Below, piece after piece: positions 1 to 36,395 of a stretch of 36,395 bases of DNA. Numbering within the stretch: the stretch's first letter is position 1; each line of letters starts with the position of its first letter. Under the pieces are notes generated by a model. The model did not search any database, had not been told where the DNA came from, and was given only the letters and a program-made list of their open reading frames with translations. Location of the stretch: the IMG/VR virus record IMGVR_UViG_3300021962_000299, positions 1-36,395 of that record; one strand, written 5' to 3'. This stretch comes from a virus. Both the position numbers and the translations under genes were made by a program.

Positions 1-196
1 AACCCGCGCCGCTGCCCGGCCCGTAAAAGATTCCTTGCCCCCGCCCACCTACCCACCCTGACCGGCCCTGCTGCATCCGCCAGAATGCCCGCAAACGGCC
101 ATTCCTTGCGATTTCTGACTGTCCGATTGTCCGACCCATAGCTGCATACCCATTGACGCCAAATGCCCTTAGAACGCAAGCGATGCGGTCCGGCAT
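1..196 (-). CDS. Partial small hypothetical protein running off the left edge
   Basis: An ATG at 196-194 opens a frame that stays open for 65 codons to the first base of the window. A good Shine-Dalgarno (GGAGGG) lies about 8 nt upstream. The visible part is Gly/Arg-rich towards its C-terminal end, with no motif I recognise. If the window is a circular genome, the frame continues from base 36395 and ends at a TAG at 36363-36361, giving a 76-residue protein that stops 33 nt before the ParB-like gene. It lies 51 nt downstream of the preceding gene. The start is well supported by its ribosome site. The function is unknown. Confidence 0.5.
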   Translation of the reverse strand, partial: MPDRIACVLRAFGVNGYAAMGRTIGQSEIARNGRLRAFWRMQQGRSGWVGGRGQGIFYGPGSGAG

Positions 197-247
197 TTCG
201 TGACCCTCCGCTTTTGACCCTACCTAAGTCGTTGCCACTGGACCGCC

Positions 248-688
248 TCATGCCTCTCGATCCTCCATGGCCTGCCGCAGTCCGTCTGCGCTGCTCATCG
301 CGTCTTCGTGGTGCCAAATGGTCTCGCGGTACTCGATCAGCAGCGCGGCGATGGCCGGAAACACCAGCCGGATCGCCTGTACGTCTTGTTGAAATTGCCA
401 ATGCGCGGCTTGCCGCGTTAATACGCGCGACTGCACCTGTTCCTCATAGCTAGCGAGCAACGCGCCCGTGTCGCCCGACGCGAAGCGCAACACCATCACA
501 AACGCGCGCTCGGAGAGATCGCCCAGCGACGCCAGACGCCGCACAAGTGCCTTCGCCTCGCCTAACTTCTCGGCCTCAATTTCGAGCAACCGCTCGCAAA
601 TCTCCGCGAGTATTCGCGCCTCTTCCGATGCGCCATCCACCCGACGCACCGGAGCGACTGGAGTCTGAGCGAGTGTATACGTGACCAC
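248..688 (-). CDS. Hypothetical protein, 146 aa
   Basis: The frame starts with GTG at 688-686, preceded by GGAGA at about 8 nt spacing, and ends with TGA at 250-248. The protein is mostly helical in character. An acidic/alanine-rich segment (about residues 20-50) resembles an amphipathic helix pair, and a conserved-looking aromatic and histidine patch (WHHED) sits near residue 125. No signal peptide, membrane segment or known domain is evident. The start lies 2 nt downstream of the previous gene's stop, so the two are probably translationally coupled. It sits downstream of the replication module. I do not recognise a family. Confidence 0.6.
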   Translation of the reverse strand: MVTYTLAQTPVAPVRRVDGASEEARILAEICERLLEIEAEKLGEAKALVRRLASLGDLSERAFVMVLRFASGDTGALLASYEEQVQSRVLTRQAAHWQFQQDVQAIRLVFPAIAALLIEYRETIWHHEDAMSSADGLRQAMEDREA

Positions 689-690
689 GA

Positions 691-945
691 CTATAGTCTC
701 CGCAGCGGATCGAGCACGAGTGCCATGTCCTCCTCGGCAATTGATATAGACTCCAGACCATGCAGCGGGAGCGTACCCATCTGCTCCTGCGATTCGATGC
801 CCGCTATAAGTCGGCGCAATCGCTTTTTTCGCTCGTTGATTTCGCCGACGATTGCCTTCTGCCGCAACTCAAGCGTCGCGATTGATCGGCTCGCTTTTGC
901 CGCTAGCCGCAACGCTTCTAGCTCACGTATCGCTGCATTTTCCAC
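691..945 (-). CDS. Small coiled-coil hypothetical protein
   Basis: Two starts are possible. ATG at 1005 gives 104 residues but has only an A-rich leader, and its first 20 residues are Arg/Trp-rich and look non-coding. GTG at 945-943 gives 84 residues and follows a near-perfect AAGGAGG at 5 nt, so I prefer it. The protein is a Lys/Arg/Glu/Leu-rich helix (about residues 5-55 from the GTG start) of coiled-coil type, with a hydrophobic C-terminal segment. It may be a small DNA-binding or regulatory accessory protein, but no family is recognised. Confidence 0.55.
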   Translation of the reverse strand: MENAAIRELEALRLAAKASRSIATLELRQKAIVGEINERKKRLRRLIAGIESQEQMGTLPLHGLESISIAEEDMALVLDPLRRL

Positions 946-1077
946 GACGACCTCCTTGCGCCGCCAGCGAACATCTTTGCGGTTAGCCGCTGATGTTTCG
1001 CCCATGCGTGCGCGCTGATTTTTTTGGGTTTCCTCGCCACGTATACAATCGCCGGAAATTGTTTCTCGTACGTCAAC

Positions 1078-1269
1078 TCATTTGATTTCGCGACCGTTGA
1101 ACCAGTATTGCTCCTCGATGCTGCCGTCTGCGAACACGAGCCGCACCGCTGGCCCGTCTGCGCGATGAATGACGCCGTGCTTGTAGTAAACGCACGATCC
1201 GTCGTCGTGCATCACCGCTGGACCGTCATCGCTATGCAATTTGCCTTCGTTGTCTGTTTTCCTGCTCAT
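1078..1269 (-). CDS. DGPA-repeat small protein
   Basis: This 63-residue protein contains two copies of a short repeat built on a Lys/Ile-Leu/Arg-His-Ser/Arg-Ala/Asp-Asp-Gly-Pro-Ala-Val core, at about residues 10-20 and 34-43. Each is followed by a variable Asp-Gly-Ser hairpin and an aromatic patch (YYKHG, YWFNG). Such repeats occur in small phage and bacterial proteins related to MORN-like beta-hairpin repeats, and their biochemical role is not established. The ATG overlaps the stop of the DnaB-like helicase by four bases (ATGA), so it is probably co-translated with it. Its position after the helicase does not by itself imply a replication role. Confidence 0.65.
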   Translation of the reverse strand: MSRKTDNEGKLHSDDGPAVMHDDGSCVYYKHGVIHRADGPAVRLVFADGSIEEQYWFNGREIK

Positions 1270-2591
1270 AGTTTTTCAAAAGCGAAAGCTGGTTTGAAAA
1301 AACGAACTGCCTTCGCGATCCCGCCCGCTCCGTTGCGGTTTTTAGCTTGGTCGATGACCACTTGAACTGTCGGCGAGTCGGCGACGAGCAGCACCTCGGG
1401 ATCGGGATACAATAGCCAAACGCGGTCTGCGTCCTGCTCGATGGAGCCTGACTCGCGCAAGTCGGACAAGCGCGGCCTGCGGTCGTTTTTCTCGGCGTCG
1501 CGGTTGAGCTGCGAGAGCAGAATCACCGGCACGCGAAACGCGAGTGCCATGAGCTTGAGCCGACGCGACATTGCCGCGACTTGCTGCTCGCGCGCAGCGC
1601 GTGAGTCGTCCGGCTGTATGAGTTGCAAGTAGTCGATGACGACAACGTCTGGGAGCGCATCCGCACTCGCGAGCATCGCTACGCGATCTTCGATGCGCGA
1701 GACGCTGTTCGTCTCGGCCACCTCGAAGATGTTCAAGCGTTGCGCGTCGTCCTTGAGCTTCTCCGCGCTGCGGATGCGCGACTCCTTCGCCGCGTCGTAT
1801 TCTGCCTTCGAGCATCCGCGCGTGATCGCTGATTCGCGTCCGGCACGCTGCTTGGCGATACGACCGACGAGGTCTTTGCCGTTCATTTCAAGCGAGACGA
1901 TCATCGCGCGGCCTCCAGCTCGTACGACGGAGTCGGCCATTTGAATCGCGAGCGCGGTTTTTCCAACTGCCGGTCGTCCTGCCATCACGAGCACCTCGCC
2001 CGCGCCGAGCTTGCCGAAATAGTCGTCGCACTCGGCGATTCCGGTGCCGACCTTGCCAGCGGCCTTTCCGTTGCGTTCCTCGGCGATGTATTCGTCGCAG
2101 AGCGCGGCCAAGCCCTTCGTGATCGCGTGCGCCGATGCCGCTTGCTCGGCTTCACGGATTGCTGCACGCGCGAGCGACCAGTCGTCGTCCCAGTTGCGCT
2201 CCGCAGTCTTTGCGAGCGCGTCGCACGCCTGCTGGAGCTTCGCGGATGCCTTGCGCCGCTTGGAATCATTGACGACTTCGAGCGCGAGTGTCTTCGCGTA
2301 AATCGAGGTCGGCTCCAGAGCGGAAATCTCGCCGACGATTGCGAGGTTCGTCTCGCTCAGACTCGCGCCGAATGTCTGGCGCGCGACGAGAAACGCCTGC
2401 GTTGACTTGTGTTCGGTCGCGCAGGCAACGAGCGACTGCCAGAGCGCGCCGAGCATTGGATCGGTGAACGCATCGACTGCGACGCCGATTCCAACGGCAC
2501 CGGCAACGCATATCGGCCCGCCGGTCATGCACGCCGAGATCAAGCGGCGTTCGGCTTGCGCCGAATCAGGAGCGGTCGATAACGCTTTCAT
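1266..2591 (-). CDS. dnaB: Replicative DNA helicase, DnaB family
   Basis: A 441-residue ring helicase that would unwind DNA 5' to 3' at the phage replication fork using ATP. An N-terminal DnaB-type helical domain (about residues 8-110) precedes a RecA-like motor. Walker A GRPAVGKT is at 205-212, with the Glu-containing SLEMNGKDL segment at about 233-241. Walker B VVVIDYLQL lies near 316-324, and the glutamine sensor LLSQLNRDAEK at about 358-368. The DnaB signature RRPRLSDLRESGSIEQDAD spans 371-389. Length matches DnaB (about 430-470). It starts inside the 3' end of the upstream loader-like gene (26-nt overlap), a common helicase/loader arrangement. No intein is present. Confidence 0.95.
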   Translation of the reverse strand: MKALSTAPDSAQAERRLISACMTGGPICVAGAVGIGVAVDAFTDPMLGALWQSLVACATEHKSTQAFLVARQTFGASLSETNLAIVGEISALEPTSIYAKTLALEVVNDSKRRKASAKLQQACDALAKTAERNWDDDWSLARAAIREAEQAASAHAITKGLAALCDEYIAEERNGKAAGKVGTGIAECDDYFGKLGAGEVLVMAGRPAVGKTALAIQMADSVVRAGGRAMIVSLEMNGKDLVGRIAKQRAGRESAITRGCSKAEYDAAKESRIRSAEKLKDDAQRLNIFEVAETNSVSRIEDRVAMLASADALPDVVVIDYLQLIQPDDSRAAREQQVAAMSRRLKLMALAFRVPVILLSQLNRDAEKNDRRPRLSDLRESGSIEQDADRVWLLYPDPEVLLVADSPTVQVVIDQAKNRNGAGGIAKAVRFFKPAFAFEKL

Positions 2592-3246
2592 TTCGCGGAA
2601 CGGATTGCACGTTGCTGATCGGTTTCTCGGCGCGGTTGAGCCAGTTCACGAATCGACGGCGCGTCGGGTGCTTCCGGTTGATCGAGCACCATGCGGACAT
2701 TTTAGCGAACTCGCGTTGCACGTCGAGCGACTGGTATGCGGCGTTGCTTTGGAGTTGCTTTAGCCAATCGGCGTCGCTGGTCGCGGAAACCTCCGCGACA
2801 ATTCGGCCACTTCCTTTCTCTTTCTCTTTCTCTTCTCCTTCCTTTCCTTTCCTTTCCTTTCCGTTCGAGGTGAGCTTCGTTTCAGCTTCAAGCTCTGCTT
2901 CAAGCATAGCTTCGCGCCTGCTTGCACCACTCCTCAAGCCTCCGTTTCGTCCACCTTCGCGTTTAGCTGCAACCTCAGCTTCCTTGTGCACTGGATAATT
3001 CCAGACGACGAGGTCGTCACCTTCCCAAAAAAGGAGCGGCGAAGATGCGTTCACTTCATCGGCCGTCACTCCGCAAATCTGCTGCCATTGACGATCTCGC
3101 CAGCCTCGAGAGTTGGCAATGCGTCCTCCGTTTTCCTGCATACAGCACCAGCCTAGCACGTTCAGCCATGTCGCTCTCGCTACCGGCTCGCTGCCGATAT
3201 ATTCAGCCGATCTGAGCGTCGCAACGTTGATGTTTAACCAGTTCAT
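2566..3246 (-). CDS. Probable replication initiator or helicase-loader protein
   Basis: A 226-residue protein directly upstream of, and overlapping, the DnaB gene. The N-terminal half (about 1-100) is a Trp-rich domain with a winged-helix look (LNVLGWCC, GWRDRQWQQICG), as seen at the N-terminus of phage replisome-organiser proteins. A highly charged linker (about 115-150, Lys/Glu/Gly-rich) is encoded by an uninterrupted purine run. A C-terminal domain (about 155-215) carries RRFVNWLNRAEK, resembling the C-terminal DnaT/DnaD-like segment of helicase loaders. Established precedent is that such bipartite proteins recruit DnaB to the origin. The assignment rests on context and architecture, not on catalytic motifs. 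Confidence 0.65.
   Translation of the reverse strand: MNWLNINVATLRSAEYIGSEPVARATWLNVLGWCCMQENGGRIANSRGWRDRQWQQICGVTADEVNASSPLLFWEGDDLVVWNYPVHKEAEVAAKREGGRNGGLRSGASRREAMLEAELEAETKLTSNGKERKGKEGEEKEKEKGSGRIVAEVSATSDADWLKQLQSNAAYQSLDVQREFAKMSAWCSINRKHPTRRRFVNWLNRAEKPISNVQSVPRNESVIDRS
2810..2862. repeat. 53-nt polypyrimidine tract with CTTTC-type repeats
   Basis: The plus strand is pure C/T from 2810 to 2862, built of CTTTCT units followed by four CCTTT units. On the coding strand it is a pure purine run that encodes the Lys/Glu/Gly linker of the loader-like protein. Purine/pyrimidine mirror tracts of this type can form unusual structures such as triplex or easily melted DNA. Its position inside a loader gene beside dnaB would suit an origin, but it may simply be a low-complexity linker. 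Confidence 0.85.
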
Positions 3247-3353
3247 TTGAATGAAAACAAAACCCCGGCCCGCCTGCGGTGAGACTTGCCTCGCGACAAC
3301 GACGAACGCGAAGCAGACGCAGACGGCCGGGGAAATGAATTGTTATTTGCCAT
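3243..3353 (-). CDS. Possible 36-aa basic Ser/Arg-rich peptide
   Basis: ATG at 3353-3351 opens a 36-codon frame whose TGA (3245-3243) overlaps the ATG of the loader-like gene as ATGA, the same coupling used throughout this genome. It fills the gap between the resolvase and the loader. The peptide is Asn-rich at its start, then Ser/Arg-rich, with a basic GKSHRRR segment. A GAGGTGA motif lies about 12 nt upstream, rather far for a ribosome site. A competing frame from 3391 to 3203 is Arg-rich and overlaps the loader by 44 nt, so I think it less likely. Confidence 0.35.
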   Translation of the reverse strand: MANNNSFPRPSASASRSSLSRGKSHRRRAGVLFSFK

Positions 3354-3387
3354 GTTCGACGAGTCTCACCTCGCCTCTGCCAACGCA

Positions 3388-3885
3388 TCAAACTTCCGGC
3401 GGATCTTCGCGCAAGTCTTTTTCCTGCGCCGGAACATCTCCGTTAGTGGCTATGCAGATCCAGACTCCCGGCGCGTTCTCGGCGTCCTCGTAATACTTCC
3501 ACGCGAGCATTCCGATGACTTGTGAGTCGTCACGCCAAACGCGGTTGTCCTTCGTGATGACGTCGAGCACGAGCTTGGAGAGATTGTCGATATCTGGTTT
3601 GCCGACTGGTTGCTTCGGCGCGTTCGACTTCAAACCCTTTTTCCCGAAATGGGATTTCGGCCTCGGCAGAATGAAGCGCATTGAGACGCCGACCGAATCA
3701 AGCGTCGGAGTCATCGCGAGCGCATCGAGCTTGGCGCGGAGCGCGAAATAGACGCACTCCTTCCACTCGTCTGCGGTGCCGGGATCGTACATTCGCGCGG
3801 AGTATTTATTCCCGAAACGCTGGGCAAAAGCGCGAGCGCGCGGCTGGCCTTTGGGAATCCCGCGTGCCTCGAAGGTGATTGTCAT
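3388..3885 (-). CDS. rusA: RusA-family Holliday junction resolvase
   Basis: A 165-residue endonuclease that would cut branched DNA (four-way junctions) during recombination or before packaging. The N-terminal start (TFEARGIPKGQPR) matches RusA folds. The catalytic signature KPDIDNLSKLVLD spans about 97-108 with Asp98, Asp100 and Asp108, and further acidic residues follow (VWRDDSQV, 117-123). RusA proteins are usually 120-140 residues. The extra length is a C-terminal tail rich in Asp/Glu/Pro. The gene overlaps the preceding small gene by ATGA. It starts after an A/C-rich leader with no Shine-Dalgarno. Confidence 0.9.
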   Translation of the reverse strand: MTITFEARGIPKGQPRARAFAQRFGNKYSARMYDPGTADEWKECVYFALRAKLDALAMTPTLDSVGVSMRFILPRPKSHFGKKGLKSNAPKQPVGKPDIDNLSKLVLDVITKDNRVWRDDSQVIGMLAWKYYEDAENAPGVWICIATNGDVPAQEKDLREDPPEV

Positions 3886-4094
3886 TGTGTGTTTGTATTT
3901 CGGCTGAGTCTATATTTCGCGAGAAGCTCAATCTCGTCCTTGGTGATATAGACTTTGCGATAGCCCAAGTGGTCGGCGTAGTTGTACACATTCCCGATTC
4001 GAGTCTTGAGCGCGAGCGCGACACGCTGCGGCGATTGCCAACAACGCATCATGTCATCGACTTCGTTGAGCATTTTGGGATTTGGTCGTTTCAT
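3882..4094 (-). CDS. Small HTH-like protein, 70 aa
   Basis: A 70-residue basic protein. Residues about 20-50 (SPQRVALALKTRIGNVYNYADHLGY) read like a short helix-turn-helix in which the recognition helix contacts DNA, followed by KVYITKDEIELL. Similar small phage proteins are annotated as DNA-binding or hypothetical. The start follows an A/C-rich leader (AATCAAACA) without a Shine-Dalgarno. Its stop overlaps the resolvase start by ATGA. A regulatory role in the early region is plausible but unproven. Confidence 0.6.
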   Translation of the reverse strand: MKRPNPKMLNEVDDMMRCWQSPQRVALALKTRIGNVYNYADHLGYRKVYITKDEIELLAKYRLSRNTNTQ

Positions 4095-4142
4095 TGTTTG
4101 ATTGTTCGTGCGTTTCGATGGATGCCCTCGGCGGTTCGCTGC

Positions 4143-4316
4143 TCATTTTCCGAGCACCGCCTCCTTCATTCGCTTCTGCACGAAATACTGAAAGCCCTCT
4201 TCAATCTCCGCGTATAGCTGATGATGCGGCACCCATTCGATGCGCTTCTTGCGCGGACGTCTCTTGATCGCCGACGTCTGCCACTTGGTCGAAATGCGTG
4301 TGAGATTTTGTGTCAT
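4143..4316 (-). CDS. Small basic hypothetical protein, 57 aa
   Basis: ATG at 4316-4314 overlaps the TGA of the upstream zinc-ribbon gene (ATGA). The product is strongly basic in its N-terminal half (IKRRPRKKR at about 16-24) and carries an aromatic and acidic amphipathic helix after it (YAEIEEGFQYFVQKRMKEAV). The in-frame extension upstream to 4433 is Arg-rich and overlaps the zinc-ribbon gene in full, so the short start is preferred. No family is recognised. Nucleic-acid binding is suggested only by charge. Confidence 0.55.
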   Translation of the reverse strand: MTQNLTRISTKWQTSAIKRRPRKKRIEWVPHHQLYAEIEEGFQYFVQKRMKEAVLGK

Positions 4317-4459
4317 TGTTCGTCTTGTATATTGAGTTCGATTAGTCCTGTTCCGTTGCAGTCCGCGCAGCGATAACGCAGCGTGCTGTTCGTCTCGACC
4401 GTGAACCATCCGCGTCCGCAGCACCAGCGGCATAAGATCGATACCTCTTCGTCAGTCAT
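4313..4459 (-). CDS. 48-aa DnaJ-type zinc-ribbon protein
   Basis: This short frame starts at ATG 4459-4457 behind a strong AAAGGAG ribosome site, overlaps the end of the RecE-like gene by 8 nt and ends in ATGA with the next gene. It contains CRWCCGRGW (about 10-18) and CADCNGTG (about 31-38), two CxxC knuckles each followed by a GxG, as in the zinc-binding repeats of DnaJ and many small phage zinc proteins. Between them lies a short Thr/Asn/Arg hairpin. It probably binds one zinc ion. Its cellular role is unknown. Confidence 0.75.
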   Translation of the reverse strand: MTDEEVSILCRWCCGRGWFTVETNSTLRYRCADCNGTGLIELNIQDEQ

Positions 4460-5294
4460 TGCGCGCTCCTTTCGCATACCATGACGGCACTCCCAGTTCG
4501 CGCAGCGTCGGCTCGATGTTCGGCCATTGGCCTGCCTCGATGCACGACTTCAGCCGCGTGAGATCGGCGACCGTCTCGTCCTGTCCGAGCGCGCACGCCT
4601 CGTCGGTCATTCGATATACGGCAACGCCATACGGCTCGACCTTTTCGACGGCGATGAAGAAAAAGTCATAGACAGGCTGCGCGACTGATTCGCTGACGAG
4701 CGGCAGATAGAATCCCGCTTGCCGATGGTAGCCGTAGCGAAACACCGTGCGCTCGAACGAGCCAAACTCGAAGTCGGCCAAGCTCTCGGTCGTCTTCACG
4801 TCGGCAATGTACGGACGACCGCCGGACAATTCGCATCCGCCGAGATTGATCCAGTCCGGTCGGCATTGGATCGCGAACGACTTCCCGATTGAGCGGAAAG
4901 ATCGTTCGGGAAAGCCATGCGCAAGCAACTCGTTGGCGAGCGGATGGGACGCAACCGATGCTGCCATCTCGGCGATCTGCGCGGCCTCGTCTTGATCGAT
5001 GATCGTCTTCCCGGCGTGCTGGGCCTCGAACGCTGCGAACTCATCTTTGCCCTGCTTCGTGCGCCGGTCGATGCCTTCTGGCCGAACCGCGAATTGCTCG
5101 TGCCACGTCATCGGCTCCAGAATGACAGCGTGCGCTGCCGATCCAACGCGGAACGCTGCGCTTGCAGGTTCGCGAGCAAGAATCTTCGCGACGTGACGCT
5201 TGTAATACAGCATCGGGCGGCGGCGGAATACCTCCAGCTTGGAGTGCGAAACAGCTTCGTTCGCGTGATATGCTTGGTTCGTCTCGATGATCAC
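4452..5294 (-). CDS. RecE-like PD-(D/E)XK exonuclease
   Basis: A 280-residue nuclease that would resect double-stranded DNA 5' to 3' to produce single strands for the RecT-like partner. The N-terminal segment contains the GSAAHAVILEP motif (about 51-61) with a metal-site His. The core follows with CRPDWIN (Asp147), IADVKTTES (Asp165 and Lys167) and YHRQAGFYLP (Gln192). This order matches the RecE / putative exonuclease-8 PDDEXK-like family. The start is GTG behind AAGGAGGTGA and overlaps the upstream stop (GTGA). The RecT-like annealase is three genes upstream, forming the usual two-component recombination set. Confidence 0.88.
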   Translation of the reverse strand: MIIETNQAYHANEAVSHSKLEVFRRRPMLYYKRHVAKILAREPASAAFRVGSAAHAVILEPMTWHEQFAVRPEGIDRRTKQGKDEFAAFEAQHAGKTIIDQDEAAQIAEMAASVASHPLANELLAHGFPERSFRSIGKSFAIQCRPDWINLGGCELSGGRPYIADVKTTESLADFEFGSFERTVFRYGYHRQAGFYLPLVSESVAQPVYDFFFIAVEKVEPYGVAVYRMTDEACALGQDETVADLTRLKSCIEAGQWPNIEPTLRELGVPSWYAKGARND

Positions 5295-5482
5295 GACTCA
5301 CCTCCTTTCAATATATCAAGACGATGCAACTCCGACGCCACGCGGTGCAGGATTTGCGTCGCGGAATGCACGACGCAGTAGGCGCGATAGTATTCTTCGT
5401 GATGCTTCAGCGTCCACGCGCGCTCGATGCAGTCTATCGCCTCGATGAACTTCGCGTTCAAGTCTACTTGTGAAATGATCAT
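5291..5482 (-). CDS. Small hypothetical protein, 63 aa
   Basis: A 63-residue, mostly helical protein lying between the RecT-like and RecE-like genes. It overlaps its upstream neighbour by ATGA and its downstream neighbour by GTGA. GGAGGGC lies a few nucleotides before the ATG. Composition is rich in Ile, His, Tyr and Glu, with a central HHEEYYRAYCVVHS segment at about 27-40 and no recognised domain. Its position inside the recombination operon suggests an accessory role, which is inference only. Confidence 0.6.
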   Translation of the reverse strand: MIISQVDLNAKFIEAIDCIERAWTLKHHEEYYRAYCVVHSATQILHRVASELHRLDILKGGES

Positions 5483-5772
5483 TGCTTGCCCTCCTCGATG
5501 CCGAGCTTCGACTGGAGCGGATCGACTTCCTGTTCGCTCTCGTCTTTATAGCGAGCGGACCAGCCGAGCTTGACGATCACGGTCGGTGCCTGCGCGAGCG
5601 CATCCCACTCGATTGCGACGGAGACTTTCGCGACCGGCTCGGTCTTCGTGTCATCATCGACGAACGAGTCAGATGCGGCCTTTCTAATCGCCTCGTAGTT
5701 TGTCTCAAGCAGACCGCGCAGTTGCTCGGTCGCGGAATTGATGACTGCGGTTCGGATTTCGTTTGTGCTCAT
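5479..5772 (-). CDS. Hypothetical protein, 97 aa
   Basis: ATG at 5772 is chosen because it lies 8 nt after the RecT-like stop. An upstream in-frame extension would overlap that gene and is Ser/Arg-rich. The N-terminal half is helical (NEIRTAVINSATEQLRGLL). The C-terminal half looks like two beta strands (VAKVSVAIEWDAL, TVIVKLGWSARYKD), a pattern seen in small phage proteins accompanying RecT. No catalytic motif is evident. There is no Shine-Dalgarno at the start, only an A/C-rich leader. Confidence 0.6.
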   Translation of the reverse strand: MSTNEIRTAVINSATEQLRGLLETNYEAIRKAASDSFVDDDTKTEPVAKVSVAIEWDALAQAPTVIVKLGWSARYKDESEQEVDPLQSKLGIEEGKQ

Positions 5773-5779
5773 GGTACGT

Positions 5780-6409
5780 TTAGAGGTTAGCGGTGAGTCC
5801 GGCGGCGACCTTCTCAGCGAGCGGCGTGACATTGACTGGTTCGTCGCGCACTTCTTCGGCGGTCTTCAGACCTTTCAGAACATCGCCGAACATATCGCGA
5901 AGGAGAAATCCGCGTGCGCGAAACTTGAGCATCCGGCGCGGATAATCAGTCCACGGCCCGCTCTTATTCCAGAGCTTCGCGGTCTTCGCGTCGGCGACCG
6001 TGAATGTCTCCGACTGCGGCTCGAAGCCGCGTCGCTTCGCGGTGACTTTATAGCCGTGCGAGTCCTTGCCCTGTTCTCCGATCTCCTCCTCGGAATAGCT
6101 TTCGAGCTGGCCGCTGGAGCGGATCAGCGCGAGCGCGGCGTCGCCGAATAGTGACGGCCGGCCGTTGACCACGGCGATGTTGGAGAGAGCAGCCATCGGA
6201 GTCAGGCCGAGTTCCGCGCCCCATTGGAGCGCGACGAGCACGCTTTCTGGTTTCTCCATTCCGCGCGGCGCGAAGCCAGAGCCGACGATTGCCTTCGCAA
6301 ATCGGAAGGCATCTTCAAGCGACGTGAGTTGCACGCCAGTCGAGCCGAATGAGATCGGCGATGATACAGCCGCTTTCGCGGCGACGATGATTTCGTTTTC
6401 GTTGTTCAT
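5780..6409 (-). CDS. recT: RecT-family single-strand annealing protein
   Basis: A 209-residue annealase that would coat single-stranded DNA and pair complementary strands. The segment from about residue 28 onward (LEDAFRFAKAIVGSGFAP), then SVLVALQWGAELGLTPMAAL and NIAVVNGRPSLFGDAALALI, is the signature of the RecT-type phage family. Further matching segments are SHGYKVTAKRRG, FTVADAKTAKLWNKSGPW and YPRRMLKFRARGFLLRDMF. Length is near the lower end for the family (about 200-300). ATG 6409 is preferred. In-frame ATG codons at 6427 and 6448 are alternatives, all lacking a Shine-Dalgarno. It pairs functionally with the RecE-like nuclease. Confidence 0.88.
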   Translation of the reverse strand: MNNENEIIVAAKAAVSSPISFGSTGVQLTSLEDAFRFAKAIVGSGFAPRGMEKPESVLVALQWGAELGLTPMAALSNIAVVNGRPSLFGDAALALIRSSGQLESYSEEEIGEQGKDSHGYKVTAKRRGFEPQSETFTVADAKTAKLWNKSGPWTDYPRRMLKFRARGFLLRDMFGDVLKGLKTAEEVRDEPVNVTPLAEKVAAGLTANL

Positions 6410-6457
6410 AAAAAATTTGTGCAGCATACAAAGCCCGCTGCGTAGCATTTTTTTTAT

Positions 6458-6463
6458 ATTATA
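6458..6463 (-). promoter_or_regulatory. Candidate -10 box before the recombination operon
   Basis: A perfect TATAAT sits in an AT-rich stretch (6451-6470) between the Gly-rich micro-gene and the RecT-like gene, about 50 nt before the RecT start. The expected -35 position falls in the GGC-repeat and is poor, so an activated promoter or chance is possible. The following leader contains a small GCAGC/GCTGC stem. Confidence 0.35.
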
Positions 6464-6468
6464 AATTA

Positions 6469-6606
6469 TTAGCCGTCGCCATAGCCGTAGCCTGAGCCGG
6501 AGCCGTCGCCGGAGCCGTAGCCGTAGCCGTAGCCGTAGCCATAGCCGTAGCCGTCGCCGTAGCCGTCGCCTGAGCCGGAGCCGTCGCCGTAGCCGTAGCC
6601 TTTCAC
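6469..6606 (-). CDS. 45-aa Gly-X dipeptide-repeat micro-protein
   Basis: A GTG at 6606-6604 overlaps the TGA of the upstream gene (GTGA), the same junction used elsewhere in this genome. The frame reads Met-Lys, then 21 Gly-X pairs where X is Tyr (12), Asp (5) or Ser (4), a final Gly, and TAA at 6471-6469. Every second residue is Gly, encoded always as GGC, and X codons are nearly all TAC, GAC or TCC/TCA. No Shine-Dalgarno is seen, so translation would depend on coupling. Such a chain would be disordered or self-associating. Its function is unknown. I have seen similar Gly-Tyr/Asp/Ser small proteins in phage and bacterial sequence, but have not verified a family. Confidence 0.55.
   Translation of the reverse strand: MKGYGYGDGSGSGDGYGDGYGYGYGYGYGYGSGDGSGSGYGYGDG
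6472..6600. repeat. Hexamer-like GGCTAC/GGCGAC/GGCTCC tandem array
   Basis: About 129 nt made almost entirely of 6-nt GGC-NNN units, with 12- and 18-nt higher-order copies such as GGCGACGGCTCCGGCTCA occurring twice (around 6570-6590 and 6500-6520). It coincides with the micro-protein above. Such an array is prone to slippage, so copy number may vary between isolates or be misassembled. Confidence 0.95.
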
Positions 6607-6890
6607 GCCGACCACACTTTCACGCTGCCGATCGACTCGCGCGCTTTTGCGGTCGTTGGAATGACTTCAATGACTTCCGGCAAGAGAATCTCCTCAACGA
6701 TGACCGGAAACTTGCATTCATTTGGTTTTGACGTGCCATCGACCGCGAGTTGGCTCAACGACGCTGCGCCCGACCAATACCAAATGCGCCGAGCGTTCTT
6801 AAGAATGGCCTCGCCAGCCTTATAGCTTTTCAAAACGCCAGCGAAAACTCCCGCTGAACGTGTTCTGATAATGACATATTTGTTTTTCAT
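6603..6890 (-). CDS. Conserved small phage protein (KYVIIRTRSAGVFAG type)
   Basis: A 95-residue protein with an N-terminal strand KYVIIRTRSAGVFAGVL, then ARRIWYWSGAASLSQLA (about 33-49) and a C-terminal strand region rich in Val/Ile/Glu. This order matches a family of small phage proteins of unknown function (DUF6948-like, from memory), often near replication or recombination genes. ATG 6890 follows an AT-rich leader without a Shine-Dalgarno. An extension upstream would overlap the preceding gene. Its stop overlaps the GTG of the Gly-X micro-gene. Confidence 0.75.
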   Translation of the reverse strand: MKNKYVIIRTRSAGVFAGVLKSYKAGEAILKNARRIWYWSGAASLSQLAVDGTSKPNECKFPVIVEEILLPEVIEVIPTTAKARESIGSVKVWSA

Positions 6891-6901
6891 GGGTGAAAAA
6901 T

Positions 6902-7306
6902 TTAGAACGGAACTTGGTCTTCGTTGACCGGCGCATTTCGCAGCACCGGCTCGTTCGCAGGAGCGGCCAGCTTGCCAGAGCGGCGGTGGACAATCGTCCG
7001 CGCAGCGTTGCGCAGTCGCACGTCCTCCGCTCGCGGCGGGAATGGCGTGCCGTCGTTGCGCAGGCGCGGCTCCGGTTCTTGCGCGTACCACTCGACCGAC
7101 TTCGGCGCGAGATCGCCCAGTCGCGTGCCTTTATTTTTTCCGAAATGCACGAGCACGTCGACTGCACCCTCGATGATCTCGGTCGGCATCGGCACCTCGC
7201 CGCGCGGTTGCGGCTTGGCCTGCGGAGCGTCGCTGGCCTTAGCCATCAGCGCGATTCGGATCGCTTTAATCTCAGCGAGAAGCTCGCTATATTGTTCATT
7301 TGTCAT
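6902..7306 (-). CDS. Protein with an exonuclease-X-C-terminal-like HFGKNKG motif
   Basis: A 134-residue protein with a helical N-terminus (about 1-25) and a Pro/Ala linker. The motif VLVHFGKNKGTRLGDLAPKS at about 51-70 is followed by VEWYAQEP. This motif resembles the short domain found at the C-terminus of exonuclease X and in small DUF3820-like proteins, which may bind nucleic acid. The extreme C-terminus EDQVPF looks like the acidic tail of single-stranded DNA-binding proteins that recruits partners, though no OB fold is evident. It overlaps the previous gene by 11 nt. Confidence 0.6.
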   Translation of the reverse strand: MTNEQYSELLAEIKAIRIALMAKASDAPQAKPQPRGEVPMPTEIIEGAVDVLVHFGKNKGTRLGDLAPKSVEWYAQEPEPRLRNDGTPFPPRAEDVRLRNAARTIVHRRSGKLAAPANEPVLRNAPVNEDQVPF

Positions 7307-7487
7307 TTTTTGTGGGTTCGAATTGTTCTTCGATTCGCCGCAGCTCGGCGCGTTCTGCTTCCGCCACGTCGCGCATTTCGCGGAGGCGGTGCTTGCTAGT
7401 AGTCATCGTCGCGTGCCAGTCGTCGTCGTGTCCGTCTGCGGCTCCGCAGCGCGCCATGCGCAGGAGTTCTGAGCGCGAGAGGTTCAT
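7296..7487 (-). CDS. Small charged hypothetical protein, 63 aa
   Basis: ATG at 7487 overlaps the stop of the previous HTH-like gene (ATGA), with GGAGG just upstream. The N-terminal segment contains LSRSELLRMARCG, then a His/Asp cluster (DGHDDDWH) and a charged helix (HRLREMRDVAEAERAELRRIEEQ). No family is recognised. A longer in-frame version up to 7772 would overlap the upstream gene entirely and is not preferred. Confidence 0.5.
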   Translation of the reverse strand: MNLSRSELLRMARCGAADGHDDDWHATMTTSKHRLREMRDVAEAERAELRRIEEQFEPTKNDK

Positions 7488-7678
7488 GTCGTCGCCTCCT
7501 TGCGCAGTTGCCTGATGAGTTGCCGCTCGTGCTCCGAGAGGTGCATCGCGCGCCAGCCAAGTTCCCACGAGAGCCGGTAGGTCCACGAGACGGAGATGCC
7601 AGCCTCGTGCGCAAATTCCTTCGGGCTTTTGCCTTGGCTGAGCGCGATATTGAGTGCGGTGCGAAGATCGGTTGTCAT
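7484..7678 (-). CDS. Small helix-turn-helix protein, 64 aa
   Basis: A 64-residue protein whose central part (about 17-40, SPKEFAHEAGISVSWTYRLSWELG) fits a helix-turn-helix, with the turn at AGIS. A second helix follows (SEHERQLIRQLRKEA). It could regulate the early operon or act with the adjacent methyltransferase. No operator is identified. It overlaps both neighbours by ATGA, so it is translated as part of a polycistron. Confidence 0.6.
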   Translation of the reverse strand: MTTDLRTALNIALSQGKSPKEFAHEAGISVSWTYRLSWELGWRAMHLSEHERQLIRQLRKEATT

Positions 7679-8664
7679 TCGAAGGAAAGCTCCTGCGTTT
7701 TCTGATCCCGCCCAATCGCTGATAGATTGCGAACCGCTTGCCGATAATAGCTCGACTTAAGTTCGACGCCAATGCCTTTGCGCCCGTTCAATACTGCGCC
7801 GTAAACTTCTGAGCCAACGCCCATGAAAGGAGTAAAGACTACCTCACCGGGATTCGACCATAGCACTACTGCGCGTTCGATCACGTCGAGTTGCAAAGGA
7901 TGCACATGGCGCTCATCGTCCTTATCGCGGCTTTCCTCGTAGGCGAGCACGTTGTCGATTCGTATATCATCCCAGACACACGATGCATATTGCCGCCAGA
8001 TCCAATGTGAGAAACGATTCTCGGTCTGCTTGCCTTCGTGTCCCTTCCATTCAAGCAACTCGCGCGGCATCTGACGCTCTCCGGCGTAAGAGTGGAGCCC
8101 AGTCGGGTGCGCGACTGGCACCGGATTCTCGCCCTTCTTTCTAAAGCAAAGCAGGTAGTCGCCTCCAGCAACGTCGCACAAAGTCGAGTCCTCGACGATC
8201 TGTGCGTGGGCAAGTCCTTTTGCCATCGTCCGCAATCGAACGCCGAGCGGCTCCTTCCAGATCACGCGGCGCATACAGAACTGGAATCCGTGCTTTTCGT
8301 GCGCGCGGATGATGTCACCGGGAAAGTCGATCAGCCCAGATCCTACGTTTGCGGCAATGCCCATCTTGGCGGTCGGCCCATTGCCGGTGCCAGCAACGTC
8401 CATACAATGCACCGCCGTGATCCGGCCAGATTTAGTAAGCCGCGCGATCTCCGAGATCACAAAGTCATAGTGCTCGAAGAACTCCGAGTAGGAGCGGCAG
8501 TTCGAAAGATCGCGTTCGCTGCTGCTGTAGTTGTACAGCCCGCAGAACGGAGGCGAGTAAACAGAGAGGTCAATCGATCCATCTGGCATCGCGCGCATTA
8601 CGTCGATGCAATCGGAGTTGTATAGTGCGAAGCGGTCTGTGATGTGTTGATTATCGTTGTTCAT
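7675..8664 (-). CDS. DNA methyltransferase (N6-adenine/N4-cytosine type)
   Basis: A roughly 329-residue SAM-dependent enzyme that would methylate an exocyclic amino group in DNA. From the ATG at 8664, the substrate motif SPPF lies at about 37-40, following NSDCIDVMRAMPDGSIDL. The SAM-binding FTPFMGVGSEVYGAVLNGRKGIGVEL segment lies near 291-316. Catalytic motif first and SAM motif last is the beta-class order. A second ATG 6 nt upstream (8670) is possible. The 8664 start gives the usual ATGA overlap with the helicase stop. No restriction endonuclease is adjacent, so it is probably an orphan methyltransferase protecting phage DNA or marking it for regulation. Confidence 0.85.
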   Translation of the reverse strand: MNNDNQHITDRFALYNSDCIDVMRAMPDGSIDLSVYSPPFCGLYNYSSSERDLSNCRSYSEFFEHYDFVISEIARLTKSGRITAVHCMDVAGTGNGPTAKMGIAANVGSGLIDFPGDIIRAHEKHGFQFCMRRVIWKEPLGVRLRTMAKGLAHAQIVEDSTLCDVAGGDYLLCFRKKGENPVPVAHPTGLHSYAGERQMPRELLEWKGHEGKQTENRFSHWIWRQYASCVWDDIRIDNVLAYEESRDKDDERHVHPLQLDVIERAVVLWSNPGEVVFTPFMGVGSEVYGAVLNGRKGIGVELKSSYYRQAVRNLSAIGRDQKTQELSFE

Positions 8665-10028
8665 AGCCATGAAGGAAAAGCGGGTTTGAAGGAAACGTGC
8701 TTCGATCCTTCGATGCGAAGCTCGTCGTTGATGAGTGATACCAGATGCTTAAACATCGCGTCGGCTTGGTCGGCCTTGCGTTGCAGATTCGAAACGACGC
8801 CTGACTCGCCCTCGGATGCGACGACATCGACGAAAACGTCGCGCTTTTGTCCGAAGCGCCAGCATCGGCGGACGGCTTGGTACCATTGCTCGAAGGAGTG
8901 GGATGGGAAAAAGGTCTGATGCGCGCAATGCTGCCAGTTTAGCCCAAAGCCCGCGATTTGCGGCTTAGTGATCAGCACGCGCAACTCGCCATTCGCGAAC
9001 GCCTCAAACGTCTCCTCCTTCTTGTCGTCCTCGTCGTCGCCGGATACCTCGGCTGCGTCTCGGATCAGCTTTGAGAGAGCCTTGCCCTCGTCATTAAGAT
9101 GACACCAGACGACCGCAGGCTTGCCGGTATTGCCGACAAGATTGGCGACTAGTTCGCATCGCTCGGCCAGCGTGCGGCGACGCTCCTCGCGTTGCTCTGC
9201 GAGCGTCATCGCTGGCAAGTCGAACAGCATCCCGTCGCGCTGGCTCCGCGCAACCACGACGTGTTCGCGCGTGATGAGCTTCGGCAGCTTAAACGGTCCG
9301 TCATCGCAACCAATATCGCTCGGCCTGCGAACGGCTCGCGCCCACGAGCAGACCCAGCGCCAGAACTCCTTCTCGGCATGGCCGCGAAAGCGCCAGACTC
9401 CAGCGCGGTGCTCGTCGGATCGCGACGTAGTCGGCCCTTGCTTCTTAAAAAAGCGTCCGAGCATATCTGAAAAGCCCATCTCGCCAAGCGCCTCGCTCGA
9501 CGTGCCGAGCTCGATGTAATCGTTGGGAGCGGCGGTCGCGGTGCAGAGCAGTCGGTAGGGAATTTTACGCGCGAAGTCCGTCACCGCGGCCTTCGTCATC
9601 CCGTCAAAGTTCTTGAGGATCGATGACTCGTCGCAGACGACGCCCGCGAATTGCGTCCGGTCGAAGTGGTGAAGGCGTTGGTAGTTGGTAACGACCACGC
9701 GCGCGCCTAGCGGGAACTTGCCATCCGAGGACCGCACGCAATCGATGCCGAACTTCTCGCCCTCCTCGACAGCTTGCCGCGCCACGGCGAGCGGAGTCAG
9801 CACAAGGACCGGACGGTTCGTATGCCGCACGACATTTTCGGCAAAGGTTAACTGGATCGCTGTCTTACCCAGCCCGCAGTCAGCGAAGATAGCGGACCGG
9901 CCGCGCTCGACTGACCACGAGACAAGCGCCCGCTGAAATTCGAATAATTTGGACGGTATGAAGGTAGGCTCGAACCCGTGCCTAGCTCCGACGTGCCGCT
10001 TGGCGTCGAGGAAAGTCTCGTAATTCAC
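8661..10028 (-). CDS. SNF2/DEAD-like helicase
   Basis: A 455-residue ATP-dependent translocase. Walker A DCGLGKTAIQL is at about 50-60, motif Ia LVLTPLAVARQ at 76-85, Walker B VVCDESSILKN at about 130-140 and motif III LLCTATAAPND at 160-170. C-terminal motifs are LITKPQIAGFGLNW and QAVRRCWRFGQKRDVFVDVV, the arginine-finger region of SNF2-type enzymes. The start is GTG at 10028, overlapping the lysozyme stop (GTGA). An in-frame extension to 10148 lies inside that gene and is Arg/Gly-rich. Phage SNF2-like helicases are common in replication and modification regions. Its target and polarity are not known. Confidence 0.88.
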   Translation of the reverse strand: MNYETFLDAKRHVGARHGFEPTFIPSKLFEFQRALVSWSVERGRSAIFADCGLGKTAIQLTFAENVVRHTNRPVLVLTPLAVARQAVEEGEKFGIDCVRSSDGKFPLGARVVVTNYQRLHHFDRTQFAGVVCDESSILKNFDGMTKAAVTDFARKIPYRLLCTATAAPNDYIELGTSSEALGEMGFSDMLGRFFKKQGPTTSRSDEHRAGVWRFRGHAEKEFWRWVCSWARAVRRPSDIGCDDGPFKLPKLITREHVVVARSQRDGMLFDLPAMTLAEQREERRRTLAERCELVANLVGNTGKPAVVWCHLNDEGKALSKLIRDAAEVSGDDEDDKKEETFEAFANGELRVLITKPQIAGFGLNWQHCAHQTFFPSHSFEQWYQAVRRCWRFGQKRDVFVDVVASEGESGVVSNLQRKADQADAMFKHLVSLINDELRIEGSKHVSFKPAFPSWL

Positions 10029-10414
10029 CGCGCACCTCCCATCGCCCGCTTGACCTTGGCCGCGTAAGCCAGTGTCGCGGCCTTTCGCGCGCCGGCCGGA
10101 CCGCCGTTGTGAACACGCGCCAGCGTCTCTACGTCGCCTGCGGCCCACGCCTTCGGCGCGTATCGCTTGAGATAAGCCTCGGCCACGCGGCGCGAGTAAG
10201 CGAGGTCAGCGCAGCGCGAGTAGTCGCCAGCGACGCGCGAGTCTGCGTGATATGCGCGGTGGATCTGGAGCGGTCCAAGAGCCTTGCCACCATCGCCGAG
10301 GATTGCGCCTCGACGGCCGCCGGTTTCGACTACGTGGAGAGCGCGCCAGAATGCTTCCGGCGGCGCGGCGTGCGCTGTCGCGCAGAGCGCGAGGAGGAGA
10401 GCGAGGCGGATCAT
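10025..10414 (-). CDS. Exported lysozyme resembling i-type (destabilase) lysozymes
   Basis: A 129-residue protein with a clear Sec-type signal (MIRLALLLALCATAHA, cleavage near 17-18). The mature part contains HVVETGGRRGAILGDGGKALGPLQIHRAYHAD, then CADLAYSRRVAEAYLKRY and ARVHNGGPAG. Glu30 and Asp41 sit 11 residues apart, and the GPLQI and HNGGP segments match the i-type/destabilase layout rather closely. It would cleave peptidoglycan glycan chains in the periplasm. Export would need Sec rather than a large holin pore. It overlaps neighbours by ATGA and GTGA. Candidate holins lie 13 kb upstream, so this is not a compact lysis cassette. Confidence 0.78.
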   Translation of the reverse strand: MIRLALLLALCATAHAAPPEAFWRALHVVETGGRRGAILGDGGKALGPLQIHRAYHADSRVAGDYSRCADLAYSRRVAEAYLKRYAPKAWAAGDVETLARVHNGGPAGARKAATLAYAAKVKRAMGGAR

Positions 10415-10638
10415 GACCAGAGCTTGCTTTCGAGCATTTGCAGTTCGACCGAAGTCCAGACGAGGTCCGACTCGGCGTCGTCGAGCTGGTCCAGCACCGG
10501 GTAGCCGGTGCCGTCACGATCCCAGACGACGCTCAACCTCCGCCCGTCAGCGGTGCAGGCGTCTACGGCAACAAGGTTCCCGGCGCGCGGGATGGCAGTT
10601 GCCTTGATTTTCAGGGCGTCGATATCGAGGCAGGTCAC
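10411..10638 (-). CDS. Hypothetical protein, 75 aa
   Basis: The start is GTG 10638-10636, preceded by AAGGAGGTG and overlapping the upstream stop (GTGA). An in-frame extension to 11286 is Arg/His-rich and not plausible as protein. The product is acidic with beta-strand character (IKATAIPRAGNLVAVDACTADGRRLSVVWD), ending in a helix (DLVWTSVELQMLESKL). It may be a small accessory protein of the lysozyme gene, with which it is coupled. No domain is recognised. Confidence 0.6.
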   Translation of the reverse strand: MTCLDIDALKIKATAIPRAGNLVAVDACTADGRRLSVVWDRDGTGYPVLDQLDDAESDLVWTSVELQMLESKLWS

Positions 10639-11045
10639 GACGCCACCTCCTTCTGCACCGCGTAGCCGTCGCGGAGCTTGACGATGGCGAGAGCGTCCTG
10701 CGCTGGCGTGAGCGAGATCGTGATCCCGCCGCGCGTGCTCGGCCATACCTCGCAGAGGACGATCTCCGCGAGAGACCAGCCGCTCGTCGAGCGGACGAGA
10801 GTCACGCGGTTGACGACCCTCTTGTATTTGTAGGACTGCGGCACCGTGCCGCCAGAGGCAAAGACGCACCGTGCGCCCGCCCGCTGGGCCTTCGTAAGAC
10901 CGAGAGATGCGAGCTTCTGCTCGGCATCCTCGGCAGCGCGGAAAATGTCCGCGCAACTCGCCGTGTGGGCGGTGGCGCGACCGTTGACGTTCGCGAGCGC
11001 GGCGACGATGCGCGGCTCGTTGGCTTTGCTGATTTTTATGTTCAT
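10635..11045 (-). CDS. Hypothetical protein, 136 aa
   Basis: The start is uncertain. ATG 11045 follows the leader AAACAACGACAC without a Shine-Dalgarno. ATG 11072 has GGAGG only 2 nt away, and GTG 11084 has none. From 11045 the N-terminus (NIKISKANEPRIVAALANVNGRATAHT) reads like a compact alpha/beta domain, followed by Ala-rich helices and a strand-rich half (YKRVVNRVTLVRS, GWSLAEIVLCEVWPS, GGITISLTPAQDALAIVKL). It is the first gene after the tail module and opens the leftward early-type region. No function is recognised. Confidence 0.6.
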   Translation of the reverse strand: MNIKISKANEPRIVAALANVNGRATAHTASCADIFRAAEDAEQKLASLGLTKAQRAGARCVFASGGTVPQSYKYKRVVNRVTLVRSTSGWSLAEIVLCEVWPSTRGGITISLTPAQDALAIVKLRDGYAVQKEVAS

Positions 11046-11118
11046 GTGTCGTTGTTTCGTCTCGGGCCTCATTGCCTCCGACACAACGACTCAACCCGAT
11101 CCGCCCGTGGATGGAAAG

Positions 11119-11156
11119 CAAAAAGCGCAAAAGTTTTCCCGCACTTTTGTAAGTGC
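11119..11156 (-). terminator. Candidate weak intrinsic terminator after the tail genes
   Basis: In the 150-nt spacer after the last tail gene, GCACTT (11141-11146) and AAGTGC (11151-11156) form a 6-bp stem with a 4-nt loop. Downstream on the minus strand comes a T-rich run (CTTTTGCGCTTTTTGC). A second 7-bp pairing (CAAAAGT with ACTTTTG) overlaps it, and a CGCGCA/TGCGCG stem precedes it. This fits a boundary between late and early regions, but the stems are short. Confidence 0.35.
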
Positions 11157-11195
11157 TTGGAATCGCGCAGATTGCGCGGAGAGAAAAATGCGCGG

Positions 11196-11897
11196 TCAGA
11201 CGTACGTGTAGTTGCTCGTGCTGCCGGTTAGGCTCGGAGTGGTGCCGACAGCGGGAGTGCCAGTACCGTAAATGTATGCGTACCACGGAAAAACAAACCC
11301 GCCGAGGGTAACAGTACCATTGGCGAATGAACCGCCAAAGTCATTGTCGTTAAAATAAATGCCCACGTAATCATTTACACCAGCAGAGGCATAAACGTTG
11401 AATGATAACCCAAAGTATAGTTTGAATTTTCCAAGGTTTATAGGGTCTGGGCCAACATAAAAAAATAATCCGAAAAAACTAGTTGATGGATCACCTGAAT
11501 CTCGACCTTCCACAGCAAAGATGTTTCCTACCTGTCCGCTTACTAGCTCAGGCGCACACACTCGCTCTCGCGGAATCTTGTTAGGAGGAAAAGAATCCCA
11601 TGCGATCCAAAGAGTTGTCGTTGGACACCACATTCCGCTTGCTCCACCTTCATCATATAAAGTGGCATTGATTCCAGATGGATCAAATGTAAGGGTGTTG
11701 GCTATATTCGCGGTTGACGTACCATTGCTAATCGTTCCGGCCGTCGTGATCGTCATGGTTTCTGTGCTCCATGCGAACGCCATTACGTCTGACTCATTGA
11801 GGTTATCTATATAATTGAAACCACTAGCTGAATCAGTCATTCCACAAAAGGCTTCCGGCCAATTTCCAATATGCAAAAAACTAGATGTGGTTCCCAT
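11196..11897 (-). CDS. Putative tail-tip or receptor-binding protein, 233 aa
   Basis: A beta-rich protein with many Thr/Ser/Asn/Gly and aromatic residues (FGLFFYVGPDP, FKLYFGLSFNVYASAGVNDYVGIYFNDNDFGG). It ends in a Thr/Ser/Gly-rich tail, as in phage tail-tip or adhesin proteins. It is the last gene of the tail module and is markedly AT-richer than its surroundings: one 60-nt stretch at 11401-11460 is about 35% GC. A role in host contact is inferred from location and composition. No named domain is visible. Confidence 0.6.
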   Translation of the reverse strand: MGTTSSFLHIGNWPEAFCGMTDSASGFNYIDNLNESDVMAFAWSTETMTITTAGTISNGTSTANIANTLTFDPSGINATLYDEGGASGMWCPTTTLWIAWDSFPPNKIPRERVCAPELVSGQVGNIFAVEGRDSGDPSTSFFGLFFYVGPDPINLGKFKLYFGLSFNVYASAGVNDYVGIYFNDNDFGGSFANGTVTLGGFVFPWYAYIYGTGTPAVGTTPSLTGSTSNYTYV

Positions 11898-11915
11898 CCG
11901 ACTTCGCGCTGCTTG

Positions 11916-12356
11916 TTAATACGTTGTGCTCGATAAAAAACGAGCAGTTGCAGGAGTTCCGTTAGAGCAGACAGAATACTCACGCATGGCGTAATTACCG
12001 TAAAACATATCTGAGGGCTGAATCACCAAGAAATTTCCAGAACTATGATCCGAAATTTCTAAGCTAGCATCATTATGGAGTTGGATATAATCAGAAGAAA
12101 CCTGATTCAAAACTTTTACTCCATCAGCATCTATTGTTATCAGAACATTTCCATCGTCGAATACTAGAGAGGCCGCTTGTCCTCCGGTAACACTGACGCC
12201 CGACCCATCAATCAGCAGTTTGCCGTCGCTCGCGTAAACGGTGATTCCGCCTGCGCCCTCGGCGTTCTTGATGAGATCGACAAGCGCATTGTGTGCCGTG
12301 CCGACGCTGGCAAACGCGGCAGGCAGTGAATCAATCTTGAGCGATGAGTCGGGCAT
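11916..12356 (-). CDS. Putative tail/baseplate-associated protein, 146 aa
   Basis: The N-terminal helical part (SLKIDSLPAAFASVGTAHNALVDLIKNAEGAGG) is followed by a beta-rich repeat region (ITVYASDGKLLIDGSGVSVTGG, LVFDDGNVLITIDADGVKVL), typical of trimeric fibre or tail-spike shafts. AT content rises sharply in its 3' half. It sits between two other predicted tail proteins. No Shine-Dalgarno is present. It may form a small fibre or an attachment piece. Confidence 0.55.
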   Translation of the reverse strand: MPDSSLKIDSLPAAFASVGTAHNALVDLIKNAEGAGGITVYASDGKLLIDGSGVSVTGGQAASLVFDDGNVLITIDADGVKVLNQVSSDYIQLHNDASLEISDHSSGNFLVIQPSDMFYGNYAMREYSVCSNGTPATARFLSSTTY

Positions 12357-12362
12357 ATAATA

Positions 12363-13262
12363 TCAGGAAGCTGTCACCATGCGCGTTGAACGTACATAGA
12401 TGTTGCCATAGAAGCGGCGTAACACCGAATCGGCCGCTGTAATCAAAACTGAGTCCTCGACCATCTGCGCATACGTTGCCGAAACGGGTTGCGTGGCCGT
12501 GGTCAGGAATTCCGTTTCGGCACCCGTGGCGTCGATGGGCGTAAACTTCGCCATGATCGGCAGCGCGGTATTTATCCCGGTCGGCGAGGTCAGCGCGTAG
12601 TCGTTCACGATGCGCGAGCCTACCACCTTCGTCACCGGAAGCGCGCGATACTTGGCCCGCTTGGTGATCGTGCCAGTGACGGACGTGAACGCGCCAGAGC
12701 CGAAGAAAATGTCTGAAACCACCGCAAATGATTCATCCGTGCCGCCGACCGTCTTGATGAACTGGCCGATGTAGTACGTCTCAGATTCGCGAACGTAGTT
12801 GGCCGCAATGTAAACCTCGTCACCCGTCGAGAACGGAAGCGACGAGTAAACGGCGATGTTGTCGCCCGTAGTCGTGATGCTGCTGATAGCGTAGTTTGAC
12901 CCGGCCGTTGCGCTTTCTAGATAGGCCGGGAACGTAAACACAAACTCCTCCGGATCATCCCACGACTGCGGAACGCGCGCGTAAACGCGATCCCATGACA
13001 AGATTCCTCCGCTTACGTCCGTGAAATTTTCTTCAGCAACAAGATAGTAAGTCGGCGAAGACGGAACGCCGTATTGGCCTTGAGCTGGGTAAACCGCATC
13101 CAGCGCAAGCGGCGTGTAGCTTGCCGCTGTCTGCATGAAAGGTTGCCGGAAAAGCACTTTGTCATTCGGCGTCGGCAATACGGGTTGCCACACGGGAAGC
13201 CCAACCGTAGTCGCAACGTTAAATGCCGTTTGGCCCGCCTTGGTGAAATAGGTGACGCTCAT
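12363..13262 (-). CDS. Putative tail protein, 299 aa
   Basis: A beta-rich protein following the tape-measure-like gene (ATGA overlap). Segments such as YYLVAEENFTDVSGGILSWDRVYARVP and ETYYIGQFIKTVGG, and a C-terminal VLRRFYGNIYVRSTRMV, suggest a structural distal-tail-like protein rather than an enzyme. In siphophages the genes after the tape measure encode distal tail and baseplate components, so that is the contextual guess. No recognised domain. Confidence 0.6.
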   Translation of the reverse strand: MSVTYFTKAGQTAFNVATTVGLPVWQPVLPTPNDKVLFRQPFMQTAASYTPLALDAVYPAQGQYGVPSSPTYYLVAEENFTDVSGGILSWDRVYARVPQSWDDPEEFVFTFPAYLESATAGSNYAISSITTTGDNIAVYSSLPFSTGDEVYIAANYVRESETYYIGQFIKTVGGTDESFAVVSDIFFGSGAFTSVTGTITKRAKYRALPVTKVVGSRIVNDYALTSPTGINTALPIMAKFTPIDATGAETEFLTTATQPVSATYAQMVEDSVLITAADSVLRRFYGNIYVRSTRMVTAS

Positions 13263-14500
13263 TTTTTAGCCTCGCCAGATTTTCCGCCGCCGCTCTTCGC
13301 GCCTGACGGTGCTAGAAATCCTCGAATGTCTTTAAGGTGCTGCTCACTCTTGTCGATTGCCTGTGACATTGACTTCAGCGGATCAGATTCCGCCGATTTT
13401 AGTCCAGTGATTCGCTTCCTAAGCTCAAGAGCCTGATCAGTCGTCTTTAGAGCTTCTGCCTCGAAACCTTGTGCGCGTTGACGCTTTGCTCGTGCTTCCA
13501 GCATCATAACCCGTCTCGCGCGTGCTCTTTGCGTCTGGCTACTCTCGGAAGCTCCAGATGCTACCTCTTCAAGTGTTAGTGCTGACCGTTCGCGCTTTGC
13601 CTCTCCTTCTTCAAGTCTCGCCTTTGACGCATCTGAGTATGCATCGCGCAATTTCTTTTCCGCTTCGTCTCGCTCCTTGTTCTGCTTTTCCAGTTCGTCG
13701 GTCTGCTTCTTTTGCAAGTCGAGCAGCGAGCCTTCCAGCTCCTTCAACCTGATCCGGCGCGAAAAATCGGCGTCGCCTGAAAGCGCAATGGTAGTACGCA
13801 AGTTTCTAATCTCCTCCTCCGTAGTTGCGATCTGCTCAAGCGTCGTTTGCTGCTTGGCTTTGTTCGCGGCCTCTAGCTCTCCCATCCGCTGCTCGGCGGC
13901 ATAAACCTTTTCGGCGTTGTCGAGTTCGGTCTTAGCAGCGATTTCAGCTTTATTCGCGATCCTTTCCTTCAGCTTGGCTTCTTCTTCGGCCAGCTTGGCA
14001 AGCTGCTGCTCAAGCTCCGCGCGCTTCAATGGATCGTCTTCTTTGGTTACCTTCTCTTCCGTGACCTCCGAAACGCCGCCAACGCCAGTTGAAATCATGG
14101 TCACTCGCTTCTCAGTCTTGGCGCGCGTATCCTCAATTTCGCGCAGCGTTCTAGCCTGCTTCTGCTGATTCAACGCCAGATTCTGCTCGTCCGTTCTGCG
14201 ACCGGCAAAAATGCGCTCGTAGATATCGGCCGTCGTTTCCGTAAGGTTGGCGATTTTTTGGGCCTGCTCTGCGGCTTCACGAAATCCAGAAACCAACTTA
14301 TCGACGACCGATTGAACCGTGTTTATTCCTAAACCTAGCAAAAATCCTTTAAATACTCCACCGACACCAAAGCTGCCCTTCAGCTTGTTGCCCATGTCTT
14401 TTGCCGCAGTGCCGACTTCGGCCTGCGTTTGCGTCAGCTTGCGCCGGAACTCTTCTGTATCTAAACCGAGTCGCGCTCGTACTTCTGCAAGAAATGCCAT
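13259..14500 (-). CDS. Short tape-measure-like tail protein
   Basis: A 413-residue, largely coiled-coil protein. The N-terminus (RARLGLDTEEFRRKLTQTQAEVGTAAKDMGNKLKG) matches the start of many tape-measure proteins. It is followed by a small hydrophobic patch (GVFKGFLLGLGINTVQSVV, about 49-67) that could be the membrane-insertion segment. Long Ala/Glu/Lys/Arg helices follow to a Gly/Ser/Lys-rich tail. At roughly 0.15 nm per residue a tail of about 60 nm is implied, which is short. It follows the chaperone-position gene. Confidence 0.75.
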   Translation of the reverse strand: MAFLAEVRARLGLDTEEFRRKLTQTQAEVGTAAKDMGNKLKGSFGVGGVFKGFLLGLGINTVQSVVDKLVSGFREAAEQAQKIANLTETTADIYERIFAGRRTDEQNLALNQQKQARTLREIEDTRAKTEKRVTMISTGVGGVSEVTEEKVTKEDDPLKRAELEQQLAKLAEEEAKLKERIANKAEIAAKTELDNAEKVYAAEQRMGELEAANKAKQQTTLEQIATTEEEIRNLRTTIALSGDADFSRRIRLKELEGSLLDLQKKQTDELEKQNKERDEAEKKLRDAYSDASKARLEEGEAKRERSALTLEEVASGASESSQTQRARARRVMMLEARAKRQRAQGFEAEALKTTDQALELRKRITGLKSAESDPLKSMSQAIDKSEQHLKDIRGFLAPSGAKSGGGKSGEAKK

Positions 14501-14504
14501 GACT

Positions 14505-15134
14505 TTATGCCGCCACCACAGGGCAGCTTAGTTCTTTTAGAAACTCACTTGTCAGAAGATCGCTGGGCGAGTGATCAACAAATTCTTTACCATCCTTACG
14601 CGCCCGAATCGCTTTCATATATTGAAATAATCTGGGAAGTGGTGTCCCGAGAATATCCTGCTGACTCCAGCTTGTCTCTAATGCGATATTGATAATTAGT
14701 GGAGCCAAGAAACACGTGCCAAGTGGCCTACGCTCGGAATTACCTCCACTTCCATTTGTGCCAGCATCCATAAAAATTTCCTCAACGTAATTCATACAAG
14801 AGCCAACAAGTGTCTCATATGGTTGAGGAGCTAGCCTACGAATCATTTTATCACGCTTTCGTAGCGTTCGCCAAGATTGCGTTTTGTCGTTCTCTACGTG
14901 TAGCAACCAAAAGAAAACTAAAACGTCCTCTGGCTTAGGCTCGATAGGACACACGAACGGAGAATTTACTCCGTTCAGCAGCAGTAGATCACGCGGCGTC
15001 ATCGCACGCAAAGGCTCGCCGCATACTACGTGTGGCAGATCGAGAAAAGCCTGCTCGCGTCGGCTTTCCTCCTTCTGCCGTTCTTCAGCAAAGCGAGCCG
15101 CGTATTTTTCCGCCCATAATTTTTGTGGATCCAT
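14505..15134 (-). CDS. Probable tail assembly chaperone-position protein
   Basis: A 209-residue protein with a Glu/Lys/Arg-rich helical start and an MTPRDLLLLNGVNSPFV segment (about 45-61). EDVLVFFWLLHVEND (about 69-83) follows, and a helical C-terminus with PLPRLFQYMKAIRARK. It sits between the putative tube gene and the tape-measure-like gene, the usual place of tail assembly chaperones, and the segments above fit phage proteins of that position. No frameshift site is visible. The nucleotide sequence is AT-richer than the genome average. Confidence 0.55.
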   Translation of the reverse strand: MDPQKLWAEKYAARFAEERQKEESRREQAFLDLPHVVCGEPLRAMTPRDLLLLNGVNSPFVCPIEPKPEDVLVFFWLLHVENDKTQSWRTLRKRDKMIRRLAPQPYETLVGSCMNYVEEIFMDAGTNGSGGNSERRPLGTCFLAPLIINIALETSWSQQDILGTPLPRLFQYMKAIRARKDGKEFVDHSPSDLLTSEFLKELSCPVVAA

Positions 15135-15191
15135 GAGGCGTCATTGGCTGACTGCTGGTGCAACACAAGCCGCACAAGCAACCTCAGGCTG

Positions 15192-15560
15192 TTAGATTTC
15201 CTCGCGAAGCGTCAGGGTCTGCTTCTTGGCTTCTCGCGGACCTTCAGGATTCGAAGCATTCGTTACAACGAAGGTGATGCTCGTGCCATTTTTGATCGTC
15301 GTGTTCAGATAATCACCACGAGAAACATAAGTGGTCGAGCTAGTAGCCAACTGCGCCGTGGCAGTAGCGGTTCGAGGCTCTGCAATGAGCACAAATCCAT
15401 TCGGTGCTCCAAGCTCATTTTGACGAGAAATTTCAGCGGTTGGTTCGCTGAATTCAAACGCTTCGAGAATTGCAGCACCAGTGCCACCAGCACTAAAGGT
15501 GAAAGTAACAACGCGACTTCCGTATGGGAAGTTGGATGGGTAGAGATAAGGAATCGCCAT
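15192..15560 (-). CDS. Putative major tail tube protein, 122 aa
   Basis: A small beta-rich protein (PYGSRVVTFTFSAGGTGAAILEAFEFSEPTAEISRQNELG, then TATATAQLATSSTTYVSRGDYL and TSITFVVTNAS). The size, strand-rich character and position between a tail-completion protein and the chaperone/tape-measure pair fit a tube or tube-like protein. No Shine-Dalgarno is visible. The start is taken as the first ATG, 30 nt after the previous gene. The identification rests mainly on gene order. Confidence 0.55.
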   Translation of the reverse strand: MAIPYLYPSNFPYGSRVVTFTFSAGGTGAAILEAFEFSEPTAEISRQNELGAPNGFVLIAEPRTATATAQLATSSTTYVSRGDYLNTTIKNGTSITFVVTNASNPEGPREAKKQTLTLREEI

Positions 15561-15590
15561 AATGTGAGAGGTTCAAAAGAAACGAATATG

Positions 15591-16082
15591 TCAAACTGTC
15601 GGAACTACTGCCGGAAGAATCCCATATTCGATTCTGTAACGAAAGGATGTGATATCTTCCCTGTTTTGCTCAGGATCGCGTACGCCTGTTGATGTTCCTG
15701 TTTCATTAACGTCCAATGTTTGATACCATGTGACCGCAGGCGCAGTTAGCAACTGCGCTTGACGCGACATCAAATAGCGAACGCGACCACGAATTTCACC
15801 GTGATCTTGGTATGTTTCAGAGACGCGATTCGTTACAACATCAATACGCAGTGAAGCATAACGATGAGAAAAATACCACTCATCGTCGGCATAAGCCATT
15901 TGATCCGAAGCCTGTCCCACTTCTTCAACGTCAACCTCAATACGTGGAGTCGTGAAATACGAGACAGATTGGGCCGGAAGGATGTTAGCGGTAGGAACGC
16001 TTGTTCCGCCAGCCGCCAAGACGGCAACGACCGATGCAACCCAATTCTCTTCTTCGTTCCAGAGGTCTGCTAGCGTTGACAT
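15591..16082 (-). CDS. Putative tail completion (terminator) protein, 163 aa
   Basis: A 163-residue protein with an N-terminal helix (MSTLADLWNEEENWVASVVAVLAA) and a strand-rich body (RIEVDVEEVGQAS, YASLRIDVVTNRV), ending in ITSFRYRIEYGILP. This layout fits the lambda gpU-like tail terminator group by shape. It follows the neck-like gene by 2 nt and precedes the tube-like gene. Local composition is AT-rich. The name is based on order and fold impression rather than a definite motif. Confidence 0.5.
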   Translation of the reverse strand: MSTLADLWNEEENWVASVVAVLAAGGTSVPTANILPAQSVSYFTTPRIEVDVEEVGQASDQMAYADDEWYFSHRYASLRIDVVTNRVSETYQDHGEIRGRVRYLMSRQAQLLTAPAVTWYQTLDVNETGTSTGVRDPEQNREDITSFRYRIEYGILPAVVPTV

Positions 16083-16084
16083 AT

Positions 16085-16849
16085 TTAGTCTGCGGGTTGA
16101 CCGTGAATAGTTGCTGCAAGCGATCCGCGTCTGCTTTTTCCACCAGCAACAATCCTCTGCAATTCTTTTTGCATTGATACTGCGCGCATTTTTGTTGCGG
16201 CACTAACTACATTAAATTCGTAATTCGGAATTTTAGACGATCTGTTGATCGCTTCAATTTCGAGCCTATCTGGTCTAGGTGGCCTATAGCCACTGCCGGC
16301 CTTACCGGAATGACGACTAACCCATTTAGGAAGTTTTAATCCTACTGCATTTGCAGCGGCTGACCATCCAGCTCTAGCAAAGCCAACAAATGACTGCACG
16401 GTTTTAGTATAAGTGTCCCAATGGTCAGCAAATGCCATTCTGTTTTTATCGCTCCTGACTCTCCCATATCGCGTTCTATGTCTCTTATGGTTTTCCTTTA
16501 TTTCCGCAACTGATAGCAAAAGTCGGCGATATGCAAAGAATCCCTTTCTTTGCTTCATCCACAATTCGCGAATTGCGTTTATATCTCTACTCAAAACCAA
16601 TTCTTTCATCCTTTTCCATTTGATTTTCTCTGGCCGCAATGGAAAGGCAGCTCGATATAAATCGCCAGAAATTGCATCTTCACCCTGTTTGCGTGTCTTT
16701 GGTGGAGTGAATCGCATGATGTCACGTAAGAGCAGCCGCATTTCTTCCTTCAACAGCTTTGTGCCATCTGCACCGAGCTGATACACAAAAGAGTTTATCG
16801 CGGCTCGGTATTGCACTTTCGCAATCTCAAATGAGATGCTTATTTTCAT
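16085..16849 (-). CDS. Putative neck or minor tail protein, 254 aa
   Basis: A basic 254-residue protein. The N-terminal region contains LLLRDIMRFTPPKTRKQGEDAI (about 42-63), a motif seen in minor tail/neck proteins of the gpZ or HK97 gp10 type that organise the head-tail joint. The central part is Lys/Arg/His-rich (KENHKRHRTRYGRVRSDKNRM) and could contact DNA. The ATG overlaps the upstream stop. The gene is distinctly AT-rich (one 60-nt stretch at 16441 is about 40% GC). Confidence 0.6.
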   Translation of the reverse strand: MKISISFEIAKVQYRAAINSFVYQLGADGTKLLKEEMRLLLRDIMRFTPPKTRKQGEDAISGDLYRAAFPLRPEKIKWKRMKELVLSRDINAIRELWMKQRKGFFAYRRLLLSVAEIKENHKRHRTRYGRVRSDKNRMAFADHWDTYTKTVQSFVGFARAGWSAAANAVGLKLPKWVSRHSGKAGSGYRPPRPDRLEIEAINRSSKIPNYEFNVVSAATKMRAVSMQKELQRIVAGGKSRRGSLAATIHGQPAD

Positions 16850-17175
16850 GCTAGTGGCCTACGCAAAGCGTAGTCATGCCATTGTTCATCTGCGTTCATA
16901 GTTATGATCTGATATGTCGTCGAATCGAAAACGCGATAGATGAATGTATTCGGTTCAAAGCCAACCGTCATAGATGCTCTAGGAATACAAAGAGAAATGC
17001 TGCGATCATCCACGAAGCCGGATGCTTCCATAATGATTCCGCGACTAAGTTGGTTGAAAACTCCGTAATAAGTAACACTAGAAGAAAGGAAGGGTTCGCT
17101 CGCCTGCCCATCTGGGCCACCAATCGCGAGGGCATCTATTGCCAATCTTTCAATGTTGAAATCTTTTACAGCCAT
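16846..17175 (-). CDS. Putative head-tail connector protein, 109 aa
   Basis: A 109-residue protein with strand-rich segments (SVTYYGVFNQLSRGIIMEASGFVDDRSISLCIPR, TTYQIITMNADEQWHDYALRR). It lies directly before the neck-like gene in the order connector, neck, terminator, tube. A stopper or head-closure role is inferred from position only. It starts 2 nt after the carbohydrate cassette, which therefore separates it from the capsid gene. Confidence 0.5.
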   Translation of the reverse strand: MAVKDFNIERLAIDALAIGGPDGQASEPFLSSSVTYYGVFNQLSRGIIMEASGFVDDRSISLCIPRASMTVGFEPNTFIYRVFDSTTYQIITMNADEQWHDYALRRPLA

Positions 17176-17177
17176 AC

Positions 17178-17891
17178 CTAAGTGCCGAGTGTCACAACGC
17201 GCGACGCTGCGCTGTAGTGGTCATCCTGCGCACAACCGGACAAGACGTGCCAGAACCAAGGCCGGACGGCACCAGCGATGATGCATGGCGCGGAATTTAT
17301 CGTGAAGACCTCCGCAGCGTCACGCAGCAGGCGCGGCAAGTCTGCCTGAGATCGAGCGCGCAGGATTTCGTTTTTCGGAAAACCAATTTCGATGAGATGC
17401 TTTGCCTGCGCCGGATCGGCAAGCGTCACGATTGGCTTGGAAGCGAGCCTGCGGCATTCGGCGAGCAGATCGGAGAACCTATAGTGCCTCGCCTGAGAGT
17501 AGCCGAATGGAGAAAAAATGCACACCTCGCGGGAAACTCCGTAGCTTTCGAGGCCGTCGTTTTCGTCGATCAAATCGAAGTGCGGTTTGCGATGGATGTT
17601 CGAGAACTCAGAATGAATTCCGAACACGAAATCCTCCCACGATTTTCCGCTGCGTCTGAACTCGTCATAGCGATGCGGCCAGATTTCGAGGTCGATGACT
17701 CTGCCGAAGCCTTCCGATTCGCGCAATTCCCTAAGCGACGGTCGCACGTAGGAAACGGCACCGAAAACTCCGACGTATTGCGGCAAGCACTCGACGTAAA
17801 CCTCGTGACCTTGAGCCGCGAGATGACGCGCAATCGGCAGGATGCGGATGATGTCTCCGAGTCGCTGACTGTATACGAGGCAGATTTTCAT
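17178..17891 (-). CDS. GT9-like glycosyltransferase (heptosyltransferase-type fold)
   Basis: A 237-residue protein beginning KICLVYSQRLGDIIRILPIARHLAAQGHEVYVE, the characteristic GT9 start (GD-x-I/V...LP..L) of ADP-heptose:LPS heptosyltransferases. The C-terminal half contains PIVTLADPAQAKHLIEIGFP and RLLRDAAEVFTINSAPCIIAGAV, matching the donor-binding half of that fold. It is shorter than typical GT9 enzymes (about 320-350). It could transfer a sugar to the virion surface, to DNA or to a cell-surface glycan. It overlaps the methyltransferase by ATGA and is the last gene of the cassette. Confidence 0.72.
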   Translation of the reverse strand: MKICLVYSQRLGDIIRILPIARHLAAQGHEVYVECLPQYVGVFGAVSYVRPSLRELRESEGFGRVIDLEIWPHRYDEFRRSGKSWEDFVFGIHSEFSNIHRKPHFDLIDENDGLESYGVSREVCIFSPFGYSQARHYRFSDLLAECRRLASKPIVTLADPAQAKHLIEIGFPKNEILRARSQADLPRLLRDAAEVFTINSAPCIIAGAVRPWFWHVLSGCAQDDHYSAASRVVTLGT

Positions 17892-18526
17892 CGGCGAAAT
17901 GCCATTGTCAGAATGTTTGGAGCGCAGGAATCTGCATCCGGCTTGCGCACTTCATCTTCGGGATTGCCGACATAGACCGGACGGAATCCAGCCTGCGCGA
18001 ATAGTCTCGTCAGGCTTCCCGGCGTGAAGTGCCAGAGATGTTCTCCCGGCCTGCGATGTTTCCATCGAGCGAACCATTTCGCTCCCATGTAAGGATGATA
18101 CCACGGCAGCGATACGATCACCGCACGAGCGCGCAGATGCTCAACGAAGTCGAGCGAATCGAAGTGCTCAAGACTGTCGAAGAACGTTACCGTGTCCCAT
18201 TGCAACTCGTGCCAGTCTGCGCCGACTCGATTGATGAAAGACGGAAGCGGATAAGGAGAAACGTCGTGACCGCAGCAAACGATTCCCGGCTGCGTGCGTT
18301 TCATCTCTTCGAGGAAAGCACCTGTGCCGCAGCCTACGTCGCAAACATTGATCGCAAATTCGGAAAAGCGATGCACTAGCTTCGCTCTGATCGCCGACAA
18401 TTCACGCTGTGGATAGTTTTCATATCGTGCTACGTAGGCGTGATCGTAAACCGCAGTCACGCGACGATCCCTCGACCGGAGCGCGCCTGTCTTCGCGTCG
18501 ATTTGATAATGCTCGGGAACGTTCAT
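17888..18526 (-). CDS. Class I SAM-dependent methyltransferase
   Basis: A 212-residue protein with the SAM-binding motif VCDVGCGTGAFLEEM (about 61-75) and a FFDSLEHFDSLDF segment that corresponds to motif IV. SLPWYHPYMGAKW and a C-terminal strand region follow. It resembles small-molecule or sugar O-methyltransferases (methyltransf_23 type) rather than DNA methylases. The start at 18526 (ATGA overlap with the glycosyltransferase) is chosen over a longer Arg-rich extension that overlaps that gene. Likely substrate: a sugar placed or built by the neighbouring transferases. This is inference. Confidence 0.8.
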   Translation of the reverse strand: MNVPEHYQIDAKTGALRSRDRRVTAVYDHAYVARYENYPQRELSAIRAKLVHRFSEFAINVCDVGCGTGAFLEEMKRTQPGIVCCGHDVSPYPLPSFINRVGADWHELQWDTVTFFDSLEHFDSLDFVEHLRARAVIVSLPWYHPYMGAKWFARWKHRRPGEHLWHFTPGSLTRLFAQAGFRPVYVGNPEDEVRKPDADSCAPNILTMAFRR

Positions 18527-20223
18527 TTCGCGTCTGGGTTGCGTGACTTGAAGAGCGCCTCGCCGCGCACGTATCGCTCGCGGGAATTCGTGTGCGAATA
18601 TGTCTTGTCCATGTTCGCCTTGCCGAAAGCCGGATGCCGGTGATCGAAGCGCAGGCGATCTCTCGCGTCGATCACGATGCCGTCGCGCCATGCTCGGTGA
18701 GAGAATTCGTTGTCGCTGAATACAGACTCATACTCAGGAAAGAACAAGTGTCCTTGCTGCTCGTAGCGAGCACGCGACAAGATCGCCATGCAGAGCAAGT
18801 CGTCCTTCCGGCTTCCATCGCTCGGCGCGATCACGAATGGCTCGGAATGAGCGTCGCGATCCCTCACGAGATCGAGCAGCTTCTCATCCCATCCGGCGCA
18901 TGGCACCCAATCGTCCGAGAGTTGTACGAGGATTTCTCCGCGCGCAGATGCCGCAGCAAGATTCCACGCTGCGACGCACGACTTGTCCGACGAAGTGACG
19001 GAGATGAACTGCTTCGCCATCTCAACGCTGACGGCATCGTCCTCATCGACCGCGAAGATATGCTCAACGCGCGTCGGATCGCTGGCCGCATTCAGCCACA
19101 TATCCCGCGTTGAAACCGCCATTGAGGAGCGACCTCGCGTTGCGTGCAGGAGCGAAATCTTCGGAGTCTTGCCGAGATAGTATTGAGCCTGAAGAACCGC
19201 CGCCATCGCCTTGTTGCCTTCGGCTCGGAATGCGCGAGCGGCAAGATCGTATCCGGCCCAGCCGTACCACTTCGCCTCGTGCGTCCACGGTCGCTTGTCG
19301 CTCAATGGCTCGCGCAATTCCGTCATGCGATGCGCCCAGTATACAGCCATCGAATAGTCTTTCTGTTCGAAGGCGTGCAGCACAAGACCGGCGAATGCCT
19401 CTCGGCACCACGGGAAAACGCCGTGCGCTTCGAGCAAAAGAGACTTCGCTTCGCGGCTGGAATTAGTCAGACGAGCGCAATTCAGCAACGCCTCGTATCG
19501 GAACGCCGGTTGAAGATTCGGGAACTGCAACGCGAGGCGACCAAACTCCAGCGCGGCTTCGCGGTTCTGATTACAGTAATGCTCCTGATGAATATAGAAA
19601 TACTGCGTCGCGCATTCGCGAACCGAGTTTGCGAGGATGCGGAGATTGCGCCTCCGGTTCTCCTGCTTGATTTCTTTTGGTGCGTGAACCCAGACAACGT
19701 CGCCGAGATCGAGATGCTTGTCGCCAGCGAGAATCAGCAGGTTCTCGTGTACGTCGTGATGCCAGACTCGACCGGAGTGGAAAGCGTCTCGGCGAATCGC
19801 TCGCTCGCGGAACAAGCACTTGTTCGATCCTTTGACGTCATACGAGAAGCGCACCATTTGCACATCTGCCGGGACTTGCTCCAGCGTGCGACGTAGATTC
19901 TCGGCACCGCGCACCACGTCGTCGCAGTCGGCCCAGAAAAGCCATTCGCTTTTGGCCTGCTTGAATGCGGCATTGCGAGCACGAGCGAATGAATCAACGT
20001 GATCCCAATCGCGTGCGGTCGGCTCGTTAATATACTCGGAGAAAACAAACGCCTTGCCGTTCGACCGGCACCACTCCTCGGCGATCTCCTTTGTCGCGTC
20101 AGGCACACGCTTGCCGATTGCGCGCACGAGCGAAAGCTCGTCGAACGCAGGAGCAAATGCTGCGAGCATCTGGCCTATGTGGTGCGACTCGTTGCCGCAT
20201 ATCACGCAAAGCGAAAAGCGCAT
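18523..20223 (-). CDS. Two-domain glycosyltransferase with TPR-like middle
   Basis: A 566-residue protein with two GT-A domains. The N-terminal GT2 half (about 1-200) begins SLCVICGNESHHI and carries the DxD site WADCDDVV near 96-103. Helical repeats follow at about 215-345 (AALEFGRLALQFPNLQPAF, CREAFAGLVLHAFEQKDYSMAVYWA), as in TPR-linked glycosyltransferases. The second GT2-like half (about 360-545) starts ISLLHATRGR and contains VQLSDDWVPC and EYESVFSDNEFSHRAWRDG. It would add two sugars or chain units, or target structural proteins. It starts 19 nt after the capsid terminator and heads the three-gene cassette. Confidence 0.82.
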   Translation of the reverse strand: MRFSLCVICGNESHHIGQMLAAFAPAFDELSLVRAIGKRVPDATKEIAEEWCRSNGKAFVFSEYINEPTARDWDHVDSFARARNAAFKQAKSEWLFWADCDDVVRGAENLRRTLEQVPADVQMVRFSYDVKGSNKCLFRERAIRRDAFHSGRVWHHDVHENLLILAGDKHLDLGDVVWVHAPKEIKQENRRRNLRILANSVRECATQYFYIHQEHYCNQNREAALEFGRLALQFPNLQPAFRYEALLNCARLTNSSREAKSLLLEAHGVFPWCREAFAGLVLHAFEQKDYSMAVYWAHRMTELREPLSDKRPWTHEAKWYGWAGYDLAARAFRAEGNKAMAAVLQAQYYLGKTPKISLLHATRGRSSMAVSTRDMWLNAASDPTRVEHIFAVDEDDAVSVEMAKQFISVTSSDKSCVAAWNLAAASARGEILVQLSDDWVPCAGWDEKLLDLVRDRDAHSEPFVIAPSDGSRKDDLLCMAILSRARYEQQGHLFFPEYESVFSDNEFSHRAWRDGIVIDARDRLRFDHRHPAFGKANMDKTYSHTNSRERYVRGEALFKSRNPDAK

Positions 20224-20241
20224 GGCTCTGCACTAGGCGTC

Positions 20242-20273
20242 AAAAAAGCCGCTCCCAGTTACGAGAGCGGCTT
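20242..20273 (-). terminator. Intrinsic terminator after the major capsid gene
   Basis: On the minus strand a perfect 9-bp stem (AAGCCGCTC at 20273-20265 pairing with GAGCGGCTT at 20254-20246) with a 10-nt loop is followed by a T6 run (20247-20242). It lies between the capsid stop (20296) and the glycosyltransferase start (20223). It should give high-level monocistronic end formation for the capsid, with partial read-through or a separate promoter for the carbohydrate cassette. Confidence 0.92.
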
Positions 20274-20295
20274 CCCCATGAACCCTACAAAAAGG

Positions 20296-21261
20296 TTACG
20301 AGTATTGCGTCGCGATAAGCTGGCCCGCGTTGCTGTTCACAACCTTCTCGGCGACGAACTGCGAAGCGCGAACGATGTTCGACTTCACACTCTCGTCGCG
20401 ATAGGTGAACACGCCGACCGCAGGACCGTACTCGCTCCAGTTGAGCGTGAAGCCCGCGCCGCCACCGAAGAAGCCGGAAGAAGCCTCGGTGACATTGCCG
20501 ACCCAGATGTACGTGTTGGACCAGACCTGCGAGCTAGAGAACGCCACGCCTTCCGGCGCGGTATCGTAGCTGGCGCGACCGATGAGCACCTCGGCGACGC
20601 CGAAGACTTCGGCAGCGGCCTGCGTGCTCGCGTTGAGGATCGTGTCGCTCGAAAGACCGGCACCGCGAAGGCGGTTCTGGAATTTCGTGCTGGCGCGGAT
20701 ACGAGTCCAGACCGGCGCGCTCATGACAACGCGCAGATTGCTGACGCTCTCACCCTTCGCGAGCAGGCGATCAATCGCCTCCTGCACGTCGGCACCAACG
20801 TCGAACGAGGCTAGATTGCCCGTCGTGTAGGCCGTGCCGGAATTCGTGCTCGTGAACGTACCAGCGTCGAAGATTTTGCCAGCGACGCGGATTTCGTGAC
20901 CGAGCAGGAGCTTCCGCTGCGCGAGCTTGGCGGCAACGACTTCGGCATCGAAGAAGCGCGAAACATCGAGCGCGACGGTATCGTCAACGCCCATTTCAAC
21001 GCCGTATTCTTGCGCGATGTACGTCTCCTGATTGTAAGCCTGCGTCGCGCGCGGATACGCGGAGTTCGGCGCACGCTGCTTGATCTCGTTCTTCAGGAGC
21101 TGACCTTCCTTCAGGAGGAACGAGGGATACTGGCCGGCGCGAACCGGCACCGGGAGAACCGGCATCACGCGAGTGGCAACCAGACCGGATTCCCAGTCCT
21201 TAGCCTGCTCAAGCACACCAGCGATATCGCCGCGAAAGACTGCGGCTGCATTCGTATACAT
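20296..21261 (-). CDS. Major capsid protein
   Basis: A 321-residue protein with Thr/Ser/Gly- and Ala-rich capsid composition. It contains YNQETYIAQEYGVEMGVDDTVALDVSRF, ADVQEAIDRLLAKGESVSNLRVVMSAPVWTRI and TLNWSEYGPAVGVFTYRDESVKSNIVRASQFVAEKV near the end, in line with HK97-fold or gpE-like capsid subunits. A good AAAGGAC ribosome site precedes the ATG. It directly follows the protease and decoration genes and is closed by a strong terminator, as expected for the most abundant virion protein. Confidence 0.82.
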   Translation of the reverse strand: MYTNAAAVFRGDIAGVLEQAKDWESGLVATRVMPVLPVPVRAGQYPSFLLKEGQLLKNEIKQRAPNSAYPRATQAYNQETYIAQEYGVEMGVDDTVALDVSRFFDAEVVAAKLAQRKLLLGHEIRVAGKIFDAGTFTSTNSGTAYTTGNLASFDVGADVQEAIDRLLAKGESVSNLRVVMSAPVWTRIRASTKFQNRLRGAGLSSDTILNASTQAAAEVFGVAEVLIGRASYDTAPEGVAFSSSQVWSNTYIWVGNVTEASSGFFGGGAGFTLNWSEYGPAVGVFTYRDESVKSNIVRASQFVAEKVVNSNAGQLIATQYS

Positions 21262-21284
21262 GGTAGAAGTCCTTTAGTTAATTG

Positions 21285-21635
21285 TTAGAGATTCTTCGGA
21301 ATGAACTCGATGACGGCACCGTTGCTGGAAGTCGTCGTGAGCGACTTGCCGATGGTGATCGTCCCGGTCGTGGAGACGAGGCCGGACGCGCCGAGATACA
21401 GCGTGTCACCGACCGTCACCGGAGCAGCGGTGACAACGCCCTTCTGGGTGCCGAAGTTGGTCAAGAACGCGACCGTGACGTAGTCGCCGGAAGCCGCGTC
21501 GATCTGCGCGAAGCCGTCGCAGTCGGTCGCGCTCGAAAGCCCGACGCCGCGATTGCTGGAAAGCACAACGCCGTAAAAGGCGGTGACGGTGGTGTTGGCA
21601 AGGAGGGTTCCCGTGCCGATATAGTTGGTAGCCAT
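21285..21635 (-). CDS. Capsid decoration protein
   Basis: A 116-residue Thr/Gly/Val-rich beta protein (GTGTLLANTTVTAFYGVVLSS, GDTLYLGASGLVSTTGTITIGKSLTTTSSNGAVIEF). The composition and the C-terminal barrel-like pattern are those of DUF2190-type decoration proteins, which bind the mature capsid surface. It sits between protease and capsid genes, the usual place. No Shine-Dalgarno is present, and the leader is A/C-rich. Confidence 0.75.
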   Translation of the reverse strand: MATNYIGTGTLLANTTVTAFYGVVLSSNRGVGLSSATDCDGFAQIDAASGDYVTVAFLTNFGTQKGVVTAAPVTVGDTLYLGASGLVSTTGTITIGKSLTTTSSNGAVIEFIPKNL

Positions 21636-21647
21636 GTTTAGTTGGTT

Positions 21648-22586
21648 TTAGAGTTTGATCTTCTCGCCAGCCTGCACGCGCGAGCGGTAGGCTACGTAAA
21701 GGTCGGAATTGTTCTTGATGCAGAACGTGATCGCCGCCGCCTTGTCGCCTTTCAGCTCGGCAGTCTTCTCGGCAACGACGGCCTCGAAGGTCTTCGTCTC
21801 AGTCTTCGGCGCAGCGGCCTCGGACGAAACAACCGGAGCGGCAGGCGCACCGATAGTCTTCGAGAACTCCTTCACCGCAGCGATTGCGGCTTCGTTGGCG
21901 GCGAGCTTGACGGCATCGGTCTGCGCGCTCATCGCGACTTCCTTTTCCTCTTCCTTTGGCAGCATCGCTTCGAGCTTCGAGAGACGCTCGCCATAAGCCA
22001 TCATCGCAGACTGGATCATCTGCTCGACGGCTTGTTTCATGTCATCGTTCATTTCGGGATTGGGTTCGATTTCGATTGAGACGCCATTGGCGTCGTTAAA
22101 CTTGGAGAGTATACGCGAGAACAATCCGTCACGATTCGCCGCAGGCTCGGAAACCAGATCGACGGAATAAATCTCAGAGCAGCGTTGAAGAACCGTGCGC
22201 TTGTCGCTCGCTAGTTCTGTCGGACCAGAGAACGCAATAGAGAGTCCGAACGTGTCGGGAATCTTCTCTGCGATCTCCAATACGTAATCGCGATGCGGCG
22301 ACTTCTCCAACAGGTTGAGGTCGCCGAGTAACTTGCTGCCCTCAATACGCAGATTCTCGACGAAGCCGATGATATCACCGGCACCACCAGAATGATCGAG
22401 CTTCACCTTGAGTCCGCCTTCATATTGCGACGCGGCTTCCTTCACCTGTTCAAGCGTTCTGGAATCAATCTGCACGCCATGACCGAGTGCCGGTCCCTCG
22501 GAGATGAGAGAGACGCCACGAATGATGCCAGCCTCGCGATCAACGCGACCGGACGAGACGGCAAAAGTGATAGTCGGAGCAGCCAT
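21648..22586 (-). CDS. Prohead protease with scaffold-like tail
   Basis: A roughly 312-residue protein. The N-terminal half (about 1-165) contains GVSLISEGPALGHGVQID, EGGLKVKLDHSGG (His-Ser pair likely part of the catalytic site) and LLEKSPHRDYVLEIAEKIPDTFGLSIAF. Mu I/Z and S49/S78-like head proteases share this pattern. The C-terminal half is a charged, Ala/Glu/Lys-rich helical region like an internal scaffold. Start choice: ATG 22586 has no ribosome site. TTG 22607 has GGGAAAGG upstream and would add seven residues. It lies directly before decoration and capsid genes. Confidence 0.78.
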   Translation of the reverse strand: MAAPTITFAVSSGRVDREAGIIRGVSLISEGPALGHGVQIDSRTLEQVKEAASQYEGGLKVKLDHSGGAGDIIGFVENLRIEGSKLLGDLNLLEKSPHRDYVLEIAEKIPDTFGLSIAFSGPTELASDKRTVLQRCSEIYSVDLVSEPAANRDGLFSRILSKFNDANGVSIEIEPNPEMNDDMKQAVEQMIQSAMMAYGERLSKLEAMLPKEEEKEVAMSAQTDAVKLAANEAAIAAVKEFSKTIGAPAAPVVSSEAAAPKTETKTFEAVVAEKTAELKGDKAAAITFCIKNNSDLYVAYRSRVQAGEKIKL

Positions 22587-22608
22587 TGTAAAATGCGGAT
22601 TCGTCAAA

Positions 22609-22863
22609 TCACTTTGCCTTTCCCGACTCTATAGTCGGTCGCTTTCTATAAGCAGTAATGCGGACAACCTTTTTCGTTACATCATCCCATACCGGGAATT
22701 GCCCGACCTCGATTGTCTTCGCTCGCAATGCAGGACCGAGAAGCACGCGCACGTTGTCCACGCTGCAATCAAGTTGCTCCGCAATTTTGTCGCGAGAATC
22801 CCAGCCGGGAGGCAGTATATATGTCTTGCGGTTCTGCGCTTCGACTAGCTGTTTCCAGTTCAT
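22609..22863 (-). CDS. Small HTH-like protein, 84 aa
   Basis: A 84-residue protein that begins NWKQLVEAQNRKTYILPPGWDSRDKIAEQLDCSVDNVRVLLGPALRAKTIEVG. The DSRDKIAEQLDCSVDNVRVLLGPA part fits a helix-turn-helix, and the C-terminal half is strand-rich (FPVWDDVTKKVVRITAYRKR). The start overlaps the metallophosphatase stop by ATGA. It may be a DNA-binding protein expressed with head genes. No operator is identified. Confidence 0.6.
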   Translation of the reverse strand: MNWKQLVEAQNRKTYILPPGWDSRDKIAEQLDCSVDNVRVLLGPALRAKTIEVGQFPVWDDVTKKVVRITAYRKRPTIESGKAK

Positions 22864-23810
22864 AGCTTGAGCAGCGCGGCGAAGTGCGACTCGCCGTCGA
22901 TGATTGGTATATTGAGATGCAGGAACGCTCCGCTTGCGGCTACGAGCTGCACCGCATAGCCATGCGACCAGTCGGTCGGTGCGGTATGCTGCCAAAGAGG
23001 TTGAAGCTGACAGAGGCAACCGGGATTCCATGCGCCGACGATGCCGCTGGAAATGCGCCGCACGATATTGCTCTGCGCTCGATGCGTGTGACCGAATACA
23101 CAGTTGCCGCCGATCTTGTCCACCGTTGCGCCGACTGCGTTCTTCGCGGTTGAAACACCGTGAAAGAAAAAACACTTGCCGCGCTTGATGACGCCGGGAA
23201 CCGGAAGCTCGTCATAGAATTCGCCTTGTCGATAATACGAGATGCCGCGCTCCTTCAGGCCAAGACGAAACTCCGGTGCAAGCAATCGTCGCAAGCCTTC
23301 GGCGTCCTTCTTGTGACGCAGAACTTGTGTCACGCACCACGTCTCGACGCGCCTCTCGTGATTGCCTTCGAGGTATTCGACTTTTGCCCTCGGTGCTGCG
23401 GCTTGGAGCGCATCTAGGAACGTCTTAGCTGCGGCAAGATCTTCCTCGTACGTATAGTCTGTTTCGGCGACATAGCCCATGACGTGATGCTGCGCGAGGA
23501 ACCCGCCGCAGTCTACGTGATCGCCCAGCAGGATAATTTCCTGCGGATCGAGTAGCTTTATATCCGACAGCATCGCCGAGATCGCGGACTTGTCTATCAA
23601 GCATCCATGCGTGTCGGGAATCACGACGCGCACAATGTCGCCTCCGATCCTGCGACGTGTTGCGGCTGGCGCAGGCAACTTCGTCTTGCGTGCCTTGGTC
23701 GCGTTATCGAGAGCAGTCCTCGCGACCTGAAGCTCCTTCTTCAGACCGGCAATCTCCGACTCGTATAGCTTCCGCGTCTCGTCGCGGTGTAACGTGTTCC
23801 AGTCAGTCAT
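22860..23810 (-). CDS. Calcineurin-like metallophosphatase
   Basis: A 316-residue protein with an N-terminal helix (about 1-40), then the full metallophosphatase motif set: PDTHG (Asp66, His68), GDHVD (96-100), GNHE (149-152), HG (His217) and GHTH (240-243). It would hydrolyse phosphoester bonds in nucleotides, nucleic acids or proteins with two metal ions. It lies between the membrane proteins and the HTH-like gene and overlaps both. Phage homologues are frequent but their substrate is mostly unknown. Confidence 0.9.
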   Translation of the reverse strand: MTDWNTLHRDETRKLYESEIAGLKKELQVARTALDNATKARKTKLPAPAATRRRIGGDIVRVVIPDTHGCLIDKSAISAMLSDIKLLDPQEIILLGDHVDCGGFLAQHHVMGYVAETDYTYEEDLAAAKTFLDALQAAAPRAKVEYLEGNHERRVETWCVTQVLRHKKDAEGLRRLLAPEFRLGLKERGISYYRQGEFYDELPVPGVIKRGKCFFFHGVSTAKNAVGATVDKIGGNCVFGHTHRAQSNIVRRISSGIVGAWNPGCLCQLQPLWQHTAPTDWSHGYAVQLVAASGAFLHLNIPIIDGESHFAALLKL

Positions 23811-23970
23811 GCTTTTTTCCGCTCCATTCGCGCTTCCATCGCCAGAGCAGATATGCGATGCCGAGCAGCGATCCGATCAGGCCGACGACCTGATTTGCCT
23901 GCGCGATGATTGTTGCCGATACCGTAGGCAGGGACGCTACGAGAAAATCCATTGGTCGAGGGCTGTTCAT
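23803..23970 (-). CDS. Small single-span membrane protein, candidate holin or antiholin
   Basis: A 55-residue protein with the hydrophobic stretch QANQVVGLIGSLLGIAYLLW (about 24-43) and a strongly basic tail (RRW..KREWSGKKHD), consistent with one membrane span and a cytoplasmic C-terminus. The start at 23970 overlaps the upstream membrane gene (ATGA). A longer frame from 24018 lies inside that gene. It overlaps the metallophosphatase by 8 nt. Holin or antiholin role is inferred from size and its partner gene. Confidence 0.6.
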   Translation of the reverse strand: MNSPRPMDFLVASLPTVSATIIAQANQVVGLIGSLLGIAYLLWRWKREWSGKKHD

Positions 23971-24401
23971 TTGCTCTTGGAAAGTTGATGGCGGACGCCG
24001 AGCCAGAAATATATGCACGCGAAAGACACGGTCAGAATCTCACCATGCAGTCCGGCCAGCTCCTCATTCGGTCGCGTCCAGATATACAAGCACGCGCCAG
24101 CCACCATACACGGTCGCACCATCTGCGTGCAAAAGGCGGCGATGGTCATCAGGCCGTGCATCCACGAAGCGGCGTTGGGCGGCAGCGAATATGTCGTGCT
24201 GTTCGTGCCTTCGACCGCTTTCGCGAATGCCTCGACCTCGGCGACCGCAATCTGCTTTTCCTTCAGCGCGGCGATCTCGGCGATGCGTCGCTTGCTTGCG
24301 CTCCACTCCTTCGCCTCGCCAACGAGCGAGCCGAGGAACTGAGTTGCGCCGCCGAGCAATGTCCCGCCAGCGGCAGAGGCGAGGAATGAAAGCAGACTCA
24401 T
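23967..24401 (-). CDS. Candidate holin (GTA/3TM-like), 144 aa
   Basis: A 144-residue membrane protein. An N-terminal Gly/Ala-rich amphipathic segment (SLLSFLASAAGGTLLGGATQFLGSLVGEA) is followed by a charged helix (KRRIAEIAALKEKQIAVAEVEAFAKAV) and two hydrophobic spans near 84-107 and 119-137. This helix-then-two-spans order is like the three-span holin family of gene-transfer-agent and phage elements. It would permeabilise the inner membrane at lysis. It overlaps a 53-residue gene upstream and the small membrane gene downstream by ATGA. Confidence 0.62.
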   Translation of the reverse strand: MSLLSFLASAAGGTLLGGATQFLGSLVGEAKEWSASKRRIAEIAALKEKQIAVAEVEAFAKAVEGTNSTTYSLPPNAASWMHGLMTIAAFCTQMVRPCMVAGACLYIWTRPNEELAGLHGEILTVSFACIYFWLGVRHQLSKSK

Positions 24402-24559
24402 TCGGCTTTCTTCTCAACCTGCGGCGGCTGCACAATCGCGGCGAGAACGCGCACGCAGCGTTCGAGGATTTCGTGATCGGCGCGAGTGCCGCGAAACTGG
24501 GCGGCGGCGGCGGCGAGATTTTCGAGAGCTTGAACGGGTGTGATTTCGGATTGGGTCAT
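24398..24559 (-). CDS. Small 53-aa helical protein
   Basis: ATG at 24559 opens 53 codons ending in ATGA with the holin-like gene. The product is Ala/Glu/Arg/Leu-rich (VQALENLAAAAA, then RADHEILERCVRVLAAIVQ), helical with a Pro/Lys tail, and fits small phage proteins often found beside holin or fibre genes. A run of five GCC codons encodes its Ala5. It follows the fibre stop by 6 nt. No Shine-Dalgarno. Confidence 0.6.
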   Translation of the reverse strand: MTQSEITPVQALENLAAAAAQFRGTRADHEILERCVRVLAAIVQPPQVEKKAE

Positions 24560-24565
24560 GAGAAA

Positions 24566-27500
24566 TTATACAGCGACAGCGGGAATCTTGTAGGAGGTGC
24601 CGGTCGAGTCCTTGATGACCACGTAGCCGGTGGCCGTGGGTGCGCCAGCGACGTAGGCGTTGCCGAGTTGGAGATCTTTTCCGCTCGCAACTTTCAAGCC
24701 TCCAGCCGATGCCGAAAAGTGAACGGCACCGTTGTAGTGTATTTCGGTTTCGTAGCTACGACCGCTCGGAGTGCCGAGACTCATCTTCCCGGTTGAGTCA
24801 TCATACTGCGCGAACGCAAAAGTCTGGCTGTCATCGTTCGACCAGCGAAGAACGCCAGCCGTTGCCGAACGAATTTTGATATCGCCGTTGACTTGGAGTT
24901 TCTGACCGGGACTCGTCGTGCCGATGCCGACGTTGCCGCTCTGATCAAGCGTCATCGCGGTGATGCGTGAAGCCGTTGTATTCGGCGTTACATCAAACGA
25001 GATTTTCGTACCCTGCGCGGTGTTAGTATGATCCTCCGTCGCCGCAAAAACGATGCGTGCATTTGAAGTCGCTGAGCCGCCACCCCAACCGTTGGTTGTA
25101 TTGTAGCCGTATCCTCCAAGGATCATCAGCGCACTTCCAGACGTAGTCTGCGTTGGAGATGCTTTCGTTCCACCTGCTACACCCTGCACGATTCCCGTAT
25201 TCGATCCATAGGACAGCATCGTCATGATGTTCTGACCATCGAATGACCCGCCCATGCGTGTATTGGCCGAAGGATAATTTGCCGATGCGGTATCTCCGTT
25301 ATTCGAAACAAGCGCACTTGTCGTCGCACTCAGCGTCGTGAATGCACCCGTGCTCGGCGTCGTCTCGCCCACCTTGCCATTGATATTGATCGAGGCGGTG
25401 CCGGTCAGGTTCGTGACCGTGCCGCTCGACGGCGTGCCGAGCGCGCCGCCGCTGGTGAGCAGAGTCGAGGACGCCGGAATCGTCGTGCCGTTCAGCGTCG
25501 TCGTGCTGCTGCTCGACAGACTCGTGAAAGCTCCGGTATTCGGCGACGATGCGCCCACCGTCGTGCCGTTGATCGAGCCGCCCGTGATCGCGACGCTGTT
25601 CGCGTCCTGCACGCCCATCGTTCCGATACCGAGATTCAGACGCGCGGTCGAGGCCGACAATACATCCGACAGGTTGCTCGCCTTCGCGAGCTTCTCGGTA
25701 TCGAGTTCATCAATCGCTGCCTGCACCGTCGTCGCGACGATACCTCCAGCCGGAACATTCGTGACCTGCGAGGCAGTATAGTCACCGCTTGCCGCAACAA
25801 TGTTTCCATTGCGACCGAATACGGAAGCGACCGCGTCGGTGTTATCCACCTTCTGCCAGTCGGAGCCGCTGGACACAATCCAGTCGCCGACGTCGAAGGT
25901 GATGCTGGCGAACGAGCCAGCCGCGCTCGTGATGTAGTAATCACCGCGCGTCGATGCGCTCGGAGGATTGACGAGCGTCGGCGTGTTCGTCGAGGCGTCC
26001 CACGTTCCCTCGTAGTAAAGCTGACCGAGAACGGAATCCGGCAACTGCGTCGTCGGAACCTTGCCGCCAGCATCAAGCGTCGCGACGCCATTGGCCGCGC
26101 CTTTCTCCGTCGTGGGAATCTTTCCGGCCAGCGCGCTCGTCAGGCCGGTGACCTGCGATTCGATGATCTGAATGTTTGGCGCGGTGACGGAAGTGATGCG
26201 GCCCTTCGCATCAATCGTGATTGAAGGCACGCTCGATGCAGAACCGTAGTTGCCTGCGATCACTCCGCTGATCGTCAACGAAGGGTTGGGATAATTGCCC
26301 GTTAGGTCGCCGCCTGCGGCTTGTCCGGTCTGGATGAAGTAGGTCGTGCTTTCGAGCGCAGCGGAGCCGAGTGCGAGATTGTTCCGCGCCGTCGATACGT
26401 CCGCAAGGTCACTCAGGTTCGATGCCTTCGCGAGCTTCTCCAAGTCTAGCTCGTTGATCGCCGCTTGAATGTCGGTCGCGGTGATGCTGCCTGCTGGCGT
26501 GTTCGTGATCTGCGCGGCAGAATAGTCGCCATTCGATGCGGTGACGGAGCCGGTCCTTCCGAAGACGCTTACAACGTCAGCGGCAACCGTGATCGAGGCG
26601 TCGCCGTTCGTGATCGAGACGCCTGCGCCAGCATTGAGCCGAGCATTTTTCCAGAGGTTGTCAGTTTCATCGTACACGATGACCTGACCGGCCAGTTTCG
26701 GCGCGTTGATTTGTACGTCGTGAAGCTCGTCGAGTTCGTAGCCGTTCTGAATGCGAACATACAATTCGCCGTTCCCGTTGTTGGCACGCTCTACGATGCC
26801 AACATCCACGAGATGCTTGGGCGACAAAGGCCTGACCGCGGTGAACGAACCGGGAGTTTCTCCGAGATATACGCTATCACCGTCGTTATAGCTGCCCAGC
26901 ATTAGCTTGTCTACAACGCCGATGCAGGTGATCTGACCGACTCCACCGGCAGAAATGGAATCGTCGCTCACAATGCCGATGGTTTTCGCGGAGGTGGCAT
27001 CGCTCAAGTTGGATGCCAGCTTGACGGACATTCTATTGCCAGACGCGCCGAACGCATACACGACTTGACCACGAGTGATCGCAACGGATTCGGCGTTCGT
27101 GATCGTTGCGGTCAGCGTTTCCTGCGCGCCAGAAGCGTCAATGGTGATTGATCCCGGCGCGCTAGTGATGTTGATGCCGACGCCAGCGGTCAGCGGTGCA
27201 GCGGAGTACGAGCCGTTGTTTCCGATCAGAAGCTCGCCATCAGAAGGAGTCGGCAGAAAGTCGGTGATTGAAGTCGGTCCACCGCCACCGCCGGTTCCTC
27301 GCGCGGCGACAAGAGTCCAGTCCGACGAACTGCGCGTCGGTCGCGTGCGATTGTCGTCCTTCGCAGACACGTAGGAATCACCGTTGATCGTGACGAAATC
27401 CAGCTTGTTATAGACAACATCAGGACGCCACTTGCCGCGCGGGTTCAGCGTCTTCGGTTCTGCGAATTCCTTGCGCAGCTTGTCGATTTCACCAGCACGC

Positions 27501-27907
27501 GGGAAGCGAGCGAGTTCTGCCGTGACGATTTCCTTCACCGCGCCGGGAAGGTTGGCCGCGTGCTCGGCGATCTTCTTTTCTGCCGCAGACGCAAGGCGTG
27601 CGTTCTCGTCGCGCTCGGCGATGATCGCGTTGTATCTCGCCTGCGTGCTGCGTTCGAGGCTGTTTGCAAGCTCCACGATCTTCGCTTCAAGGGCAGCACC
27701 GAGTGCCGCAGTCTTGTCGGCAGTCTGCTTCGTCGTCCATTCCTCCAGCTCGGCACGCAGTTGCGGTTCCGTTTCCTCGAACGTGCGCTCGATCTCCTCG
27801 CTGAGATGCGCCTTCAGTTGCGGCAACTCTTCCACGAGTCGGCGCAATTCCGACCGCTGAATGATCGCCAGTTCAATAAGCCGTTCGACTTGAGTGAGCG
27901 TGTCCAT
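24566..27907 (-). CDS. Large tail fibre protein
   Basis: A 1113-residue protein that would bind the host surface as a trimer. Residues about 1-150 are a Glu/Ala-rich coiled coil. A carbohydrate-binding-like module follows (KWRPDVVYNKLDFVTINGDSYVSAKDDN, about 158-185). A long Thr/Ser/Gly beta region comes next. Two near-identical blocks of about 75 residues (near 442-515 and 691-765) share VFGR-G, GDY-A-Q-TN-PAG and LEKLAKASNLSD segments. The C-terminus has GNVGIGTTSP and a YVVIKDSTG strand, with no visible S74 chaperone. It lies between portal and lysis-like genes, an unusual place. Confidence 0.85.
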   Translation of the reverse strand: MDTLTQVERLIELAIIQRSELRRLVEELPQLKAHLSEEIERTFEETEPQLRAELEEWTTKQTADKTAALGAALEAKIVELANSLERSTQARYNAIIAERDENARLASAAEKKIAEHAANLPGAVKEIVTAELARFPRAGEIDKLRKEFAEPKTLNPRGKWRPDVVYNKLDFVTINGDSYVSAKDDNRTRPTRSSSDWTLVAARGTGGGGGPTSITDFLPTPSDGELLIGNNGSYSAAPLTAGVGINITSAPGSITIDASGAQETLTATITNAESVAITRGQVVYAFGASGNRMSVKLASNLSDATSAKTIGIVSDDSISAGGVGQITCIGVVDKLMLGSYNDGDSVYLGETPGSFTAVRPLSPKHLVDVGIVERANNGNGELYVRIQNGYELDELHDVQINAPKLAGQVIVYDETDNLWKNARLNAGAGVSITNGDASITVAADVVSVFGRTGSVTASNGDYSAAQITNTPAGSITATDIQAAINELDLEKLAKASNLSDLADVSTARNNLALGSAALESTTYFIQTGQAAGGDLTGNYPNPSLTISGVIAGNYGSASSVPSITIDAKGRITSVTAPNIQIIESQVTGLTSALAGKIPTTEKGAANGVATLDAGGKVPTTQLPDSVLGQLYYEGTWDASTNTPTLVNPPSASTRGDYYITSAAGSFASITFDVGDWIVSSGSDWQKVDNTDAVASVFGRNGNIVAASGDYTASQVTNVPAGGIVATTVQAAIDELDTEKLAKASNLSDVLSASTARLNLGIGTMGVQDANSVAITGGSINGTTVGASSPNTGAFTSLSSSSTTTLNGTTIPASSTLLTSGGALGTPSSGTVTNLTGTASININGKVGETTPSTGAFTTLSATTSALVSNNGDTASANYPSANTRMGGSFDGQNIMTMLSYGSNTGIVQGVAGGTKASPTQTTSGSALMILGGYGYNTTNGWGGGSATSNARIVFAATEDHTNTAQGTKISFDVTPNTTASRITAMTLDQSGNVGIGTTSPGQKLQVNGDIKIRSATAGVLRWSNDDSQTFAFAQYDDSTGKMSLGTPSGRSYETEIHYNGAVHFSASAGGLKVASGKDLQLGNAYVAGAPTATGYVVIKDSTGTSYKIPAVAV

Positions 27908-27909
27908 CG

Positions 27910-30270
27910 TCAGTTCTTATTCTGAAGTTTTCCTTCGTGCTGTTTCATACAGACCGCGCTCCGTTGCGCGGCATCTGGAAACTCTGCGGTTGCTACAGGA
28001 TCGGCCATGCAGCGAGCCATGAAGTCGTCGTGCGTCTCGCCTGCGGATGGCGTCGGCAGATCAAACTTCTTCGGCTCGGCGAATTGCACGAGCGGCTTGT
28101 CGAGAATCGGATTGGTCGCGGTCGCTGCTTTGATCGAAAGCTCCTTGCGATATTGCTCGACAGCATTGAGCCATGCGTGCGGATCGGCTGGCCGCTGTTC
28201 GAGCGTGATCGCAACGACGTCTGCGGATTCGAGTCTGCGCTGCTGCTCGGTTGACGCGGCTTCCTTGCGCTCGGCTTTATTGAGCCGCTCGACGATTGCG
28301 TTCGCCCAAGTGCGGCCAGCGTCGCCGCCCCAGCCCTGCCACGCCTGCCAGCCCTTGCCCTGCTCGTTCCATGTCGAACCCTGCTTGTCGATCTCGTGCC
28401 GGTCGAAGTATGCCTTCATCCGGCGCACCGTATCGGCTGAAAGCGGCTTCTTGTTTTGTATATCACGAGCGCGAGCGAGGCCGACCGAAGTCATGCCGCG
28501 CTGAGACGGTGGCTTGCTGGCGCGAACCTCAAGCGCGCGGCGAGCGTTCGCGGCCATGCGATCATTCGGCACGTATGAATCCTCCGCGAAGTTAATCGTG
28601 ATCAGATCGGCCGAGGCGTTGACCTGCTCGACCGGAGCGTCGGGCGTTGCACCTTCGGCGACGTTCTCGGTGGAGGCAGACTGACCGGGAGATGCGGCTT
28701 GCTGCGCTTGCGCGGCAGACGTTGCGACCTGATCGCCAGCAGCAGCGGCAGCGGCTGGAGTGCTCGGAAGCGAATTAGTCACAAGTCGGATTGCCGTCTC
28801 AGGGATCTCATACTTCTGCGCCAGCTCCTTAACGTATGCCGCCTCCATCGCGATTTGTTCAAGACGACCGAAAGCGTCGGTGCCTTGCTCGGCTGCGATC
28901 TCCTGCAATGACTTCGCGCCTTGCCTGTTCTCGTTCATGTTCGCCGCGCTCTCGCGGCCAACATCAATGGTGATCTTCGGCGGGAATCTCCATTCGCCGC
29001 GCGTCGCACGACGGAGAGCTTGCACCATAGTCTCGCCAGTCTGTAGCGGCGGCGGCGGAATTTCCTCGCGCGCGATGGCGTCGAGGATGACCGCGTTCTT
29101 GATCGGATCGAGCACCTTGTCCACGAGCACGCCTTGGTGCCGCACGAACACGCGATCCGCCGCAGCGAACTCGGCGCGGACGCTCGGACCTTTGAAGTCC
29201 TGCGTGCCGAACAGAACGCCTTGCGGGATGCCGATGCCGATTGCGATCTCGTGCATCAAGTGTTGCACAAATCCGGCGAACGCCTGCGACGGACGCGAGG
29301 GCATGACCTCGATGCGATCAGCGGTGCCGAAATACCGAATCATGCCGATCTCGGACAATTCATTTTTCTGCGCCTGTCCGCTCGGCAACTGGATCGACGG
29401 ATTTGGTGTGAACAGATTGCGCGGATTCGCCGCCGCCTTGTCCGAGAATACAAGTGCCGCCTGCTGCGCAGCGAAGCGCACGCCGGTCTTCTCGGCCTCA
29501 AGAATGCCATACAGCATCCGAGCCGATCGCGCGCAGGCGTGGAAGTCGGACACGCCTCGGAATTGATCGCTGCGGAATGGATCGAAGAAGTGACAGAAAT
29601 TCGCTGCCGGGATTTCCTCGGGATCGAAATATACACCGTCCCGCGTCACGCGATATATTTGATACGCAATCGGACGACCGAACTCATCGACGATCACGCC
29701 TTGATAATAATTCGCAGGCTGCGCCGTGAGCGCATTCGGATTGCCGATGCGAGTCGCCGGAACGATCTGGATCTTCAGCTCCTTGTCGAGACGACGAAGA
29801 ACAAATCCGAAGTCGCCGTCAACCGGACGCTCCTCGCACCCAATCTGCACGAGCTTGCGGAACGAGTGCCGCCCAGTCACGTCGGCGCGCTTGCACCAGT
29901 CGTGAAAGTATTCGTTGACGATGTTATTGTACGCGCGGTCACCAGTCATCGCCGAGAACTCCTGCGGCGTGCAATAGAGCGAAAACTTGCGCGTGATCTC
30001 GCGCGCTTGCGGGAAATTCTCAACGAGGTCGCGCGCCTCCCACATCATCACGATCCGGTCGCGCACCGTCTGCGTTGATTCGCTCGGCTGTCCGTATTGG
30101 CGCGGAGCGTATAGACGATCCGTCATCGCCGCGTTATACGAAAACATCTCGCGCTGGATGCGCGCTTCCAGACGCTTCAGCGCATAGGCAGGCGCAACGG
30201 TCTCGATTGCACGCTCGAACCAAGGACGATTCTGGATGACCTTTTGAAAGTCGAAAGACGTAGCGTCCAT
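27910..30270 (-). CDS. Portal protein with two extra C-terminal modules
   Basis: A 786-residue portal. About 1-520 is portal-like (lambda type): ARIQREMFSYNAAMTDRLYAPRQYG, then RFAAQQAALVFSDKAAANPRNL and PGVLFGTQDFKGPSVRAEFAAADRVF-type segments. It should form the dodecameric DNA channel. A later module (about 580-690) contains MAANARRALEVRASKPPSQRGMTSVGLARARDIQNKKPLSADTVRRMKAYFDRHE and WGGDAGRTWA, a pattern often fused to phage head proteins. The final part has DDFMARCMADP and DAAQRSAVCMKQHEGK, another small motif of head proteins. ATG 30270 is preferred over a TTG at 30300. Confidence 0.85.
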   Translation of the reverse strand: MDATSFDFQKVIQNRPWFERAIETVAPAYALKRLEARIQREMFSYNAAMTDRLYAPRQYGQPSESTQTVRDRIVMMWEARDLVENFPQAREITRKFSLYCTPQEFSAMTGDRAYNNIVNEYFHDWCKRADVTGRHSFRKLVQIGCEERPVDGDFGFVLRRLDKELKIQIVPATRIGNPNALTAQPANYYQGVIVDEFGRPIAYQIYRVTRDGVYFDPEEIPAANFCHFFDPFRSDQFRGVSDFHACARSARMLYGILEAEKTGVRFAAQQAALVFSDKAAANPRNLFTPNPSIQLPSGQAQKNELSEIGMIRYFGTADRIEVMPSRPSQAFAGFVQHLMHEIAIGIGIPQGVLFGTQDFKGPSVRAEFAAADRVFVRHQGVLVDKVLDPIKNAVILDAIAREEIPPPPLQTGETMVQALRRATRGEWRFPPKITIDVGRESAANMNENRQGAKSLQEIAAEQGTDAFGRLEQIAMEAAYVKELAQKYEIPETAIRLVTNSLPSTPAAAAAAGDQVATSAAQAQQAASPGQSASTENVAEGATPDAPVEQVNASADLITINFAEDSYVPNDRMAANARRALEVRASKPPSQRGMTSVGLARARDIQNKKPLSADTVRRMKAYFDRHEIDKQGSTWNEQGKGWQAWQGWGGDAGRTWANAIVERLNKAERKEAASTEQQRRLESADVVAITLEQRPADPHAWLNAVEQYRKELSIKAATATNPILDKPLVQFAEPKKFDLPTPSAGETHDDFMARCMADPVATAEFPDAAQRSAVCMKQHEGKLQNKN

Positions 30271-30277
30271 GATGGTA

Positions 30278-30511
30278 TCAATTCCCGTTGAAACTGACAA
30301 AAGTCACCGTGTCGGTGACTCCATTGGCATCGTCAATCGCGGCCTGAATCTGGCCGAGCATTGTATTGAGCCTTCCCAGATCGGCGCGCGTGACCGATTT
30401 GCCGTTTAGGCTATAGCTCGTGTTGAGCAAGCAGGCGCGAATTGCCGCCAGCGTCTCGGTCTTGAGCGTCGATAGCGTAGCCGCGTCGATGCCCAAAAAT
30501 GGATTGTCCAT
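30278..30511 (-). CDS. gpW-like small head-tail joining protein
   Basis: A 77-residue protein lying between large terminase and portal, where gpW-like proteins usually sit. It contains helices (TLKTETLAAIRACLLNTSYSLNG, RADLGRLNTMLGQIQAAIDDANG) with SLNGKSVTR between them, close to the gpW pattern of a basic turn followed by a helix. ATG 30511 is preferred because TAGGG lies 7 nt upstream. Another ATG at 30517 lies in a hairpin. Confidence 0.65.
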   Translation of the reverse strand: MDNPFLGIDAATLSTLKTETLAAIRACLLNTSYSLNGKSVTRADLGRLNTMLGQIQAAIDDANGVTDTVTFVSFNGN

Positions 30512-30541
30512 CGCCATGCCCTAGAGCATGGCGTAAAAATC

Positions 30542-32326
30542 TTACATCGCGTCCGTTTTGGGCACGTACCGCAGCACGCCAGCGATGGTCGCGACGCAAA
30601 GCATCATGGCCGAAGTGTCGAGGCCGTGATTCGGCGCATTGCTGCGAACCTCGCGCCACTCCCAGACGCCGGAACGGATCTCGGTTTTCACCTCGCCTTT
30701 GAGATGCTCAATATACAACGGATTCACGTCGTCTGGCATTTCCCACTTCAACTCGCCTTTTCCCTCTAGTGCGAGCGCGAGCAGGTCTTTGAAATAGTCA
30801 CCGGACCAGTTGTAGAAATTTGCGTCGCCGCCAGCGTAATCGCTGATTTGCGGCTCGGAGAACGGATAATTGAGCAGCGTGCCGCTGGCCTCGTCGCGCA
30901 TCGTCCACGACTTTCGCGCATAGCCGCGCATTCCGCGCCAGCCAAACTCGACGCAGTCGCGGTCAACTTCCGCAGGCTTATATCCGCGATCCTGCACGAC
31001 GGTGAATGACGGCACGCGATAGCGGCTCTGAATCTCGCGCAGCATGGTGCGAGTCTCAACGCGACCGAACCAGAGTTGCCGATATATTGGACCATCGAGA
31101 AACGCGCCGACCTCGACCCAAAAGTGATCGAGCTGCCGGTCTATTGTCATCACGCGCAGGCGTTCGTTTTCTATGGGCGATCCGTCTGCATAGGTTGCGA
31201 CGGTATATCCGCTCTTTGCCGCGAACAGATTGACGACCTTTTTCTCGACGACCCACGGTCGCGCCTCGCGCTTCGTTCTAAACTCGATCTTCGCTGACTC
31301 GTCGCCGGTTCGCACGAGTGTATTCTCGGCGTGCGCCCACTCCTCCGCGAGCAAGCGCATCGGACGGCTGACAATCGCCTCGATGCGGAACGAGCGGACC
31401 TCGCGTGACGCCTTCGGGTTCTGCGGCACGAAGCGGCCAGTCTTCGCCCAGCCGGCGCGGGTCGCATCGTTGTCCGGCGACTCATGCCCGCAATGCACGC
31501 AGCGGAAACGCACGGTCTCGACGACGCGCGCAACGTCCCAAGTATCGTCATCACGCTTCGCGGAGCGGTCCCAAACGAGGCCTGCCCGCTGATTTCCCTC
31601 GGTGATCTGCTCGAAGGCAACTGGGTGCAACTTCCGGCAGGCCGGACACTCCGCGTGCCACTCGCCTTGGTCGCCGCTGCGAAAGCTCGTGTCCTCGACG
31701 TTGCCGGTCTCGGCGTCCATGACCGGAGCTTGCGACGCATTGTATATCTTCGACCTGCCGACCTCCTCGAACTTGGACACGCGCGCGACGGCGTGACCGT
31801 ATATTTCCTGCCAGCGCGGAAGCCACAATTCGTCGTTGATTTTGTACCGGATCGACTGGCTCTGCTGGGTCGAAAGGTTCGCCGCGTTCAACGTCAGGAA
31901 GAACCCGCCGAAGAAAATCTCCGTCGTGGTCCGGTGCGGTCCCGGCTTAGGCAGCATCGCGGCTACCGGACGGCATCGCTCCAGCAGCGGCCACAAGCGG
32001 GTCTTCGCGTGCCGCTCGACCATATCGTCCGTCTGCATCGTCCAGCTAATCGGACCGGGATCGTTCGCGATGATCCACGGGAGCCAGACGTCGGCGACAA
32101 GTGTGCCGCCGATCTGGACTGATTTTCGGAAGTGAACCCGTCGTACAAGCGGGTCTTGCAGCGCATCGAAGATCGGCACGAGCCACGGACTCAACCGCAC
32201 GTTGAATGGTCCCGGCGTCGCGTAGCTCTCCGGCAACTGGACGTGCCGTCGCGCCCAGTCGTAGATCGGCGCGCGGTCCGGCCGAGGCAGACGCAAGTCC
32301 GCAAGGATGTCGGGCGCGTCAGGCAT
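30542..32326 (-). CDS. terL: Large terminase subunit, GpA family
   Basis: A 594-residue ATPase/nuclease that cuts and packages DNA into proheads. The modified Walker A HFRKSVQIGGT ends near residue 75 and the Walker B-like KINDELW is at 163-169. A zinc-binding module is formed by CPACRK (227-230) and CVHCGH (276-279). Nuclease-region segments follow: MTIDRQLDHFWVEVGAF, TVVQDRGYKPAEVDRDCVEFGWRGMRGYARKSWTM and a C-terminal HGLDTSAMMLCVATIAGVLRY. Length suits GpA (about 600). ATG overlaps the upstream 47-residue gene by 8 nt. Confidence 0.92.
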   Translation of the reverse strand: MPDAPDILADLRLPRPDRAPIYDWARRHVQLPESYATPGPFNVRLSPWLVPIFDALQDPLVRRVHFRKSVQIGGTLVADVWLPWIIANDPGPISWTMQTDDMVERHAKTRLWPLLERCRPVAAMLPKPGPHRTTTEIFFGGFFLTLNAANLSTQQSQSIRYKINDELWLPRWQEIYGHAVARVSKFEEVGRSKIYNASQAPVMDAETGNVEDTSFRSGDQGEWHAECPACRKLHPVAFEQITEGNQRAGLVWDRSAKRDDDTWDVARVVETVRFRCVHCGHESPDNDATRAGWAKTGRFVPQNPKASREVRSFRIEAIVSRPMRLLAEEWAHAENTLVRTGDESAKIEFRTKREARPWVVEKKVVNLFAAKSGYTVATYADGSPIENERLRVMTIDRQLDHFWVEVGAFLDGPIYRQLWFGRVETRTMLREIQSRYRVPSFTVVQDRGYKPAEVDRDCVEFGWRGMRGYARKSWTMRDEASGTLLNYPFSEPQISDYAGGDANFYNWSGDYFKDLLALALEGKGELKWEMPDDVNPLYIEHLKGEVKTEIRSGVWEWREVRSNAPNHGLDTSAMMLCVATIAGVLRYVPKTDAM

Positions 32327-32462
32327 CAGGCTTTGCCTTTTTCGGGCGTCCGCCCTTGCGCCCGTTTAGCCGCGCGGCCTTTGCTTTCGCCGCGCTGCGC
32401 ACGCACCCGCCGAGGCGACCGAGCGCGACTGCGGCGGGATTTTTCGAGGATTGATCGGTCAT
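32319..32462 (-). CDS. 47-aa basic Lys/Gly/Arg-rich protein
   Basis: ATG at 32462-32460 opens 47 codons whose TGA lies inside the terminase start (8-nt overlap). The product contains AAVALGRLGGCVRSAAKAKAARLNGRKGGRPKKAKP, a pattern of small basic proteins ending in GRKGGRPKK, similar to an AT-hook. It follows the PP-loop enzyme by 4 nt. DNA binding is plausible from charge. It may assist packaging or modification, but its role is unknown. Confidence 0.6.
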   Translation of the reverse strand: MTDQSSKNPAAVALGRLGGCVRSAAKAKAARLNGRKGGRPKKAKPDA

Positions 32463-32466
32463 ACAA

Positions 32467-33324
32467 TTATACTCCGCACATTCCTTCGCATTCATTTCCG
32501 AAGAGATTTGCTTGGCGAGGGTCGATCATTTCAAGACTGACTTGGTCGAGTGGTTGCAGAGATGAATGCAAAAATGGAATGCCTTTCATGTTGGTGGTTT
32601 TTGCTTTCACCGCTTGCAGATCGCGCTCGAACGCGACGGCTCGCTTGAACTCCTCGGGTTCCTCATCTCGCAGCCGTTTCCATTCTTTGTCGCTATGGAA
32701 CGGGCAATAAACGCAAGCCGACCTTGGTGGCTTTGGATATCCGCGCTTGCTCATCCATTCCAAGCAATGGTTGCGCGTCATTTCCAATTCAACCAATGGC
32801 CAACGATGTTGCACCCACGCAACTCGACTTGGTTTCATTCTCTGGATCTCGTCCATTGAAATACCTATCCAAGAAGTGACTGTGACTTCTTTTTGGCCGC
32901 GTTTGATTCCGGCCATTTTCCTCTGCTGCTTGATCAATGTTTTTACCTTGTAGTCGTAGGTGCATGAACGTCCTAAAATTCCACGGCTTCCGTCAGGATT
33001 TTTGATGAACGCCGGAATCAATGACTTCGACCAAGGAGGTCCGGGTTTTTTAACCCGTTCGCGAAGCTTCAGGCTTTCATCGGTCAAAGATCCTTTTGTG
33101 ATACGGATAATCGGGAATGAAAACGTGCTTCGCCCGATCTCTGCTTCGAGATAATCGAGCCAGCGATACACGCTTGCAGGTTCTGCTTGTGTATCCGCAA
33201 AAATCGCTGCGTCCGGTTTTGGTCCGATTTCTCCGCGTGCTGCCATTAGCGCAAGCGTGCTTGATTGCACGCCAGCACCCAGAGAAAGAAAATTGAAACG
33301 GGTCGGTGGTGGGGTCGTGAACAT
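32467..33324 (-). CDS. PP-loop ATPase / PAPS-reductase-like protein
   Basis: A 285-residue protein with the PP-loop-like SLGAGVQSSTLALM (about 14-27), IFADTQAEPASVYRWLDYLE, GRSCTYDYKVKTLIKQQ (Cys121) and RSACVYCPFHSDKEW (Cys204, Cys207). PP-loop ATPases of this type adenylate substrates for sulfur transfer (PAPS reductase, DndC, tRNA thiolases). The three cysteines could hold a metal or Fe-S site. It may take part in DNA or RNA modification together with the Mom-like gene nearby. It overlaps the preceding 52-aa gene by one base (TGATG). Confidence 0.78.
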   Translation of the reverse strand: MFTTPPPTRFNFLSLGAGVQSSTLALMAARGEIGPKPDAAIFADTQAEPASVYRWLDYLEAEIGRSTFSFPIIRITKGSLTDESLKLRERVKKPGPPWSKSLIPAFIKNPDGSRGILGRSCTYDYKVKTLIKQQRKMAGIKRGQKEVTVTSWIGISMDEIQRMKPSRVAWVQHRWPLVELEMTRNHCLEWMSKRGYPKPPRSACVYCPFHSDKEWKRLRDEEPEEFKRAVAFERDLQAVKAKTTNMKGIPFLHSSLQPLDQVSLEMIDPRQANLFGNECEGMCGV

Positions 33325-33482
33325 CAGAGTTCGATGATACTGCCAGCCGCGTTCATTTCATCATCCGAAGAAATCAAAACCTTTGTCCCATTATCCAATA
33401 CAAGCAGCGGGAAACCGCCTTGTTGACCGACGTAGATAATCATGCGGCCAGATAGAAGTTTGATCATTTGTTCTGTGGTCAT
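33324..33482 (-). CDS. Small 52-aa protein
   Basis: ATG at 33482 opens 52 codons ending in TGATG with the PP-loop gene. The protein is compact and beta-rich (GRMIIYVGQQGGFPLLVLDNGTKVLISSDDE). The leader is A/C-rich (AAAAACAACGACC) with no Shine-Dalgarno and resembles the leader of the gene at 33811. An alternative overlapping frame (33654-33391) is His/Arg-rich and not preferred. The function is unknown. Confidence 0.6.
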   Translation of the reverse strand: MTTEQMIKLLSGRMIIYVGQQGGFPLLVLDNGTKVLISSDDEMNAAGSIIEL

Positions 33483-33508
33483 GGTCGTTGTTTTTTTGGT
33501 TGTCGTTG

Positions 33509-33557
33509 CTGACGGCCATCGTCAGGCACCGCGTGACGGTGCGACGCCTTGCGGCGT
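33509..33557. ncRNA. Three back-to-back stem-loops, possible structured leader
   Basis: Three stems fill the 83-nt gap between two small genes: ACGCC/GGCGT (33544-33557) with a GCAA loop on the minus strand, GCACCG/CGGTGC (33526-33542) with a 5-nt loop, and CTGACG/CGTCAG (33509-33525) with a 5-nt loop. They abut with at most one base between them. No T-run follows on either strand, so they are not ordinary terminators. They might shape the leader of the 52-residue gene or form a small RNA. Strand is uncertain, but neighbouring genes read on minus. Confidence 0.5.
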
Positions 33558-33565
33558 TTCGGCCT

Positions 33566-33811
33566 TTAGTTCCAATCTTCGTGCTTGGAGGTGATGAGCA
33601 GGTCGCGGGCGAACTTCGGTCCGTCGGCGTGAACCGCGACGTGGCAACCGCCAACGTAGATAAAGGCCGAAGGGAACTTCTTCGCGAGGATCTCCGCGAC
33701 GTCGGCGCGAGTCAGGTTCTCCTCGCAGAACCGACGGATCTCTTTGCGCGCCGAGAAGAGGACTTCTTTGCGGTGGGTTTCGAGGCTGAAATTGATCGAG
33801 CGGGTGGTCAT
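33566..33811 (-). CDS. Small hypothetical protein, 81 aa
   Basis: A 81-residue protein with an N-terminal strand (TTRSINFSLETHR), a charged helix (KEVLFSARKEIRRFCEENLTRADVAEILAKKFPSAF) and C-terminal strands (IYVGGCHVAVHADGP). The leader contains AACAACAAAAACAACGACC directly before the ATG, without a Shine-Dalgarno. No catalytic motif is visible. It could be a small regulator or inhibitor, which is a guess based on size and place between hairpin-rich spacers. Confidence 0.6.
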   Translation of the reverse strand: MTTRSINFSLETHRKEVLFSARKEIRRFCEENLTRADVAEILAKKFPSAFIYVGGCHVAVHADGPKFARDLLITSKHEDWN

Positions 33812-33910
33812 GTTGGTCGTTGTTTTTGTTGTTGGATTAACTTAACGAGACAGAGCAAAACCCAAGCGCTCCGGTTCTGCAAGAAAAATCTTTCACCCAA
33901 ACGCACTTTT

Positions 33911-33927
33911 TTTCGGACAGTCCGAAA
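33911..33927. repeat. Perfect 17-bp palindrome in a 126-nt spacer
   Basis: TTTCGGAC (33911-33918), one central A, then GTCCGAAA (33920-33927). A T-run precedes it on the plus strand and becomes an A-run after it on the minus strand, so it is not a terminator for the leftward genes. It lies just after the nuclease stop (33938) and 100 nt before the 81-residue gene, where an operator or protein-binding site would fit. Nothing else is recognised in the spacer. Confidence 0.8.
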
Positions 33928-33937
33928 CGCTCACGGC

Positions 33938-34312
33938 TCACCGCATTTCTAGCAGTCGGGTCAGCTCTTCCGCCGAAACCTCGACGCCATCCCAAATCAT
34001 GCGCCCATTTTCCGGCGACGTATGCTCGAAACGCAGTTCGTGCATTCCGCACCATCGCCATCCGAGAGTAGGTTTCCCTGCGGTGATTCCAGCCTCCATT
34101 ATCTGCGCCAACTCACCGAGCGCGATCCGCTGGAGCGTAGAGAGTCTGCCGCAATGAGTCTTCACCTCGACGAGTTGAATGAGCTTCCGCTTGTAGTCGC
34201 GGAAGACGAAATCGACGTCGAATGCGGTGAACCCTTTTTCGCTGGTGAGCGTTCGACGCACCCAGCCGCTAAAGTCGAGATTGCGGACGCCGGTCTGTTC
34301 TTGTCTGACCAT
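33938..34312 (-). CDS. Small PD-(D/E)XK-like nuclease
   Basis: A 124-residue protein whose central part FTAFDVDFVFRDYKRKLIQLVEVKTHCG (about 28-55) fits a PD-(D/E)XK core (Asp in FDVDFVF, then EVKTH), followed by a helix STLQRIALGELAQIM. A C-terminal strand-rich part (PTLGWRWCGMHELRFEHTSPENG) follows. It might cut DNA in packaging, recombination or host-DNA breakdown. It starts 7 nt after the probable small terminase stop. The family name is not certain. Confidence 0.65.
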   Translation of the reverse strand: MVRQEQTGVRNLDFSGWVRRTLTSEKGFTAFDVDFVFRDYKRKLIQLVEVKTHCGRLSTLQRIALGELAQIMEAGITAGKPTLGWRWCGMHELRFEHTSPENGRMIWDGVEVSAEELTRLLEMR

Positions 34313-34319
34313 GCTCCGT

Positions 34320-34955
34320 TTATTCCTCGGCGACCGTTGCCTTGATCGCGTCCGTTTCGAACCGCGCCAGATTCGCGTTCACCACTTCGCGGATCTCGTC
34401 GAGGATGAGCGCGCCTTCGACGTTCGCCTCTGCGGCAGATTTGCCAGCGACTCGCGGGCCGAGTTCGACTTCGAGCTTGAGGCGCAGGAGCAAGTCGAGC
34501 TTGGTCCCGAGTAGGCGCAGCATCTCGCGCACGGTTTCGCGCTCGACGACTTCTTGCTCTTCCCTGCGATTCTTCGACCGCGCCAGCAGGATTTGCTCGC
34601 GCATTAAATCGGCTTTTAGCTCGGCGAGTGTCTTCGTCGCCGTGTCCTTGCCGATCAGCTTTTCGGCGCAGAAGGCGCGCCATGCCGGAACGTTCTCACG
34701 CTTGCCGTCCGGCTTCGGAGCCTCGTCAGGGTATCGCTTGCGGGCATCGTAAATCGCCTGCCGCGATAGACCAAGCTCTTCGGCAAGCTGCTTCGGCCCG
34801 CTAACCCATTCGCCACCGGAGCGGTCGGCCTCGAACTCGGAAAGCGCCTTGCGCTCGGAGGCGGTGAGCGTCTTGCCAGCCTTGAGCTTCTTGGTGATGT
34901 TGGCGACGTTCGCCTTCGCCAGCAGCTCGGCTGGATTCGGTGCGTCGTCGCTCAT
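34320..34955 (-). CDS. terS: Probable small terminase subunit
   Basis: A 211-residue protein with an N-terminal charged region, a helix-turn-helix (GPKQLAEELGLSRQAIYDARKRYP, about 53-76) and a helical coiled-coil C-terminal half (about 100-200, with MREQILLARSKNRREEQEVVERETVREML and LGTKLDLLLRLKLEVEL). This HTH-then-oligomerisation layout is that of Nu1-like small terminases, which recognise the packaging site. The large terminase lies 2 kb downstream, so the two are not adjacent, which is somewhat unusual. ATG overlaps the Mom-like stop (ATGA). Confidence 0.7.
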   Translation of the reverse strand: MSDDAPNPAELLAKANVANITKKLKAGKTLTASERKALSEFEADRSGGEWVSGPKQLAEELGLSRQAIYDARKRYPDEAPKPDGKRENVPAWRAFCAEKLIGKDTATKTLAELKADLMREQILLARSKNRREEQEVVERETVREMLRLLGTKLDLLLRLKLEVELGPRVAGKSAAEANVEGALILDEIREVVNANLARFETDAIKATVAEE

Positions 34956-35734
34956 GCGTCAGATTGGAGCGCCGGGGTCGGGGTTGAACCGCCCTTTGCA
35001 GGCTGGAGGCCTGCCGTGTCCTTCGTGTCACTTCCGGCGCGTGAAATTGCTTGGCCGCGATACATTGCCGCACCGCGGCGTTCGATCTCATTAAAAGGAA
35101 TGATCGGAACGGTCAAACGGGAACGAGCGGATGAATTGAGGAAGTAAAGATATCGCAGTTGAAAACCCGGCAACCGTTGCGCTCCAGTTCTTTTCACAAA
35201 ATCAGCCCAGCTTTCGCCGATTCGGAATCCGATTCGCTTTCTCGTGTTCTCTCCTTGCAACTGACGAGAAACAAAATCAGCGACGACCTCTCCGCTTGCT
35301 GTTCTCCACATTGAGCGGTTTTCCTTGATCTGTGTCAGCACAAATCCGCTTGCGCGATAGATTGTTCCGTCGCCGCATTGCGTCGCATCGGCAAAGGAAA
35401 CTACCCACTCAATGTGCGGATAGGTGTTTCGTATCAATCGCATCGCAACCGACAAAGCGCGACTCTCTGAATTCCGCGGAAGCCAATCCGCAAACGCCAT
35501 CCGATTAAGCTCAAGAAATCCGTTCCATCCGGTTCCTTTGACGAGCGGAAGTATTTTTCGCTTATCAACGGGTGGCCCAAATTGTATCGCTCCTCCGCAT
35601 TTTCCATCGAGGAAAACTCCAAAGTGCAGAAATGATCCGAATGCGGTCTTCCCAGAATAATGGCAGGCGCGAACAATTTTTTCCGCGTCTCCTCTGGTGA
35701 TCGGAGCAAGGTGAATCTGTTTCGCTTCGCTCAA
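34952..35734 (-). CDS. Mom-like DNA modification protein (GNAT fold)
   Basis: A 260-residue protein resembling phage Mu Mom, the GNAT-fold enzyme that adds a carbamoylmethyl group to DNA adenine and protects it from restriction. Segments are ITRGDAEKIVRACHYSGKTAFGSFLHFGVFLDGKCGGAIQFG (about 12-53), ELNRMAFADWLPRNSESRALSVAMRLI (75-101), SFADATQCGDGTIYRASGFV (113-132) and GTGW. Mu Mom is about 230 residues. The extra C-terminal stretch from about 232 on is encoded by the tRNA-like element and ends in GGSTPTPALQ. ATG overlaps the ParB-like stop (ATGA), so the pair is co-translated. Confidence 0.82.
   Translation of the reverse strand: MSEAKQIHLAPITRGDAEKIVRACHYSGKTAFGSFLHFGVFLDGKCGGAIQFGPPVDKRKILPLVKGTGWNGFLELNRMAFADWLPRNSESRALSVAMRLIRNTYPHIEWVVSFADATQCGDGTIYRASGFVLTQIKENRSMWRTASGEVVADFVSRQLQGENTRKRIGFRIGESWADFVKRTGAQRLPGFQLRYLYFLNSSARSRLTVPIIPFNEIERRGAAMYRGQAISRAGSDTKDTAGLQPAKGGSTPTPALQSDA
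34965..35040 (-). tRNA. 76-nt tRNA-like element overlapping the Mom-like gene
   Basis: On the minus strand GCGCCGG (35040-35034) pairs perfectly with CCGGCGC (34975-34969), followed by T and an encoded CCA, exactly 76 nt in all. The anticodon arm has GCAGG/CCTGC with the 7-nt loop CCTCCAG, giving anticodon TCC (Gly) but C instead of the usual T at position 33. The T-loop TTCAACC closes a stem with one G-A mismatch, and the D-arm has only three pairs (GTG/CAC). Variable region is 3-4 nt. It lies inside the last 26 codons of the Mom-like frame. It may be a functional odd tRNA, a tRNA mimic or a relic. Confidence 0.6.
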
Positions 35735-36327
35735 GATTTTTCTCCGATGAAATTTGCGGCGATAAATGCCAGCGCGTTCCCATTTGAATTTTCGTTGTTT
35801 GGCGATTCGCTGCCGCCCTCGGACTTCGCCTTCTGCAATGCCTTTTCAATCGTCGCGAACTGGTCATCGTGAACCGTGAACGTCATCTGACGAAACGGTG
35901 CGCGGTCGCCATTCGGAAGTTCCGGCATCGACGCTTCCGCGACGTCGAACTTGCCTAGGTCAGCCTCTTCAAACCCGATCTCGTCCATCGGAAAATCCTC
36001 GGCCCTCAGCGACAGAAGAACGTCGCCCAACTTTTCATCCCACTCCGCAAGCTCGGCTGTCCGGTTGTCCGCGATGCCGAACGCGGTCGCGTCCACGCCA
36101 GCGAGCGCGGTGCGGACGATCTGGATCTCGGTCCAGCCAAGCTCGGTCGCTGCGGCCAGCGTGCCGTTGCCCGCGAGGACGATTCCCTTCGCGTCAACGA
36201 CGATCGGCTTCTGCTGACCGAATCGGCGCAAGCTCGCCTTGATCGCGTCAAGGTTGCGGCGGGAATGCTTCCGCGTGTTCGCCGGATCGAACGAAATTGA
36301 ATCAAGCGGGACGGTTTCGAGTTTCAT
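35731..36327 (-). CDS. ParB/Srx-domain protein
   Basis: A 198-residue protein. The ParB/sulfiredoxin-like domain (about 3-100) begins VPLDSISFDPANTRKHSRRNLDAIKASLRRFGQQKPIVVD and contains the VLAGNGTLAAATELGWTEI signature (about 50-68) and IADNRTAELAEWD. A C-terminal part (about 145-195) has QMTFTVHDDQFATIEKALQKAK, a segment common to phage ParB-like proteins placed before modification or terminase genes. It may act as a nuclease, CTPase-like clamp or specificity factor for the Mom-like enzyme. Start ATG 36327 has an A/T-rich leader without a Shine-Dalgarno. Confidence 0.8.
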   Translation of the reverse strand: MKLETVPLDSISFDPANTRKHSRRNLDAIKASLRRFGQQKPIVVDAKGIVLAGNGTLAAATELGWTEIQIVRTALAGVDATAFGIADNRTAELAEWDEKLGDVLLSLRAEDFPMDEIGFEEADLGKFDVAEASMPELPNGDRAPFRQMTFTVHDDQFATIEKALQKAKSEGGSESPNNENSNGNALAFIAANFIGEKS

Positions 36328-36357
36328 TTGTAAAATTGCGCGTCAAGATTTGTAAAA
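36326..36357. repeat. Direct repeat before the ParB-like gene
   Basis: The ten-base sequence ATTTGTAAAA occurs at 36326-36335 and 36348-36357, 22 bp apart centre to centre, so both copies face the same side of the helix. The first copy touches the start codon of the ParB-like gene. A TTGACG motif on the minus strand lies between them. This may be an operator or an autoregulatory site of the ParB-like protein. Confidence 0.6.
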
Positions 36358-36360
36358 GGG

Positions 36361-36395
36361 CTAGCTCTGTTTTTTTGCGCTAGGTCTTGCAACCA
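36361..36395 (-). other. Probable 3' end of the left-edge gene if the sequence is circular
   Basis: Joining base 36395 to base 1 on the minus strand keeps the frame of the gene at 1-196 open for 11 more codons up to TAG at 36363-36361. The protein would then be 76 residues long and end 33 nt before the ParB-like gene, in line with the tight packing elsewhere. The junction is an inference, and this stretch alone has no other coding signal. Confidence 0.45.

Follow-up and report, generated by a model that had tools for sequence, protein, structure and literature searches.

The Gly-X array studied here belongs to a pair of overlapping genes, in which a gene for a DUF6948 protein is followed by a gene for a Gly-X repeat microprotein (GX). 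The two genes are paired across phages, their coupling has a recurrent geometry, and the composition of the repeat is constrained at the protein level. The pair is probably a widespread two-gene phage module, undescribed so far. Sequence comparison indicates selection for the encoded repeat protein, in which composition and frame are kept while order and length are quick to change.

The repeat gene and its overlap with the upstream gene

The window, i.e., the whole analysed stretch of 36,395 bases, is a virus record with terminase, portal, major head protein, and tail genes. The array is located on its minus strand; the initial annotation stated no strand. Translation of positions 6606–6469 gave VKGYGYGDGSGSGDGYGDGYGYGYGYGYGYGSGDGSGSGYGYGDG, 45 residues of the form Val-Lys-(Gly-X)21-Gly followed by the stop codon TAA, with 11 Tyr, 5 Asp, and 5 Ser at X, which bears out the annotated product of 45 residues with 21 Gly-X pairs (Tyr, Asp, Ser). 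Each of the 21 pair glycines is encoded by GGC, and among the 21 X codons, four, namely TCA twice and TAT twice, are third-base variants of TCC/TAC. The array had a Tandem Repeats Finder score of 164–178, far above that of any other repeat in the window. No promoter-like site was found within positions 5700–7400 and no terminator-like one adjoining the array. An antisense gene over the array was rejected, as the plus-strand frame contains stops. The next gene downstream, which we regard as context outside the pair, encodes a RecT-like ssDNA annealing protein (5780–6448, minus strand; PHROG 561 E 2.9e-39, Pfam RecT E 4e-5), and a gene for an exonuclease VIII-like PD-(D/E)XK nuclease lies farther downstream. 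In INPHARED, no close relative of window positions 4452–9000 was found.

The GTG at 6606 stands in a GTGA that overlaps the TGA of the upstream gene (6890–6603, minus strand). A second in-frame GTG is present at 6615, and the ORF finder begins the GX frame there (48 aa, MVGVKGYG...). The GX gene (6469–6615, minus strand) thus encodes 48 aa if translation starts at GTG 6615, which homology favours, and 45 aa if it starts at GTG 6606. As initially reported, the frame is complete and overlaps the conserved gene upstream of it. Its start was revised: the product of the window probably begins at 6615, because the GTG there matches the position favoured in relatives. A start at 6606 alone was rejected on the same grounds.

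With the start at 6615, the two genes overlap by 13 nt (6603–6615, minus strand; G TGG TCG GCG TGA), and the GX start codon is composed of the last base of the codon preceding a conserved Trp and the TG that opens the Trp codon itself. Among 123 non-redundant loci, 86 had a start codon at the corresponding position, -13 relative to the end of the upstream stop, and in 72 of these it was ATG. The GX frame relative to DUF6948 was -1 in 81 of 92 loci (p 1.5e-27), and the codon before the terminal Trp ended in A in 77 of 95 loci versus 29 expected from codon use in the DUF6948 gene body (p 6e-24); these p-values take the loci as independent, which the relatives are not entirely. In a larger set, ATA was used before Trp in 21 of the 22 Ile cases versus 19% of Ile codons otherwise. 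There is strong evidence at the level of sequence that the GX start codon is selected. A Shine-Dalgarno motif preceded the start at -13 in 35 of 86 loci (41%), the gene body having a mean of 9% and a maximum of 44%. Locus L159, devoid of GX, reads GTT TGG, so the start codon is absent at that site.

In nearly all loci, GX is a separate ORF with its own start and a different frame, i.e., not a covalent continuation of the Sm-like domain. A DUF6948-GX fusion was rejected and a -1 frameshift judged unlikely: no ORF joining the two was present in the loci, and DUF6948 terminates where it normally does. GX has start codons of its own, which makes frameshifting unnecessary.

Pairing across phages and selection on the repeat peptide

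Beyond what was initially annotated, the GX protein recurs in other phages as a near-obligate partner of DUF6948. The first search drew on loci that encode relatives of DUF6948, of which 80 were viral and 29 came from genome contigs. A GX-repeat ORF came directly after the DUF6948 stop in 99 of 102 cases (loose count, four phage records included); by the stricter count, it followed 92 of 97 independent DUF6948 stops versus 1 of 560 stops of control ORFs taken from these loci. Among the apparent exceptions, those inspected were L231 with a short array of six units, L159 with neither array nor start codon, L232, where the sequence is cut off just where the array begins, and L235 with a fragmentary DUF6948 match.

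For the second search, arrays were gathered by DNA pattern alone, which yielded at least 120 loci. Among the matches listed, a DUF6948-superfamily gene was located upstream (within 600 nt, same strand) of 79 of the 96 arrays with enough upstream sequence, a count that is partly circular, as about 20 of the loci fed three of the four profiles; upstream on the opposite strand, there were none among the matches listed. The DUF6948 protein of the window, used as the sole tblastn query, detected 52–59 of the 120 array loci listed. Divergent families preceding arrays were linked to DUF6948 by HHalign (94.4% and 96.8%; 98.2% between two of them), and direct comparison of profiles A1 and A4 was weak (12.5% probability). 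Families A2 and A4 are DUF6948 relatives outside the reach of the Pfam model. The pair was present in contigs assigned to very different hosts, and the genes around it were diverse among loci. No DUF6948 match was found in the plasmid collection.

Some loci encode a larger protein in which GX forms the N-terminal arm and is joined to a domain of about 150 aa carrying a WHHRLTGSC motif. This GX-fused domain (L106:9409-9876, minus strand, and relatives L236–L318) has an invariant W-H..L-T-x-S-C..G-R pattern. GX preceded the fused-type domain in 78 of 83 loci; in 55 of these 78, a DUF6948-like gene was present upstream, and 22 more were too short to tell. No match to the domain was found in Pfam, PHROGs, or NCBIfam. 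Its AlphaFold2 model had a pLDDT of 92, and comparison with PDB revealed no convincing fold (VIA Z 5.4 for the best match and less than 5 for the others).

The composition of the repeat was determined for 126 arrays with 3599 X positions. Ser (37.5%), Tyr (29.0%), and Asp (24.0%) together made up 90.5% of X residues. Residues one first- or second-base transition away were rare (Asn 2.5%, Phe 1.9%; His, Cys, Gly, and Pro near or below 1%), and third-base C/T variants were common at X codons. GC3 of X codons tracked genome GC (rho 0.61, p 4e-14; class means between 0.26 and 0.98), and the residues were unchanged; this peptide grammar persisted over 25 to 73% GC. Gly codons were mostly GGC or otherwise GC-ending even in AT-rich loci (Gly GC3 0.69). 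A chance or non-coding simple repeat was rejected on the basis of the codon drift with genome GC together with the conservation of frame. The peptide is acidic, with a charge of about -0.11 per residue. Judging from selection, the chain is presumably translated and, judging from composition, presumably disordered.

A comparison of GX copy number had been proposed at the outset, along with a check for frameshifts or stops in relatives. The frame was kept in nearly all relatives, and the idea of a translated array stood. Copy number was compared among eight isolated phages, namely the seven Pectobacterium phages Sabo, Koroua, Taid, Ymer, Abuela, Amona, and Pappous and Dickeya phage Setonix, the DUF6948 genes of which differ from that of phage Sabo by 41–48 of 399 bases. 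They carried seven distinct arrays, with products of 53–89 residues, and every difference in array length was a multiple of 6 nt; such steps are also expected from whole-unit slippage and are alone no proof of selection. The N-terminus MSKLIKPE(K/R)YG did not vary, and all but one of the seven distinct arrays ended in GEG.

No PHROGs, NCBIfam, or PADLOC model matched the GX protein, and Pfam gave solely sub-cutoff compositional matches, TrAA12 among them. Public records label the GX product "hypothetical protein." In Chlorobiaceae phage CV-1-33 (MT192033; L205:3283-3528), the annotated CDS runs through the array in another frame (MAMAMAMALAMAL...); the frame that encodes GX, after the DUF6948 gene, gives MDGINYGYGDGDGSGD... 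Such proteins can be overlooked by gene callers. Many contigs (e.g., L123, L125, L148, L164, L172, L201, and many contigs with the C-terminal domain) end in or by a GX array. Metagenome assembly seems to break at these arrays, which probably leaves the GX family under-counted. L123 was rejected as a near-identical relative with a different array, as this contig ends inside the array and the bases that differ may stem from an assembly end effect.

Predicted fold of the DUF6948 protein and possible roles of the pair

The upstream gene (6603–6890, minus strand) encodes a protein of 95 aa that is a clear member of Pfam DUF6948 (PF22253; E 1.1e-28, 99.6 bits with a cut-off of 27), a family for which Pfam states no function and the GX partner of which has no model. 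The AlphaFold2 model, based on 40 sequences, had a pLDDT of 96.7 and a pTM of 0.87, and the predicted fold is a small five-stranded Sm-like beta-barrel. The best 50 Foldseek matches in PDB were all Sm/LSm proteins or spliceosome Sm subunits (probability 1.00, E about 1e-3). VIA-align rows were likewise all Sm/LSm (Z 7.0–8.1, rmsd mostly 1.4–2.6 Å, roughly 56–77 residues), a Z of about 8 being the level that the tool flags as perhaps a common arrangement. The nearest solved folds belonged to archaeal SmAP and eukaryotic Sm/LSm proteins (SmAP1 1i8f/1jri/1i4k, Lsm1-7, Lsm2-8). Unlike these, DUF6948 in its predicted fold has a helix at the C-terminus, its strands 3 and 4 are separated by a conserved helical insertion (GAASLSQLA..GT..P..CKFP), which holds much of the strongest conservation, and the Sm2 Arg-Gly motif was absent from the strand 4–5 loop in alignment A1 (e.g., EEILLPEV or DRVELLEA). 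The alignment has 17 invariant columns, and the mean net charge is weakly positive (+2.0).

In profile searches, SM-ATX (ataxin-2 Sm domain) gave a weak match in 2 of 40 members (E 0.037, residues 6–36, 14.7 bits, below the cut-off of 29.8). No Sm-clan profile matched DUF6948 above cut-off, and for this reason we call the protein Sm-like rather than a member of the Sm family; Hfq and LSM Pfam models were not significant. DUF6948 would thus be Sm-like by predicted fold and outside the Sm family by sequence. An Sm-like protein of a cyanophage has a crystal structure.

By analogy with Hfq, we tentatively favour, at slightly less than an even chance, the explanation that GX is a disordered acidic and Tyr-rich tail provided in trans to an Sm-like DUF6948 nucleic-acid chaperone. 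GX would be a translationally coupled partner of DUF6948, made at a coupled dose and supplied to the barrel as a separate tail. Its Asp residues could mimic nucleic acid, its Tyr residues could contact Arg or aromatic residues of the barrel, and the chain may compete with RNA or ssDNA on DUF6948 and recycle it. Multivalency, not exact sequence, would matter, a view that fits the conserved composition and the freely changing order and length of GX. The C-terminal tail of E. coli Hfq, which is acidic and disordered, binds the basic Sm core as a mimic and competitor of nucleic acid and has a regulatory effect on RNA binding (PMC5606850). In A. baumannii Hfq, the number of GGFGGQ repeats in the tail affects RNA interaction and fitness (PMC11617691). 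The likeness would lie in an Sm-type barrel, predicted for DUF6948, teamed with a chain that, in the case of GX, is presumably disordered as judged from its composition. E. coli Hfq has an acidic tip, and that of A. baumannii combines Gly-rich repeats with an acidic tip, whereas GX is encoded by a separate overlapping gene and is a strict two-residue repeat with Asp distributed along the chain; the barrel here is DUF6948, without a significant sequence match to the Hfq or LSM Pfam models. Several observations speak against the trans-tail explanation: GX is fused to another domain in some phages, which a pure tail model would not predict; no in-frame DUF6948-GX fusion occurs among the loci; the Sm2 motif is missing in A1 and the charge of DUF6948 is weakly positive; and the structural matches stay at a Foldseek E of about 1e-3 and a VIA Z of about 8.

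Unlikely, in our estimate, is that GX acts as a condensation scaffold in which Tyr residues are the stickers and Gly/Ser the spacers, and which the Sm-like protein recruits, so that phage replication/recombination proteins or mRNA are concentrated in a compartment. Its sticker-spacer-like composition is preserved while order and length vary, the pair adjoins a RecT gene here and follows Erf and SSB genes located about 1.5 kb upstream in phage Sabo, and phase separation of FUS is driven by Tyr-Arg contacts (PMC5927716). GX resembles FUS-type Tyr-rich domains and Gly-Tyr silk and keratin-associated proteins as a Gly/Ser/Tyr-rich low-complexity chain; this is a likeness in composition, and GX differs as a strictly alternating, acidic phage microprotein. 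The net negative charge of GX would oppose self-association, a median of 30 units per array is small for condensate formers, with some arrays as short as six units (L231), and the neighbouring genes are diverse. The initial idea that the chain sticks to membranes or wraps proteins was left without support. The pair might instead be aimed at the host, with DUF6948 and/or GX inhibiting a factor such as a nuclease, Rho, or Hfq or serving as its decoy, and with arms-race turnover of the arrays, which we consider improbable. Arrays do turn over very fast among close relatives, the pair is spread over contigs of very different assigned hosts, and the Sm-like protein Rof inhibits Rho (PMC11018626); however, DUF6948 is strongly conserved, unlike an arms-race protein, and no PADLOC defence profile matched, in a library that excludes counter-defence.

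Small barrels resemble one another structurally, and DUF6948 could be a generic one (SH3/Tudor-like), serving as an adaptor that binds proteins and recognises the GX peptide. The absence of the Sm2 motif and the location of much of the top conservation in the beta3-beta4 helical insertion, not in the loops that bind RNA in Sm proteins, agree with this; nevertheless, neither SH3 nor Tudor appeared among the best 50 Foldseek matches and the VIA rows, and the weak SM-ATX sequence match is independent of them. We consider an adaptor of this kind improbable. Least of all do we expect the repeat to act as a DNA or RNA element (recombination site, mRNA structure) with incidental translation. The persistence of GC-ending Gly codons in AT-rich loci and the frequent contig ends in arrays, expected of tandem DNA, are compatible with such a role and are opposed by the drift of X codons with genome GC at fixed residues, the rarity of first- and second-base transitions beside common third-base ones, the conserved frame and start codon, and the stops in the antisense reading of the window array. 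This role is very improbable.

More generally, it is possible, though somewhat doubtful, that many bacterial and possibly archaeal phages encode a split system of an Sm-like, perhaps ring-forming, protein and a hypervariable Gly-X chain, working as a two-part chaperone for nucleic acids or as a condensate. An Sm core with a disordered tail is already known; the split arrangement with a strict Gly-X tail in trans is new within a partial search of the literature. In the part of the literature and the family libraries searched, no split Sm and trans-tail system was described, and the same part of the literature contained no mention of DUF6948 and, among papers with GX peptide strings, no phage product. 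DUF6948 and the repeats that break assemblies and mislead gene callers become one testable module, found in many kinds of virus contigs and in isolated Pectobacterium phages. It offers a natural experiment on the grammar of disordered proteins, with fixed composition, free order and length, and phage fitness as the readout. Should DUF6948 prove to be an Sm-like chaperone, an Hfq-like factor together with a regulatory tail in trans would be present in many unrelated phages.

Other features of the window

Positions 11001–17000 of the window have a G+C content of 45–54% versus about 58% elsewhere, and the ORFs tested from this region gave no PHROGs match. A glycosyltransferase with two domains is encoded at 18523–20223 (minus strand), and its halves match PHROG 13126 and 14945. 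A phosphoadenosine phosphosulfate reductase-like gene (32467–33324, minus strand) is located beside the terminase genes. A gene for a Mom-like DNA modification protein (34952–35734, minus strand; PHROG 1384, E 3e-45) adjoins a ParB-like gene at 35731–36327, and a possible function of the Mom-like gene is counter-defence by DNA modification.

Follow-up and report, generated by a model that had tools for sequence, protein, structure and literature searches.

A constant glycosyltransferase and an exchangeable cassette slot behind the capsid gene of an uncultured phage lineage, a probable head-glycosylation locus

Organization of the capsid-cassette region

The window analysed here, 36,395 bases long, corresponds to an entire IMG/VR virus record (IMGVR_UViG_3300021962_000299). 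Its late genes are encoded on the minus strand in the order TerS-like, TerL, portal, tail/fibre-like (1113 aa, upstream of the protease), metallophosphoesterase, protease, cement protein, and major capsid protein (MCP), and a three-gene cassette (17178-20223, minus strand) follows behind the capsid gene and a terminator.

34952-35734, minus strand: Mom-type DNA modification protein (PF25680, 8.6e-50), adjoining a ParB-like gene
34320-34955, minus strand: TerS-like gene
30542-32326, minus strand: TerL
27910-30300, minus strand: portal
21648..22607, minus strand: putative head maturation protease (phrog_976, 6.4e-4; syntenic in relatives)
21285..21635, minus strand: capsid cement/decoration protein, Ser/Thr-rich, candidate acceptor (Phage_cement_2, 7.1e-7)
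20296..21261, minus strand: MCP, 321 aa, candidate acceptor (phrog_1005 major head protein, 1.7e-32)
20242..20273, minus strand: Rho-independent terminator-like hairpin with T-run (72-nt MCP-GT gap, fold -31.9 kcal/mol, z -3.57)
18523..20223, minus strand: core glycosyltransferase (GT), 566 aa (Pfam GT2, and PHROG at both ends)
17888..18526, minus strand: class-I SAM-dependent methyltransferase (MT), 212 aa (Methyltransf_23, 2.4e-16); its ORF is listed to 18691, a longer in-frame reading
17178..17891, minus strand: short GT-B/GT9-fold glycosyltransferase, 237 aa (AF2 and Foldseek)
17171..17178, minus strand: recombination joint
16846-17175 and 16085-16849: genes downstream of the cassette, no family match

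The gene set anticipated in the original prediction was recovered with its reading frames, overlaps, and domains as described, ATGA overlaps joining (i) the GT stop to the MT start and (ii) the MT stop to the GT9-like start; the gene after the cassette begins 2 nt past the GT9-like stop. Placement between capsid and neck genes was borne out on the capsid side by the PHROG major head protein match, while on the other side the two genes are putative neck genes by their order. The predicted capsid terminator is likewise present, as a hairpin in the 72-nt MCP-GT gap that was found by folding and was absent from the list of an automated terminator scan; those relatives whose MCP-GT gap was inspected likewise have a hairpin with a T-run there. 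Further, a Shine-Dalgarno-like AAAGGAC precedes the capsid gene, whereas no such site occurs in the 25 nt upstream of the GT ATG. From the hairpin and this contrast, we infer low expression of the enzymes and high expression of the capsid protein. A separate promoter for the cassette was rejected, since promoter-like sites were no more numerous than in shuffled sequences. Most relatives have a TTGAC/TTTAC stretch after the T-run of the terminator (20224-20260, minus strand); it lies too near the GT start for an obvious promoter.

Among the neighboring structural proteins, the MCP contains no Cys, and the cement protein has Ser/Thr columns that are conserved in relatives. The window also encodes an N6/N4 DNA methylase, and a PAPS-reductase-like protein (32467-33324, minus strand; phrog_424, 1.6e-45) adjoins TerL.

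The core enzyme resembles protein and peptide glycosyltransferases

The core GT comprises (i) an N-terminal GT2 (GT-A) domain with an ADCDD motif (residues 98-102), (ii) a helical, TPR-like middle (about residues 187-348), and (iii) a second GT-A domain (about residues 355-550) with an SDDW motif. Its Pfam Glycos_transf_2 match (2e-10) covers two stretches, and PHROG glycosyltransferase matches were obtained for both the N-terminal part (1.2e-18) and the C-terminal part (2e-14). The N-terminal domain scored 41.3 bits against PF00535, above the curated cut-off of 23.3, and Asp99, Asp101, and Asp102 of its DxD-type motif (D99-C-D101-D102) are invariant in 23 representatives, so that both the profile and the conserved acidic metal-binding motif assign it to the GT2/GT-A enzymes. 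In the AF2 model (pLDDT 88.7), two GT-A domains flank the helical middle.

A profile of the 23 GT relatives, searched against the PDB, matched Listeria GmaR (3.7e-11) and, weakly, ThuS (7msk) and TarS. The best Foldseek matches of the GT model were SunS/ThuS (1e-13; 7msp, rmsd 3.5 over 298 columns), and the wall teichoic acid enzymes TarS, TarP, and RmlT were also among its fold neighbors. GmaR, which combines GT and TPR domains, is a flagellin GlcNAc transferase in which the TPR domain has been proposed to recognize the substrate (PMC9638930). With a GT2 domain followed by a TPR-like domain, and with a matching fold, the phage enzyme has the SunS/GmaR-type arrangement; by sequence and modeled fold, it appears to group with the protein/peptide glycosyltransferases, its protein acceptor being a prediction. 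Residues 33-45 read VRAIG..PD where many GT2 enzymes read DTGS (the usual stretch being DTGSxD), and Val33, Arg34, Ala35, Gly37, and Asp42 are invariant across the GT family; this replacement makes the donor uncertain and hints that it may be an unusual one. No strongly hydrophobic or membrane segment was found in the GT. Its dN/dS values of 0.03-0.15 place it under strong purifying selection. A shorter form of 461 aa also occurs, with a truncated second GT domain and, next to it, a separate gene of 213 aa.

The methyltransferase and the GT9-like transferase

The MT passed the Methyltransf_23 cut-off (60.4 bits versus 27), and its profile had a sole PDB match, the N,N-dimethyltransferase 3bxo (1.6e-5), an enzyme that acts on a nucleotide sugar. 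Its homologs include SSM2_196 (36% identity) and PAJU2 gp12 (27.6%), and its dN/dS values were 0.07-0.41.

The third cassette protein had no Pfam (including GT9), PHROG, or PDB sequence match, and the searches run gave no sequence match to it beyond the lineage. The original guess of a GT9-like transferase was nevertheless correct as to fold: the AF2 model (pLDDT 94) has the two Rossmann-like domains of a GT-B enzyme such as GT9, and Foldseek matched it to 3tov (GT9, 2e-7), WaaC (1.2e-6), and TibC (2.3e-5), with heptosyltransferase II also among the neighbors. We thus term it GT9-like by its modeled fold, the protein being ~100 aa shorter than GT9. RLGD and NSxP motifs are invariant in the family, and dN/dS was 0.06-0.13.

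The glycosyltransferase is constant behind the capsid gene

Searches with the GT and the MCP identified 265 and 226 viral contigs, respectively, from which we fetched three overlapping sets, namely the best 80 of the 265, the best 80 of the 226, and a further 80 from a diverged MCP. This sample held 110 distinct MCP genes, 100 of them with at least 1.2 kb of downstream sequence. Among these best matches, a GT homolog lay behind the MCP gene in 100 of the 100 distinct loci (77 clusters at 95% nucleotide identity), at a distance of 200 nt or less in 90 and greater in 10; two of the distant ones inspected (L017 and L032) carry an HNH endonuclease-like ORF (227 aa) in the gap. The GT was also present in 64/64 of the loci kept under locus ids from capsid-based searches. 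Given this record, the adjacency of MCP and GT genes is not due to chance. The MCP set is about 65-100% identical to one another's queries, with more distant capsid relatives falling outside it, so that the universality of the GT holds for this lineage. A search of 50,697 deposited phage records yielded no relative of the MCP.

The GT does not track the Mom, thymidylate synthase, or integrase genes, homologs of which were found in 4, 0, and 0, respectively, of 21 GT-bearing records (which may be fragments). The sole genome match, L156, derives from a Betaproteobacteria MAG, where it belongs to a 28-kb contig; we rejected a host assignment on this basis, as phage genes occupy much of the 17.5 kb read and it may be a binned phage contig. 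Between its fibre-like and protease genes, L156 also carries a sulfotransferase (4717-6522; PF13469, 6e-14), which might sulfate a glycan.

The slot after the glycosyltransferase holds alternative cassettes

We defined the slot as the stretch from the GT to the next conserved gene and typed 121 distinct slots by tblastn, the wrong-frame ORFs F5, F10, and F11 being artefacts. About nine alternative cassettes occupy it, and none of the 121 slots is empty.

MT23-GT9: 46/121
F1 (213 aa, with the short GT; no Pfam hit): 44/121
DUF5672-GT9: 9/121
small GT2: 8/121
MT24-GT2-GT9: 5/121
MT23-GT2-GT9: 5/121
GT-B-like, TPP enzyme, and alcohol dehydrogenase (ADH): 2/121
another MT, GT2, and GT9: 1/121
GT9 alone: 1/121

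All 121 slots contain GT, sugar-enzyme, SAM-MT, or (F1) GT-A-looking genes; F1 is putatively carbohydrate-related, given its resemblance to GT-A enzymes and its position in the slot. The original prediction saw a possible new version in the set with its linking methyltransferase; the methyltransferase is not the defining novelty, as MT plus GT9 is only the commonest of these cassettes. On the capsid tree, the cassette types require 10 changes (minimum 7), which indicates that a cassette usually descends together with the head and is occasionally swapped. In two relatives, L087 and L009, a TPP/ADH cassette replaces MT-GT9; their MCPs are 93% and 89% identical to that of the window, and their GTs 63% and 75%, respectively. 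These phages have exchanged GT and cassette apart from the MCP, so that head and GT are separable.

The cassette stays with the head genes when tail genes are exchanged

Three close relatives (L003, L008, and L020) are about 96% identical to the window in blastn comparisons over a stretch that begins at the end of the fibre gene and spans the protease, cement protein, MCP, GT, MT, and GT9 genes. Homology stops at the joint at position 17171, 7 nt past the GT9 stop, and their neck/tail genes had no DNA match to the window by blastn, which indicates that the cassette stayed with the head during a tail exchange. Moreover, two neck types, n106 and n109, were both found behind one cassette type. 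Of all the evidence, this linkage to the head argues most strongly that the acceptor belongs to the head and not to the tail, the host surface, or DNA.

Proposed function and alternatives

We consider it probable that the cassette enzymes add sugars to one of the structural proteins of the head, with swappable, clade-specific glycans that include methylation. This reading draws on the gene content, motifs, predicted folds, synteny, selection, and cassette exchange described above; we infer from these the acceptor, sugar, linkage, chemistry, step order, expression level, and benefit set out below. The acceptor would most likely be the MCP or the Ser/Thr-rich cement protein, modified in the cytoplasm late in infection. 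The TPR-like scaffold may grip the protein while the N-terminal GT-A domain adds a first sugar, probably on Ser/Thr, as the MCP has no Cys; S-glycosylation of the capsid protein is ruled out for the same reason. The second GT-A domain would add another sugar, a step that a separate gene perhaps performs in the short-GT subclade, and the MT and GT9-fold transferase would extend and methylate the glycan. Enzyme levels would be held low relative to capsid by the terminator that follows the MCP gene. The GT would thus be the fixed priming part, and cassettes swapped among phages would give capsid glycans that differ between clades, with a probable benefit against capsid- or glycan-binding factors or in adherence to surfaces. 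Support for the late expression and virion target of the original prediction is indirect, coming from the constant core GT, its kinship to protein/peptide glycosyltransferases, and its travel with the head genes. As for "capsid or tail", the link is to the head, since tail genes are replaced in close relatives that keep the cassette.

Two points weigh against this reading: neighboring genes do not always have products that act on one another, and the kinship of the GT to TarS, TarP, and RmlT in fold, with a weak sequence match to TarS, allows for a nonprotein acceptor. The enzymes could modify the host surface (LPS, capsule, or a teichoic-type glycan) against superinfection or re-adsorption to debris, which we regard as unlikely. 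These teichoic acid enzymes are fold neighbors of the GT, the LPS heptosyltransferases WaaC and heptosyltransferase II are among the GT9-fold neighbors, and the variation of cassettes between phages resembles that of receptor-related genes. However, the closest relative by sequence glycosylates flagellin, and the fixed place behind the capsid gene (100/100) and the retention of the cassette with the head through tail-gene change count against this explanation. The lack of membrane segments also speaks against it, although soluble surface-glycan GTs exist, as does the absence of integrase from all 21 records, though these are fragmentary. With no integrase in these records and no hydrophobic segment, the locus does not qualify as an O-antigen-modifying cassette of lysogenic conversion.

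A nonhead virion protein (tail tube or fibre) as the target, with gene place reflecting late expression only, is improbable in our estimation: mycobacteriophage enzymes act on capsid and tail tube alike (PMC11600133) and the late block includes the tail genes too, but unrelated tail genes stand beside nearly identical GT-MT-GT9 cassettes in close relatives, and neck types n106 and n109 share a cassette type. Transfer of sugar to modified DNA bases would accord with the Mom-type protein and N6/N4 DNA methylase of the window, yet we give it very little credence, as Mom occurs in 4/21 and thymidylate synthase in 0/21 GT-bearing records (possibly fragments), and the closest GT relatives work on proteins or polymers. 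Both host-surface and DNA targets had been offered as alternatives in the original prediction, and these gene counts, with that for integrase, disfavor them.

Beyond probable head glycosylation, we tentatively suggest that the locus does for the virion what an O-antigen locus does for a cell: a universal protein-priming GT, fixed behind the capsid gene, is combined with an allelic slot whose content (methylation, GT2, GT9-fold, DUF5672, or TPP/ADH-made sugar) might set a "capsid serotype" throughout an uncultured phage lineage. If head glycosylation is correct, the heads of this lineage would bear sugar coats as a constant, diversifying trait, rather than a sporadic extra; the purpose of virion glycosylation would become testable, the fixed priming enzyme and natural swaps coming close to an allelic series; and likely protein glycosyltransferases with TPR scaffolds could be drawn from the cassettes.

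Relation to known systems

In cluster O mycobacteriophages, GT-MT sets modify the capsid and tail tube (PMC11600133). Mycobacteriophage virion glycosylation (Freeman et al. 2023, as cited in PMC11600133 and PMC12619734) likewise involves tandem phage glycosyltransferases and an O-methyltransferase gene, whereas the locus described here differs in its GT core of the GmaR/SunS GT-TPR kind, in the constant position of that GT after the MCP gene, and in its exchangeable cassettes. The proposed likeness to some actinobacteriophages holds for the kind of system, while no mycobacteriophage record appeared among the tblastn matches. The gene context by which virion glycosylation is recognized, a GT with structural or late genes, is present in 100/100 loci, sugar on the virion being a prediction.

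Listeria GmaR and Bacillus SunS/ThuS share the N-terminal GT2 and TPR-like domains with the phage GT, and act on cytoplasmic protein or peptide acceptors, as is predicted for the phage enzyme; unlike them, it has a second GT-A domain, lacks an antirepressor domain, and carries VRAIG..PD for DTGS. In chlorovirus PBCV-1, the GT-GT-methyltransferase protein A064R builds methylated capsid glycans (PMC7826918, PMC9614988). While the virus-encoded pair of GT activities with a methyltransferase is alike, PBCV-1 is a eukaryotic virus and A064R a single fused protein acting on an N-glycan, and we claim no homology. Pseudomonas phage PAJU2 has a homologous MT and two further genes (gp10-gp12) between its head-closure and tail-terminator genes, gp10 being annotated as a sialyltransferase and gp11 appearing GT9-like by eye; it differs in being temperate and in having no large GT-TPR enzyme within the stretch read, and no report of the function of gp10-gp12 was found in the literature searched. 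Synechococcus phage S-SM2 encodes homologs of the window's MT (36%) and of the ADH (48%) and TPP enzyme (51%) from the alternative cassette in one cluster, which makes the alternative slot cassettes look like pieces of one sugar pathway; S-SM2 is, however, a large T4-like cyanophage whose cluster lies beside nucleotide-sugar epimerases and a GT10, not capsid genes.

Our literature search, with most subscription papers outside its coverage, found no report of a GT with an allelic slot behind a capsid gene. Virion glycosylation by phage GTs and MTs is already known; what is new is a constant core enzyme of the GmaR/SunS type with an allelic cassette slot. Besides PAJU2, a similar placement occurs in ctf1B273, where a gene for a 567-aa GT2-TPR protein separates TerL from the portal. 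In L232 (MW202497), a siphovirus-like genome from Manatee Spring, a GroEL-annotated gene near the portal is flanked by two glycosyltransferase genes (3472-7791).

Follow-up and report, generated by a model that had tools for sequence, protein, structure and literature searches.

A tRNA-Gly-like gene overlapping the 3' end of a phage mom gene, a probable glycine carrier for DNA modification

The viral DNA analysed here (the window, 36,395 nt; IMG/VR record IMGVR_UViG_3300021962_000299) raises the question of why a sequence with the outline of a tRNA should lie inside the 3' end of a gene for a Mom-like DNA-modification protein, directly before the gene for the small terminase subunit. The initial annotation, made from the sequence without database searches, had noted this element and offered several readings of it: a real but divergent tRNA-Gly(UCC), a tRNA mimic serving as a decoy for an anticodon nuclease, a processing signal for the polycistron, or an integration relic turned into coding sequence. 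We have compared the element with its relatives in phages and bacterial genomes, asking whether RNA or protein is conserved and which genes accompany it.

The locus and the structure of the element

The element was confirmed as a tRNA-like sequence of 76 nt on the minus strand, read from 35040 down to 34965, so that position p of the element is window coordinate 35041 - p (Table 1). As annotated, the mom ORF reads through it, the 3' end of mom containing the whole element, and it directly precedes the small-terminase ORF, ending 9 nt ahead of the start codon. The Mom protein scores 169.7 bits with PF25680 (curated cut-off 27.1) and matches the structure of Mu Mom (8bv8) with an E value of 6.5e-25. 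A structural search with its AlphaFold model (pLDDT 88.4) returned 8bv8 first and GNAT acetyltransferases next. A Ser occupies the position of Mu Ser124 in each of the 24 aligned rows (Mu, the window twice and 21 relatives); the title of 8bv8 names the "inactive mutant S124A".

Table 1. Features of the element and of neighbouring genes in the window
Feature	Coordinates	Strand	Basis
Putative mom-associated tRNA-Gly, whole element	34965..35040	-	Covariation in the 42-copy alignment; covariance-model matches
Acceptor stem, 5' strand GCGCCGG, with G1-C2-G3	35034..35040	-	Pairs 1-72, 2-71 and 3-70 invariant in 42/42
D-arm, stem of 3 to 4 bp, positions 10-25	35016..35031	-	Pairs 11-24 and 12-23 swap together
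Anticodon arm, positions 27-43	34998..35014	-	Double changes in all five stem pairs
Anticodon UCC (glycine), positions 34-36	35005..35007	-	C35 and C36 fixed, 34 variable
T-arm, 5-bp stem (48-52 with 60-62 and 64-65)	34976..34993	-	100% of cells paired
Bulged A of the T-stem, position 63	34978..34978	-	Invariant in 42 aligned phage copies
Acceptor stem, 3' strand CCGGCGC, with U73 (34968) and CCA (34965-34967)	34965..34975	-	U73 in 45/45
mom gene (Mom DNA-modification protein), TTG start as listed	34952..35734	-	PF25680, E 8.6e-50; phrog_1384
Small terminase subunit gene	34320..34955	-	phrog_57, E 7.8e-5; start codon overlaps mom stop
ParB-like gene upstream of mom	35731..36327	-	phrog_620, E 1e-33

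Most structural details given in the initial annotation hold: a perfect 7-bp acceptor stem followed by U73 and an encoded CCA, a 5-bp anticodon stem with the 7-nt loop CCUCCAG, C at position 33, and a D-stem of three good pairs and one A-A. The variable region has 4 nt. In the T-stem an irregular position does exist, but it is better read as a bulged A in a 5-bp stem than as the G-A mismatch proposed. In this register 100% of the T-stem cells are paired in the 42 aligned phage copies described below, with one compensatory change each at 49-64 and 51-61, each in a single sequence, and all five pairs show such changes in the genome copies. A six-pair T-stem with an invariant G-A mismatch, which had suggested a 13-bp stack like that of tRNA-Sec, was dropped, as only 81.7% of its cells are paired. 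With its 7-bp acceptor, 5-bp anticodon stem and 5-bp T-stem, the element has the helices of a canonical cloverleaf.

The element is nevertheless passed over by standard searches: ARAGORN, a check proposed with the initial annotation, found no tRNA gene in it, and Rfam gave no match at the gathering threshold. The best Rfam match was a weak one to tRNA-Sec (RF01852; 18.2 bits against a gathering threshold of 47, E 0.24), the only member of the tRNA clan listed at E values up to 10 in a search that kept the best clan member alone. A tRNA-Sec identity was ruled out on the acceptor stem of 7 rather than 8 bp, the lack of a long variable arm and the sub-threshold score. Covariance models built from the copies gave the element 91.1 bits (R1) and 90.6 bits (R2), the window copy being a training row of both; a second match in the window (25823-25887, minus strand, 15.7 bits, E 0.094) is weak and was treated as chance. 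As a measure of chance, 569 kb of other phage loci were resampled five times with a first-order Markov model; neither strand held a match to the shape of a Gly-type tRNA, defined by a GC start, a 7-bp acceptor, U73, a 5-bp T-arm in which the bulge was optional, and a 5-bp anticodon arm with CC in its loop. The fold z-score of the plus strand (-0.61) says nothing about the element, which lies on the minus strand; the case for the element rests on comparison.

Conservation of the RNA and loss of decoding features

IMG/VR was searched with the window Mom, the best 80 of 125 relatives were kept, and 42 distinct copies of the element were aligned to a cloverleaf with a bulged A in the T-stem. As the query contained the element-encoded tail of Mom, this set leans to element-bearing loci. 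Standard pairs fill 97.6% of the pair cells, and in 14 of the 21 pairs both sides have changed in a compensatory way. The covariation score, 0.563, compares with 0.144 for shuffled alignments (0 of 500 as high) and 0.116 or less for slid controls. Pairing reaches 99.3% in the acceptor stem, 99.5% in the anticodon stem and 100% in the T-stem, with 89.3% in the D-stem. Acceptor pairs 4-69 to 7-66 covary, and D-stem pairs 11-24 and 12-23 are U-A and G-C in 29 of the 42 copies and C-G and A-U in the other 13. Copies from bacterial genomes, which lay outside model building and whose alignment was fitted to the model structure, have double changes in 18 of the 21 pairs and a score of 0.642 (0.141 for shuffled alignments). 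Covariation, the check that the initial annotation had called for, hence favours an RNA and strongly supports its suggestion of a real but divergent tRNA-Gly(UCC). These data argue that the 76-nt element is a conserved RNA gene.

The protein frame is treated quite differently. Twenty-two loci have a mom frame that continues through the element. In these, the entropies at codon positions 1, 2 and 3 are 0.688, 0.464 and 1.469 in the body of mom, where 68, 96 and 5 sites, respectively, are invariant among 206 codons, whereas inside the element they are 0.726, 0.741 and 0.760, so the codon-position signal is gone. C35, at a third codon position, is the same in 22/22, whereas the two bases before it in the codon vary, so that F, I, D, L, N, V, S or H is encoded. 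The frame shifts inside the element in two loci (L030 and L078) and is closed by a stop codon in another (L041), the RNA being intact in all three, and in Psychrobacter phage Y8A (L081) two tandem copies lie between genes, from the mom stop to the terminase gene. It had been reasoned at the outset that Mom residues kept without the paired bases would speak against an RNA; we found the opposite, with pairs conserved and the frame not. The best explanation would be that the 3' end of mom over the element is a tolerated C-terminal tail and not a conserved part of the protein.

Bacterial glycyl-tRNA synthetase (GlyRS) recognizes an experimentally established set of bases, listed in Table 1 of PMC9976931 as U73, G1-C72, C2-G71, G3-C70, C35 and C36. 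The window copy has the complete set, and it is fixed in 45/45 distinct 72-nt phage copies. The structure scan for phage copies required G1-C2-G3, their complementary 3' bases and U73, and the models also favour these bases, so that divergent copies would be missed. The fairer test is therefore given by the genome copies found by the model (52 matches, of which 50 are distinct, identical rows being counted once; the alignment leaves out L141, L148, L153, L163, L164, L166 and loci without a match). Among these 50, G1-C72 and C2-G71 are each present in 50, G3-C70 in 46, U73 in 49, CC in the anticodon loop in 49 and an encoded CCA in 33. The exceptions are L104, L116, L156 and L162, without G3-C70, and L152, without U73; among phage copies, L034 has G3-U70. 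An earlier scan, which started from the T-arm motif, scored acceptor pairing and used GCG only as a tie-breaker, also yielded elements with GCG/CGC-T in all but two of 38 distinct matches, and the two others come from loci (L025 and L065) in which a true copy is present at another place.

Features needed for decoding have not been kept in this way. A tRNA used by EF-Tu and the ribosome would be expected to have U33 and an unbroken T-stem; the window copy has C33 and the bulged A. In the 45 distinct phage copies, position 33 is T in 19, A in 13, G in 8 and C in 5, and position 34 is T in 30, A in 11 and C in 4, while C35, C36 and A37 are constant. The T-stem bulge is present in 42/42 aligned phage copies and its column is filled in 47 of the 50 distinct genome copies (A 39, T 5, C 3), the bulge being absent from L135 and both copies of L133. 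At least three of the four D-stem pairs are formed in 33 of the 50 genome copies, leaving 17 without a good D-stem, and in the Bradyrhizobium and Pasteurellaceae copies the D-arm is almost absent. Since GlyRS identity is kept while decoding features drift, the comparison indicates that the element is a tRNA-Gly selected for charging and not for decoding. The bulge, the poor or missing D-arm and the free position 33 would keep the RNA from EF-Tu and the ribosome, may mark it for Mom, or both.

An ordinary phage tRNA-Gly that helps to translate phage proteins, as is thought of many phage tRNAs, would also have the glycine anticodons NCC and GlyRS identity. Moreover, some genome copies are near-canonical, ARAGORN calls tRNA-Gly in 9 of the 59 genome loci scanned, and ordinary host tRNA-Gly genes reach 53.6 bits with the model. 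One of the linked genome copies, that of L135 (unbulged, called tRNA-Gly by ARAGORN and 1.2 kb upstream of mom), may indeed be an ordinary tRNA. For the element as a class, however, we consider this reading very improbable: position 33 is free, the bulge column is nearly always filled, a third of the genome copies fall short of a good D-stem, and the element tracks one DNA-modification gene from both search directions, as follows.

Linkage to Mom and placement of the element

Starting from Mom, the element was found in all 80 kept IMG/VR loci, in 79 by the structure scan and in L034 by the covariance model. A second set was collected with a query ending before the element (the best 80 of at least 593 matches, many of their contigs being common to the first set), and 79/79 new locus records carry it. 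In bacterial genomes and MAGs, which span many phyla, the element accompanies 53 of 65 Mom loci. Two of the 12 loci lacking it (L164 and L166) are partial Mom matches only; the other ten, with full-length Mom, showed no element within about 3 kb with filters off, and when their flanks were read, only L124 had a tRNA-like stretch, which lacks an anticodon arm. Starting from the RNA, a 28-base degenerate pattern matched at least 120 stretches in IMG/VR, of which 117 have an acceptor of at least 6 pairs; L291, L298 and L338, without a good acceptor, were dropped before the count. A Mom domain lies on the same strand as the RNA in 110 of these 117 loci among the pattern matches listed. Of the seven loci without one, five have 158 or fewer bases upstream in the locus; the seven include L347, with a truncated divergent Mom (PF25680, E 6.8e-9), and L359, with DruA (see below). 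Both search directions link the element to Mom, a non-ribosomal transferase. Salinibacter phage B2_17 carries the same element (91 bits with R2, of which it is a training row) just after a divergent Mom gene (PF25680, E 9e-34), and its depositors had labelled it tRNA-Gly.

The linkage has its limits. Among isolate phages, 15 of the 17 Mom loci fetched (47 records matched) are without the element, the carriers being L081 and L094 only. For 13 of these 15 the whole record was searched: 11 gave no match, and in PX29 and MT835576 the model found weak matches at other places (20 to 28 bits), those fetched lying in tRNA clusters. Mu has no such RNA, which implies that host tRNA-Gly can suffice. On a Mom tree whose deep branches are weakly supported and in which L153, L088 and L096 are long, presence of the element is clustered (7 changes, with 0 of 500 shuffles as low), and the group of Mu is without it. 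Model score is not a specific guide either. In genomes whose Mom has no linked copy, R2 gives ordinary tRNAs of the host 28.8 to 53.6 bits, a range that overlaps the 35 to 60 bits of many linked genome copies; for the latter the claim is carried not by the score but by the bulge, the absence of a D-arm and the location next to mom. Unlinked R2 matches occur in 9 of the 11 genomes whose Mom has no linked element. They were rejected as elements, ARAGORN recognizing ordinary host tRNAs (tRNA-Gly, Val, Met, Ala and Asp) in 9 of the 10 genome loci fetched and none in L376; these loci contain no Mom, and six wider stretches contain no Mom or DruA.

We propose that the element is a phage-encoded non-translating tRNA-Gly which very probably acts in trans to carry glycine to the neighbouring Mom, a role absent from the readings of the initial annotation. 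For Mu, one sentence of a 2025 meeting report states that the glycyl transfer by which adenosine in the DNA is hypermodified requires tRNA-Gly (PMC12908700). The linkage would be explained equally well if Mom used a tRNA-Gly-like RNA as a cofactor, a guide or an inhibitor restraining a toxic enzyme and not as a donor, and Mom is indeed said to be toxic when artificially expressed (PMC12707154). Neither the exact GlyRS identity set nor the tRNA-Gly dependence reported for Mu is explained by such a role, which we regard as very improbable.

Placement bears on whether the element acts in cis. Because it is free relative to mom, the reading of the element as a trans-acting RNA gene, and not a cis element of the mRNA, is the one that the loci bear out: in the 110 listed loci it lies at or overlaps the 3' end of the Mom domain in 78 and lies at or before its 5' end in 32; in genome loci L131 and L160 it is on the strand opposite mom; it is 1.2 kb upstream of mom in L135 and 0.8 to 1.3 kb downstream in L125, L126, L127, L132 and L145; and two copies each are present in L133 and L153. 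A structure acting within the mom-terS transcript, as a processing site, translational coupler or regulator, would suit the phage clade of the window, where the element lies between mom and terS and the mom stop overlaps the terS start. It is highly unlikely in view of the copies 5' of mom, on the opposite strand or up to about 1.3 kb away, and it leaves the fixed G1-C72, C2-G71, C35, C36 and U73 unexplained. The polycistron processing signal suggested initially fails on the same ground: it must act in cis, yet copies occur 5' of mom, on the opposite strand or as an intergenic tandem pair. The tRNA-like form and phage origin of the element would suit a decoy against anticodon nucleases of the host or other defences that target tRNA, but such a role is extremely unlikely: Gly is the sole identity observed, the bulge and the identity bases of the acceptor are kept while positions 33 and 34 drift, and the linkage to Mom would be left without a reason. 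Finally, descent from tRNA-Gly is likely, and prophages commonly insert at the 3' ends of tRNA genes, but it is hardly credible that the element is only what remains of an insertion into a tRNA-Gly gene of the host and now serves as mere coding sequence: relics decay, whereas here compensatory changes preserve the stems in many bacterial phyla and the codon-position signal is absent.

Proposed role and comparison with known systems

The glycine carrier proposed here would work as follows. Host RNase P and 3' maturation would cut the RNA from the mom transcript, CCA being added where it is not encoded, and host GlyRS would charge it, as its bacterial identity bases suggest. Mom, as a GNAT-fold transferase, would then move the glycyl group to N6 of adenine in phage DNA, if the tRNA-Gly dependence of Mu Mom extends to the Mom of the window. 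The modified base of Mu is N6-carbamoylmethyl adenine, an isomer of N6-glycyl adenine; by chemical reasoning of our own, an N6-glycyl adduct could rearrange, by way of a five-membered ring, into N6-carbamoylmethyl (glycinamide) adenine. A 2021 comparative-genomics paper names an acyl-CoA such as glycyl-CoA as the acyl donor of Mom (PMC7824862). In the phage clade of the window the RNA gene has apparently been incorporated into the mom reading frame at its 3' end, possibly at a cost, as each transcript may yield either mom mRNA or tRNA. A dedicated glycyl-tRNA would be found where the phage is independent of the host pool.

DruA, the hallmark protein of Druantia, may be a second such enzyme family, and we tentatively consider a class of modules consisting of a GNAT-fold transferase and a dedicated tRNA-Gly, a generalization which at present is rather doubtful. 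In L359 the gene order is ParB-like (phrog_498, E 1.2e-11; phrog_620, E 3.9e-9), DruA (PF14236, E 8e-28; also DruA by PADLOC), a tRNA-Gly of the same bulged type (80.3 bits) and a small-terminase-like ORF (phrog_4044, E 9.6e-13), DruA occupying the slot of mom; a search for close relatives of this locus found only one. Among phage DruA loci (the best 80 of at least 573 taken), the Mom-trained model matched eight, namely L385, L401, L412, L437, L441, L443, L446 and L452, and the Gly-type scan six, adding L438 and L458, all on the DruA strand and with none in the resamplings. The two scans together give 10 of 80, with nothing in the other 70. L385 is L359 again, and the copies of L437 and L441, as well as those of L443 and L446, are identical. 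Those of L412, L438, L443, L446 and L458 have 67 to 68 nt, little or no D-arm and a position downstream of DruA. Those of L401, L437, L441 and L452 score 35.6 to 57 bits, in or near the range of ordinary tRNA-Gly, and since the latter reaches 53.6 bits, these four of the ten could be ordinary tRNAs. Phages often carry tRNAs, so such neighbours call for caution; in Pelagibacter phage HTVC008M a tRNA-Gly lies 3.9 kb from DruA, and no such RNA was found in phage Mosig or in three plasmids with DruA genes. The model of DruA, of moderate confidence (pLDDT 67.2), matches GNAT acyltransferases best (top E 3.6e-4, query TM-score about 0.25 to 0.3). We know of no tested DruA activity. The tRNA-Gly genes near some phage DruA genes are thus a lead, not a result; if the lead is true, DruA would be an enzyme that depends on glycyl-tRNA, and Druantia would thereby gain a biochemical activity and an enzymology open to testing.

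If the role proposed for the element is correct, it would be a tRNA gene kept by viruses for DNA decoration and not for protein synthesis. No phage-borne tRNA dedicated to Mom was found described in a literature search, subscription papers and most preprints being outside its reach. The dependence of Mom on tRNA-Gly is itself prior art, to the extent of the meeting-report sentence cited above (PMC12908700), for which our data would provide independent comparative support. The unusual structure would also account for missed annotation: according to the paper on Psychrobacter phage Y8A, tRNAscan-SE was used and no tRNA genes were reported, despite the two copies in this phage (PMC10434257). The copies with reduced arms may offer ready-made tRNAs for probing the requirements of GlyRS and rejection by EF-Tu and the ribosome.

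Four known systems invite comparison. The Mom of Mu is homologous to that of the window (8bv8), with the Ser124 equivalent conserved and tRNA-Gly as the glycyl source, but Mu has no linked tRNA gene, whereas the phage of the window would supply its own specialised tRNA. DruA resembles Mom in its GNAT-like model and in the bulged RNA of L359 and the D-arm-poor tRNA-Gly at five other loci, but belongs to a different Pfam family (DUF4338, PF14236). Bacterial tRNA-Sec, the best though sub-threshold Rfam match, is likewise a specialised tRNA, from which the element differs by its Gly identity, 7-bp acceptor and lack of a long variable arm. The setting aside of tRNAs for non-ribosomal transfer is of a known kind, as Staphylococcus uses a non-proteinogenic tRNA-Gly for its peptidoglycan bridges. 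That tRNA, too, is kept for charging and altered to feed a non-ribosomal transferase, but the enzyme belongs to another family and the target is the cell wall, in contrast to DNA here. The element is further set apart from it by the T-stem bulge, the loss of the D-arm and the free position 33, and by being phage-borne and linked to the gene of the enzyme that it probably serves.

Loci with two copies of the element

Two copies of the mom-associated tRNA-Gly element occur in four loci, in tandem in three of them and separately in L229 (table below), a pattern that looks as though dose or variety counted. One tandem pair lies at the first mom locus of Psychrobacter phage Y8A (L081); searching the Y8A genome with the covariance model gave only these two matches, both adjoining the first mom, and no element adjoining the second. 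A weak second match in the window itself (25823-25887, minus strand; 15.7 bits, E 0.094) was regarded as chance.

Coordinates of mom, DruA and element copies (local to each locus)
Feature	Locus	Coordinates	Remark
Second mom, phage Y8A	L101	594-1358	OQ059336.1 39393-40157; PF25680, E 2.9e-58
Tandem elements	L081	2662-2729, 2734-2802	
Tandem elements	L133	3810-3882, 3911-3982	
Tandem elements	L153	1499-1567, 1574-1642	
Separate elements	L229	1025-1101, 2478-2554	
Element	L034	3725-3800	G3-U70 in acceptor
DruA	L359	5245-6369	
Bulged tRNA-Gly element	L359	6275-6350	

tRNA-Gly near DruA

In phage locus L359, which carries a bulged element of the window type, DruA (Druantia, DUF4338) occupies the slot held elsewhere by mom. 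A tRNA-Gly or D-arm-poor tRNA-Gly was also found near phage DruA in L401, L412, L437, L438, L441, L443, L446, L452 and L458, all from the best 80 of at least 573 phage DruA loci; the scores in L401, L437, L441 and L452 are within or near the range of ordinary tRNA-Gly.

3' ends and acceptor stem

Encoded CCA is absent after U73 in L038, L041, L063, L064, L075 and others, where the sequence reads TTTC, TTTT or TTTA, so that host CCA addition would be needed. In a Tenericutes MAG (L124), a short tRNA-like stretch lies 3' of mom, directly after the end of the Mom match (3708); read by eye, it has a T-arm and a CCA-like end and apparently lacks the anticodon arm, and is possibly the element reduced still further. 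The copy in L034, a close IMG/VR Mom relative, is the sole kept close phage copy not caught by the structure scan. It combines a Gly anticodon with the acceptor pair G3-U70, a feature familiar from alanine identity.
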